Assembly (NCBI GenBank): GCA_012026795.1
Contig: VEPM01000036.1
Span: 1 to 44,421 of the forward strand
Length of the DNA stretch: 44,421 nt
Reading direction: 5' to 3'
DNA from: Candidatus Methanoperedens sp.
GTDB lineage: Archaea > Halobacteriota > Methanosarcinia > Methanosarcinales > Methanoperedenaceae
Positions within the stretch are counted from its first letter, which is position 1. Each line of letters starts with the position of its first letter. Under the pieces are notes generated by a model, which was given only the letters and a program-made list of their open reading frames with translations, was not told the DNA's origin and searched no databases. The translations under genes were made by a program, and so were the position numbers. Shown one piece after another: positions 1-44,421 of the stretch.

Positions 1-92
1 AGAAAGGGTTATGAAAGGCTTGAGCCGTATGCGGTGAAAGTCGCACGTACGGTTCTTAGAAGAGGGAGAGCGAGTAATCGCTCTTTCTTATT
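1..92 (+). mobile_element. Group II intron, 3' end (domains V and VI)
   Basis: Bases 22-55 form a 34-nt domain V hairpin that begins GAGCCGTATGCG and closes with CGCACGTACGGTTC, the catalytic signature of group II introns. It is followed by a domain VI-like stem: 67-73 pairs with 78-84 around a GTAA loop, and the stem continues more weakly outwards. The intron 3' boundary is probably within 88-95. The 5' part and any reverse-transcriptase ORF lie outside the window. The domain V match is seen directly; the exact 3' splice site is inference. Confidence 0.85.
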
Positions 93-333
93 CGGCGTCT
101 GAAAAATTTTCGGGAATTTAGGAAACTATACAATATAATTTTAGATTTGTTGGAGATAGAGAGGCGGAATTTATATTTGTGCCTCCTGGCCATGTCCTTA
201 ACGGGCAAGGAAAGAAAACGCTTCATTCGTCATCGGTTAAGAGAAAAACCATGAGATAGAACACGGATTGCGCGGATGACGCGGGTGCGCACGGATCCGT
301 GAATATTAAAATGTTGAATTGATTCGGAAAATA
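93..333. other. Gene-free stretch with repeat relic
   Basis: No credible ORF. Around 258-300 there is a short degenerate copy of the dispersed 'ACACGGAT...GCGCGGAT' repeat that is found in fuller form near 5430 and 6270. Otherwise I see nothing recognisable. Confidence 0.5.
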
Positions 334-401
334 TTGCCGTAATCATACGGATTATGGAAATAATGTAGCCATAGTTGCTGATTTCTATAGGGTTATATAA
401 G
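334..401 (+). promoter_or_regulatory. Bipartite operator plus TATA box, site 1 of 10
   Basis: TTGCC at 334 and TTGCTGATTTCTA at 375 are 41 nt apart; the TATA-like ATATAA lies at about 394-400. Around it, 316-402 matches the blocks at 22123-22212 and 24964-25050 with identical internal spacing. It lies upstream of the ABC-2 exporter genes at 441. Confidence 0.7.
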
Positions 402-440
402 TCAGTACATGTTTAGGAGTTTATATGCCAGGAGAGAAAA

Positions 441-1424
441 ATGTACGCAATAGAGACAACAAACCTCACAAAAAAATATAAAACCCTGGTGGCAGTAAAT
501 AATCTTAACCTCAAGGTAGAAAAAGGAAAGATCTTTGGTCTCCTCGGCCCGAACGGCGCAGGAAAAAGCACCATACTTTCGATGCTGTGCACCATCATAA
601 ATCCCACATCGGGTTCTGCAACTGTGAATGGGTATGACATTATCAGGGATTCCGCTAAGGTAAGGCAGAGCATTGGAATAGTCTTCCAGAGCATAAGCGT
701 GGATGACAGGCTCACGGCACGCGAGAACCTGAGATTCCATTCCATGCTTTATGATGTTCCATCAGGTATTATGGAAAGGCGTATCCAGGAAGTCCTGCGG
801 CTTGTGGAGCTTGAAGACAGGGCTGATTCTCTTGTCAGGACTTTTTCAGGCGGCATGATACGGCGTCTTGAGATGGCACGCGGTCTTATCCACCATCCTG
901 AAATATTATTCCTGGATGAGCCCACCATCGGATTGGACCCGCAGACCCGGGAACACATATGGGATTATATTAAAACGCTTGCAGAAAAAGAAAAATTAAC
1001 TATAATCATGACAACACATTACATGGACGAAGCCGACCTTCTTTGCGATGATATAGCCATCATCGATCATGGGGTGATCAAGGTAAGGGATACACCGCAA
1101 AAACTTAAAAGTTTCCTGACAGGAGATAATATCATTGTAACCACCAAGCTGCCCGACAAACTCGCAACCGGGCTTTCCGGGCAGGACTTTATCCTTCAAA
1201 TGCAGGTAACACAGAATTCATTGAGTCTGAATGTAAGACATGGAGGACGGAATGCGCCGCAAATAATCAATATTGCACAGGATCTGCATATTCCGGTAGA
1301 TTCTATCAATATTGATGAACCGACCCTCCATGATGTTTTCCTGCACCATACTGGCAAAAATATCCGCGATGAAGAGAATGATAATTTCATCAGCATGTAT
1401 AAGCGGGCGCGGAGGGGAAGATGA
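441..1424 (+). CDS. ABC-2 type exporter, ATP-binding subunit (DrrA-like)
   Basis: This is the cytoplasmic ATPase of an ABC-2 exporter of the daunorubicin-resistance (DrrA) type, 327 aa. Walker A GPNGAGKST is near residue 36, the signature FSGGMIRRLE near 135, and Walker B ILFLDEPTIGLDP near 155. About 100 C-terminal residues follow the ATPase core, as in DrrA-type proteins. The start has an AGGAGA ribosome site 6 nt upstream. The stop overlaps the permease start by 4 nt (ATGA), so the two are translationally coupled. The exported substrate cannot be read from sequence. It lies behind operator site 1. Confidence 0.9.
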   Translation: MYAIETTNLTKKYKTLVAVNNLNLKVEKGKIFGLLGPNGAGKSTILSMLCTIINPTSGSATVNGYDIIRDSAKVRQSIGIVFQSISVDDRLTARENLRFHSMLYDVPSGIMERRIQEVLRLVELEDRADSLVRTFSGGMIRRLEMARGLIHHPEILFLDEPTIGLDPQTREHIWDYIKTLAEKEKLTIIMTTHYMDEADLLCDDIAIIDHGVIKVRDTPQKLKSFLTGDNIIVTTKLPDKLATGLSGQDFILQMQVTQNSLSLNVRHGGRNAPQIINIAQDLHIPVDSINIDEPTLHDVFLHHTGKNIRDEENDNFISMYKRARRGR

Positions 1425-2176
1425 GACAAGAATTGCGCGGGATATATTCAATATGGCTGCGGGAGATAATCAAGTTCTACCGTGAAAGGATACATTTCGC
1501 AAGCGCCATGACAACCCCGTTACTGTGGCTTATCATATTTGGCGGCGGTATGGGAATAAATCTCAGGACAGGAGTGGTAAGCTCAGGGTATAGCGCATAT
1601 ATTTTTCCTGGGATCGTAGGAATGACACTGCTCTTTACATCCATGCGTTCAGGTATTTCCGTTATCTGGGATCGCGAGTTCGGGTTTTTAAAAGAGATCC
1701 TTGTTTCTCCGATATCCAGGACTTCGATCGTGATAGGTAAGGCACTTGGAGGAGCTACAAGCGCTCTTTCACAGGGTATTATGTTGCTTTTGTTATCCTT
1801 TATTGTTCATATTTATATATCCCCCTGGAATTTTATCAAGATCCTGCCAATAATGCTTTTTATCTCGCTGGGGTTTGATGTTTTCGGGCTTTTCATAGCT
1901 TCGATCATAGACAGCTTTGAAGGATTCCAGACTATAATGAGTTTTATAATAATGCCAACATTCTTCTTAAGCGGCGCTTTGTTCCCACTTTCAAATGCCC
2001 CTTCGTGGTTACAAACCCTGAGTTTGTTAAACCCCCTTACATATGGTGTGGACGCGATCCGGGGGATCATACTTAATGAAGGCCAGTTCTCCCTGTCTTA
2101 TGACCTGTTGATCGTAAGCGCTTTTTCAGGCTTTATGTTAATTATCACGTCATGGATCTTCAATATTAAAAAATAA
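1421..2176 (+). CDS. ABC-2 type exporter, permease subunit
   Basis: Membrane partner of the preceding ATPase, 251 aa, with about six hydrophobic segments and the ABC-2 family layout (a cytoplasmic loop reading DREFGFLKEILVSPISR between the early helices, and a C-terminal LNPLTYGVDAIRG motif typical of DrrB-like permeases). It overlaps the ATPase gene by 4 nt and the pair probably forms a homodimeric-type exporter (two ATPases, two permeases). Substrate unknown; drug, lipid and polysaccharide exporters all occur in this family. Confidence 0.9.
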   Translation: MRQELRGIYSIWLREIIKFYRERIHFASAMTTPLLWLIIFGGGMGINLRTGVVSSGYSAYIFPGIVGMTLLFTSMRSGISVIWDREFGFLKEILVSPISRTSIVIGKALGGATSALSQGIMLLLLSFIVHIYISPWNFIKILPIMLFISLGFDVFGLFIASIIDSFEGFQTIMSFIIMPTFFLSGALFPLSNAPSWLQTLSLLNPLTYGVDAIRGIILNEGQFSLSYDLLIVSAFSGFMLIITSWIFNIKK

Positions 2177-2218
2177 TGAATAAAAAAGAATTATATTAAT
2201 TTCATAATGAGGTAAAAT

Positions 2219-3369
2219 ATGGATCTGGAAAATACGCTACTGATGATACCCGGCCCTGTGCCTGTTGCTCCGAGAATACTTCGGGCGATGACAAAATCCA
2301 TGATAAATCACCGAAGCCGGGAGTTCGGTACAATATACACTGAATCAAGGCAAATACTGGCTGAACTTTTCGGGACCAGGGACGATATTTTTATCCTGAG
2401 CGGTTCAGGCAGCTGCGCAATGGAAGCTGCTATAGGGAATGTTATCGATGAAAACGATACGCTTGTAACCATCGAAAATGGCAAATTCGGGGAAAGGTTC
2501 AGGGAGATCGGGGAGCGCTATGGCAAAGTAAATCCTGTAAAATTTGACTGGACAAAAGGTGAACCAATAGAACTGGATAAAGTTGAAAGTGCCCTGGCAG
2601 AAGGTGCAAAAGCTGTTACGCTTGTTCATAACGACACTTCTACAGGCATCAGGAACCCGGCAAGAGAGGTTGGAAAACTTGCCAAGAAATACGGGCGCTC
2701 TTCATCATGGATGGGGTAACGACTATCGGAGGTGATGAAGTTCTTGTGGATGAATGGGGTGTGGATATCGCTGTTGTCGGTTCACAGAAATGCATAGGCG
2801 CCCCTCCGGGATTATCTGCGATATCGGTAAGTGAAAAAGCATGGGCATCGATAGTTAAGAAGCCGCCTTATTACATGGATTTGAAGACTTACAGGAAATC
2901 AGCGAACAGGGAGATCGCTGAAACGCCTTATACTCCTGCAATACCGTTGTTTTTTGCGCTGCATGAGGCTCTTCGTATTGTAAAAGAGGAAGGACTCAAA
3001 GCCCGGATAAAAAGACATGCAAGGTTTGCGGAAGCGATCCGTGCGGCGGCTGTCGCAATGAATGTGCAGCTGTTCCCGCAATTGAATGAACACAGCAGAT
3101 ACTCTAACACCGTAACAGCTATCAAAATACCAGCAGGCATTGACGATAAGAAACTTCGCGGCGGGATAAAAGAGCTTGGTATCCAGGTTTCAGGCGGGCA
3201 GGGACCGCTTGAAGGTAAAATATTCAGGATCGCAAGCATGGGTAACATAAGTAAACCGGATATCCTGGGCACCGTTTCTGCCCTGGAAATCGTGCTTCAC
3301 CGGAATGGAATCATTAAGAATATAGGGCAGGGTGTTGAAACCGCGAGTAATATATTGAATCGAACCTGA
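2219..3369 (+). pseudogene. Class V aminotransferase (serine-pyruvate/alanine-glyoxylate type), frameshifted
   Basis: Two ORFs, 2219-2719 and 2707-3369, together make one full-length PLP-dependent class V aminotransferase of about 383 aa. The N-terminal piece starts with the family's MIPGPVPV and NHRS motifs; the C-terminal piece has the PLP lysine in GSQKCIGAPPG. Reading passes from one frame to the other if a single G is added to the GGG at about 2692-2694 (TACGGGCGC to TACGGGGCGC), which restores YGALFIMDGVTTIGGDE. That is a -1 problem in a G run, so either a real inactivating deletion or a sequencing/assembly error. In methanogens related enzymes act on small amino acids with pyruvate or glyoxylate. 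It follows the exporter genes after 42 nt. Confidence 0.85.
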
Positions 3370-3374
3370 TGATA

Positions 3375-3420
3375 AAAATAGCCATCAACTGGCTATTTTC
3401 CCTGCTCTCATCAAGAGCAG
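3375..3420 (+). terminator. Two adjacent hairpins after the aminotransferase
   Basis: A perfect 10-bp stem (3375-3384 with 3390-3399, loop TCAAC) is followed directly by a 7-bp stem (3402-3408 with 3414-3420, loop CATCA). The first ends in TTTT. Position right after the stop codon suggests a transcription end. Confidence 0.55.
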
Positions 3421-3487
3421 CAGGCTCTTTATAATAAACCTCCACGTTGATAGGATGATCTGAAACTATTTTTTTAAAACAACATGC

Positions 3488-3500
3488 TTATAAATATATA
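3488..3500 (+). promoter_or_regulatory. TATA box for the hsdM promoter
   Basis: TTATAAATATATA fits an archaeal TATA box, about 80 nt before the hsdM start; an AAAGGAG stretch lies nearer the gene. No TTGCC/TTGCTG element is present here. Confidence 0.5.
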
Positions 3501-3569
3501 CTAAGTTGTATGAATAAGGAAGACCATCTTCTATGGCGGGTCGATAAAAAAGGAGACATCTAGTGTACT

Positions 3570-5120
3570 ATGGCAGGAAATCATAACGAGATCGAAAAAC
3601 GCCTGTGGTCTGCCGCAGACGAGCTTCGGGCTAATTCTAAATTGAAATCATCGGAATATTCAGTCCCTGTTCTTGGTCTTATATTCCTGCGTTATGCTGA
3701 TCACAAGTTCACCACGGCAAAGCAGGAACTTGATGGCAAAAGCACGGGTCGAAGAGCCGTTAGCAAAACCGATTATCAGGCGCGTGGTGTCCTGTACCTT
3801 CCTGAAGCCTCAAGATTCTCCAGGCTTCTTAACCTGCCCGAAGGCGCAGATATAGGAAAAGCCATCAACGAAGCCATGCGCGCCATTGAAGCAGAGAACG
3901 AAGAGCTCAAGGATATCCTGCCCAAGACATATAACCATCTCGATAACCGCACTCTCGTGGAGTTATTAAAGACTTTCAACTCTGTACCCATGGACATCGA
4001 AGGCGATGCTTTTGGCAAGATATATGAGTATTTCCTGGGTAAATTCGCCATGAGCGAAGGACAGAAAGGTGGCGAGTTCTTTACACCTACTTCTATTGTT
4101 AAACTCATCGTGGAGGTCATCGAACCCTACCATGGACGCATCTTTGACCCTGCGTGCGGTTCAGGCGGTATGTTCGTCCAGAGTGCGCGTTTTGTGGGAA
4201 ACCATAAGAAGAATCCGAATGCTGAGATCAGCGTTTATGGCCAGGAAAAGACCGCTGAAACTGTGCGCCTGTGCAAAATGAACCTTGCTGTACATGGTCT
4301 CTCTGGCGATATTCGTGAAGGCAACAGCTACTACGAAGATATTCACAAAAGCACAGGCAAGTTCGATTTCGTAATGGCAAATCCGCCGTTTAACGTTGAC
4401 AGGGTGGATAAGGAACGGATCAAGGATGACCCCCGCTTTCCCTTTGGTATGCCGAAGCCAGATAATGCCAACTACCTCTGGATCCAGATATTCTACAGCG
4501 CCCTGAATGAGAGCGGACATGCTGGATTCGTGATGGCGAACTCTGCAAGCGACGCCCGCGGAAGCGAGCAGGATATCAGAAGAGACCTTATTGAAGCTGG
4601 CGCGGTGGATGTGATAGTTGCTGTAGGATCAAACTTCTTCTACACAGTCACTCTGCCGTGCACGCTCTGGTTCCTTGAAAGAGGCAAGGCTAAAACGCCG
4701 CGCAAGGACAAAGTCCTCTTTCTGGATGCAAGGCACATCTTCTATCAGGTTGACCGCGCTCATCGGGATTTTACTCCTGACCAGATTGAGTTTCTTGCTA
4801 ACATCGTGCGGCTCTATCGAGGTGAGCAGCCGGAAACAACGAGCGGCAGTGTGCCGACGTTGAAAGAGAAGTTCCCGGAGGGTAAGTATGTTGATGTTCC
4901 CGGTCTTTGCAAAGTAGCTGCGCTTTCAGAGATCGAAGCGCAGGGCTGGAGCCTGAATCCTGGTCGCTATGTGGGTGTGGCTGAGCGTGAGGCCGATGAT
5001 TTTGATTTCAAGGAGAGATTGGAAGAGTTGAATGAGGAGCTTGAAACGCTTAATGTTGAGGCGCGGGAACTGGAAGGGCGGATATCGGAGAATGTATCCA
5101 AATTGTTAGAGGTACAATGA
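3570..5120 (+). CDS. hsdM: Type I restriction-modification N6-adenine methyltransferase subunit
   Basis: HsdM methylates adenine in the type I recognition sequence as part of an M2S complex with HsdS. The 516-aa protein has the N-terminal helical HsdM domain, the SAM-binding FDPACGSGG motif at about residues 192-200 and the catalytic NPPF at 271-274, so it looks intact. A coiled-coil C-terminus ([20 protein letters not shown]) fits the HsdS-contacting tail. hsdS lies 1.4 kb downstream, separated by repeats and a small gene pair, rather than directly after it as in most operons. Confidence 0.95.
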
Positions 5121-5225
5121 GTGCAATTAGCAATTTTAAAAACATGTTGGTTTTTCACATCATCTTCAGAAATCAGCAGACACTGTCTGCCAAATTAAGT
5201 TCGTCCAATTATATTCGTTATTTAT

Positions 5226-5240
5226 GCCACCAATGGTGGC
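5226..5240. repeat. Palindrome GCCACC-AAT-GGTGGC
   Basis: Perfect 6-bp arms around AAT. A related CACCATTGGTG lies near 5309-5319. No gene lies between 5121 and 5630, so this stretch is intergenic and rich in repeats. Confidence 0.5.
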
Positions 5241-5371
5241 AGAAATTTACCCCTGATGAAAAACTGCAGCAAATGGTTGCAGAATTCTCTTACATTGTAA
5301 TTCTCTCACCATTGGTGCGAGAAATATGAAGTATCATTTAAGGCTCATGAGGAAGCTATCTCATCCTCATT

Positions 5372-5464
5372 TTGGCACCGCTCACCGCAAAGTTCGCAAA
5401 GAACGCAAAGCACAGCCGCAGTTTGGAACACGGATGACACGGATCGAACGGATTTCCACGGATA
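5372..5464 (+). repeat. Dispersed repeat, copy 1
   Basis: A composite made of CGCAAAG units (CACCGCAAAGTTCGCAAAG...) followed by GAACACGGATGACACGGAT...CACGGAT. A second, similar composite lies at 6228-6308, a fragment at about 258-300, and an isolated CGCAAAG part at 36742-36822. These look like intergenic repeat elements; no coding potential. Confidence 0.7.
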
Positions 5465-5630
5465 CTGCAAATCCGCGCGCATCAGAGCAGAATCTACAAA
5501 ATATGAAACAGTTTTTACCTTAGTTTTCAGAATTGCTATACACTGTCTGGCAAATTAAGCAATTGTAACACTAATAGATTTTATACCTATTTCGAAAGTA
5601 TTAAAACAGGTGTAAACTATTCAGGCTTAA

Positions 5631-5918
5631 ATGGTTCACTGGAAAAAGATTGAGTTAATAGCGGGACCTGATGCTGAAGACCATATAAAAAGGCATGGTG
5701 TGAGCATTTCCGATGTTTTTAATGTACTTAATGGGTTGACCTATTCCAGGAAGATTAAGACCGCTGGAGAAACAAGATATACTATATTGGGTGAATCTCA
5801 TGGCAAAATCCTTATGGTGGTGCTGATACAGCAATCTACTCAGAGCTTTTATCTGCTTACTGCCTATGAGCCTTCGGATGGCTATAAGAATTTATATAGG
5901 GAAAGATGTAAAAAGTAG
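5631..5918 (+). CDS. BrnT/DUF4258-like putative toxin
   Basis: Small 95-aa basic protein. The pattern HIKRHGVSISDVFNVL, then RYTILGESHGKILMVVLI, then YLLTAYEP resembles the RelE-fold BrnT or DUF4258 toxins (H-x-K-HGV start, G-R/K-L-x-V-V strand, terminal T/S-A-R/Y). The match is by pattern only and the family is uncertain. It is followed 5 nt later by a small gene, an order (toxin first) that is usual for brnT-brnA. It sits inside the type I RM locus between hsdM and hsdS. Confidence 0.5.
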   Translation: MVHWKKIELIAGPDAEDHIKRHGVSISDVFNVLNGLTYSRKIKTAGETRYTILGESHGKILMVVLIQQSTQSFYLLTAYEPSDGYKNLYRERCKK

Positions 5919-5923
5919 TATCA

Positions 5924-6115
5924 ATGAAAAAATACACTAAAGAAGAGAGAGAAAAGGCGATAAAAGATATAGAAGCATCGCCTATCAAACCAGACGAGTG
6001 GGAAGGGCCTCATGAAACAAAGATCGTTTCGTATAAATATGCTGATGATGTGCCCGCCCGAAAAAAGAAAGGACTGATGCCTGGAAAAATTAGTGCGAAA
6101 ACCGTTTCATCTTAA
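5924..6115 (+). CDS. Small protein, possible antitoxin partner
   Basis: 63 aa, hydrophilic and lysine-rich (MKKYTKEEREKAIKDIEASP...). I do not recognise the family. It begins 5 nt after the BrnT-like ORF and is likely co-transcribed, so an antitoxin role is inferred from position alone. The end runs into the repeat-rich stretch. Confidence 0.45.
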   Translation: MKKYTKEEREKAIKDIEASPIKPDEWEGPHETKIVSYKYADDVPARKKKGLMPGKISAKTVSS

Positions 6116-6227
6116 TTCATGCCGCGAAGCTTCTGGAAGGGGTATAATGATGGTCGCATGTGGGTTTAGAGAAGCCGTAACGGATTTTACAAGTTTCTTT
6201 AGTGACAGGCTCTTTTCCATAACGTAT

Positions 6228-6515
6228 TTTGGCGCTGCCCACCGCAAAGGACGCAAAGCGCAGCAGTTTAGAACACGGATGACACGGATTGCGCGGATTT
6301 TCACGGATAATTTTAATCCGTGTGCATCTGTGTTATCCGTGAAATCCGTGTTCCATCACGTCTGCCCTTCTCTGAAAAATCCGCCATCCGGCGCAAGTAC
6401 ATCTGCGTTTATCAGCGTTCATCTGCGGTTTTTTATTGATGTGATTTTTCAGACGGGATTAACAGGATTTACAGGATATGCTTTTAATCCTGTTAATCCT
6501 GTTATCCTGTCGGAT
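6228..6515. repeat. Cluster of dispersed and inverted repeats
   Basis: 6228-6308 is the second copy of the CGCAAAG/ACACGGAT composite. 6316-6354 is an inverted relative (ATCCGTG...ATCCGTGTT). 6405-6432 has ATCTGCG-type units. 6453-6510 holds GGGATTAACAGGAT units whose inverse, ATCCTGTTAATCC, follows after a short spacer, so the segment can fold back. A 161-codon ORF through this region is a product of the repeats. The rest of 6116-6574 holds nothing else I can name. Confidence 0.7.
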
Positions 6516-6574
6516 CTTATGAACTCGCTTGTGGCGCGGCAACAGATTGCGAAGCTACCAGAGGGGGTGGGAAG

Positions 6575-7828
6575 ATGAATGTTGTTCTAAAACCTGGTTG
6601 GAATTATAGAAAACTTGACGATTTGGGTTTCATTGGAAGAGGCAAATCAAAGCATCGCCCAAGAGATGATCCATCTTTGTATGGGGGCAAATATCCTTTC
6701 ATCCAGACTGGTGAGGTTAAAGCTGCGAATCTATACATCTCGCAGTATAGCCAAACATATAACGAAAATGGCTTGTCCCAAAGTAAGTTATGGAGGCCAG
6801 AAACGCTTTTAATAACGATAGCCGCTAACATTGCGGAAACTGCAATCCTTAAAATTGAGGCATGCTTTCCAGATAGTATCGTTGGCTTCGTTGCTGATCC
6901 AAAAAAAGCGGATGTGCGCTTTGTAAAATATTGCATGGATACGATGAAGTTACGGATGCAAAATGTTTCGAAGGGAACAACGCAAGATAACCTTAGCCTT
7001 GATAAATTATTAACTTTCGATTTTCTAGTGCCCCCTCTCCCCACCCAGCGCAAAATCGCCGCCATCCTCAGCGCCTACGACGACCTCATCGAGAACAACA
7101 CGCGGCGCATCAAAATCCTTGAAGAGATGACGCAGGCGCTCTATCGCGAGTGGTTCGTGAAGTTTCGGTTTCCGGGGCATGAGACGGTGAGGATGGTGGA
7201 GTCGGAGCTTGGGATGGTGCCGGAGGGGTGGAAAATTAAGAAATTAGGGGATATAGTCAAAAACGTTAGGATATCAGTAATACCAGGACCACAAACTCTT
7301 GATTTACCCTATGTTCCGATTGACTGTTTACCACGAAAATCTCTAGCATTGTTGGAAAGTAAACCCGGAAGTGAAGCACAAAGTAGCTTATTTTCATTTA
7401 AAAAATATGATATACTTTTTGGTGCAATGCGTTCATATTTTCATAAAGTTGTTATGGCTCCATTTGATGGTACTACTCGTTCAACCTGTTTTGTTCTACG
7501 TCCAATAGAGGAAATTAACTATTCTTATGCGGTGCTAACCCTTTTTGAAGAATCTACAGTATCTTATTCCAGCAAGCAATCACGAGGAACCACAATACCT
7601 TATGCTGTATGGGATGGAGCATTAGAAAATATGCCTATTGTTATGCCGCCTGAAGAGTTAAGATCAAAAATCAACCGAACAGTCAAGCCAATCTTGGAAA
7701 GAATAGCTATTTCACTATTTAGACAGACCAACCTCCGCCGCACCCGCGACCTGCTGCTGCCCAAGCTCATCTCAGGCGAAGTGGACATGGAAAAGCTCGA
7801 TATAAATATCCCAGCAGAGGCAGCATGA
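6575..7828 (+). CDS. hsdS: Type I restriction-modification specificity subunit
   Basis: HsdS chooses the DNA target for HsdM/HsdR. The 417-aa protein has two target-recognition domains, about residues 5-145 and 205-370. Each is followed by a conserved helical spacer: LPTQRKIAAILSAYDDLIEN at about 153-172 with the REWFVKFRFPGHE linker, and the second ending LRRTRDLLLPKLISGEVD. Both halves look complete, giving a bipartite recognition site. The two conserved spacers are GC-rich while the recognition domains are AT-rich, as expected from domain exchange. The stop overlaps the DUF429 gene start by 4 nt. Confidence 0.93.
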   Translation: MNVVLKPGWNYRKLDDLGFIGRGKSKHRPRDDPSLYGGKYPFIQTGEVKAANLYISQYSQTYNENGLSQSKLWRPETLLITIAANIAETAILKIEACFPDSIVGFVADPKKADVRFVKYCMDTMKLRMQNVSKGTTQDNLSLDKLLTFDFLVPPLPTQRKIAAILSAYDDLIENNTRRIKILEEMTQALYREWFVKFRFPGHETVRMVESELGMVPEGWKIKKLGDIVKNVRISVIPGPQTLDLPYVPIDCLPRKSLALLESKPGSEAQSSLFSFKKYDILFGAMRSYFHKVVMAPFDGTTRSTCFVLRPIEEINYSYAVLTLFEESTVSYSSKQSRGTTIPYAVWDGALENMPIVMPPEELRSKINRTVKPILERIAISLFRQTNLRRTRDLLLPKLISGEVDMEKLDINIPAEAA

Positions 7829-8664
7829 AAGTCTTTGGCATAGACTTCACCAGCGCGCCGAGTAAAAGAAAACCTATTACATGTGCAGATTGCACACTTG
7901 AAAATGGATATTTGCATCTTAACGGCATAAATAATCTGGAAACCTTTGAGAAGTTTGATGAATTTCTCGCCAATGGAACAGATTGGATAGCAGGAATGGA
8001 CTTTCCATTTGGACAGCCAAAAGAATTAATAGACGATTTGAAATGGCTACACTCATGGAAAGCATATGTCAGGGCAATAGATAAAATGGGAAAGGATAAT
8101 TTTGAAGCACAAATAAAAATATATTGTAAACAACAACCTGAAGGACAAAAACATCTAAAACGTGAGACTGACAGGATTGCAGAATCGATTAGTCCGATGA
8201 ATATAATTAGACCTCCTGTTGGTAAGATGTTCTTTGAAGGTGCACGGCGGTTGTTGAATTCAGGGGTAAATATTCTCCCATGCAATGAAAATGGAAGTAA
8301 TAGGATCGTAGTTGAAGCGTATCCAAAACTTGTTGCCAAGAAATTAATCTACAAACCTCAATACAAAAGTGACACTATAAAGAAGCAAACTCCATTATTG
8401 GAAGATGCGCGGCGAGAGATCGTGAAAAAATTGAATTCAGATTGTATCAGATTTTACTATGGCTTCCGTGTGAAATTTGACGAATATTTAGCGAATAAAA
8501 TTATCAATGACCCTGCCGGTGATTATCTCGATGCTTTGCTTTGCGCAATTCAAGCTGGATGGGCTTTTGAACAGGAAGAAAATGCATATGGTATTCCAGA
8601 GGGATTTGAGCTTGAAGGGTGGATTGTTGATCCTGAGCTTAATATTATTTCTAAGAGAGGTTAA
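7825..8664 (+). CDS. DUF429 family protein (predicted RNase H-fold nuclease)
   Basis: 279 aa. The N-terminal MKVFGIDFTSAPSKRKPI and the GMDFPFGQP segment (about residues 58-66), plus DPAGDYLDALLCAIQAGWA near the C-terminus, match DUF429, predicted to be an RNase H-like nuclease with acidic catalytic residues. It is coupled to hsdS (ATGA overlap) and to the next gene (stop and start share one base). Its role in the RM island is unknown; an accessory nuclease or defence function is inference. Confidence 0.75.
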   Translation: MKVFGIDFTSAPSKRKPITCADCTLENGYLHLNGINNLETFEKFDEFLANGTDWIAGMDFPFGQPKELIDDLKWLHSWKAYVRAIDKMGKDNFEAQIKIYCKQQPEGQKHLKRETDRIAESISPMNIIRPPVGKMFFEGARRLLNSGVNILPCNENGSNRIVVEAYPKLVAKKLIYKPQYKSDTIKKQTPLLEDARREIVKKLNSDCIRFYYGFRVKFDEYLANKIINDPAGDYLDALLCAIQAGWAFEQEENAYGIPEGFELEGWIVDPELNIISKRG

Positions 8665-9008
8665 TGAAGCTAAGAATTATTGGAACTGAAGACAGGACAA
8701 AAGGCAGGCTTTATAATATCGAGGTTGGAGCCAAAGAAGTTGAATTGTTACTTACATGGCACTCATTAGACCGCATCGTCGTATGGAATTTAAAACCTGA
8801 ACAAGTACTTGAGACTTTATTATTTCCGGAAGAAGTTGTGATCGGTCATAATAATAGATTTATTGCTCATAAAAGATATAATGGACATATAATTAGAGCA
8901 GTCTATGAATATGATATTAATTTACCGGTTCTCATAACGGTATATTATCCAACAGCGAAAAGATATTTTAAAGGAGGTGGAAAATTTGCAGATAAAATAC
9001 TCTCCTGA
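8664..9008 (+). CDS. DUF4258 domain protein, probable toxin
   Basis: 114 aa. The order WHSLDRIVVWNLKPEQVLETLLFPEEV, then FIAHKRYNGHIIRAVYEYD, then PVLITVYYPTAKRY matches DUF4258 proteins, which are often paired with DUF2283 proteins. Its stop (9008) lies inside the DUF2283 gene, so the two are co-translated. A toxin-antitoxin role is proposed for such pairs in general and is not shown here. Confidence 0.75.
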   Translation: MKLRIIGTEDRTKGRLYNIEVGAKEVELLLTWHSLDRIVVWNLKPEQVLETLLFPEEVVIGHNNRFIAHKRYNGHIIRAVYEYDINLPVLITVYYPTAKRYFKGGGKFADKILS

Positions 9009-9198
9009 CGCAGATGTGCTGATAATACGACTCAGAGAAGGTATACCAGTGGATTCCGTTGACCTTGCTGAAGGGATTATCGTACATTATTCAAAGGAGA
9101 AGAAAATACTTGAATTAGAGATACTGGACGCCTCGAAGACCGTGCAGATGAGTGAATTGAATGTATCGCTTAAAGGTGCGCTTGCGGCGACGGCATGA
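8986..9198 (+). CDS. DUF2283 domain protein, probable antitoxin
   Basis: About 70 aa: QIKYSPDADVLIIRLREG..DSVDLAEGIIVHY..EKKILELEILDAS, the standard DUF2283 pattern. A GTG at 8977 overlaps the strong AAGGAGGTGG ribosome site (8971-8980) and so cannot be the start. A TTG at 8986, 5-8 nt after that site, is the better start and gives MQIKYSPDAD. It overlaps the upstream DUF4258 gene by 23 nt. Confidence 0.8.
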   Translation: MQIKYSPDADVLIIRLREGIPVDSVDLAEGIIVHYSKEKKILELEILDASKTVQMSELNVSLKGALAATA

Positions 9199-9208
9199 GA
9201 CAACAATT

Positions 9209-9224
9209 GATATATATTTAAAAA
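9209..9224 (+). promoter_or_regulatory. TATA box, leaderless hsdR promoter
   Basis: TATATATTTAAAAA centred about 26 nt before the hsdR ATG at 9242, with no ribosome site in between. This is the spacing of a leaderless archaeal transcript and shows hsdR has its own promoter. Confidence 0.6.
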
Positions 9225-9241
9225 TCCATCTAATATAAAGA

Positions 9242-11586
9242 ATGGCAATGAGCGACTACTCCGAAGATTCACTGGTAGAGCAGCCAGCCATAGAACTCTT
9301 CAGCGAGCTTAATTGGAAGACCGCCAATTGCTTCCATGAAAAATTCGGTGTACACGGCACACTCGGACGCGAAACCACAAGCGAAGTAGTCCTCCTTCCT
9401 CGCCTTCGCGCCGCTCTTGTGCACCTGAATCCCGACCTTCCATCGGAAGCCGTTGAACTTGCCATCGAAGAACTGAAACGCGACCGCAGCGTCATGAGCC
9501 CTGCAAATGCCAACCGCGATGTTTACCATTTACTCAAGAACGGCGTGAAAGTTTCGTTCCGGGGTAAAGAAAACGAAGAGACAGTTGAAAATGTCCGGGT
9601 AATCGACTGGAACGAGCCTTCCAATAACGACTTCTTCCTTGCATCGCAGTTCTGGGTGTCGGGTGAGATGTACAAGCGCCGTGCCGACCTTGTTGGCTTT
9701 GTCAATGGTTTGCCGCTGATCTTCATCGAACTTAAGGCATCGCACAAGCGTCTGGAACATGCATACAGGGATAACCTGCGCGACTACAAGAACGCAATAC
9801 CGCAGATATTCTGGTATAACGGCTTAATTATCCTTTCAAATGGCAGCCAGAGCAAAATAGGCAGTATGACTGCCCGGTGGGAGCACTTTGCAGAGTGGAA
9901 AAAGATAAACAGCGAAGGCGAGGAAGGGATTGTTCCACTGGATACAATGATCCGGGGAACATGCGAGCCGGCGCACCTTCTTAATATTATTGAAAATTTC
10001 ACGCTGTTCAGTGAAGCCAGCGGCGGGATAGTGAAGTTGGTTGCGAAGAACCACCAGTATCTTGGTGTAAATAACGCTACGGAGGCATTGAACCAGATCG
10101 AAAATAATAGAGGGCGCCTCGGTGTCTTCTGGCACACACAGGGCAGCGGGAAAAGCTACTCCATGGTCTTCTTCTCGCAGAAAGTGCTTCGAAAAATTCC
10201 CGGAAATTTTACATTCGTTATCGTGACTGACAGGCAGGAACTGGATAACCAGATATACAAGAACTTTGCCGGCACAGGCGCCGTGACTGAGGAGCAGGTG
10301 CAGGCAGATAGCGGAGAACACTTGAAGCAGTTGTTGCGTGAAGACCACCGCTACATATTCACCCTGATCCAGAAATTCCACAAAAAGAAGGGTGAAACCT
10401 ATCCTGATCTTTCAGCTCGTAAAGATATTATTGTCATCACTGACGAGGCGCACCGCAGCCAGTATGATACCCTTGCCCTGAACATGCGAAATGCCCTTCC
10501 CGGAGCAGCATTTATCGCTTTCACAGGAACGCCTCTCATTTTTGGAGAAGAAAAGACAAAAGATGTTTTCGGGGACTATATCAGCGTCTACAACTTCAAG
10601 CAATCCATAGATGATGGTGCCACACTTGCGCTTTATTATGAAAATCGCATACCAGAGCTTCAACTGGCCAACAAGGAATTGAACGAAGATCTTCAGCTTC
10701 TTATCGAAGAGGCCGAACTCGATCCAGACCAGGAGAATAAACTTGAGCGCGAGTTCGCACGTGAGTACCATCTGATTACAAGAGATGATCGGCTGGAAAA
10801 GATATGTGAGGACATCGTCTCTCACTTCATGGGACGGGGACAATTTGGGAAGGCAATGGTCGTTTCCATAGACAAAGCAACTGCTGTTCGAATGTACGAT
10901 AAGGTGCAAAAGTATTGGAAAACGTATCATAAAGATTTACAGGCTAAGCTGGTAAAATGCAAAAAATCCGGGAAAAAGGAACTTGAAGAAAAAATCAAAT
11001 TTTAAGCCAGATAGACTTTAAAGTGCTGAAGGCTAAATTTGAGAAAAGCCATAAACGGATTGAGACAGAAAAACTCAGGGGAGCCATCAATCGCAAATTA
11101 GTGGAAATGGTTCGCTTGAATAAAAGCCGTGTGAATTACCTGGAGAAGTTCCAGAAACTGATCGATGATTACAATTCAGGCTCCCATAATGTGGAAGCTT
11201 TCTTCAAAAAGCTTGTAGAATTCGCACAGGGACTTAATGCAGAAGAAAAGAGAGGAATAGCAGAGAATCTTACAGAAGAAGAACTGGCAATATTCGATCT
11301 GCTGACGAAACCAGAGATGACCTTGAGCAAGAAGGAAGAAAAGGAGGTCAAGAAAGTGGCACATGATATCCTGGAAGCACTTCAACGGGAGAAACTTGTA
11401 CTTGATTGGAGAAAACGGCAGCAATCGAGGGCTGCTGTTCGACAATCCATCGAAGTGATTTTGGATGAGGGACTTCCAGGAATCTATACTAAGGAATTAT
11501 TTCAACACAAATGCGATGTGGTATATCAACATGTATATGATTCATATTTTGGACAGGGACTGAGTATTTACGCGCTGCAAGATTAA
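9242..11586 (+). pseudogene. hsdR: Type I restriction endonuclease subunit, internally deleted
   Basis: The N-terminal part (9242-11005, 587 aa) has the nuclease region (PLIFIELKA, about residues 158-166), Walker A TQGSGKS (about 299-305), DEAH (about 401) and FTGTP (about 427). It stops after KKELEEKIKF. The C-terminal part (frame of 11023-11586) resumes at LSQIDFKVLKAKFEKSHKRIE and is the typical HsdR tail. The segment that should join them, RecA domain 2 with helicase motifs V and VI, is missing (roughly 250-300 residues by family length), and the join is also out of frame. The protein should be unable to translocate DNA. The methylase and specificity genes look intact. Confidence 0.88.
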
Positions 11587-11588
11587 TA

Positions 11589-11655
11589 CTACCCTTATTA
11601 TACTGAAATTGGAACTTTTGCGGTGATAGTTGCTGATATCCATAATGTGATATAC
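11589..11655 (+). promoter_or_regulatory. Bipartite operator plus TATA box, site 2 of 10 (weak)
   Basis: TTGCTGATAT at 11630 and a TATA-like GATATACG at 11648. The upstream half (CTACC at 11589) is degenerate, but TATAC and TGGA fall at the same offsets as in site 1. It precedes the gene at 11726. Confidence 0.5.
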
Positions 11656-11725
11656 GCCATTTCCTATTTGGAGATAAATGGTAGCCGGAAAAATCACTCA
11701 CTTCTAAATATTAGGAAGAATAAAA

Positions 11726-12316
11726 ATGGTAAAAAAATCAATAACATATTTCGAAAAAGCAGGTGCAGAAAATACAGATGAGGTTATCAATCTTGTCCAG
11801 GACAGGTTAAAAGAAGGCGATATCAAAAGCGTGGTTGTTGCCAGCACAAGCGGCAGGACCGGGCTGAAATTCGCAAAGCGTCTGGGAAAAGAGACAAATC
11901 TGGTAATCGTTTCCACGCACCCTGGTTCCAGAACACCCGGTGTATGGGAATTTGATGCGAAAATATTCGCGGAGTTAGAAAAACTGGATATCGGGGTTAT
12001 TAAGCAGTCGCATGCTCTTTCCGGCCTGGAAAAGAGTTTCACAACGAAGTTTTCAGGTGTTTCCCATAGCGAAGTCCTGGCGGAATCCCTCAAATCTCTT
12101 TTCGGTCCTGGCATGAAGGTTTGTGTTGAAATAGCGATCATGGCCCTTGACGGAGGCGCGATCCCTCCCGGAAAAACCATCGCAGTTGGCGGCACAGGCG
12201 CAAATGGAAGGGGTGCTGATACAGCAATTGTGGTATCGCCTTCCCATACGAATAATTTCTTTGATTTCAGGATACTGGAAATAATCGCCAGGCTGTTCAA
12301 TAAAGATATTCAATGA
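11726..12316 (+). CDS. Pyruvate kinase alpha/beta (C-terminal) domain protein
   Basis: 196-aa stand-alone protein resembling the C-terminal domain of pyruvate kinase: SVVVASTSGRTGLKFAKRL, LVIVSTHPGSRTPG, VGGTGANGRGADTAIVV. It lacks the catalytic barrel, so it is not a pyruvate kinase; such archaeal proteins are of unknown function. An AGGAAG ribosome site precedes the ATG. The stop overlaps the next gene's start (ATGA), so it is co-translated with the iron-sulfur protein. Confidence 0.8.
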   Translation: MVKKSITYFEKAGAENTDEVINLVQDRLKEGDIKSVVVASTSGRTGLKFAKRLGKETNLVIVSTHPGSRTPGVWEFDAKIFAELEKLDIGVIKQSHALSGLEKSFTTKFSGVSHSEVLAESLKSLFGPGMKVCVEIAIMALDGGAIPPGKTIAVGGTGANGRGADTAIVVSPSHTNNFFDFRILEIIARLFNKDIQ

Positions 12317-13020
12317 GCATATCATCAGGTACAATAAAAAAAACAGCTAAAAATGCTGGCGCTGATCTCACAGGGATTGCCAGCATAGACAGATTTGAAA
12401 AGTATCCTGAAGAGAAACGTCCGGAAAACCTGCTTCCAGGTGCAAGATCAGTGATAGTGGTCGGTGTGCGTGTGCTTCCGGATACTATCAGACCAAACCT
12501 CTTGCTATCGGCACTGCACCATATTACACTGAACATGTATCATAACCGGATCGCTTATGATATTGGGCGGCTTCTTGACGATCACGGATACAGCGCAGTC
12601 GTTGTGCCACACAGGATAGGCAACTTTGATCCGGAACTCAGGAAAAGCGGGGATTATATGAACATATATCCTAAACTGTTTGGCATATCAACAAGACACG
12701 CCGCTGTTGAAGCCGGGCTTGGGATACTCGGCAAGAGCCGTCTTCTTATAACACCGCGCTTTGGGCCCAGGCAGCGTGTAGCCGCAGTGATAACTGATGC
12801 TATTCTTGACCCCGATAAGAAAATTACGAAAAATGAAGCAGAAAAACTGTGTCCGCCATCATGCCAGGCATGCATCAAAGCATGTCCGGGAAAAGCTCTT
12901 TCAGATGAGGGCATCGCGTGGGAAAAATGCAACGATGTCATTAAGCCTCACAACAGCATGTATGGATATTCAGCATGCAGCCAGTGCATGATAGCATGCC
13001 CGGCAGGTAAGAAAATCTAA
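12313..13020 (+). CDS. 4Fe-4S protein, epoxyqueuosine-reductase-like (QueG-like)
   Basis: 235 aa. The C-terminus has two cluster motifs, CPPSCQACIKACPG and CSQCMIACPAGK, binding two 4Fe-4S clusters; the preceding AAVEAGLGILGKSRLLITPRFGP segment is found in QueG and related reductive-dehalogenase-like iron-sulfur proteins. It is much shorter than QueG (about 380 aa), so I call only the family resemblance. Likely an electron carrier or reductase subunit, soluble. It overlaps the upstream gene by 4 nt. Confidence 0.75.
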   Translation: MSISSGTIKKTAKNAGADLTGIASIDRFEKYPEEKRPENLLPGARSVIVVGVRVLPDTIRPNLLLSALHHITLNMYHNRIAYDIGRLLDDHGYSAVVVPHRIGNFDPELRKSGDYMNIYPKLFGISTRHAAVEAGLGILGKSRLLITPRFGPRQRVAAVITDAILDPDKKITKNEAEKLCPPSCQACIKACPGKALSDEGIAWEKCNDVIKPHNSMYGYSACSQCMIACPAGKKI

Positions 13021-13026
13021 GATATA

Positions 13027-13096
13027 TTGCCTGAATCTTTCTTTTTTCAGAATAAACACGACAACACTTGCTGATTTATCTACATCCATATACTAT
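13027..13096 (+). promoter_or_regulatory. Bipartite operator plus TATA box, site 3 of 10
   Basis: TTGCC at 13027 and TTGCTGATTT at 13068, 41 nt apart; the TATA-like CATATACTAT is at 13087-13096, about 27 nt before the ATG at 13116. The CGACAACACTTGCTGA segment is shared with sites at 20912 and 23754. Confidence 0.75.
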
Positions 13097-13115
13097 CCTT
13101 CCCTTTCATGGCTTA

Positions 13116-14273
13116 ATGAATAAATATCAGGTAAACGGAAGGAAGCTTGGCGCACTGGAAATTAAAGCAGAGCTATTAGTGGACGGCGTAAACATAGACG
13201 CTTCTGCCCTTCCTGGCGTGGGAGAAAAATATAAGGAGCAGATACACGGTGTCTTTGACTTTGACCTTGAATCGCATGAGCACCAGAAACTTCCCGCCGA
13301 GATCATATTCGAGGATAAGATGCTCGTACCATTCAAAAAGAACAGCGCTTCGCCTTTTATTGTAAAAATGAACAACGGCTCGCTCTTTCTTGAGTACAAT
13401 GGAAAATATGTTCTTGATGTGAAATACAACAGGAGACCTGGATTCTATGATAAAAAGACCTCTGATGAGATTCTCATGTCCCGGATCGGGCAGAACGTAT
13501 CAAAAGATGCGCTTATCGTAGCGTACAGTAACTATTGCAATTATTATAGAACAAATGAAGAGTGCTGGTTCTGCAATCTTGTGCATACAAAGAAAACATA
13601 TAACGGCGATGTAATCGGTTTGAAAACACCTGCACATATCGGAGAAACTTTCCAGGCAGCTCTCGAAGAAGACGCTGTAGATAAGCTTCTCCTGACAGGC
13701 GGAATGCATCCGAACGGAAAGGAACATGAATATTATATTGAGGTTGCAAAAGAGGTAAAAGAGCGTACAGGAGATGACCATGTGCCAGGTACTGTGGTCA
13801 TATCGGCTCCCACTGACCTTAAGAAGATCGAAAACTTAAAAAAAGCAGGTTTTGATTCGGTTGCATTTAACCTCGAAGTATGGGACAGGAACCTTTTCGC
13901 AGGCATCTGCCCTGGAAAAGCAAGAGCTATCGGCTGGGATAATTATCGCAAAGCCCTGGAATATGCAGGCAGGATATTCGGGCATGGAAAAGTCCGGTCT
14001 ATGTTCGTCTCAGGTCTTGAGTCGAAAGAATCATTCCTGAAAGGTGCAGAATATCTTGCATCAAAGAATGTACTTGCTTTCCCCATGCCATGGACACCTA
14101 ACCCGGGTTCAAAGCTGGAAGGGCACAGGACACCTCAACCTTCATGGCATCTTGACCTGAGCAGGAAGCTTGTTGATATCTGGCAGAAATACGGTTATAC
14201 TGAAGATCATTTGAAAGAGCTTCCCCTGTCGCGGAATTATCTGTATTTTGATGAGATGGCTGGAAGAACATGA
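13116..14273 (+). CDS. Radical SAM protein with spaced Cys motif (CX8CX2C)
   Basis: About 385 aa. The cluster motif YSNYCNYYRTNEECWFC puts cysteines at about residues 141, 150 and 153, a CX8CX2C spacing rather than the usual CX3CX2C. The following sequence (LLLTGGMHPNG, SVAFNLEVWD, VRSMFVSGLES) fits a radical SAM barrel. I start at ATG 13116 because the TATA box lies about 27 nt upstream (leaderless); an upstream TTG would fall inside the operator. The stop overlaps the ABC ATPase start (ATGA). Substrate unknown; linkage to the sulfonate-type transporter suggests it acts on the imported compound or a cofactor for it. Confidence 0.8.
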   Translation: MNKYQVNGRKLGALEIKAELLVDGVNIDASALPGVGEKYKEQIHGVFDFDLESHEHQKLPAEIIFEDKMLVPFKKNSASPFIVKMNNGSLFLEYNGKYVLDVKYNRRPGFYDKKTSDEILMSRIGQNVSKDALIVAYSNYCNYYRTNEECWFCNLVHTKKTYNGDVIGLKTPAHIGETFQAALEEDAVDKLLLTGGMHPNGKEHEYYIEVAKEVKERTGDDHVPGTVVISAPTDLKKIENLKKAGFDSVAFNLEVWDRNLFAGICPGKARAIGWDNYRKALEYAGRIFGHGKVRSMFVSGLESKESFLKGAEYLASKNVLAFPMPWTPNPGSKLEGHRTPQPSWHLDLSRKLVDIWQKYGYTEDHLKELPLSRNYLYFDEMAGRT

Positions 14274-15055
14274 TAAAAGTGAAGGTAGAGAACATAACGA
14301 AGGTCTTCCAAAGCAAAAACGGAAAGAACGGCTGTGTGGAAGCACTTGGTGGAATAAACCTTGAGGTCAGGACAGGTGAATTCCTCGCCATCGTTGGACC
14401 GAGCGGCTGCGGGAAATCAACATTCCTTGAGATCCTGGGCGGCCTGATAAAGCCATCATGCGGAAACATCTACATAGACGGAAAAGCGGTAAACGGCCCG
14501 GATCATGACAGGGGGATTGTATTCCAGGGTTATGCGCTGTTCCCATGGCGAACCGTAACAGAAAACATATCGTATGGGCTTGAAGAAAAAGGTATCCCCG
14601 GGAAAACAAGATATGAGATATGCAAAAGATACATTTCTCTTGTGGGTCTTTCTGGCTTTGAGGATCATTATCCATATCAACTCAGCGGCGGGATGAAGCA
14701 GCGCGTGGCGATAGCAAGAGCTTTTGCTTATGATCCTGCTATTTTATTAATGGATGAACCCTTCGCAGCTCTTGATGCACAGACAAGAGATACGCTGCAG
14801 GGTGAGGTTTTGCGCATCTGGGAGGAAACAAAAAAAACTGTGTTATTTGTCACCCATAACATTGAAGAAGCTGTATTTCTGGCTGACAGGGTAGCTATCA
14901 TGTCAGCACGCCCTGGTAAAATTAAACGGATGATCAACATTCCACTGCCCAGGCCAAGGTCTGGGGATTCCAGGACATCCGGGGATTTTATTGAACTGAG
15001 AAAGGAGGTGGGCAACATTGTCAGGGAAGAAGCCAGGCCTGAAGCGTTCTCTTAG
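14270..15055 (+). CDS. Nitrate/sulfonate/taurine-type ABC transporter, ATP-binding subunit
   Basis: 261 aa, SsuB/TauB family. Walker A GPSGCGKST near residue 42, Q-loop FQGYALFPWRTV near 85, signature LSGGMKQRVAIARA near 140, Walker B ILLMDEPFAALDAQTRD near 160 and the H-loop VTHNIEEAVFLADR. It energises uptake together with the permease and binding protein that follow. It overlaps the radical SAM gene by 4 nt. This is the only ATPase of this family in the window and may also serve the second permease at 27145. Confidence 0.92.
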   Translation: MIKVKVENITKVFQSKNGKNGCVEALGGINLEVRTGEFLAIVGPSGCGKSTFLEILGGLIKPSCGNIYIDGKAVNGPDHDRGIVFQGYALFPWRTVTENISYGLEEKGIPGKTRYEICKRYISLVGLSGFEDHYPYQLSGGMKQRVAIARAFAYDPAILLMDEPFAALDAQTRDTLQGEVLRIWEETKKTVLFVTHNIEEAVFLADRVAIMSARPGKIKRMINIPLPRPRSGDSRTSGDFIELRKEVGNIVREEARPEAFS

Positions 15056-15797
15056 GAAAGTCATCGCCCTGCTTGTTTTTTTCCTTTTATGGGAACTGCT
15101 GCCTGCAAGCGGCATAATCAGCAAAGCATACTTTGCACCGCCATCAGAAGTTTTTGCAGCACTTGTGAGGCTTACAGTATCAGGTGAACTGTGGACCCAT
15201 ACAAGCATCAGCCTCCAGCGTGCTATTACAGGACTGGGTCTTGCTACGATAATAATGATACCACTTGGTTTTTTCATGGGATGGTACAGAGACTTTGAAG
15301 AAATCGCGGATGGTCTGGTGCAGACGCTAAGGCAGACTTCGTCCTTATCCCTTTTTCCGGTATTCATCCTTTTTCTGGGGATAGGGGAAGTATCAAAAAT
15401 CGCTGTAATATTCTGGGGTGCACAGTGGCCGATATTACTGAACACCATCAACGGTGTGAAAAGTGTTGATCCCCTGCTGATAAAATCCGCCCGTTCAATG
15501 GGTTCGTCCTCAATTTCATTATTCAGGAAAGTTGTCATACCTTCATCCCTGCCATCAATAATCACCGGTTTGAGGCTCAGCGCAACTCATTCTGTAATCG
15601 TTCTTGTGGCAGCCGAGATGATCGGGGCTAAATCGGGATTGGGGTATTCAGTGATCAACTGGGAATATAATTTCATGATACCTGAAATGTATGCAGCGAT
15701 CGTTATGCTTGCGCTTCTTGGATTGATCACTAATTATTCTCTTGTCTGGCTTGAGAAAACTACTACGAAATGGAAGGAAGAAATATCGATAACATAA
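15018..15797 (+). CDS. Nitrate/sulfonate/taurine-type ABC transporter, permease
   Basis: 259-aa SsuC/TauC-like permease with about six membrane segments and the EAA-type loop VDPLLIKSARSMGSSSISLFRKVVIP. The start is TTG at 15018, 8 nt after an AAAGGAGGTG ribosome site, and lies inside the ATPase gene (38-nt overlap). Substrate specificity cannot be read from the permease. Confidence 0.9.
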   Translation: MSGKKPGLKRSLRKVIALLVFFLLWELLPASGIISKAYFAPPSEVFAALVRLTVSGELWTHTSISLQRAITGLGLATIIMIPLGFFMGWYRDFEEIADGLVQTLRQTSSLSLFPVFILFLGIGEVSKIAVIFWGAQWPILLNTINGVKSVDPLLIKSARSMGSSSISLFRKVVIPSSLPSIITGLRLSATHSVIVLVAAEMIGAKSGLGYSVINWEYNFMIPEMYAAIVMLALLGLITNYSLVWLEKTTTKWKEEISIT

Positions 15798-15809
15798 GGA
15801 GAAATTAAA

Positions 15810-16865
15810 ATGAATACAAATATAAAAACTGCGACAATCCTGATTGGCATTGCTTTAATATTGACGGCTGGCCTTTTATGGATCAAGGAAACAACGGCTG
15901 AACCTAAACAGGAAACAAAAACCACGCAAGTAAGCGATACCGGATCACAGAAAGATATTACGATACGATACCTGTCTTCCAGTACAATTATTGAACCTTA
16001 TGAATTTGCAAAAGAACTTGGATATCTTGAGGGCATAAATCTCATCCGTGAGGGCTCATATACCGGCGGTCCCGAAGATATACTGGCAGTTGCTTCAGGC
16101 AGCACAGATATAGGTCATTCTGCATGGGTTGCAATAATAAACGCCAGAACCAGGGGGAGTGAAATTACGGCGTTTGCAGCTCCTATGGGCAATTCGCCAG
16201 AAAGCTGGTATAAGGGAACCCCTTTCTTATCAAAATGGATCGTACTTGAGAACAGCAGTATAAAGAATGCAAAAGATCTTGCCGGAAAGAAGATCGCTGT
16301 AAATATACCGGGTGCGCATGTTGATTATGTTACACGTGAATATCTCGCTCGAAACGGAATATCCACGGACCAGGTACAGTTTGTAACAATTGGCATTTCA
16401 AAACATGAGCAGGTGCTCAAACAGGGTCAGGTGGATGTTGTCGCCCCGCTCGGTGTAGTTGTGGACAAGATAGAAGAAGGGAAAGGTGTAAGAGTGCTGT
16501 TCTCGGATTACGATATTATTGGAGACCAGACACACTGCGTGCTTTTCACGTCAGAGAAGTTCCTGAAGGAGAAGCCAGATGCTGTAAGGCGCCTTACAGA
16601 GGGTATAGCAAAGGCAGCCGACTGGGCAAAAGAACATCCAGAAGAATCACAGGAACTGGCTGTCAGGATACTCAAAGATAAAGGCGGGAATCCTGACCTT
16701 GCAAAATACTGGAAGGGCTTCGGAGTAAGAGACCACGCGCTCCTTGCGGATAGCGATGCGCAGTTCTGGATAGACTGGCTGGTAAAGGACGGGAAGATCA
16801 AAGAAGGGCAGTTCAAACCTGCTGATATATACACCAACGAATACAATCTATATTATAAGAAATAA
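15810..16865 (+). CDS. Sulfonate/nitrate/taurine-type ABC transporter, substrate-binding protein
   Basis: 351 aa. N-terminal hydrophobic anchor (about residues 6-27) without a clear lipobox, then a Thr/Lys-rich linker and a SsuA/TauA (NMT1-like) domain: IRYLSSSTIIEPYEFAKELG, GGPEDILAVASGSTDIG, NAKDLAGKKIAVNIPG. It binds ligand on the outer face and hands it to the permease. It ends the operon, followed by a strong hairpin terminator. Confidence 0.9.
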   Translation: MNTNIKTATILIGIALILTAGLLWIKETTAEPKQETKTTQVSDTGSQKDITIRYLSSSTIIEPYEFAKELGYLEGINLIREGSYTGGPEDILAVASGSTDIGHSAWVAIINARTRGSEITAFAAPMGNSPESWYKGTPFLSKWIVLENSSIKNAKDLAGKKIAVNIPGAHVDYVTREYLARNGISTDQVQFVTIGISKHEQVLKQGQVDVVAPLGVVVDKIEEGKGVRVLFSDYDIIGDQTHCVLFTSEKFLKEKPDAVRRLTEGIAKAADWAKEHPEESQELAVRILKDKGGNPDLAKYWKGFGVRDHALLADSDAQFWIDWLVKDGKIKEGQFKPADIYTNEYNLYYKK

Positions 16866-16886
16866 AGAACGGCATGGAGCGATAGG

Positions 16887-16919
16887 AAGTGAAATGTGAC
16901 TCCCTAGCACATTTCACTT
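16887..16919. terminator. Perfect 12-bp hairpin after the ABC operon
   Basis: AAGTGAAATGTG at 16887-16898 pairs with CACATTTCACTT at 16908-16919 around a 9-nt loop. It lies 21 nt after the binding-protein stop. The remainder of 16920-17198 holds TATA-like stretches (about 17104-17115) but no gene. Confidence 0.65.
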
Positions 16920-17198
16920 AGGCCAGAAGCTGCATAAACTAATAATCAGACATACATATTTAAACCTCTTAAACAGGCTATTTTATGCAGAAATCCTCCG
17001 ATCCTGTAACATAGAAGGAATAAATTGCCTTTATACTCTAATATAAAATTATTCGCAATTATAACGGTAACATATGATACAATACAAAATTGTTTACATG
17101 CTCAGAATATATATGGTAGAACATCGTAAAAACGATAAAAATAAGTTAAGAACTTATCCGGGTTAAGAAAATTATTACACAGAAAAGGTGGTATAAAG

Positions 17199-17591
17199 AT
17201 GTTCACAATAAAAGCGCTTATCCAGCAAATTACAATACTATTGGCCATTGCAGGAGCTTATCTTGTTATTTATACAACCAGCATATTGCGATCGCGAATA
17301 GATATAAAAACATTGGGCGCTAAAGCATTTCTTAATGAATCGTTCTTCAGGGATATCTGGATATTGCTCTCCTTCGGATGTCTCCTGTTTCTACTGAATG
17401 CAATAATACAAATGAAAGATATCCTGGGATTAACATTAGATGAAAGTAATATTTACTTGATGCAAAACCTGATTGTGCTCGGTCTGGTGACATGCAGTGT
17501 TATGTCACAATACAAATGGTATCAACTTGTAAAACTAAAAAAGAAATTAAAAACCATGTCGGGAAAGGAAATTTACATATCAAGAAAATGA
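17199..17591 (+). CDS. Small membrane protein of unknown function
   Basis: 130 aa with about three hydrophobic segments (about residues 7-28, 48-66 and 85-103) and a basic C-terminus (KLKKKLKTMSGKE). I do not recognise the family. An AGGTGG ribosome site precedes the ATG and a TATA-like AATATATATGG lies about 90 nt upstream. It is a single-gene unit lying between the ABC operon and metY. Confidence 0.6.
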   Translation: MFTIKALIQQITILLAIAGAYLVIYTTSILRSRIDIKTLGAKAFLNESFFRDIWILLSFGCLLFLLNAIIQMKDILGLTLDESNIYLMQNLIVLGLVTCSVMSQYKWYQLVKLKKKLKTMSGKEIYISRK

Positions 17592-17611
17592 ATATTCTTT
17601 ATTGAAGCTTT

Positions 17612-17678
17612 TTGCCTCAATCGTTCTGTTTTTGAAACAAACCCAGCAATTATCGCCTTATTCTCTGGATATTTAAGA
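17612..17678 (+). promoter_or_regulatory. Bipartite operator plus TATA box, site 4 of 10 (metY)
   Basis: TTGCC at 17612 and TCGCCTTATTCT at 17653, 41 nt apart; TATA-like ATATTTAAG at about 17670. It shares GCCTCAATCGTTC and CAATTATCGCC with the sites before pst (40006) and in part before yeiH (35298). Confidence 0.7.
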
Positions 17679-17701
17679 ATACTCGTCCATCACTTATCTA
17701 A

Positions 17702-19027
<1,326 letters not shown>

Positions 19028-19044
19028 TTCCAAAAGTTATAATT

Positions 19045-20232
19045 ATGAGCCAGGTTGCCGCAGCTGGGGATACAGAGATCAGGCATACAGGAACACATAC
19101 CAGAGGCATACATTCCGGAGAAATAGGAATAGTAGATACACAATACTATAACTTCGCTGCCCGGGATGCACTGGTACTTGAGTCTGGAGAGAGACTTGGG
19201 CCTGTTACTCTTGCTTATGAGACATACGGGAAGCTCAATACCCGGAAGACCAATGCGATCCTTATTCTTCATGCGCTCTCCGGCGATGCTCATGCTGCGG
19301 GATTTCATAGAGGAGCGGATAAACCCGGATGGTGGGATACTATGATAGGACCGGGCAAGGCATTTGATACTGATAAATACTTTATAATATGCTCAAATGT
19401 ACTCGGAGGCTGCATGGGTTCGACAGGCCCATCATCTATCGACCCCGGGACGAAAAGGCCATATGCGCTTGATTTTCCCGTAATCACAATAAAAGATATG
19501 GTAAATGCCCAGCGGCATCTGATCGACTATCTTGGTATCGGAAAACTCTTGAGTGTTGTGGGCGGCTCGATGGGCGGAATGCAAGCCTTACAATGGGCGG
19601 CATCTTTTCCGCATCGGGTGAAATCCGTGATCCCTATTGCCACGACCCTGAAACATTCCCCGCAGCAGATCGCATTCGGCGAGGTGGGAAGACAGGCGAT
19701 AATAGCTGATCCTGACTGGAAGGGAGGAAATTACTATGGAGGAAAAATCCCGGCAAAAGGGCTTGCTATTGCACGTATGGTGGGTCATATCACTTACATG
19801 AGCGATACCTCCATGGGTGAGAAGTTCGGAAGGCGTTTTAAAAATGGGAAAAAGTTATCAAAATTTGGCGCTGATTTTGAAGTGGAAGGATATCTCCATC
19901 ATCATGGCGATATTTTTGTAAAGAGATTCGATGCCAACTCGTACCTTTATATTACCAAAGCCCTGGATTATTTTGATCTTTCTAATGGGAAAACTTTATT
20001 AGAAGTTTTTAATGGTATTACTGCGAAATTCCTGATAATGGCATTTAAGTCAGACTGGCTTTATCCGGTTTACCAGTCAAATGAAATCCTCAAGGTTTGC
20101 AAACTGGCAGGAGTCGAGGCTACGTATTGTGAGATAAATTCTACTTACGGTCATGATGCTTTTCTGCTTGAAGTGGATGAAGAGACGCACCTGATCAGGC
20201 ATTTTCTGAAAAATGTCCACGGATACGAATAG
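19045..20232 (+). CDS. metX: Homoserine O-acetyltransferase
   Basis: 395 aa alpha/beta-hydrolase-fold acyltransferase that acetylates homoserine for MetY. The nucleophile elbow GGSMGGMQ puts the catalytic serine at about 175, with the aspartate near 337 (FKSDWLYP) and the histidine near 370 (YGHDAF). The N-terminal [14 protein letters not shown] and [12 protein letters not shown] fit MetX. Acetyl versus succinyl preference cannot be decided with certainty from sequence. It lies between metY and metW. Confidence 0.93.
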
Positions 20233-20235
20233 CGG

Positions 20236-20844
20236 ATGAACATGGCTGGATATGGTAATGATTCTCTTAAACTGGATTATAGTATCATCATGGATATGGT
20301 GAGACCGGGCTCATCGGTGCTGGATCTTGGCTGCCATAAAGGTGAGCTGCTCTCTATCCTGATAAGGGAAAATGATGTCAGGGCTCATGGGATCGAAATA
20401 GATGAGAAAGCAATATATGAATGTGTTGCCCTGGGGATCGGGGTTTCACACCAGGATATAGATAACGGGCTTTCGGAATACGGCGACCGGTCATTCGATT
20501 ATGTCATTATGAACCAGAGTCTCCAGCAGGTGAAAAAACCGGATATGGTTTTAAAGGAAGCATTAAGAGTAGGGAAGGAAGTCATTATCGGTTTTCCCAA
20601 CTTCGCACATTATAAGGCGCGCTTTCAGGTATTTTTCAAAGGGCAGACACCAGTTACCCAATCGCTTCCCTACGAATGGTATGAAACTCCAAATCTTCAT
20701 TTCATGAGTATATCGGATTTCAGGAATTATTGCAGAAAGAGGAATATAAAAATAAAAAGCTCAGCTTTTATTATGGAGAACAGGATGATAAATATGTTTC
20801 CAAATTTTTTTGCCCGGACAGGGATATTCCTGATATCCAGATGA
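20236..20844 (+). CDS. metW: Methionine biosynthesis protein MetW (methyltransferase fold)
   Basis: 202 aa. MRPG..VLDLGCHKGELLSIL is the SAM-binding loop; HGIEIDEKAI and FDYVIMNQSLQQVKKPDMVL follow as in MetW, which pairs with MetX in many genomes and is needed for full homoserine acylation. It starts 3 nt after metX. An alternative start at 20242 is possible. Confidence 0.9.
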   Translation: MNMAGYGNDSLKLDYSIIMDMVRPGSSVLDLGCHKGELLSILIRENDVRAHGIEIDEKAIYECVALGIGVSHQDIDNGLSEYGDRSFDYVIMNQSLQQVKKPDMVLKEALRVGKEVIIGFPNFAHYKARFQVFFKGQTPVTQSLPYEWYETPNLHFMSISDFRNYCRKRNIKIKSSAFIMENRMINMFPNFFARTGIFLISR

Positions 20845-20870
20845 AGGATTTGATAACCGATACGGGAACA

Positions 20871-20939
20871 TTGCCACAAACATTCGTTTTTCCAAATAGA
20901 TATGACAACACTTGCTGATTTCTATAACACTATATATCT
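20871..20939 (+). promoter_or_regulatory. Bipartite operator plus TATA box, site 5 of 10
   Basis: TTGCC at 20871 and TTGCTGATTTCT at 20912, 41 nt apart; TATATATC at 20931, 27 nt before the MFS ATG at 20958. No ribosome site, so the transcript is probably leaderless. Confidence 0.75.
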
Positions 20940-20957
20940 TCTTTTCAGAGTTTAGCC

Positions 20958-22169
20958 ATGGAATTTTTTGAGCGAAATGAGCTTCTCATCAATTTTATGC
21001 TTGTGAACATCAGCTCAGGGATTGCTGTTGGAATGATGAATTTTATCATTCCCATATATGCACTCAGTCTCAATGCAACCTCTATTGAAATCGGCCTGAT
21101 AAAAGGATTTACAGGGATAGGGGATTTGCTGATAGTTCTACCTGCCGGATTTCTTATAGATTATTTTGGCTCAAGAAAGATGTATTCTGTAAGTTGTATA
21201 TTCGGATCTTTGATAATAATTTCCATTTCATTTGCAACCAATGCCAGTTTTCTCCTGTTAATAATGTTGTTCTACGGGATAGCGAAAACTATCAGGACAA
21301 CCTCAAACAATGCTGATTTTTTTAAACATATGAACACTATCGGAGTCAGTAAAGCCGGCTTTTTTAAGGGCTCAATAACCATAGGATCGGCGTTAATCGG
21401 TCCGTTAATCGGGGGAATAGCGATTTTAGCCATGGGTTATACAAGTTATTTTGTATTAACGAGCGCATTCCTGCTTTTACCGCTTATTATAATATCCTCC
21501 CGCTTATACCGCGAAAATACCTCTCCGGTAAAACCAAAGATTATTAGCTTCATTGATACTTCAAACCATTATAAGTCTCTTACGAAGAATAAGCTCCTCG
21601 TTAGCGCAACTATAAAAAATGGTTTGAATTCCGCATTTTTCATGACCTTTACAACCTTTATAATCGTGCTGGCGATCAAAGACCTGGGTCTATCCCCTGG
21701 CATAGCTGCGGCGCTTATCTCTATAAAAGGGGTATCCACATTGTTTGTTGTATTCTTCGGGGGGACATACCTCCAGAAAAACAATAATGGTTTATATTTA
21801 TTTGCTTACCTTACAACTATCTTTTCGCTCCTTCTTTTAGGGATTGGGACTGATTCTATCGCGCTGGGTATAGCCTCTCTGGTAAATGGCGTAGGCACCG
21901 GTCTTATAACCCTGATCAATTTTACAGAGGTTGGAAATATTGATGGGGAGAAAGGTAAGATAGCGGGGTTTTTTTCTTTTGGCAACGCCCTGGGTTCGAT
22001 CACAGGACCTACACTTGCCGGAATGATAGGGGATGCCCTGGGTGTACAGGCGATATTCCTTGCATTTATAGTGCCATTTGGCATGCTGGCGATCTATACT
22101 TTCTTAGACAGAAGAAAAAATAGAATTGAATCGGAAAATACTGCCGCAACTATGCAGATTATGGAATAA
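20958..22169 (+). CDS. MFS transporter, paralogue 1
   Basis: 403 aa with about twelve membrane segments. The MFS motif A appears as GFLIDYFGSRKMYSV between helices 2 and 3. Start is directly downstream of the TATA box (leaderless). It is clearly paralogous to the protein at 23801 (shared MMNFIIPIYALSLNATSxEIGLIKG and GEKGKIAGxFS stretches). Each copy is followed by a gene of the 2-hydroxyacyl-CoA dehydratase/activase group. Substrate unknown; import or export of a compound handled by those enzymes is inference. Confidence 0.9.
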   Translation: MEFFERNELLINFMLVNISSGIAVGMMNFIIPIYALSLNATSIEIGLIKGFTGIGDLLIVLPAGFLIDYFGSRKMYSVSCIFGSLIIISISFATNASFLLLIMLFYGIAKTIRTTSNNADFFKHMNTIGVSKAGFFKGSITIGSALIGPLIGGIAILAMGYTSYFVLTSAFLLLPLIIISSRLYRENTSPVKPKIISFIDTSNHYKSLTKNKLLVSATIKNGLNSAFFMTFTTFIIVLAIKDLGLSPGIAAALISIKGVSTLFVVFFGGTYLQKNNNGLYLFAYLTTIFSLLLLGIGTDSIALGIASLVNGVGTGLITLINFTEVGNIDGEKGKIAGFFSFGNALGSITGPTLAGMIGDALGVQAIFLAFIVPFGMLAIYTFLDRRKNRIESENTAATMQIME

Positions 22170-22208
22170 ACATGGCTATTGTTGCTGATTTCTAAACTGT
22201 ATTATAAG
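22141..22208 (+). promoter_or_regulatory. Bipartite operator plus TATA box, site 6 of 10
   Basis: CTGCC at 22141 (inside the 3' end of the MFS gene) and TTGCTGATTTCTA at 22182, 41 nt apart; TATTATAAG at 22200. Part of the roughly 90-nt block shared with 316-402 and 24964-25050. Confidence 0.7.
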
Positions 22209-22290
22209 AATAGTGTGTAGTATGGATTATTCTCATAAAAGGATATAACAATGAGTTAATAAAAAACAAGAATCTTCTGGAGTTGGAAGC

Positions 22291-23688
22291 ATGAGCGAAT
22301 CAAAAACACAATTCAGGTACCCTGAAGAAATAGGGCCGGCATTCAAAGAGACCGATGGTTTGAGATTTAGTGACGGGGGGCAGGTTTCTGCTGCAGAAAT
22401 ATGGGACTTCATGACAAAGGAAGCGCCTGTGAGATTTCCCAACGCTTTTGATACAAATATTTATTTCAGGGGCATCTCAACTGATGCAAATTTATTCAGC
22501 GGCATCAAGCGCAATTACCTTAATCTGACCCTAAAGGATAGATTGATGGAGTCACACAAAAAAGGCATTCCCGCAGTATTCATACAGGGCGGGCAGACCG
22601 TTGAACCCTACTATGCAGCAGGCAGCATACCGGTCAGGCCAGGAGTCGTGAATGGATGGGCCCGTAACATTGTTGAAGGGCTGAACACGAGACAATCCAA
22701 CCAGAGGGGCATGTCCATCTTAGAAGGAGGAAGAAGAGCCCTGACAGTTGATTCCTGCGGCCAGATAGCGGCTCATGCAGCACTTGAGGAAAATTTAGTA
22801 CCCATTGATCTTGTTGCTCCCTATCTTTGCCTTCGCTGCTCAGACATGGCATACCTTGTCGAATCCCATCGTCACGGAAAAACAACCGTTCCGCTCCATC
22901 TTGTGGATTTTCCGGTTGGGCAGCAGGGTGAATGGAGAAAAGAGTACCTTATAACAGAATTGGAAACCCTGATAACAAAAATTAACAAAATTTCTAATAA
23001 AAAGCTCACTGATGAAGAATTAAGAGATGAATTAAAACAAGAGATAAAACGTGAAAACCATGCCCGGCAGCTTCTGCGTGAATCTTATGAACTGAGATGG
23101 TCAGCAAAAGTTCCGCCTACGAACAGCGTAGATCACAGCAGTACCGTATCTATTGGTATAGACGGCTGCGGTGATTTCTCGGCAGCAACTGATGTTTTGG
23201 AAGAAACGCGCGATGAGACAAAAGACAGGGTCAAACACGGCGTTAAAGGCACCGGCCTGGCTGATGACCCGGTAAGGCTTTGGGTATGCGGATCCTGTGT
23301 CGGACCAAATGCCGTACGGGTTGACAGGGCAGGCGGTGTTATTATTGGCAAGGATGACTGGTGGAGCGAAGCTGTCACAGATGTAAAAGAAACAGGTGAT
23401 CCCTATGAGAACCTGGCAGAAGCAATTTTATCGTTCCCGTATGAACTACCCACCGAAGAAAGGGCTGAATGGACTGCCCGGCAGGTAAAAAAATCAAGAG
23501 CAGATGGAGCTATTTTCTATTTTGCATGGGGATGCAACTATCAGTCCGGCGTAGCCAGGATGATCGCTGATATCATAAAAGAAAGAACAGGTGTCCCGAC
23601 TATCAATATTGAAGCCGAGATTACATCAGCAGAAGGTCTCGAGCAACCTCATAACAGGATCGAATCTTTCATTGAAATGTTAAGCTGA
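22291..23688 (+). CDS. 2-hydroxyacyl-CoA dehydratase family protein with six conserved Cys
   Basis: 465 aa, HgdB/BcrB-like fold family. Cysteines at 156 (DSCG), 180 and 183 (CLRC), 333 and 336 (CGSC) and 415 (WGC) are all kept in the paralogue at 28060; a seventh, C293, is not. Classical HgdB/BcrC subunits use three Cys for one 4Fe-4S cluster, whereas double-cubane cluster proteins use six, so a larger cluster is plausible here. Such proteins receive electrons from an ATP-dependent activase like the one at 25083. CoA-dependence and substrate are unknown; a reductase for a small molecule is inference. It has its own promoter (site 6). Confidence 0.8.
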   Translation: MSESKTQFRYPEEIGPAFKETDGLRFSDGGQVSAAEIWDFMTKEAPVRFPNAFDTNIYFRGISTDANLFSGIKRNYLNLTLKDRLMESHKKGIPAVFIQGGQTVEPYYAAGSIPVRPGVVNGWARNIVEGLNTRQSNQRGMSILEGGRRALTVDSCGQIAAHAALEENLVPIDLVAPYLCLRCSDMAYLVESHRHGKTTVPLHLVDFPVGQQGEWRKEYLITELETLITKINKISNKKLTDEELRDELKQEIKRENHARQLLRESYELRWSAKVPPTNSVDHSSTVSIGIDGCGDFSAATDVLEETRDETKDRVKHGVKGTGLADDPVRLWVCGSCVGPNAVRVDRAGGVIIGKDDWWSEAVTDVKETGDPYENLAEAILSFPYELPTEERAEWTARQVKKSRADGAIFYFAWGCNYQSGVARMIADIIKERTGVPTINIEAEITSAEGLEQPHNRIESFIEMLS

Positions 23689-23712
23689 AGGGTCTTAACA
23701 TATTGATTTTTC

Positions 23713-23780
23713 TTGCCTCTAATGTTCGCCTTTCAGAATAAATACGACAACACTTGCTGAATTAATTACTGCTATATATC
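23713..23780 (+). promoter_or_regulatory. Bipartite operator plus TATA box, site 7 of 10
   Basis: TTGCC at 23713 and TTGCTGAATT at 23754, 41 nt apart; TATATATC at 23773, 28 nt before the ATG at 23801. Leaderless arrangement, as at site 5. Confidence 0.75.
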
Positions 23781-23800
23781 TTCTCTTTAGACTCTGGACT

Positions 23801-24970
23801 ATGAAGATTTCCGGTGCTAATGGTCTTATCCTTAAATTCATGCTCATAAATATCAGTACCGGGATCGCGATGGGTATGATGAATTTGATCTTACCGATAT
23901 ACGCTCTCAGCCTGAACGCAACATCAACCCAGATCGGCCTGATTAAAGGCATCTCAGGACTTGGAGATTTGCTGATCGTACTGCCTGCTGGATTCCTGGT
24001 GGATTATCTTGGCTCGAAAAAAATGTACTCTGTAAGCGCTGTCCTGGGAGCTTTAATAATCATGTCGCTCTCCTTTGCTACCAATATTATACTTCTCCTG
24101 CTTGTGATGTTGTTCTTCGGGATGGCCAGGACTTTAAGGACCACTGCTCTTAGCGCTGATTTTTTCAAGAACATGAACACTATTGGGGCAAAAAGAGGAG
24201 GATGGTTCAAAGGCTCGATGAACATGGGAGGATCGTTCATTGGTCCTGTGATCGGAGGGATAGCTGCAATAGCTCTTGGTTTTACGAGCTATTTCGCACT
24301 CACAAGTGCATTTTTACTTGCGCCATTCATAGTGATCCTTGCTCGTACAAACCATAATAGCAAATCCCAGTTCAAACCAAAGAATCCAAGTTTCACAGAT
24401 GCCTCAAATCATTACAGGTCACTTGTAAAAAACAGGGCTTTAGTATCTGCCACCATTATAGAAAGCCTGAACAGTGCAATATTTGTAACTTTTACCACAT
24501 TCATTACTGTCCTGGTGATCAAGGACCTGGGTCTTTCTCCTGAAATTGCAGCTATGTTAATATCATTGAAAGGTGGAGCTACGATCCTTGTTGTTTTTTT
24601 CTGCGGTCATTTACTTTGCAGGAATAACAATCACCTGTACCTGATAAGCTTTATTGTAACTATTCTTGCATTGGTGCTATTGGGGACGAGTAAAGATACC
24701 ACCATGCTGGCAATAGCTTCTGTGGTCCTTGGCATAGGCGGGGGTATGATAACTCTTATCACTTTTACCCAGGTCGGGAATATTGAAGGAGAAAAAGGTA
24801 AGATAGCAGGGGTCTTTTCGTGTGGCCTGGGTATTGCCTCTATTTTCGGACCAACGCTTGGAGGAATGATCGGGGATATTTTCAATGTCCAGGCAATTTT
24901 CCTGTCATTTGTACCGCTTTTCGGTGCGCTTTCATTCTATACTTTTTTGGAAAACAGGAAACAGAATTGA
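23801..24970 (+). CDS. MFS transporter, paralogue 2
   Basis: 389 aa, about twelve membrane segments, motif A as GFLVDYLGSKKMYSV. Paralogue of the MFS protein at 20958, with the same leaderless start and the same operator, so gene and promoter were duplicated together. The activase operon follows 112 nt later behind its own copy of the operator. Confidence 0.9.
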   Translation: MKISGANGLILKFMLINISTGIAMGMMNLILPIYALSLNATSTQIGLIKGISGLGDLLIVLPAGFLVDYLGSKKMYSVSAVLGALIIMSLSFATNIILLLLVMLFFGMARTLRTTALSADFFKNMNTIGAKRGGWFKGSMNMGGSFIGPVIGGIAAIALGFTSYFALTSAFLLAPFIVILARTNHNSKSQFKPKNPSFTDASNHYRSLVKNRALVSATIIESLNSAIFVTFTTFITVLVIKDLGLSPEIAAMLISLKGGATILVVFFCGHLLCRNNNHLYLISFIVTILALVLLGTSKDTTMLAIASVVLGIGGGMITLITFTQVGNIEGEKGKIAGVFSCGLGIASIFGPTLGGMIGDIFNVQAIFLSFVPLFGALSFYTFLENRKQN

Positions 24971-24981
24971 ACCGGAAATTA

Positions 24982-25049
24982 TTGCCGTAACTATACAGAA
25001 TCCGGAAGAAATTAGGCGACAGTTGCTGGTTTCTAAAGAGTATTATAAG
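24982..25049 (+). promoter_or_regulatory. Bipartite operator plus TATA box, site 8 of 10
   Basis: TTGCC at 24982 and TTGCTGGTTTCTA at 25023, 41 nt apart; TATTATAAG at 25041. It drives the activase operon at 25083, which has an AGGAGG ribosome site at 25072-25077. Confidence 0.75.
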
Positions 25050-25082
25050 AACAGGGAATAGAGTGGTTATCAGGAGGATAAT

Positions 25083-25889
25083 ATGACAACAAAATCAGAT
25101 AATATACCAAAATTTGCTGGAGTAGATGTGGGATCGCTGACAACCAAATCCGTGATCATATCAAATGGCTCGATAGCTGGCTATAGCCTGATCCCGACAG
25201 GAATAGATACTGAAGAGAATGGGCGGCTCGCACTCAAAAAAGCGCTTGAGTCGGCAAACCTGAAACGTGAAGACCTGAAATATATCGTCGCTACAGGTTA
25301 TGGGAGGATCTCAGCGCCATACGCAGACAAGACTGTGACCGAAATAACATGCCATGCAAGAGGCGCGCATTACCTGCATCCCACCACAAGAACAATTATC
25401 GATATGGGTGGACAGGACTGCAAAGCGATACGCCTGGATAAGGATGGGAATGTCGTGGATTTTGCCATGAACGATAAATGCGCCGCAGGTACGGGACGAT
25501 TCCTTGAAGTGATGGCCAACGTGTTCAAGGTCAAATTAAACGATCTTGGTCCCCTGGCGCTAAAGGCAAAAGAAATCGTGCCCATGAGCAGCACATGCAC
25601 TGTCTTTGCTGAATCGGAAACTGTTTCCCTCCTGGCCAGGGGAGAAAAACCGGAGAACATTCTCAAAGGGATACACCATGCCATTGCCAACAGGGTATCA
25701 GGCATGTTCTCGCGCGTGGGCGTGGAAAGTGATGTCTTCTTCTCAGGAGGGGTTGCAAAAAATACAGGAATGAAATCCGCACTTGAGGAGGTGCTGAAAG
25801 CCAAAATAGTGGCGCCTGAGTATGATCCCCAGTTAGTGGGAGCGCTTGGGGCCGCAGTGCTTGCAAGAAACTACAGTGGAAAGGTATGA
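25083..25889 (+). CDS. ATP-dependent activase (BadF/BadG/BcrA/HgdC family)
   Basis: 268 aa, ASKHA-fold ATPase ('archerase'). GVDVGSLTTKSVI binds ATP phosphate; C133 (NDKCAAGTGRF) and C172 (SSTCTVFAESE) are the two cysteines that hold the inter-subunit 4Fe-4S cluster of the homodimer; the C-terminal GGVAKNTGMKSALE and LVGALGAAVLAR motifs are standard. It uses ATP to send low-potential electrons to a dehydratase or reductase partner, here most likely the proteins at 25886, 28060 and 22291. The stop is 4 nt into the next gene. Length is normal for HgdC-type activases. Confidence 0.93.
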   Translation: MTTKSDNIPKFAGVDVGSLTTKSVIISNGSIAGYSLIPTGIDTEENGRLALKKALESANLKREDLKYIVATGYGRISAPYADKTVTEITCHARGAHYLHPTTRTIIDMGGQDCKAIRLDKDGNVVDFAMNDKCAAGTGRFLEVMANVFKVKLNDLGPLALKAKEIVPMSSTCTVFAESETVSLLARGEKPENILKGIHHAIANRVSGMFSRVGVESDVFFSGGVAKNTGMKSALEEVLKAKIVAPEYDPQLVGALGAAVLARNYSGKV

Positions 25890-27079
25890 AAATGGTATTA
25901 GGAAGTTTGGAAAAAATAAACCAGGCTGTAAAGGACAGGCCGCAGGAGCTTGTAAAAGCAAGAGAAAAAGGAGCAAAAGTCGCAGGCTGGTTCAATTACA
26001 ATATCCCTGAAGAGATCATCCATGCCCTTGGATTGATCCCGGTAAGGCTTGGAGCAGGAGGAGATGACAGGCTTGTCGAAATCGGCGGCAGATATATTTC
26101 AACAAAAAATTGCGTTTATACAAGAGAACTTGTGGGACTTTTTGCCCGGAATCAGGATCCATATATCATAAATTCGGATATAGTCGCAGTAGATGCGACC
26201 TGCCTGCAAACATACCGTGTGGCAGAGGTTATAAAGCATTATTTTAAGGTGAACACACTGATACTCGGAGTACCAAAGCATTTCTCTGAGCCTGAAGGGC
26301 AGGAATATTTCAGGAAAGAACTGGAATCGTTCACACAGAAACTGGAAGAATTTTCCGGAAATAAACTTGATGAGAATAAGCTCTCAGAATCCATCAAACT
26401 CTACAATGACATAAGAAAATCCCTGAAACAATTATACAAATACCAGGCAATAGGACACCAGCCCATAAAATGGCGCGAGGTTTTCGATGTGGTACATGCG
26501 GGATTCTACCTTGACAGGGAAAATTACCTTTCATTGTTGAAGGAACTGCTAACTGAACTGAAAGAAAAACATGGTGAACCGGTAATCGGGAAGCTGAATG
26601 GAGATGCCCGTATCCTGGTATCAGGAAGCATAATTCCACCAGGAGATACAAAATTGATCAATATTATAGAGCAGGTTGGGGGAAGAATAGTGGGTGATGA
26701 CCTGTGGTCAGGTCTTAATCCTTCACTTGATATAAATATCAGGGAAGCATCCATAAAAGGGATCGCAGATGCGTATATCAACCGTGTTCCGCATGCTGCG
26801 CTTCCTTTTCTGGACCTGGAAACAGACAGGAGGCTCAAAAACCTGAAGCGCCTTGTCAGGGACCACAGGGCACAGGGGGTATTATATCACACATTGCGCT
26901 ACTGCGACGCATTCTCCTTCAAAGCCGCGGAAACAAAGAACGTACTGAAAGCAGAAGGTGTGCCGCTGCTTGAGATACACACAGAGTATGCAGGCTCTGA
27001 CGTTGAAGCAATAAGAACCAGGGCCGAGGCTTTTGTCGAGCTGATAAGAAATAAGAATATTCTTGAGAGTGAGGCTTGA
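25886..27079 (+). CDS. 2-hydroxyacyl-CoA dehydratase subunit-like protein with three Cys
   Basis: 397 aa, HgdB/BcrB/BcrC-like. It has only three cysteines, C76 (NCVYTRE), C106 (ATCLQTYR) and C340 (RYCDAFSFKA), the classical set for one 4Fe-4S cluster. Motifs VAGWFNYNIPEEIIHALGLIPVRL and SGSIIPPGD fit the family. It overlaps the activase gene by 4 nt, which marks it as a direct electron acceptor of that activase. As a single such subunit it could form a homodimer or pair with a 6-Cys paralogue. The reaction is not predictable. Confidence 0.88.
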   Translation: MKMVLGSLEKINQAVKDRPQELVKAREKGAKVAGWFNYNIPEEIIHALGLIPVRLGAGGDDRLVEIGGRYISTKNCVYTRELVGLFARNQDPYIINSDIVAVDATCLQTYRVAEVIKHYFKVNTLILGVPKHFSEPEGQEYFRKELESFTQKLEEFSGNKLDENKLSESIKLYNDIRKSLKQLYKYQAIGHQPIKWREVFDVVHAGFYLDRENYLSLLKELLTELKEKHGEPVIGKLNGDARILVSGSIIPPGDTKLINIIEQVGGRIVGDDLWSGLNPSLDINIREASIKGIADAYINRVPHAALPFLDLETDRRLKNLKRLVRDHRAQGVLYHTLRYCDAFSFKAAETKNVLKAEGVPLLEIHTEYAGSDVEAIRTRAEAFVELIRNKNILESEA

Positions 27080-27144
27080 ACCTGTGGTTTGCCCTCAATG
27101 TAAGCAAAATATGAACTGTATGATCAAAAAACCAGGAGTTAATT

Positions 27145-28005
27145 ATGTCAGGAGAAATATTCAGTAATAAGGAAGAATTTAAGGAACTAACTATCGAAAC
27201 CAGTCGTCTGGAAAAGAGATTAAATAATCTGAAAGAAAGAGTGATAGGACGGTCGCATGGCCTGGTACTTATTTTTTTGTTTTTTATAGCATGGGAGATA
27301 TTACCCAGAAGCGGAGTAGTCAGTTCCATATTCGTCCCTCCATTTTCCGATACGATCCTGGCCATGAAAAATTTAGCTCTGTCCGGAGAATTGTTTTTCC
27401 ATCTCAAAGCAAGTATGGAAAGATCCCTGATAGGATTCATGTTAGCGGCTATTGTTGCGATTCCGCTGGGATTCGTTATGGGATGGTACACGCGTTTTGA
27501 GAAATATACGGATTTGTTCATGCAGACTTTAAGAAATACATCGCAATTTGCCCTGCTTCCGTTATTTATTCTACTGCTCGGGATTGGCGAAGTATCAAAA
27601 ATCGCAATGGTATTTTATGCCGCAGTCTGGTTCATGCTGATTAACACAATAAGCGGAGTAAAAAATGTAGATCCTCTCTATATAAAGGCTGCCAAATCGT
27701 TCGGGATATCGAATTATCATTTGTTCAAGAAAATCATACTTCCGGGATCTTTTCCTTCTATAATTGCCGGCGCAAGGCTATCTGCAAAATCTGCTGTGAT
27801 GGTAGTGATAGCCGCCGAGATGCTGGCTGCTAAATCAGGATTAGGATATTTTATCCAGGATTCCCAGTTAATGTTTCGCATCCCGGACATGTATGCAGGA
27901 ATATTAACACTTTCAATAATTGGTGTTTCAATGAATTATATTCTTATCTGGATCGAAAAGAGGGCAACATACTGGAAAGGGGATATTGATTCTGCAATAT
28001 CGTAA
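27145..28005 (+). CDS. Nitrate/sulfonate/taurine-type ABC permease, second copy
   Basis: 286 aa, SsuC/TauC-like, with about six membrane segments and the EAA loop VDPLYIKAAKSFGISNYHLFKKIILP. It is a paralogue of the permease at 15018, with about 25 extra N-terminal residues (SRLEKRLNNLKERV, possibly coiled coil). No ATPase gene accompanies it, so it may borrow the ATPase at 14270. An AGGAG ribosome site precedes the ATG. Confidence 0.88.
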   Translation: MSGEIFSNKEEFKELTIETSRLEKRLNNLKERVIGRSHGLVLIFLFFIAWEILPRSGVVSSIFVPPFSDTILAMKNLALSGELFFHLKASMERSLIGFMLAAIVAIPLGFVMGWYTRFEKYTDLFMQTLRNTSQFALLPLFILLLGIGEVSKIAMVFYAAVWFMLINTISGVKNVDPLYIKAAKSFGISNYHLFKKIILPGSFPSIIAGARLSAKSAVMVVIAAEMLAAKSGLGYFIQDSQLMFRIPDMYAGILTLSIIGVSMNYILIWIEKRATYWKGDIDSAIS

Positions 28006-28059
28006 CAATAAAAAATTTTCAGAGTGATGTAGAAAATAAAAATAAACTGGTATAAAAAT

Positions 28060-29463
28060 ATGAATGAAATAAATAATAAAGATAAAATATTTGCATATCC
28101 TGATGAAATAAAAGAGCGATTTAGTGAAACAAAAGGACTGGATTTCAGGGATGGAACCCATGTTTCAGCAACAGAGATCTGGGATTTTATGACAATTGAG
28201 GCTCCGAGAAGATTTCCTCATGCGTTCAGTATGAGCAGATTCCATAATAGCCAGCTGTCAAAGGATGTGGAGTTCTTCAGCGGGATCAAAAGGGGATATC
28301 TTTCCCTTACGCTGCGGGACCGTCTTTTGAAAGCACATAATGAGGGTACGCCTATCATACATGTGCAGGGAGGACAAACAGTTGATCCTTATTTTGCTGC
28401 GGGAGGGATACCCATCGTACCCGGACCGCTCAGGGGCTGGGCAAGGGATATGCAGGAAGGGTTGAGTTTAAGGGAAGCCGGCAACAGGGTGATGAAAATC
28501 CTTGAAGGCGGGAGAAAAGCGGTTTCTATCGATGCCTGCAACAATCCGATAGCTGCTATAGAAGCAATTCACCAGGAAATAGTGCCTGTTGACCTGATCG
28601 CGCCATACCTGTGCCTGCGCTGCTCTGATATAGGATATGCTATCGAATCTTACAGAAGCGGTAAACGCAAAGTCCCTGTGTATCTCCTGGATTACCCGAT
28701 AAGCCAGGATAAAGACTGGACTGTAAAATATCTTGCAGCAAGAATTCATGGATTGATAAAAAAGATCGGGGAAATAAAAGGCAGCGAAGCAAGCGAAGAA
28801 GACCTGAAAAAAGAGATTAAGCTTGAGAATAAGGGACGGCGGTTATCGCGCGAAACTGTTGAACTTTCATGGTCAGCTTCCACTCCTCCAATGAACAGTA
28901 CAGAGACTTCGAGTACTATCACTCTTGGAAGGTTTGACCGCGGCGATTCTCTTGTAGCAACACAGGTGCTGGAGGAAGCGAATCATGAGGTCAAAGAAAG
29001 AATAAAACATTCAGTAAAAGCAGATGGAGTAGCTGATGATCCTGTCAGGATATTTTCATGCGGTTCCTGTTTTGGTCTTCGCGGTGATTTTCTTGAAGAT
29101 AAAGGCGGTATACATGTAGGAACAGATGACCACTTAAGCAAAATCTATGCTGATGTTGAGGAGACCGGAGATCCTTATGAGAATCTGGCCAAAAGCGTGC
29201 TTTCATATCATTACGAACAGCCTACTGAAATTCGCGCCCGGTGGGTGGTTGAACTGGTGAAACAATCAAGGGCAGATGGTGTTATTTGCGGAACTAACTG
29301 GGGATGCAGCTTCCAATCAGGGATTTCCAGGATGATCGCCGACATTGTAAAAGAAGAAACCGGCGTTCCAACGATCAACCTCGAAGTTGCCGAACTGGGA
29401 CAATTAGAATCTGTAGAGCAGACCCAGAATCGTATAGAATCGTTCATTGAAATGCTCAGTTAG
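28060..29463 (+). CDS. 2-hydroxyacyl-CoA dehydratase family protein with six conserved Cys, second copy
   Basis: 467 aa, paralogue of the 22291 protein across the full length. Conserved cysteines are C160 (DACN), C185 and C188 (CLRC), C334 and C337 (CGSC) and C416 (WGC); C410 is extra. Conserved blocks include DGxxVSAxEIWDFMTxEAP and QxRIESFIEMLS. It sits between a permease and two binding proteins, so it is bound into a transport operon, unlike ordinary dehydratases, which lie with CoA-transferases. No CoA-transferase is seen in the window. Function inferred: an ATP-primed reductase acting on the transported compound. Confidence 0.82.
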   Translation: MNEINNKDKIFAYPDEIKERFSETKGLDFRDGTHVSATEIWDFMTIEAPRRFPHAFSMSRFHNSQLSKDVEFFSGIKRGYLSLTLRDRLLKAHNEGTPIIHVQGGQTVDPYFAAGGIPIVPGPLRGWARDMQEGLSLREAGNRVMKILEGGRKAVSIDACNNPIAAIEAIHQEIVPVDLIAPYLCLRCSDIGYAIESYRSGKRKVPVYLLDYPISQDKDWTVKYLAARIHGLIKKIGEIKGSEASEEDLKKEIKLENKGRRLSRETVELSWSASTPPMNSTETSSTITLGRFDRGDSLVATQVLEEANHEVKERIKHSVKADGVADDPVRIFSCGSCFGLRGDFLEDKGGIHVGTDDHLSKIYADVEETGDPYENLAKSVLSYHYEQPTEIRARWVVELVKQSRADGVICGTNWGCSFQSGISRMIADIVKEETGVPTINLEVAELGQLESVEQTQNRIESFIEMLS

Positions 29464-29472
29464 GCGAAAAAC

Positions 29473-30489
29473 ATGGTCAACAAATCATTATTAATAATTG
29501 GAATCGTGCTGATAGCAGCTGTGGCAGGAATTATCATTTCTGCGAATAATTCACAGGGAACCGGAGAGAAGACTTCTGTGATCCGTATCGGGAGCACTGC
29601 TCCAGGTCATGCCAAATACATATTATTCGAACAAAAAGGGTGGATGGTTGATGAATTTGCAAAAGATGGGATCAAAGTGGAATTTTACCCGTTCACGGGC
29701 GGGGGTTCCGAAGCCATGACCGCTTTAGCAAGCGGGAGTCTTGATTTTGCTTATACCGGCAGCAATCCCCCATTACGCACAGCATCTGCAGGCGCGGATA
29801 TTAAATTGATAGCCTTATCATCATTTAACCCTGTGACAAGTACGGCTGTAGTGGTCAGGAATGACTCGAAAATAAGAACAATCAGTGACCTGAAAGGCAG
29901 GAAGGTGGCATACCTGAAAGGTACAGTACGCCATGCAGCTATCGTGAAATCATTGAAGAAAGCAGGCTTATCCCTTTCGGACATCGAATCGTTCAATCTT
30001 AATTTCCAGGCATCAGGCCCTGCATTGATGAGAGGCGATATTGATGCCCTTGTTGAGAGTGAAACTACGGTTTACCCACTTGTTTCAACAGGAGAAGCAA
30101 GAATCATCGTAAGCGGGAAAGATAACCCGGAGTGGGCATCCCCAAGCGCCATTACTGTCCGGGGGGAGTTTGCAAAGAAACATCCGGATCTTGTTAAAAG
30201 GTTGTTAAAAGTAGATCTGGAAACAGCACGATGGTCAGATGAACACTTTGATGAGGCGGTTAAAATCTATGCTGCTGCAAGAAAAGATAAAGAGGAAGCT
30301 GTCAGGGAACAATTTCCTGCTAATACATTCTATGTGAACCCGGAACTTACAGATAAAGCGATCCGGAGTTTTAAAGACGAAGAAGAATTCATGAGAGATA
30401 ATCAGTTACTGGATGGAAAAGTGAATTGGGACTCATGGATCGATAGGAGCTTCATAGATTCGGTATTGAAAGAATCAAATAAAAAATAA
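29473..30489 (+). CDS. Sulfonate/nitrate/taurine-type substrate-binding protein, copy A
   Basis: 338 aa. N-terminal membrane anchor (about residues 5-23), then IRIGSTAPGHAKYILFEQKGWM and PFTGGGSEAMTALASGSLDFAYTG, the SsuA/TauA-type binding core. It starts 9 nt after the 28060 gene and is clearly related to the next gene (shared SFNLNFQASGPAL and DRSFIDSVLKE). Confidence 0.9.
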   Translation: MVNKSLLIIGIVLIAAVAGIIISANNSQGTGEKTSVIRIGSTAPGHAKYILFEQKGWMVDEFAKDGIKVEFYPFTGGGSEAMTALASGSLDFAYTGSNPPLRTASAGADIKLIALSSFNPVTSTAVVVRNDSKIRTISDLKGRKVAYLKGTVRHAAIVKSLKKAGLSLSDIESFNLNFQASGPALMRGDIDALVESETTVYPLVSTGEARIIVSGKDNPEWASPSAITVRGEFAKKHPDLVKRLLKVDLETARWSDEHFDEAVKIYAAARKDKEEAVREQFPANTFYVNPELTDKAIRSFKDEEEFMRDNQLLDGKVNWDSWIDRSFIDSVLKESNKK

Positions 30490-30499
30490 AATTGGGAAT

Positions 30500-31519
30500 A
30501 TGTCAAACAAAACCGTTTTAATTATTGGGATAGTATTAATTGCAGGATTTGTTGGCTTACAAGCTCTTTCAAATAATCCACAAGTTTCTGAAGAAAAGAT
30601 CTCTGTTATTCGTATTGGCAGCACTGCCCCTGGCCATCTAAAATTTATTTTATTTCAGGAAAAAGGATGGATGGATGAAGAATTTGCAAAAGATGGAATA
30701 AAAGTAGAGTACTATCCATTTACAGGAGGCGGTGCAGAAGCCTTGATGGCATTATCCAGCGGCAGTCTTGATATCAGTTATAACGGCGCGGATCCGGGTT
30801 TACGCACTGCGGCAGCAGGCGCTGATATAAAGCTAATTGGTATATCGTCTTTTGGTAATCCGGCTTCAGGAGCATCATCGATAATCGTCAGGAATGATTC
30901 AAAAATAACATCAGTCAAAGACCTAAAAGGTAAAAAAGTGGCTTATTTGAAAGGAACCATGCGTCATGCAACAATAATTAAAGCACTGGAAATAGAGGGT
31001 ATGTCGATAAATGATATCGAATCGTTCAATCTTAATTTCCAGGCATCCGGTCCTGCATTATTAAAAGGGGATATTGATGCCCTTGTTGAGGGGGAGACCA
31101 CGATATTCGAACTTGTATCAAAAGGAGCTGCAAGGACGCTCTGGAGTGGAAAAGACCACCCGGAAATTTCTTCACCTGCAAGCGGCATCAATGTCCGGGG
31201 GGATTTTGCAAGGAAGCATCCGGATATTGTTAAAAGACTCTTGAAGATCGATCTGAAAACTGCACGATGGGCTGATGAAAACCCGGATGAAACTATAAAA
31301 ATATTTTCAAAGGCCACAAAAAAAGATGAGAAAAATGTTAGAGAGGTATCTTATCCAGAAAATAAATTCTATCAAGATCCCCAAATTACGGATAAAGCAC
31401 TTCAATCTTTAAAAGATGAAGAACAATTCATGAAGGCCAATGGCTTAATAGAAGGAAAAGTTGATTTTAACTTATGGGTAGACAGAAGCTTCATAGATTC
31501 AGTATTGAAAGAAAAATAA
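30500..31519 (+). CDS. Sulfonate/nitrate/taurine-type substrate-binding protein, copy B
   Basis: 339 aa, tandem paralogue of the preceding binding protein with the same N-terminal anchor and core motifs. Differences cluster in the ligand region (YTGSNPPLRTA versus YNGADPGLRTA; NPVTSTAVV versus NPASGASSII), so the two may bind different ligands. Last gene of the operon. Confidence 0.9.
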   Translation: MSNKTVLIIGIVLIAGFVGLQALSNNPQVSEEKISVIRIGSTAPGHLKFILFQEKGWMDEEFAKDGIKVEYYPFTGGGAEALMALSSGSLDISYNGADPGLRTAAAGADIKLIGISSFGNPASGASSIIVRNDSKITSVKDLKGKKVAYLKGTMRHATIIKALEIEGMSINDIESFNLNFQASGPALLKGDIDALVEGETTIFELVSKGAARTLWSGKDHPEISSPASGINVRGDFARKHPDIVKRLLKIDLKTARWADENPDETIKIFSKATKKDEKNVREVSYPENKFYQDPQITDKALQSLKDEEQFMKANGLIEGKVDFNLWVDRSFIDSVLKEK

Positions 31520-31572
31520 TTGTGTTATAAGTGGCTTCAGAGACCATTCATCTATTTTTGAAACTGAAAATC

Positions 31573-31620
31573 CCGCCATAGGCGGCGCATCCTCAGGTGT
31601 CTGGGGGTCGCAACCCCCAG
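31573..31620. terminator. Two hairpins after the binding-protein operon
   Basis: CCGCC-ATA-GGCGG (31573-31585) and a perfect 8-bp stem CTGGGGGT-CGCA-ACCCCCAG (31601-31620). They lie between convergent genes, so a bidirectional terminator fits; the GC-rich sequence also resembles a repeat element. Confidence 0.5.
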
Positions 31621-31670
31621 CGCCGTAGGAAGAAGTAAAAAACGCTTATCTGTGTTAGACATTTAAAAAA

Positions 31671-31950
31671 TTACTTACCCACCACCTCCGGCTTTATATT
31701 ATTCAACCCGTACAGGCTCTGTCGTGCATCCTGGAAATAAAAACGTTCTTGAAGCACTTTTTCTTCTTTTAGTCTGTTAAGGGCGTATCTTACTGTTCTT
31801 GCCGGAAGATAGGTTTGCTTCGCAATATCTTTCTGTGTTATGAATCCGCTGGATTCAAGCACCTTAAAAACAAGTTTTGCTGAAGGTGGTAAATGTTCTA
31901 TCTTCGATTGTTCATTTTGTTGGCCATTGTTGGCAAAGACGATTCCTCAT
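31671..31950 (-). CDS. Small winged-helix regulator, start needs a +1 frameshift
   Basis: The HTH core is TQKDIAKQTYLPARTVRYALNRLKEE, followed by FYFQDARQSLYGLN; it is a paralogue of the 33792 gene. The reading frame extends upstream through KIEHLPPSAKLVFKVLESSG to ANNGQQNEQSK and has no usable start codon in frame before a TGA. The ATG at 31950 is in the other frame and reads ATG AGG AAT CGT CTT TGC; a +1 slip at CTT T joins it to the protein (92 aa). A downstream GTG at 31862 is the only in-frame alternative and would cut off residues conserved in the paralogue. Likely a DNA-binding regulator. Confidence 0.65.
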
Positions 31951-32005
31951 TGGTTCATCACCATCCTTAAATCTGAATTAATGTAATATAAGGTTATTCA
32001 TTCAA

Positions 32006-32017
32006 GCAATTATTGTC
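32006..32017 (-). promoter_or_regulatory. GACAATAATTGC element upstream of the HTH gene
   Basis: On the coding strand GACAATAATTGC lies 56 nt upstream of the ATG at 31950. The same 12-mer lies 56 nt upstream of the other HTH gene (34150-34161 versus ATG 34094). A TATA-like sequence falls between (about 31984-31992). Confidence 0.5.
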
Positions 32018-32034
32018 CATATGATGCTATTTTT

Positions 32035-32391
32035 TTATAAAGCAGTTTTCAACCTGTATCTGGCAAATGCAAGGACATTTTCCTCAATGAATCCGGGGGC
32101 TTCAACAGGCTCTATTCCCATGCTGAGCAACCCTTCAGATGCGCCTCCCCCGATCCTGCTGCAGAGAACAGCATCGCAGTCGCTGATGAGAGATACACTT
32201 TCATTCAGGACATTATCCGCATGACCTCCGTATTCAAGAGAACCACAGGCAGGCTTGTTCTCCCTCACATCAAGGACCTTGATCACCTCTCCGTCCGATT
32301 CTATCACGATAAATTTTCTTGCTTTGCCAAAATGCTGGTTAATAACCTTCCCATCGCTTGAAGCGACTGCTATCTTCAATTTCTTGTTCAT
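32035..32391 (-). CDS. NifX/NifB-type dinitrogenase iron-molybdenum cofactor domain protein
   Basis: 118 aa: KIAVASSDGKVINQHFGKARKFIVIES at the N-terminus and a C-terminal DAVLCSRIGGGASEGLLSMGIEPVEA match the FeMo-co-binding domain family (NifX, NafY, NifB C-terminus). Stand-alone versions are common in methanogens without direct nitrogenase roles and may bind metal-sulfur clusters. It lies 12 nt after the mmp8 gene and is probably co-transcribed. Confidence 0.9.
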   Translation of the reverse strand: MNKKLKIAVASSDGKVINQHFGKARKFIVIESDGEVIKVLDVRENKPACGSLEYGGHADNVLNESVSLISDCDAVLCSRIGGGASEGLLSMGIEPVEAPGFIEENVLAFARYRLKTAL

Positions 32392-32403
32392 TTTCTCACA
32401 CCC

Positions 32404-33267
32404 TTACACCAGCGGTGCCGGCTGCCTTTCTTCAGGCAGGACAGGGAGTTTCATAGTGTTCACCAGTATAGGGTCCCTGATCTCCTTTGCCCGCTCAAGC
32501 AGCAGTTCTCGTCCTCTTTTAGTGATTGCGAATATGGGTATGGCAGTTCCGAACTGCGCTATGGCCTTACCTGCCACACCTGCGCGGATCCATTTCGAGG
32601 TACAACCTGTGGTCATATCTACCAGGTCGATAAATTCTTTTGCCTCGTTATCAGGCATGCCTGTAGAATGCACTCCGAATGTTATTACCTGAGCATCACT
32701 CTCTTTTTCAATATTTCGTATTTCTTTGAGGTTTTTGAGATTTGCAACAGATACCCCTATTTTCCTGTATCCGAGTTCTATGGCTTTCCTTACACCTCCC
32801 ACCTGATCTATCACAGCAGTTTCCGGGTCAAGAACCACGCCTTTCGCAGCCTCTATTCTTTTGATCAGCCCTTTTATTGGCGATGTTTCTGTCAAGCCTG
32901 AAATTCGCGACCCCATGCCCTGGCACAGCCTGGGATTGCCCGTGATCACCGTGCCGGCGCCGTCGCATACGGTAACTGTGGAGTCAAGCAGCCCTTTTCG
33001 TAGACCGGTCATAAAAGTTTCGCTCGCCCCGAAACCGACAAATATCTCCATCTCCAGTTCACGGTTCTCTGAGAACATGCCGAAGTCCCTCATCCTGAAC
33101 TCAACATTTTCTTTCGCCGTATCCGGGGTAAATTTCTTGATGCCCCTGACTTTATCAAAGATGGGGCAGTATTCGGTCATGGGCTTACCGACTTCCACAA
33201 CCTTCCCATTTTCAACTACTACGCGCGTTCTGCCTTGAAGTTCCATTACATGACGTGTTTTTGACAT
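32404..33267 (-). CDS. Methanogenesis marker protein 8 (DUF2099)
   Basis: 287 aa. HVMELQGRTRVVVENGKVVEVGKP, EYCPIFDKVRGI, FRMRDFGMFSENR, FVGFGASETF, VCDGAGTVITGNPRLCQGMGSRISGLTETSPI and VLDPETAVIDQVGGV follow the DUF2099 pattern of proteins restricted to methanogens and related methanotrophic archaea. Function unknown; the family tracks with methyl-coenzyme M reductase. A strong GGAGG ribosome site precedes the ATG. This is the best taxonomic marker in the window. Confidence 0.92.
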   Translation of the reverse strand: MSKTRHVMELQGRTRVVVENGKVVEVGKPMTEYCPIFDKVRGIKKFTPDTAKENVEFRMRDFGMFSENRELEMEIFVGFGASETFMTGLRKGLLDSTVTVCDGAGTVITGNPRLCQGMGSRISGLTETSPIKGLIKRIEAAKGVVLDPETAVIDQVGGVRKAIELGYRKIGVSVANLKNLKEIRNIEKESDAQVITFGVHSTGMPDNEAKEFIDLVDMTTGCTSKWIRAGVAGKAIAQFGTAIPIFAITKRGRELLLERAKEIRDPILVNTMKLPVLPEERQPAPLV

Positions 33268-33350
33268 AATTTGCCTCCATTTATTTATTATGAATAACAG
33301 TAGTTTCTATATGCTTAATAAATGGGCTTTCGGCAAACACATCAAAAAAG

Positions 33351-33365
33351 AGGCAAATATTGCCT
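33351..33365. promoter_or_regulatory. Palindrome AGGCAA-ATA-TTGCCT upstream of mmp8
   Basis: Perfect 6-bp arms around ATA, about 40 nt upstream of a TATA-like CATATAG on the minus strand (about 33308-33314). It could be an operator for the mmp8-nifX pair. The arms reuse the TTGCC half-site seen in the bipartite operators, but spacing and layout differ. Confidence 0.45.
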
Positions 33366-33418
33366 AAATCCAACAGGAAGATTCCAGGATTTCCCGGTTT
33401 TCCTATTGAGCTACTTGC

Positions 33419-33517
33419 TTACTTTGCCCCCAATCCCCCGCGCAGGAACCTGCGCAGGTCTTCTTCATCTTCTGATTCTTTGAAATCTGATTCTATTTCT
33501 TTATCTTTACTCTCCAT
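33419..33517 (-). CDS. Tiny acidic protein of unknown function
   Basis: 32 aa, rich in Glu, Asp and Ser, ending LRRFLRGGLGAK. It begins 7 nt after the zinc-ribbon gene stop. I do not recognise the family; the ORF is too short for certainty, but codon composition (acidic repeats in a single frame, no stop) and position in a short gene series support it. Confidence 0.4.
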   Translation of the reverse strand: MESKDKEIESDFKESEDEEDLRRFLRGGLGAK

Positions 33518-33524
33518 ATTTTCA

Positions 33525-33702
33525 TCATCTCAACAGAGTCTCCTCAATCGTAAATGAACCCATGCCGCAGTCCACGCATGAAACCATCGCAATCCCGCGG
33601 ATGAAATCAGCGTTTCTTATCTGTATTGGATGTTTGCAATTAGGGCATTTATACCGTTTGTTATCAGGGACAAAGTAAATCCCTTCTTTCTTGTTGTGTC
33701 AT
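33525..33702 (-). CDS. Small zinc-ribbon protein, start needs a +1 frameshift
   Basis: The frame encodes VPDNKRYKCPNCKHPIQI...MVSCVDCGMGSF, with two CX2C pairs at residues 19/22 and 42/45 (58 aa): a zinc ribbon. The first Cys pair precedes any in-frame Met, and upstream the frame hits TGA. The ATG at 33702 is in the other frame and reads to a stop after 12 codons (...AGA AGG GAT TTA CTT TGT CCC TGA). A +1 slip at CTT T gives the full protein. Four small genes in the window share this arrangement. A TATA-like stretch lies at about 33733-33747. Confidence 0.6.
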
Positions 33703-33791
33703 TTTATCACATTGAGTTCAATAATTGTCATATATATTTAAATCTTGTAACCAGGCCATATTTGGTTGGTCCGTATTGTTTTCAGAAGGAA

Positions 33792-34094
33792 TCAGGCAAA
33801 TATTTCCCGATTCCCCTGTTTTATTCCATAAAGGGATTGCCTCGCATCCTGGTAATATTCGCGCTCTTCCAGGAAATCCTCTTCTTTCAACCTGTTCAGG
33901 GCATAACGCACTGTCCTTGCCGGGAGACGGGTGATCCTTGCAATTTCTTTTTGGGTCATAGCCCCGTGATTTTCAAGTATATTGACAACAAGTTTCATTG
34001 ATGGGGAAAAACCCTCTATTTTATCGAATCCCTTCCTTCCGGTTGTTTTATCGGCCAGCTTTAACCCATTTTCCTCTTCAGAAAAATCACTCAT
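33792..34094 (-). CDS. Small winged-helix regulator
   Basis: 100 aa. Acidic N-terminus (SDFSEEENG), then KIEGFSPSMKLVVNILENHG and the HTH core TQKEIARITRLPARTVRYALNRLKEE with EYYQDARQSLYGIK. It is a paralogue of the 31671 gene and has a normal ATG start with no frameshift. It is divergent from the gene at 34254, with an operator-like inverted repeat between. Archaeal MarR-like or HTH_24-type regulators have this layout. Confidence 0.8.
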   Translation of the reverse strand: MSDFSEEENGLKLADKTTGRKGFDKIEGFSPSMKLVVNILENHGAMTQKEIARITRLPARTVRYALNRLKEEDFLEEREYYQDARQSLYGIKQGNREIFA

Positions 34095-34149
34095 TTAATA
34101 TCACCGGAACTATATAATGAAGATTATACTCAAAAGTTTGCTCCTCAGG

Positions 34150-34197
34150 GCAATTATTGTCGTGATAATTCCAATTATGTTTTGTTTGTAACAAAAC
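34150..34197. promoter_or_regulatory. Operator-like repeats between divergent genes
   Basis: GCAATTATTGTC at 34150-34161 (also found upstream of the 31671 gene at the same 56-nt distance from its ATG) and a perfect inverted repeat GTTTTGTT-TGT-AACAAAAC at 34179-34197. AATTAT...ATAATT arms overlap the first part. Autoregulation by the HTH protein is a likely use. A TATA-like ATATATAACC for the plus-strand gene lies at about 34215. Confidence 0.55.
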
Positions 34198-34253
34198 CTG
34201 CCTGCATATACATGAATATATAACCATACAAATAAAATAAGGTGCGATATAAT

Positions 34254-34674
34254 ATGTCAAACCAAAGAAGGAATCGTTTTTGCCTTTACCGGTAAAAACC
34301 TTAATAATGAATTGCAGGACCTGGATGGTTCGCAAGGTATAGATGAAGATGCAGAAGAAACACCGATAGCAGCGTATGAAAAATACGCTAATGAAAAATT
34401 AAGACAACAGGAGTACCGGAAATTAAGGATCGGGCTTGAGAGGCTAAATCGTTCTCTCGCATTAATCGAAAGCAGCTGGCAGCATACAAACAGGAGCAAC
34501 ACGTTATATGAACTTGGAAATATACTGAAGAGGCAGCATGAAATTGAAAACGAAACCGAGAGCATTAAAGATGTCTTCCTCCGGGGATATATCCATGAAC
34601 AGCTGGATAGTATCACTTTCGTGAGGCGTAATTTAACCGAAGAAATCAAATGGGAAATTGAAGCCAATGCCTGA
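34254..34674 (+). CDS. Unknown alpha-helical protein, start needs a +1 frameshift
   Basis: The protein frame is clear from 34282 onward (AFTGKNLNNELQDLDGSQ... to EIKWEIEANA): hydrophilic, highly helical, no membrane segment. A TTG at 34312 is the first possible start in frame, but coding-like sequence extends further up. The ATG at 34254 (behind a TATA box) reads ATG TCA AAC CAA AGA AGG AAT CGT TTT TGC and stops at 34295. A +1 slip at TTT T gives 139 aa. Family not recognised. It precedes another small unknown gene by 16 nt. Confidence 0.6.
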
Positions 34675-34690
34675 ACATTAAGGAAACATA

Positions 34691-34981
34691 ATGAATGAAA
34701 ATTTGTTTATTCGAAAAACCGCTAACTATCGGGTCTGGATAGATGAGACCGGGATTGGGCGCATCCGTATCCTGAAAAGGATCAATTTCAAGACCCTTGC
34801 TTCCCTTTTCGAAGAACTGCATGGTGAGATTAAGAAGAGAATTAACGAGGGAAAGGTCCATATTGTTTTCTATATATCAAAATCCCTGTATGAAGAAATG
34901 TCTGTCAATGCAAAAGATTTCCTTGGTTTTTGTCAATCCTGCATGGGTATAACGTTCGAACTTGTCCTGATAGGGTTGTAG
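34691..34981 (+). CDS. Small protein of unknown function
   Basis: 96 aa (MNENLFIRKTANYRVWIDET...), mixed alpha/beta pattern with a hydrophobic C-terminal strand (FELVLIGL). An AAGGAAA ribosome site precedes the ATG, 16 nt after the upstream gene. The pattern (short strand, helix, strand VHIVFYIS, helix) could fit a STAS-like fold, but I cannot confirm this. Confidence 0.55.
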   Translation: MNENLFIRKTANYRVWIDETGIGRIRILKRINFKTLASLFEELHGEIKKRINEGKVHIVFYISKSLYEEMSVNAKDFLGFCQSCMGITFELVLIGL

Positions 34982-35106
34982 AACTATTACCATTTGAAAT
35001 TTCCAATTATCCTATTACTTTTGCTGCCGCCGGAATGTTCACGTCAACTTCTGCCTCTTTATGCGATTATAAATATTTACCAGTATAATCTTCTATTGCG
35101 ATCAAT

Positions 35107-35289
35107 ATGATTGAAAAAACATGCAGCAAAAGGAACTGTATTTCCACAATGAAAGATATTTCCACAGTGAAAGGTATTTCCACAGTGAAATCACAAAAAA
35201 GAAAACGTGGGAATGATATTGATTTTGACCAGGTCGTAAAATTCCTGAATGACCAGAAGGCGGTAATGGACCATGCTGACTTGAATTAA
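35107..35289 (+). CDS. Small basic protein with tandem hexapeptides
   Basis: 60 aa: MIEKTCSKRN, then three hexapeptides CISTMK-DISTVK-GISTVK, then a basic stretch (SQKRKRG) and DQVVKFLNDQKAVMDHADLN. The repeats come from an 18-nt tandem duplication. A TATA-like ATTATAAATATTT lies about 45 nt upstream. Family not recognised; it may be a real small gene or a chance ORF. Confidence 0.4.
   Translation: MIEKTCSKRNCISTMKDISTVKGISTVKSQKRKRGNDIDFDQVVKFLNDQKAVMDHADLN
35137..35190 (+). repeat. Three tandem copies of an 18-nt unit
   Basis: Units at 35137-35154, 35155-35172 and 35173-35190 share TATTTCCACARTGAAA with one or two differences each. In frame with the small ORF, adding six residues per copy. 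Confidence 0.8.
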
Positions 35290-35297
35290 TTCTTTTT

Positions 35298-35367
35298 TTG
35301 CCGCAATCGTCCGGTTTTTTGAACCGTTGAGGCAATTCCAGTCTCCAGCTTTAATTTTATATATATT
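35298..35367 (+). promoter_or_regulatory. Bipartite operator plus TATA box, site 9 of 10 (yeiH)
   Basis: TTGCC at 35298 with GCAATCGTCC following as at metY and pst; CAATTCCAGTCT occupies the offset where the others have CAATTATCGCCT, so the downstream half is weak. CGGTT-TTTTG-AACCG forms an inverted repeat in the middle. TATA-like TTTTATATATATT at 35355-35367. Confidence 0.55.
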
Positions 35368-35416
35368 GTTTTCTTATTAGAAATTAAATTAATATTAATG
35401 TAGTAAAGGAGGAAAA

Positions 35417-35530
35417 ATGACATTAAAAATATCCGAAGACTGGCTGGCCGTAGTTATTGGCTTTATCATTGTGCTGATAGCAGCATCAGGCATCATATCT
35501 GCTAAAATAATACCCTGGAAGCTGGTGTAA
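35417..35530 (+). CDS. 37-aa membrane peptide, likely split-off N-terminus of the YeiH-type transporter
   Basis: MTLKISEDWLAVVIGFIIVLI plus one short hydrophilic tail: a single membrane helix. A strong AAAGGAGG ribosome site precedes it. The SEDWLAVxIG phrase is what I recall from the N-terminus of longer YeiH-family proteins, so it probably supplies the first helix as a separate chain. The transporter ORF begins 2 nt after its stop, hence co-translation. Confidence 0.65.
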   Translation: MTLKISEDWLAVVIGFIIVLIAASGIISAKIIPWKLV

Positions 35531-35532
35531 AT

Positions 35533-36633
35533 ATGACGGATGAAAATAAAGAAAATGGAATTGGCGAATCGAATGAATCACCTTTTAAGAAGGCAGGATA
35601 CTTCCTTATAGGGTTTGTTCTTCTTGTCATACTTGCCGTACTTTCTGTTTACATATCGCAGAACAAGATCGCAAACCAGGAAATAGGAAAAGGATGGGGA
35701 TTTGAATACGTTGTTATAGCGATTCTTATTGGACTGATACTGCGAAGCATAGTGGACCTGTCCCGGCCATTGAGCAACGGTTTTGAGAAAATCAGACCTG
35801 CTTTCAGGACCGAACTCCTTGTTAAGATAGGACTCGTATTGCTGGGCGCTGAAATTTCCATAGGGACATTATGGGCATATGGGGTGCGCGGGTTTGCCCA
35901 GGCATTGATCGTTGTGATAACCGTATATTATGTTTCCATGCTGGTTGCGCGAAGACTCAGGATAGAAGAAAAGTTCGCACACATGCTCTCAACATCAGTC
36001 TCGATATGCGGCGTCTCGGCTGCCATTGCCACTTTTGGCGCTATAAAAGGTGAAAAGAAGCACCTCAATATGACCCTCCTGCTAATCGCGGTCTTTGTAA
36101 TACCAATGTTCCTTGGAATGCCGCTACTGGCAAAGGCTATGGGCATGAATGAAGCATGGGCAGGCGCATGGTTTGGAGGGACAATCGATACTACGGCTGC
36201 CGTAGTGGGCGCAGGATCGTTCTACGGAGCTGAGGCAATGAAATCCGCATCTGTTGTCAAGATGTCCCAGAACGTGCTTATCGGCTTTGTGGCATTCCTG
36301 CTTGCATTCTATTTCACGACTGTAGTTGAAAAAAGCGGCGAGAAGGTCAGTACCAGGCAAATATGGGACAGGTTCCCCAAGTTCATCCTCGGATTTGCTG
36401 CGGTTACAATTATAACATCCCTGGGATTGCTTTCTTCCGGAACTGTTGACGTGACCAAAGTGATACGTTCATGGATATTTGCGTTTGCGTTCGTGAGCAT
36501 CGGGGCTGAAACGTCCATAAAAGAGTTCAGCAAAATAGGAAGGGCGCCGTTCATTGCTTTCACTGTGGCGCAGGCTTTTAATGTGGTCTGGACCTTATTA
36601 ATATCGTATATCCTGTTCTCTGCTCTGGATTAG
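35533..36633 (+). CDS. YeiH/YadS-type putative sulfate exporter family protein
   Basis: 366 aa with about ten membrane segments. GLILRSIVDLSRPLSNGFEKIRPAF, LVKIGLVLLGAEIS, STSVSICGVSAAIATFGAIKG, and GAWFGGTIDTTAAVVGAG with KMSQNVLIGFVAF match the 'putative sulfate exporter' family (UPF0324). The real substrate is not established for the family. It follows the 37-aa membrane peptide and lies behind an operator resembling those of metY and pst, which supports a sulfur link. Confidence 0.9.
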   Translation: MTDENKENGIGESNESPFKKAGYFLIGFVLLVILAVLSVYISQNKIANQEIGKGWGFEYVVIAILIGLILRSIVDLSRPLSNGFEKIRPAFRTELLVKIGLVLLGAEISIGTLWAYGVRGFAQALIVVITVYYVSMLVARRLRIEEKFAHMLSTSVSICGVSAAIATFGAIKGEKKHLNMTLLLIAVFVIPMFLGMPLLAKAMGMNEAWAGAWFGGTIDTTAAVVGAGSFYGAEAMKSASVVKMSQNVLIGFVAFLLAFYFTTVVEKSGEKVSTRQIWDRFPKFILGFAAVTIITSLGLLSSGTVDVTKVIRSWIFAFAFVSIGAETSIKEFSKIGRAPFIAFTVAQAFNVVWTLLISYILFSALD

Positions 36634-36658
36634 GGCGGGGATCTTTTTTTGTGAATGT

Positions 36659-36702
36659 AAGATTATGCACTACAACATAATGTTTTAGTGCATAATCTTT
36701 TT
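36659..36702 (+). terminator. Strong hairpin plus T-tract after yeiH
   Basis: A perfect 14-bp stem (36659-36672 with 36686-36699, 13-nt loop) runs into TTTTT, 26 nt after the stop codon. Confidence 0.75.
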
Positions 36703-36741
36703 GCTTTCCCGTGACCGTTACAATTCATGTTTATCAAGCCC

Positions 36742-36822
36742 TGCTTTGCGATCTTTGCGCCCTTTGCGGTGAGCAATTCACACTTTAAACCGCGAAGAAC
36801 GCAAAGGACGCAAAGAATTGAA
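36742..36822. repeat. CGCAAAG-type repeat in inverted pair
   Basis: CTTTGCG units (36742-36770) face AACGCAAAGGACGCAAAG (36791-36817) across a short spacer, so the segment can fold into an imperfect hairpin. Same unit as in the repeats at 5372 and 6228. No gene lies in 36703-36884. Confidence 0.65.
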
Positions 36823-36884
36823 AATCGTACCAACAATTAATGTAACTGTCACGCTTTTTCAGATAATTAAATCCCCCATAGATT

Positions 36885-37229
36885 TCACTTTAACTCAAGA
36901 TGTATCTTCACAGCTTTCTCTATCTCTTTCAAGATCGTCTCCGGCACTGTCCCGATTCGCTCCCGGAGCCTTCTTCTATCCACAGTCCTTATTTGATTTG
37001 CCTTTACTCTGGAATCACCTGGCATATTTGAGATGCCTTTCTTCATGAAAACCTCAAAAGGATACACCTTCCCAACACTTGAAGTAACAGGAAGAACGGT
37101 AACAGTATCTGCAAATTCATTGTTAATGTTATTTGAGATCACGACAGCAGGTCTTGTTTTCCCTATCTCTGAACCTTCTATCGGGTCAAGCCTGATCCAG
37201 TAAACATCCCCCCTTTTAATCAATTCCAT
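36885..37229 (-). CDS. MazF/PemK-type mRNA interferase toxin
   Basis: About 114 aa from MELIKRGDVYWIRLDP. The set KRGDVYWIRLDPIEGSEIGKTRPAVVISN, VTVLPVTSS and VKANQIRTVDRRRL is typical of MazF endoribonucleases, with the conserved R in TRPAVV and the S/T pair in the VTS region. Start chosen at 37229, just inside the antitoxin gene; the frame is open further upstream (37298), but those residues are not MazF-like. It is co-translated with the antitoxin. Confidence 0.88.
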   Translation of the reverse strand: MELIKRGDVYWIRLDPIEGSEIGKTRPAVVISNNINNEFADTVTVLPVTSSVGKVYPFEVFMKKGISNMPGDSRVKANQIRTVDRRRLRERIGTVPETILKEIEKAVKIHLELK

Positions 37230-37443
37230 CTCCTGATGTTGCATCCCATTCAAGGGATATTTCTGTGTCCTCCTTCTTTCTAACTTTATACCCTTCACTC
37301 AACTCTTTTATAAGATTTGCTTTTTCTTCTCTCTCAATCCGCTCCCTGACCGCTTCAGCTATAAAGCCGGATTTGTTTTTCACATTTTTTAATATATCTG
37401 CGATTTCCACAGGTAGAGTTATATTCATCCTGACTGTATTCAT
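37216..37443 (-). CDS. Ribbon-helix-helix antitoxin partner of MazF
   Basis: 75 aa from MNTVRMNITLPVEIADILKN, a CopG/MetJ-type ribbon-helix-helix DNA-binding start, followed by a charged C-terminus that would wrap the toxin. The upstream extension of the frame to 37554 has no family support, so ATG 37443 is preferred. It overlaps the toxin gene by 14 nt. Confidence 0.8.
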   Translation of the reverse strand: MNTVRMNITLPVEIADILKNVKNKSGFIAEAVRERIEREEKANLIKELSEGYKVRKKEDTEISLEWDATSGDGID

Positions 37444-37599
37444 TATACACCTTAATTGAAGTATTATTGATATGTATGATAGATGTGCCAGATAAACATT
37501 TCGATACAAAAAACAGGAATGCCAAAATATGAGGCATACTGCATCCGAAAACACCCGCTAATATATCCTCCCCGGTCGCAAAGGCATGGTTCCTACAGG

Positions 37600-37711
37600 C
37601 GCAATGCGCGCCGATGTGCCCTGGCAGCCTGATTTTTATCGCATTCTCCCCTTTTTTCATGAGAACCTCAAAAGGATACACCTTCCCCACGCTTGATGTG
37701 ACAGTAAGAGC
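37600..37711 (-). pseudogene. mazF fragment
   Basis: The minus strand encodes VTSSVGKVYPFEVLMKKG, nearly identical to the middle of the intact MazF (VTSSVGKVYPFEVFMKKG at about 37035-37090), followed by unrelated sequence. It is an isolated piece of a second mazF copy, joined to GC-rich sequence at 37700-37870 that carries no gene I can support. Marks the left edge of the inserted OLD gene region. Confidence 0.7.
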
Positions 37712-37880
37712 GCCCCAGGGGGGCAGGTCTGGAAGTGGTGCGTATCCCTTCCGGCGCAAGCGCAACAGCGTTTTGGGGTTGACCCCAGCGCAAGAAGCTC
37801 GGGGGCGCTCTGGGCTCATAGCGTAATGAAGGCTCGGAGTGGAACAGAACGGTATAAGAGTATGCTATGGTTCGTCCGTC

Positions 37881-37901
37881 AAAACGTCCTGAGGACGTTT
37901 T
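37881..37901. repeat. Perfect hairpin AAAACGTCC-TGA-GGACGTTTT
   Basis: 9-bp arms around TGA. It lies about 100 nt beyond the 3' end of the minus-strand OLD gene, so it could end that transcript. Confidence 0.5.
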
Positions 37902-38003
37902 GCGCCGTGCTTGGCTAATATAGAATAAGTGTGAAAGCGAAACGGGGAACACATAGAATTAACATACAATTTTAACTGTGAAAATTCTACATCACACACA
38001 AAT

Positions 38004-39842
38004 TCATAAACCTATTGCTATACTGTTAATTTTTTCAGTTAGGAATAATAAAATTTTTTCGAAGTTGTCATTCGTTTGCTGTGAAAACGCAAAATTTTTG
38101 TTGGTTATTAAACTCTCTTGAATTGTTCTGTTAAAATAGATTTTTTTATATTCAATCGAATCTGCATAACAAGTCTGCTGGAATCTTAGAGCATCAGAAT
38201 TCACAAAAAGCTTTTCCAATTCCTTTTTTACCCAAGTTGGGTCAATGTCCTGAAATGAATAAATTCTTTGCTCTACAATAATCCCGAATTTATCAATGTA
38301 TCTGGACTTTTGGTTAATTCCTTCCTTATCGGAATCCAAAAGAATTATAAACTCTTTACCCCAACCAATATAAAGACTTATTAAAGTATCGAGATTTCCG
38401 GAACCTGTACTTGGTGCTAAATGGATTTCGTATTTATTATTAAAGATTACTTTATTGAAATAAGCTAAAGTATAGTAATCATTTTTCCCTTCAAGAAATA
38501 CACAATTTGGTATTTTTTCTAAGTTGCTTGGTGTATAATCTAATACATCAAGTATTGGTTGGAAATAAGCAGTATTATGAGGATGAGTCATTACAAATTC
38601 TCTATATGGCGTTATTGATATGTTTGATTTTTTAGGGCTGTTACCTTCAGGGGTTTTAAAATCAAATCCTTCATTTTTTACTATGTACGTACTTTCAAGC
38701 CAATTCGGATTTATTAAATGGAGACTATGTGTCGTATAAATAATCTTAGAATCATAACCTAAATTCTCAAAACTTTTTAATAGCTGTTCTTGTGCAGACG
38801 AATGAAGATTTGATGCAGGTTCGTCAAATAGAAAAAGTATGTTTTTAGGACTATCCTTTCTAAATGGTCTGAACTGAGTGAATAGTAAGAATGTGAAAAA
38901 CCATCTAAAGCCTAACGACCGTTCATTAATATTATAAATTCCATCCTGTGCTTCAATATTAAATTCCAAATAGGGCAAACCTCTGGCATCTGTTTCGCAT
39001 TTGATAGAGACTTTAGTGTCTTTAATTTTTCTTTTAAAAATATCATTCCATGCCTCATATACAACCTGTGTAACTTTTTGCTCCATTAGTTGCACAAGCC
39101 GATCTAAATTTTTTTTGTCGTTTTTGTCTTTACTTTTAATTCTTTCAATTAAATGAGTTTTGATGTCTGTATTATTGTCTAAAGAATATAAAATATCTTG
39201 AATTAGTTCTATGTAAAATTTTTCTTTAGCAGTTGACTCGGTTGTTATTTCTAACAAAATTGTCGAAGGGAAATCAAAAAGGAAATTTGGGAAGTATAAT
39301 ATACTTGGAATAAGTCCATCACAAAAACGTGAAAGTTTATTATTATCCTGTTGGTATAAACCTGATATATAAATGTATTGCTCATTTCGTTTCGTTTTTA
39401 ACCACCCATAAAAGCCTTGCCAACGGGAATCAAGCTTAACAAATTTTGAATCTTTAAACTGATAAGACCTATAATATTTAAGAGTATTTATTTTTTTTAC
39501 TTGATTAAATGAAGTATTGGCATTTGTGAATTCATTTATTTTTCGTAAATCATTCTCATCAAGTTTAAGAGTTACCTCAATCGTTATAATATCATTAAAA
39601 TTATCCCTGCGGCTTATTGGAATTAAACTATTATAGTCTTTAATTATTGCACCTGGAAGGTCTAGGACACTTATATCCTTGTCCTTTGGGTTGAAGAGGT
39701 TAATTGCTTCGAGTATTGTGGTCTTACCGCTTTCATTTAATCCGACTAAAGTATAAATATTTGCATCAGGTGATTTATCGAGATTTATTATGATATCCTC
39801 GATACCTTTGAAATTCTTTATTTTGAATTCTGTAAATTTCAT
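38004..39842 (-). CDS. OLD-family ATP-dependent endonuclease (AAA ATPase plus TOPRIM)
   Basis: 612 aa. N-terminal MKFTEFKIKNFKGIEDIIINLD and Walker A GLNESGKTT (residues 34-42); Walker B NILFLFDEPASNLHSSAQEQLL near 340; then a TOPRIM domain with glutamate in CVFLEGKNDYYTL and DxD in IILLDSDKEG. This is the OLD nuclease layout, as in the GajA component of Gabija defence, but no UvrD-like GajB gene is adjacent. Single OLD genes also act in phage exclusion. Base composition is much more AT-rich than the flanks, suggesting transfer. It is alone between a broken mazF and the pst promoter. Confidence 0.88.
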   Translation of the reverse strand: MKFTEFKIKNFKGIEDIIINLDKSPDANIYTLVGLNESGKTTILEAINLFNPKDKDISVLDLPGAIIKDYNSLIPISRRDNFNDIITIEVTLKLDENDLRKINEFTNANTSFNQVKKINTLKYYRSYQFKDSKFVKLDSRWQGFYGWLKTKRNEQYIYISGLYQQDNNKLSRFCDGLIPSILYFPNFLFDFPSTILLEITTESTAKEKFYIELIQDILYSLDNNTDIKTHLIERIKSKDKNDKKNLDRLVQLMEQKVTQVVYEAWNDIFKRKIKDTKVSIKCETDARGLPYLEFNIEAQDGIYNINERSLGFRWFFTFLLFTQFRPFRKDSPKNILFLFDEPASNLHSSAQEQLLKSFENLGYDSKIIYTTHSLHLINPNWLESTYIVKNEGFDFKTPEGNSPKKSNISITPYREFVMTHPHNTAYFQPILDVLDYTPSNLEKIPNCVFLEGKNDYYTLAYFNKVIFNNKYEIHLAPSTGSGNLDTLISLYIGWGKEFIILLDSDKEGINQKSRYIDKFGIIVEQRIYSFQDIDPTWVKKELEKLFVNSDALRFQQTCYADSIEYKKIYFNRTIQESLITNKNFAFSQQTNDNFEKILLFLTEKINSIAIGL

Positions 39843-40005
39843 TGAAGTTTTCCCTGTATATGATAACCGAATTGGCTATAAACTTTTCTCAAAGTTTTTA
39901 ATATTTTACTGTTCCTATTATTAGCACACTATTCCACTAATGTGTTGCATTTTGGCAAAACTACCAACACAAATTTTAATAGTCTCGATAAAATCATAAC
40001 ATATT

Positions 40006-40074
40006 TTGCCGCAATCATTCCGTTTTTGTAATCACATTAACAATTATCGCCTGTTTCTGTGCATTCTTATATAC
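40006..40074 (+). promoter_or_regulatory. Bipartite operator plus TATA box, site 10 of 10 (pst)
   Basis: TTGCC at 40006 and TCGCCTGTTTCT at 40047, 41 nt apart; TATA-like TTATATAC at about 40067. Close to the metY site: GCAATCATTC and CAATTATCGCC are shared. Confidence 0.7.
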
Positions 40075-40119
40075 TCCTGCTAATCTGGAATTGCTTATAT
40101 CAAAAGCAGGTGAATATAC

Positions 40120-40270
40120 ATGAATTTAAGGAGGAATCGTCTTTGCTGTTATCGGTTCTGATGACGGTAATTTAACGGATCGATCTGAAAAACATACTGC
40201 GGAATTTCTACTTATCAGGGATTTTCTGCAAAAACAGAAAATAATTTTGAACAATTCGAGGTGGAATTAA
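40120..40270 (+). CDS. Small leader ORF with +1 frameshift motif, coupled to pstS
   Basis: ATG AAT TTA AGG AGG AAT CGT CTT TGC TGT begins at 40120 and stops at 40161 in frame 0. In the +1 frame an open frame (AVIGSDDGNLTDRSEKHTAE...NNSRWN) runs to 40270, where its TAA shares a base with the pstS ATG. A +1 slip at CTT T would give 49 aa and bring ribosomes to the pstS start. Two cysteine codons follow the slip site in frame 0. Could be a regulatory leader or a relic; the product is not recognised. Confidence 0.45.
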
Positions 40271-41307
40271 TGAAAACAAAATTTATAATAATAATTTTAA
40301 TTGCAATTTTAACAGGCGCATTATTATCAGGATGCGTCGATAATCCGGAGACTGATAGTAAAACTACGCCTACCGCTGCTGTCACTGCAACGCCAGCGTC
40401 TGGCGCCACGGCTGTCCAGACCGCAGCAAGCACAAAGGAACTTGAAGGCACAATACGTGTTTCAGGCGCTTTTGCCTTATACCCGATGATGCAGAAATGG
40501 GGTGCAGAATACACGAAATTGCATCCGAAGGTGCAATTTGATATAGGCTCCGGAGGCGCAGGCAAAGGCATGACCGATGCTCTTGGAGGTCTTGTGGATA
40601 TAGGAATGGTCTCAAGAGCGATCACACCTGCCGAAGAGGAAAAAGGCGCATACTGGGTGGCTGTGACAAAGGATGCAGTAGTAGTCACGATAAACAAGAA
40701 CAATCCTGTGATTACAACACTCAAGACAAACGGGATAAAAAGAGAGGTCTTTGAGAAGATATACATCAATGCATCCATATCAACATGGGGCCAGGCAACA
40801 GGAACAAATGCAGCCGATAAGCTAAATGTGTACACACGGTCGGATGCCTGCGGTGCAGGCGAAGCCTGGGCGCTTTACCTTGGCAAGTACAAGCAGGAAA
40901 ATCTTAAAGGCCTGGGCGTGAACGGTGACCCCGGAATTGCCGAAGCAGTGAGGAAGGACAAACTCGGGATCGGTTATAACAACATAAACTTTGCATACGA
41001 TGTAACTACCAGGAAACCTGTAGATGGTATTGAAATAATTCCTATTGACGTGAACGGGAATGGCAAGATAGATCCTGACGAGAACTTCTACGGAACCCTG
41101 GATGAACTCACAAATGCAATCAGCGCTGGCAAGTATCCGGAACCACCCGCAAAAGACCTTCATTTTGTCACAAAAGGCAAGCCCACAGGTGTTGTGCAGG
41201 ACTTCATCAAGTGGACCCTTACCGATGGACAAAAGTATATCCCTGAAACCGGATATGTAAAATTATCCGCAGAAAAGATCGAGGCAGGGCTGAAGAAAGT
41301 AGAATGA
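40270..41307 (+). CDS. pstS: Pst-type ABC transporter substrate-binding lipoprotein
   Basis: 345 aa. Signal peptide with lipobox LLSGC (Cys 22), a Thr/Ala-rich linker, then the PstS-like core: IRVSGAFALYPMMQKWGAEY, FDIGSGGAGKGMTDALGGLVDIGMVSR. ATG 40270 is preferred because GAGGTGG (40258-40264) is its ribosome site; an upstream GTG lies inside that site. Family members bind phosphate; the TusA-fused ATPase and the sulfur-type promoter leave another oxyanion possible. A hairpin follows before pstC. Confidence 0.85.
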   Translation: MKTKFIIIILIAILTGALLSGCVDNPETDSKTTPTAAVTATPASGATAVQTAASTKELEGTIRVSGAFALYPMMQKWGAEYTKLHPKVQFDIGSGGAGKGMTDALGGLVDIGMVSRAITPAEEEKGAYWVAVTKDAVVVTINKNNPVITTLKTNGIKREVFEKIYINASISTWGQATGTNAADKLNVYTRSDACGAGEAWALYLGKYKQENLKGLGVNGDPGIAEAVRKDKLGIGYNNINFAYDVTTRKPVDGIEIIPIDVNGNGKIDPDENFYGTLDELTNAISAGKYPEPPAKDLHFVTKGKPTGVVQDFIKWTLTDGQKYIPETGYVKLSAEKIEAGLKKVE

Positions 41308-41333
41308 TCCGATAGATCAGAAGAAAAATGCAA

Positions 41334-41388
41334 ATCCAGACAAAGCAAACACCAGAAAGTTTGCTCTGGATGGTTTGTATAATACAAA
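41334..41388 (+). promoter_or_regulatory. Hairpin and palindrome between pstS and pstC
   Basis: ATCCAG and AGCAAAC (41334-41350) pair with GTTTGCTCTGGAT (41359-41371) with a 4-nt bulge. A palindrome TTTGTAT-A-ATACAAA follows at 41374-41388. The hairpin may reduce read-through so the binding protein is made in excess; the palindrome could also hold a TATA box for pstC. Confidence 0.5.
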
Positions 41389-41440
41389 AGCTTTTATTAC
41401 CTTGAAATTTTATTAGCAGCAATGCGAACCTGACAGCACT

Positions 41441-42334
41441 ATGAACACAAGAACATTAAAAGACATTCTTTCAAGCAGGCTAATGCTTGCTGCAACTGTA
41501 TTCGCCTTCCTGTTATTATTTTTCATGATAGTTGGTCTTTTTTTCAGGGCAAGCCCGATATTGTTAACAGTCCCCATACCTGACCTCCTGTTCTCAACAG
41601 AATGGAGTCCGTTTTCAGGAAAATTCGGGTTCTATCCATTTATCATGGGAACGCTATGGGTGACAGTTCTTGCGACTGTAATAGCAATTCCCGTCAGCCT
41701 CTTAAGTTCCATATACCTTTCAGAATACGCAAGCAATGGACTCCGGGAAATAGTTATGCCTCTTATAGACCTGCTAGCAGGCATACCATCTGTAGTGTAT
41801 GGTCTCTTTGGCGTTCTTGCTGTCGTACCTTTCATTAATGATACCCTTGCTCCTGCCATGGGTGCGGAAACAATAGGCGGGTACAGTGTCCTTGCAGGAG
41901 GCATCGTGCTTTCCATTATGGTTTTCCCCATCATCATATCGGTTACAGGCGAGGTCATGAGAAGCGTATCCAGGGAACTGAGGGAAGTTTCCCTGTCTCT
42001 TGGAGCTACAAAATGGCAGACCATAAAACATGTGGTCCTCCGGAAAGCAAGACCAGGGATCATTGCAGCTATTGTCCTGGGTTTTTCACGGGCTTTCGGG
42101 GAGACCATGGCAGTTCTGATGGTCGTGGGGAATGTGGCAAAAATACCATCTTCGGTTTTTGATCCCGCCTATCCCCTGCCTGCCCTGATTGCCAATACCT
42201 ACGGCGAAATGATGTCAATTGATCTCTACGATTCCGCCATCCTGCTTGCAGCCCTCATACTTCTGCTCGTAGTCCTGGTATGCAATGTAATTGCAAGGAT
42301 GATCCTTGTGAAGATAGAAAGGGGTATCATATAA
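41441..42334 (+). CDS. pstC: Pst-type ABC transporter permease PstC
   Basis: 297 aa, about six membrane segments. FLLLFFMIVGLFFRASPIL near the start and the conserved loops PLIDLLAGIPSVVYGLFGV and LREVSLSLGATKWQTIKHVVLRKARPGI match PstC. The stop shares a base with the pstA start (TAATG). No unusual change seen. Confidence 0.92.
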   Translation: MNTRTLKDILSSRLMLAATVFAFLLLFFMIVGLFFRASPILLTVPIPDLLFSTEWSPFSGKFGFYPFIMGTLWVTVLATVIAIPVSLLSSIYLSEYASNGLREIVMPLIDLLAGIPSVVYGLFGVLAVVPFINDTLAPAMGAETIGGYSVLAGGIVLSIMVFPIIISVTGEVMRSVSRELREVSLSLGATKWQTIKHVVLRKARPGIIAAIVLGFSRAFGETMAVLMVVGNVAKIPSSVFDPAYPLPALIANTYGEMMSIDLYDSAILLAALILLLVVLVCNVIARMILVKIERGII

Positions 42335-43185
42335 TGGAATCCAGAAGGATCGAAGAATCAATTTTTAAGGCGTTGATGATCTTATCTTTAGTATTTGTGG
42401 TTGGAAGTCTTCTTTTTGTTGTGGGCGTGATCCTCTGGAGAGGGTTGCCGGTATTGAGTTTTGATATGATCACAAAGACCGGCGAGGGAGGATATTTACT
42501 TGGGAAAGGCGGAGGAATCCTGAATGCCATCGTTGGTTCGCTTTATCTTGCGGCTGGCGGCACTATACTTGCATTTTTCCTCAGTATCGCAATCGCCTTC
42601 TATCTCCAGAAAGAATATTCCGGGGGAACAAGACTATCGGGAATGACAAGGCTTTCACTGGATATCCTCTGGGGCACGCCCTCTATTGTTTACGGGGCAT
42701 TCGGATACATTGTGCTGATATATTTTCATATAAGGGCGTCCCTGCTTGGAGGTATAATCGTTCTTGCACTCCTGGAAATCCCCATAATGACAAGGGCAAT
42801 GGAAGAGGTTATAAAAATGGTGCCAGGTGACCTGAAGGAGACGGCATATTCACTTGGAGCCACAAGGTTTGAGACCACATTGAAGGTCGTGGGAAAACAG
42901 GCCCTCCCGGGATTAATGACAGGCGTATTGATGGCTTTCGGAAGAGGGATCGGGGATGCAGCATCCATACTCTTCACAGCGGGATATACGGATCGCATCC
43001 CGAAAACTTTATTTGATGCCACCGCATCTCTCCCGATAGCAATATTTTCCCAGCTCAGTACACCATTACCTCATGTGCAGCAGAAAGCATACGCATCAGC
43101 CGTAATACTCCTGATCATCGTCCTTCTCATCAGTATAATTACACGACTTCTTGCAAAAAAATATACCAGGTTCATAATAAAATAG
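42334..43185 (+). CDS. pstA: Pst-type ABC transporter permease PstA
   Basis: 283 aa from ATG 42334 (MESRRIEESIFK). About six membrane segments, loop SLDILWGTPSIVYGAFGYIVL and MVPGDLKETAYSLGATRFETTLKVV match PstA. The frame is open upstream to 42280, but the TAATG overlap with pstC marks the real start. pstB follows after 9 nt. Confidence 0.92.
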   Translation: MESRRIEESIFKALMILSLVFVVGSLLFVVGVILWRGLPVLSFDMITKTGEGGYLLGKGGGILNAIVGSLYLAAGGTILAFFLSIAIAFYLQKEYSGGTRLSGMTRLSLDILWGTPSIVYGAFGYIVLIYFHIRASLLGGIIVLALLEIPIMTRAMEEVIKMVPGDLKETAYSLGATRFETTLKVVGKQALPGLMTGVLMAFGRGIGDAASILFTAGYTDRIPKTLFDATASLPIAIFSQLSTPLPHVQQKAYASAVILLIIVLLISIITRLLAKKYTRFIIK

Positions 43186-43194
43186 GTAGGCAAA

Positions 43195-44190
43195 ATGACA
43201 GAAACCCAGATCAGCGTTCAGAATCTTAACGTATCTTACAACGGGAATCATGCATTAAAGAACATTTCCGTGGAAATACCAAAAAAACAGATAACTGCCA
43301 TCATTGGCCCATCAGGATGCGGCAAATCCACGATGCTAAAGTGCATGAACAGGCTCATAGATATGACAGATAATGTTACTTTTTCAGGAAAGATCATTAT
43401 CGATAACGAGGATGTCTTTGATAAAAAAACAGATATTATTAAGATCAGGAAGAAACTTGGTTTGCTGGCCCAGAAACCAACACCCCTTCCGATGTCAATA
43501 TATGAGAATGTGGCTTTCGGCCCGAGAATCCATGGGGTAAAGAAAAAGCCTGTACTTGATGAGACCGTACAGAGGTGCCTGACAATTACCGGTTTATGGG
43601 AAGAAGTGAAGGATAGGTTGAATTCCCCGGCCTCCCAGCTATCCATTGGCCAGCAGCAGAGATTGTGCCTTGCGCGCGGCCTTGCAGTTGAGCCTGAAAT
43701 TATCCTTTGCGATGAGCCAACATCTGCCCTTGACCCTGTCTCATCGCAGCATATTGAGCAGCAGCTTTTGAAACTCAGGAATGATTATACTATCGTGATA
43801 GTGACCCACAATATCCACCAGGCAATGAGGCTTGCCGACTATGTAATCCATCTTTACCTGGGAGAGCTTGTGGAACACGGACCTGCAAACGAGGTGTTTG
43901 AGAACCCGAAAGAAGAACGGACAAGGGCTTATATTAACGGGACTGTGCTTTCTGATTTGAAGATTGATAAAGAAGTCGATCTTAAAGGAAATGTATGCCC
44001 ATATAATTTTGTCCTGGCAAAACAGGCGCTGCATGAGCTTTCAAAGGGAAGTATCCTTAAGCTGGTAGTGGATGATCCCCTGGCTGTCACAGAAGTTCCA
44101 AGAGGTATGGAATCTGACGGGCATCAGGTAATGAGCGTGAAACAGATAAACAAAACAGATTGGGAGATAGTGATACAAAAGAAAGAATAA
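43195..44190 (+). CDS. pstB: PstB-type ATPase fused to a C-terminal TusA/SirA-like domain
   Basis: 331 aa, against about 250 for ordinary PstB. Residues 1-255 are PstB-like: Walker A GPSGCGKST (about 38-46), KCMNRLIDM, signature LSIGQQQRLCLARGLAVEPE, Walker B IILCDEPTSALDPVSS and VTHNIHQAMRLAD. Residues about 262-331 read VDLKGNVCPYNFVLAKQALHEL, GSILKLVVDD, VPRGMESDGH and WEIVIQKK, the TusA/SirA fold with the Cys-Pro motif (CPYN). TusA proteins carry persulfide sulfur on that cysteine. The fusion suggests sulfur sensing or sulfur-linked control of transport. phoU, which often follows pstB, is not present within the remaining 230 nt. Confidence 0.88.
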   Translation: MTETQISVQNLNVSYNGNHALKNISVEIPKKQITAIIGPSGCGKSTMLKCMNRLIDMTDNVTFSGKIIIDNEDVFDKKTDIIKIRKKLGLLAQKPTPLPMSIYENVAFGPRIHGVKKKPVLDETVQRCLTITGLWEEVKDRLNSPASQLSIGQQQRLCLARGLAVEPEIILCDEPTSALDPVSSQHIEQQLLKLRNDYTIVIVTHNIHQAMRLADYVIHLYLGELVEHGPANEVFENPKEERTRAYINGTVLSDLKIDKEVDLKGNVCPYNFVLAKQALHELSKGSILKLVVDDPLAVTEVPRGMESDGHQVMSVKQINKTDWEIVIQKKE

Positions 44191-44421
44191 AGGGATTAAA
44201 GTTATTAAATTATTATCTTTCAGCCCTTTACTTTTTCCCGGCAGAACCAATCCTCTTTTGCACCTTTTTCCATGACTCCGTTACCAGGAAACTTTCCTCC
44301 ATATTCCCGACCATCCTTTCAAACTTGACTTTCAAAGAAACGTAAAATCAGCCTAATTTTTTTGACAAACCTTAGTGCAAAGAACTCCTTGCTAATTCAA
44401 ATATGTATGGCCTAACTTTTT
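44191..44421. other. Intergenic end of window
   Basis: No supported gene. A short minus-strand open frame (about 35 codons from a TTG near 44340) ends near 44234, but has no ribosome site or recognisable family. No hairpin stands out. Confidence 0.4.

Follow-up and report, generated by a model that had tools for sequence, protein, structure and literature searches.

The two long proteins encoded in the analyzed 44,421-nucleotide stretch of DNA from the methane-oxidizing archaeon Candidatus Methanoperedens sp. (hereafter, the window) are quite possibly alternative versions of one subunit, probably the substrate-specific one, in a low-potential reductase that has two subunits, depends on ATP and belongs to the superfamily of 2-hydroxyacyl-CoA dehydratases (HAD), class I benzoyl-CoA reductases (BCR) and DCCP, with C–S cleavage as its most likely reaction. 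The genes concerned, designated LONG1, LONG2, SHORT and ACT, and their neighbors were as follows.

Genes of the Window

13068..14273, + strand: radical SAM protein, which opens a second SsuABC-type cluster (NF045502, 407 bits, cut-off 125)
14270..16865, + strand: ABC ATPase, permease and substrate-binding protein of the second SsuABC-type cluster
17729..19027, + strand: MetY-type O-acetylhomoserine sulfhydrylase (TIGR01326, 662 bits, cut-off 495)
19045..20232, + strand: MetX, homoserine O-acetyltransferase (PRK00175, 512 bits, cut-off 331)
20236..20844, + strand: MetW (TIGR02081, 235.6 bits, cut-off 189.5)
20958..22169, + strand: MFS transporter (Pfam MFS_1; blast cluster also found in Chlorobiia loci)
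22291..23688, + strand: LONG1, HGD-D family, 465 aa, probable substrate-specific subunit (Pfam HGD-D, 1.7e-45; fold; six-Cys form)
23801..24970, + strand: second MFS transporter (same cluster as the MFS transporter at 20958..22169)
25083..25889, + strand: ACT, ATP-dependent activase of the HgdC/BadFG type (TIGR00241, 290.6 bits, cut-off 125.4)
25886..27079, + strand: SHORT, partner subunit, 397 aa, HadC/BzdN/DCCP-like (Pfam, 1.2e-81; NF040772, 217 bits; phmmer to 6eno, 5e-33)
27145..28005, + strand: ABC permease of the Sao/Ssu/Tau type (Pfam BPD_transp_1)
28060..29463, + strand: LONG2, HGD-D family, 467 aa (Pfam; shared Cys 160/185/188/334/337/416)
29473..30489, + strand: SsuA-family substrate-binding protein 1 (TIGR01728, 254.0 bits, cut-off 163.5)
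30500..31519, + strand: SsuA-family substrate-binding protein 2 (TIGR01728, 250.4 bits, cut-off 163.5)

The genes from MetY through MetX, MetW and the first MFS transporter to LONG1 are co-directional and separated by no more than about 120 bp, and ACT overlaps SHORT by 4 bp. ACT belongs to the HgdC-type activases, with Cys 133 and Cys 172 retained in 29 of 29 cases. The permease at 27145 scored below the cut-off both with the SsuC model NF008470 (122.7 bits, cut-off 347) and with SaoP (157.4 bits, cut-off 295). An ortholog of LONG2 with 96% identity was found in Methanoperedens BLZ2.

Fold and Family Assignment

The LONG proteins are members of the HGD-D superfamily (Pfam PF06050; 156.5 and 159.4 bits, cut-off 28.4). 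The AF2 model of LONG1 (pLDDT 76, pTM 0.80; poorly modeled around C156, with pLDDT < 50) matched 20 PDB structures at E ≤ 0.001, all of them from this superfamily (DCCP, HAD or BCR), the best Foldseek match being DCCP (6eno, 7yyl), and nitrogenase structures were reached only at E of about 0.5, which argues against a NifD/NifK-type fold. These matches bear out the dehydratase/BCR/DCCP fold that the preliminary description had assigned to the proteins encoded at 22291 and 28060, which were also rightly regarded as paralogues.

DCCP shares with the LONG system the superfamily, the fold and an HgdC-like ATPase partner; however, it is a homodimer whose six ligands are placed differently, with Cys at only three of these positions in LONG1, and the LONG proteins have an additional N-terminal part and scored 79.2 and 77.5 bits with the DCCP model NF040772 (cut-off 350). 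The three non-classical double-cubane ligand positions of BzdN and DCCP correspond to G100, W358 and S381 of LONG1, and a set of 20 non-redundant homologues showed no Cys there either; since none of these positions is Cys, the LONG proteins are not of the DCCP type. The class I benzoyl-CoA reductase BzdNO combines two unlike HGD-D subunits with an activase, as the gene pairing suggests for the LONG system, one BzdNO subunit carrying an [8Fe-9S] cluster and the other a catalytic [4Fe-4S] cluster held by three Cys (PMC11971306). It differs in that no CoA-ester genes were seen here, the scores of LONG1 with TIGR02263, TIGR03190 and TIGR02260 were 19–36 bits (cut-offs 421–487), and SHORT of the window is without the three distal double-cubane Cys, whereas LONG has three Cys at new positions. 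The 2-hydroxyisocaproyl-CoA dehydratase HadBC (3o3m) is also a two-subunit HGD-D enzyme with an activase, but the scores with the 2-hydroxyacyl-CoA dehydratase models NF052455 and NF052456 (23–48 bits) were far below the cut-offs (700–750), and the LONG system is linked to transporters rather than to CoA.

Conservation of the Shared Cysteines

LONG1 contains Cys at positions 156, 180, 183, 293, 333, 336 and 415, LONG2 at 160, 185, 188, 334, 337, 410 and 416, and SHORT only at 76, 106 and 340. As had been described, six Cys of LONG1 and LONG2 correspond one-to-one in the alignment, with C293 of LONG1 and C410 of LONG2 unmatched, and the three Cys of SHORT, the third family member (25886), occupy the classical positions. 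The pair of LONG proteins alone is weak evidence, because at their identity of 54% the sharing of at least six of seven Cys is expected by chance with P of about 0.09. The codons of the six Cys in LONG1 are given below.

22756..22758, + strand: C156, universal (52/52)
22828..22830, + strand: C180, variable (V, T or G in 20/52)
22837..22839, + strand: C183, universal (52/52), probable second classical ligand judging by the C156–C183 spacing
23287..23289, + strand: C333, first Cys of the CGSC motif, variable (five changes on the tree)
23296..23298, + strand: C336, second Cys of the CGSC motif, mostly retained (lost in 4/52)
23533..23535, + strand: C415, universal (52/52), most likely the third classical ligand

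The comparison included 56 LONG homologues (52 and 4 further ones) from Methanoperedens relatives, Bathyarchaeota, Margulisbacteria, green sulfur bacteria and two other archaeal genera. C156, C183 and C415 were retained in all of them, while C180, C333 and C336 varied, so that the six Cys are not invariant, as the preliminary description had put it. The absence of several Cys from homologues, named there as refuting evidence, was encountered in part: C180 and C333 were lacking together in 20 of the 52 sequences, C333 and C336 in two and a single Cys in four, and all six were retained in 26 of the 52 and in the 4 further ones (30/56). A LONG paralogue of the window's own genome (L010:2154-3545) has G at the position of C333.

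The classical ligands of LONG1 are most likely C156, C183 and C415, with C180 and the CGSC pair as additions. C183 is preferred as the second ligand because it is universal and its spacing of 27 from C156 equals that of C73–C100 in BzdN. Profile alignments had placed C180 there, a candidate that was rejected, being lost in 20/52 sequences, while C183 is never lost. BzdO has Thr125 at the place of C180, three residues ahead of the classical ligand, and the CGSC loop aligns with Ser239 of BzdN; Thr125 adjoins the catalytic residues of BzdO, and Ser239 lines the cluster channel (PMC11971306).

As regards the cluster, it is conceivable, although we would not yet favor it, that LONG binds a single [4Fe-4S] cluster at C156, C183 and C415, with C336 as a fourth ligand or a neighbor, and that C180 and C333 form a catalytic dithiol/disulfide adjoining it. 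LONG would then resemble ferredoxin:thioredoxin reductase, in which a dithiol/disulfide beside a [4Fe-4S] cluster takes part in catalysis. Consistent with such an arrangement, a four-Cys clade retains C156, C183, C336 and C415 and has lost C180 together with C333, and two of the three LONG proteins of another archaeon (G238) have C180 and C333 but no C336; however, C180 occurs without C333 in four sequences. This alternative concerns the cluster and is compatible with a sulfur-scavenging role.

It is unlikely that the six Cys of LONG bind one [8Fe-9S] double cubane, with C156, C183 and C415 as proximal and C180, C333 and C336 as distal ligands, a set unlike that of DCCP and BzdN. The six-Cys form is the commonest and most widespread state, C180 and C333 are missing jointly in 20/52 sequences, and C180 and the CGSC motif map to loops of the cluster pocket. 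On the other hand, the known distal-cubane positions are all non-Cys, in agreement with the earlier remark that the CLRC and CGSC pairs are unlike those of described double-cubane proteins, and several relatives have an incomplete set of the additional Cys (CCC[GL]CC, CCCCAC, CCCxxC). Moreover, the joint loss goes back on the tree to essentially one deep event and one very divergent sequence, and two independent pairs are too few for statistics. At two distant loci, the SHORT partner carries the complete set of six double-cubane Cys; SHORT of G238 has six Cys.

Gene Neighborhoods in Other Genomes

Almost every locus of sufficient length contained LONG together with an HgdB-like SHORT (mostly with three Cys) and an HgdC-like ATPase, and the SHORT and LONG genes frequently overlap by a few bases; LONG therefore probably makes up half of a reductase with two subunits. 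An SsuABC-type importer was encoded at most loci. In the window's own genome, the LONG paralogues are 49–54% identical and the SHORT paralogues 79–81%, as a substrate-determining role of LONG would predict. The same genome encodes a genuine DCCP (L001:1372-2538; NF040772, 477 bits) and an assimilatory-type sulfite reductase adjoining an APS/PAPS reductase.

In G238 (locus L042), whose genome is complete in one contig and thus probably comes from an isolate, the genes for ACT, SHORT, LONG, the permease and the substrate-binding protein are followed on the same strand, mostly with overlapping ends, by ThiS, MetY, ThiF, JAMM, sulfite reductase and TusA genes and then by two more LONG genes; when 60 further genomes from the family of G238 were compared, the ThiF of this operon had no close match (best identity 49%). 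In the methanogen genus g136, ACT, SHORT and a LONG with all six Cys are located among FecCD/Peripla_BP_2 or peptide-type transporters, methyltransferases and MoeA, and neither SsuABC nor sulfur genes were seen at these loci. Loci were present in 13 of 98 genomes of Chlorobiia, which usually live with sulfide, in up to five copies, and no Met or sulfite reductase genes were among their identified neighbors. No relatives were found in viral contigs and plasmids.

Proposed Function and Alternatives

The enzyme seems to liberate sulfur, anaerobically and at the expense of ATP, from organosulfur compounds that the cell imports, perhaps sulfonates; the links to sulfur in the window and in G238 are gene-neighborhood evidence. 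The substrate would enter through the SsuABC-type transporter, and the HgdC-like activase would use ATP hydrolysis to push electrons into SHORT, which would hand them on to LONG. There, C156, C183 and C415 would hold the active-site [4Fe-4S] cluster, and C336, with C180 and C333 in most relatives, would line the same pocket as extra cluster ligands or a redox-active thiol pair. The reaction would most likely be the cleavage of a C–S bond in a sulfonate, yielding sulfite, or in another organosulfur compound, and sulfite reductase and MetY would then incorporate the released sulfur into homocysteine. The substrate is uncertain because in g136 the enzyme is encoded among FecBCD-type transporters; SsuA-type substrate-binding proteins bind many kinds of ligands.

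The oxygen-dependent sulfonate monooxygenase SsuD cannot be used by strict anaerobes. A transporter-linked BCR/HAD-type reductase that has a scattered occurrence in archaea and bacteria and, in one genome, adjoins the genes for sulfite reductase and MetY is a concrete candidate for anaerobic use of sulfonate sulfur. We tentatively suggest a second, nitrogenase-independent route of O2-free sulfonate desulfuration, in which an HAD/BCR-type enzyme would work with its own activase, LONG carrying an Fe-S center (possibly a double cubane with new ligands) and being exchangeable according to substrate. In the literature searched, no link was found between 2-hydroxyglutaryl-CoA dehydratase proteins and aliphatic sulfonates. 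We know of no physiological substrate of DCCP; if correct, the proposal would widen the superfamily beyond CoA esters and show gain and loss of second-cubane ligands between two paired subunits. The isethionate reductase IsrBHDK, which together with SsuABC releases sulfite from isethionate (PMC11423573), has in common with the LONG system an ATP-dependent reductase, an SsuABC importer, a radical SAM gene and, if the proposal holds, anaerobic sulfur release; it is nitrogenase-like and of an unrelated protein family, so the likeness is one of logic only.

It is rather unlikely that the substrates taken up and reduced are metal complexes or organometal compounds and that the nearby sulfur genes are incidental. 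Such a role would suit the g136 loci, the methyltransferases in L042, L043 and L098, and the permease and ATPase, whose best matches, all below the cut-off, were SaoP and SaoA rather than Ssu models. Sao we take to denote the "selenocysteine-assisted organometal" system. This term occurs in PMC10418091. However, no MerB-like or selenoprotein gene was detected among the neighbors scanned, which comprised a part of the ORFs, and the sulfur operon of G238 and MetY, MetX and MetW of the window are hard to explain in this way.

Reduction of a thioether is more doubtful still: cleavage of a methylthio-alkane would yield methanethiol, which MetY would convert directly into methionine, and nitrogenase-like methylthio-alkane reductases are a known precedent (PMC12552129). 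MetY adjoins the module in G238, as do MetY and MetX in the window, but the sulfite reductase, TusA and sulfur-carrier genes of the G238 operon fit an inorganic sulfur product. Finally, an ordinary 2-hydroxyacyl-CoA dehydratase or class I benzoyl-CoA reductase, with which the system shares the superfamily and the activase, is highly improbable, since all the HAD and BCR models scored far below cut-off, no CoA ligase or CoA-transferase was among the identified neighbors, and importer genes adjoin the enzyme genes.

Cysteine Set of the LONG Proteins

The locus encodes two HGD-D-family paralogues, LONG1 and LONG2, with the following neighbors:

22291–23688 (+), LONG1
25083–25889, ACT, HgdC-type activase
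25886–27079, SHORT, three-cysteine HgdB-like partner
27145–28005, PERM, permease
28060–29463 (+), LONG2
29473 and 30500, SBP, SsuA-family binding proteins

The cysteines listed for this pair in the preliminary description (C156, C180, C183, C333, C336, and C415 in LONG1 numbering) were exact on re-checking; since the two proteins are 54% identical, six of seven cysteines would be common to both by chance with a probability of ~0.09, and the pair alone is weak evidence for special cysteines. The claim that all six are invariant did not hold: C156, C183, and C415 were found in every one of 52 LONG sequences, whereas C180, C333, and C336 varied. All six were present in 26 of the 52 sequences; C180 and C333 were both missing in 20, C333 in 2, C336 in 2, and C333 together with C336 in 2. 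Four additional sequences from genus g136 all had six (4/4). On the LONG tree, C180 changed twice, C333 five times, and C336 twice, with a C333 loss accompanying each C180 change, which hints at a partnership of these residues; it is a hint and not proof, since a single clade accounts for one case and a very long branch for the other. The LONG cysteine set is distinctive and variable, and the locus deserves a second look, although six invariant cysteines are not the reason.

The cluster ligands are C36/73/100/263/293/327 in BzdN and C95/128/380 in BzdO, subunits of class I benzoyl-CoA reductase (PMC11971306). The double-cubane cluster protein (DCCP) of the window's own genome (L001:1372-2538; 476.8 bits, cut-off 350), which shows the full double-cubane pattern, was included as a control. 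In the combined alignment, LONG1 has G100, W358, and either a gap or S381 opposite the distal-cubane residues C44, C278, and C307/C309 of this DCCP, and no LONG in this alignment had a cysteine at these positions. The second classical ligand is probably C183, not C180, since C183 never varies, directly precedes helix 184–195 in the LONG1 model, and has the same spacing as in BzdN. C180, three residues ahead, corresponds to BzdO Thr125, which adjoins residues touching the Fe-bound water, and CGSC is aligned with BzdN I237-G-S239-E240, whose Ser239 is part of the lining of the channel that leads to the cluster (PMC11971306). Because C180 and CGSC align with these sites, convergence of the six cysteines on one pocket is plausible.

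Probable Two-Subunit Module and Its Distribution

SHORT and ACT accompanied LONG in nearly all loci of sufficient length. Only the three classical cysteines were left in 16 of 18 non-redundant SHORT sequences. In the other two, L042:17121-18302 of genome G238 and L071:16097-17350 of a divergent Chlorobiia system, all six double-cubane positions were cysteines, while NF040772 scores (246 and 233 bits, respectively) did not reach the cut-off of 350; at both loci, the extra set is incomplete in the accompanying LONGs (CCCCAC or CCCLAC in the former, CGCGCC in the latter, at 156/180/183/333/336/415). These two loci possibly encode new heterodimeric double-cubane enzymes. In the simplest reading, SHORT would relay electrons in the manner of BzdN, and LONG would be the catalytic subunit. 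The module forms a new branch, predicted to be two-subunit, within the 2-hydroxyacyl-CoA dehydratase/benzoyl-CoA reductase/DCCP superfamily. Within the genome of the window, SHORT paralogues were 79–81% identical and LONG paralogues 49–54% identical, and in the loci several LONGs and SBPs occurred for one SHORT or activase, suggesting that LONGs are exchangeable for different substrates. The sole activase of the second cluster of this genome, on contig C30, is a 128-aa fragment (L010:10712-11098), so this cluster may depend on the activase of the window. A LONG-gene remnant (L014:14261-14581, 106 aa) with joined N- and C-terminal pieces was located between two SBP genes.

The LONG protein is rare. 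The window spans the whole of contig G000:C36, from a genome of 3.59 Mb; among named relatives, Methanosarcinales archaeon METP1 and Ca. Methanoperedens BLZ2 come nearest. LONG was found in 5 of 34 genomes of its family and 2 of 393 sampled genomes of its phylum, as well as in 1/398 genomes of the phylum of the Bathyarchaeota match, 4/74 of the Margulisbacteria phylum, 4/232 of the order of G238, and 13/98 of class Chlorobiia, frequently in multiple copies.

Genomic Context and Possible Role in Sulfur Acquisition

In the window, MetY-MetX-MetW-MFS-LONG1-MFS-ACT-SHORT-PERM-LONG2-SBP-SBP form one run on a single strand, with both SBPs exceeding the SsuA-family cut-off; the genome also has a sulfite reductase adjoining an APS/PAPS reductase domain protein. 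No ABC ATPase gene was found between SHORT and the permease (27079–27145), where BLZ2 has one (L017:8247-9083); the importer may use an ATPase encoded in the cluster at 14270 or on contig C30. In G238, the genes after the reductase module encode ThiS, MetY, ThiF, JAMM (Prok-JAB), sulfite reductase, and TusA, a set presumably resembling the protein-thiocarboxylate route to homocysteine of Wolinella; a few kb past this operon are genes for a cysteine-synthase-like enzyme of the PALP family and for a Cys/Met PLP enzyme. The operon ThiF had no close match in 60 other genomes of its family, in which LONG is also nearly alone; thus, two rare modules are neighbors here. The Bathyarchaeota locus has MetY and MetX ~8 kb downstream of LONG, and in Chlorobiia a radical SAM gene lies beside LONG. 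Functionally, the system most resembles isethionate reductase, which is nitrogenase-like and associated with SsuABC and a radical SAM gene (PMC11423573); radical SAM and SsuABC-type genes also occur together in the window. The module probably serves to obtain sulfur from compounds taken up by the cell.

In genus g136, the enzyme lies amid FecCD/Peripla_BP_2 or peptide-type transporter genes, with no sulfur genes in the loci; L098, L099, and L100 contain ACT-SHORT-LONG (LONG with 11 cysteines), many such transporter genes, methyltransferases, and MoeA. Among the genes identified in the Chlorobiia loci, none was a Met or sulfite reductase gene. The enzyme module is thus solid and a sulfur role likely in some lineages, while sulfonate as the substrate is a proposal. 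In L069, L071, L073, and other Chlorobiia loci, the module includes a Porin_O_P-like outer-membrane protein, MsbA-like exporter pairs, and MFS genes, which points to export of a product.

The window also contains a radical SAM gene (variant_rSAM) with another SsuABC-type transporter (13068–16865), an arrangement that recurs on contig C30 and next to LONG in Chlorobiia; an ABC ATPase carrying a TusA domain at its C terminus (PF01206; 43195–44190), adjoining two permeases and a PBP_like_2 protein; a NifX-type Nitro_FeMo-Co protein and a methanogenesis marker 8 protein immediately downstream of the cluster (32035–33267, minus strand); and a type I restriction subunit of the HsdR family (TIGR00348; 9242–11005).
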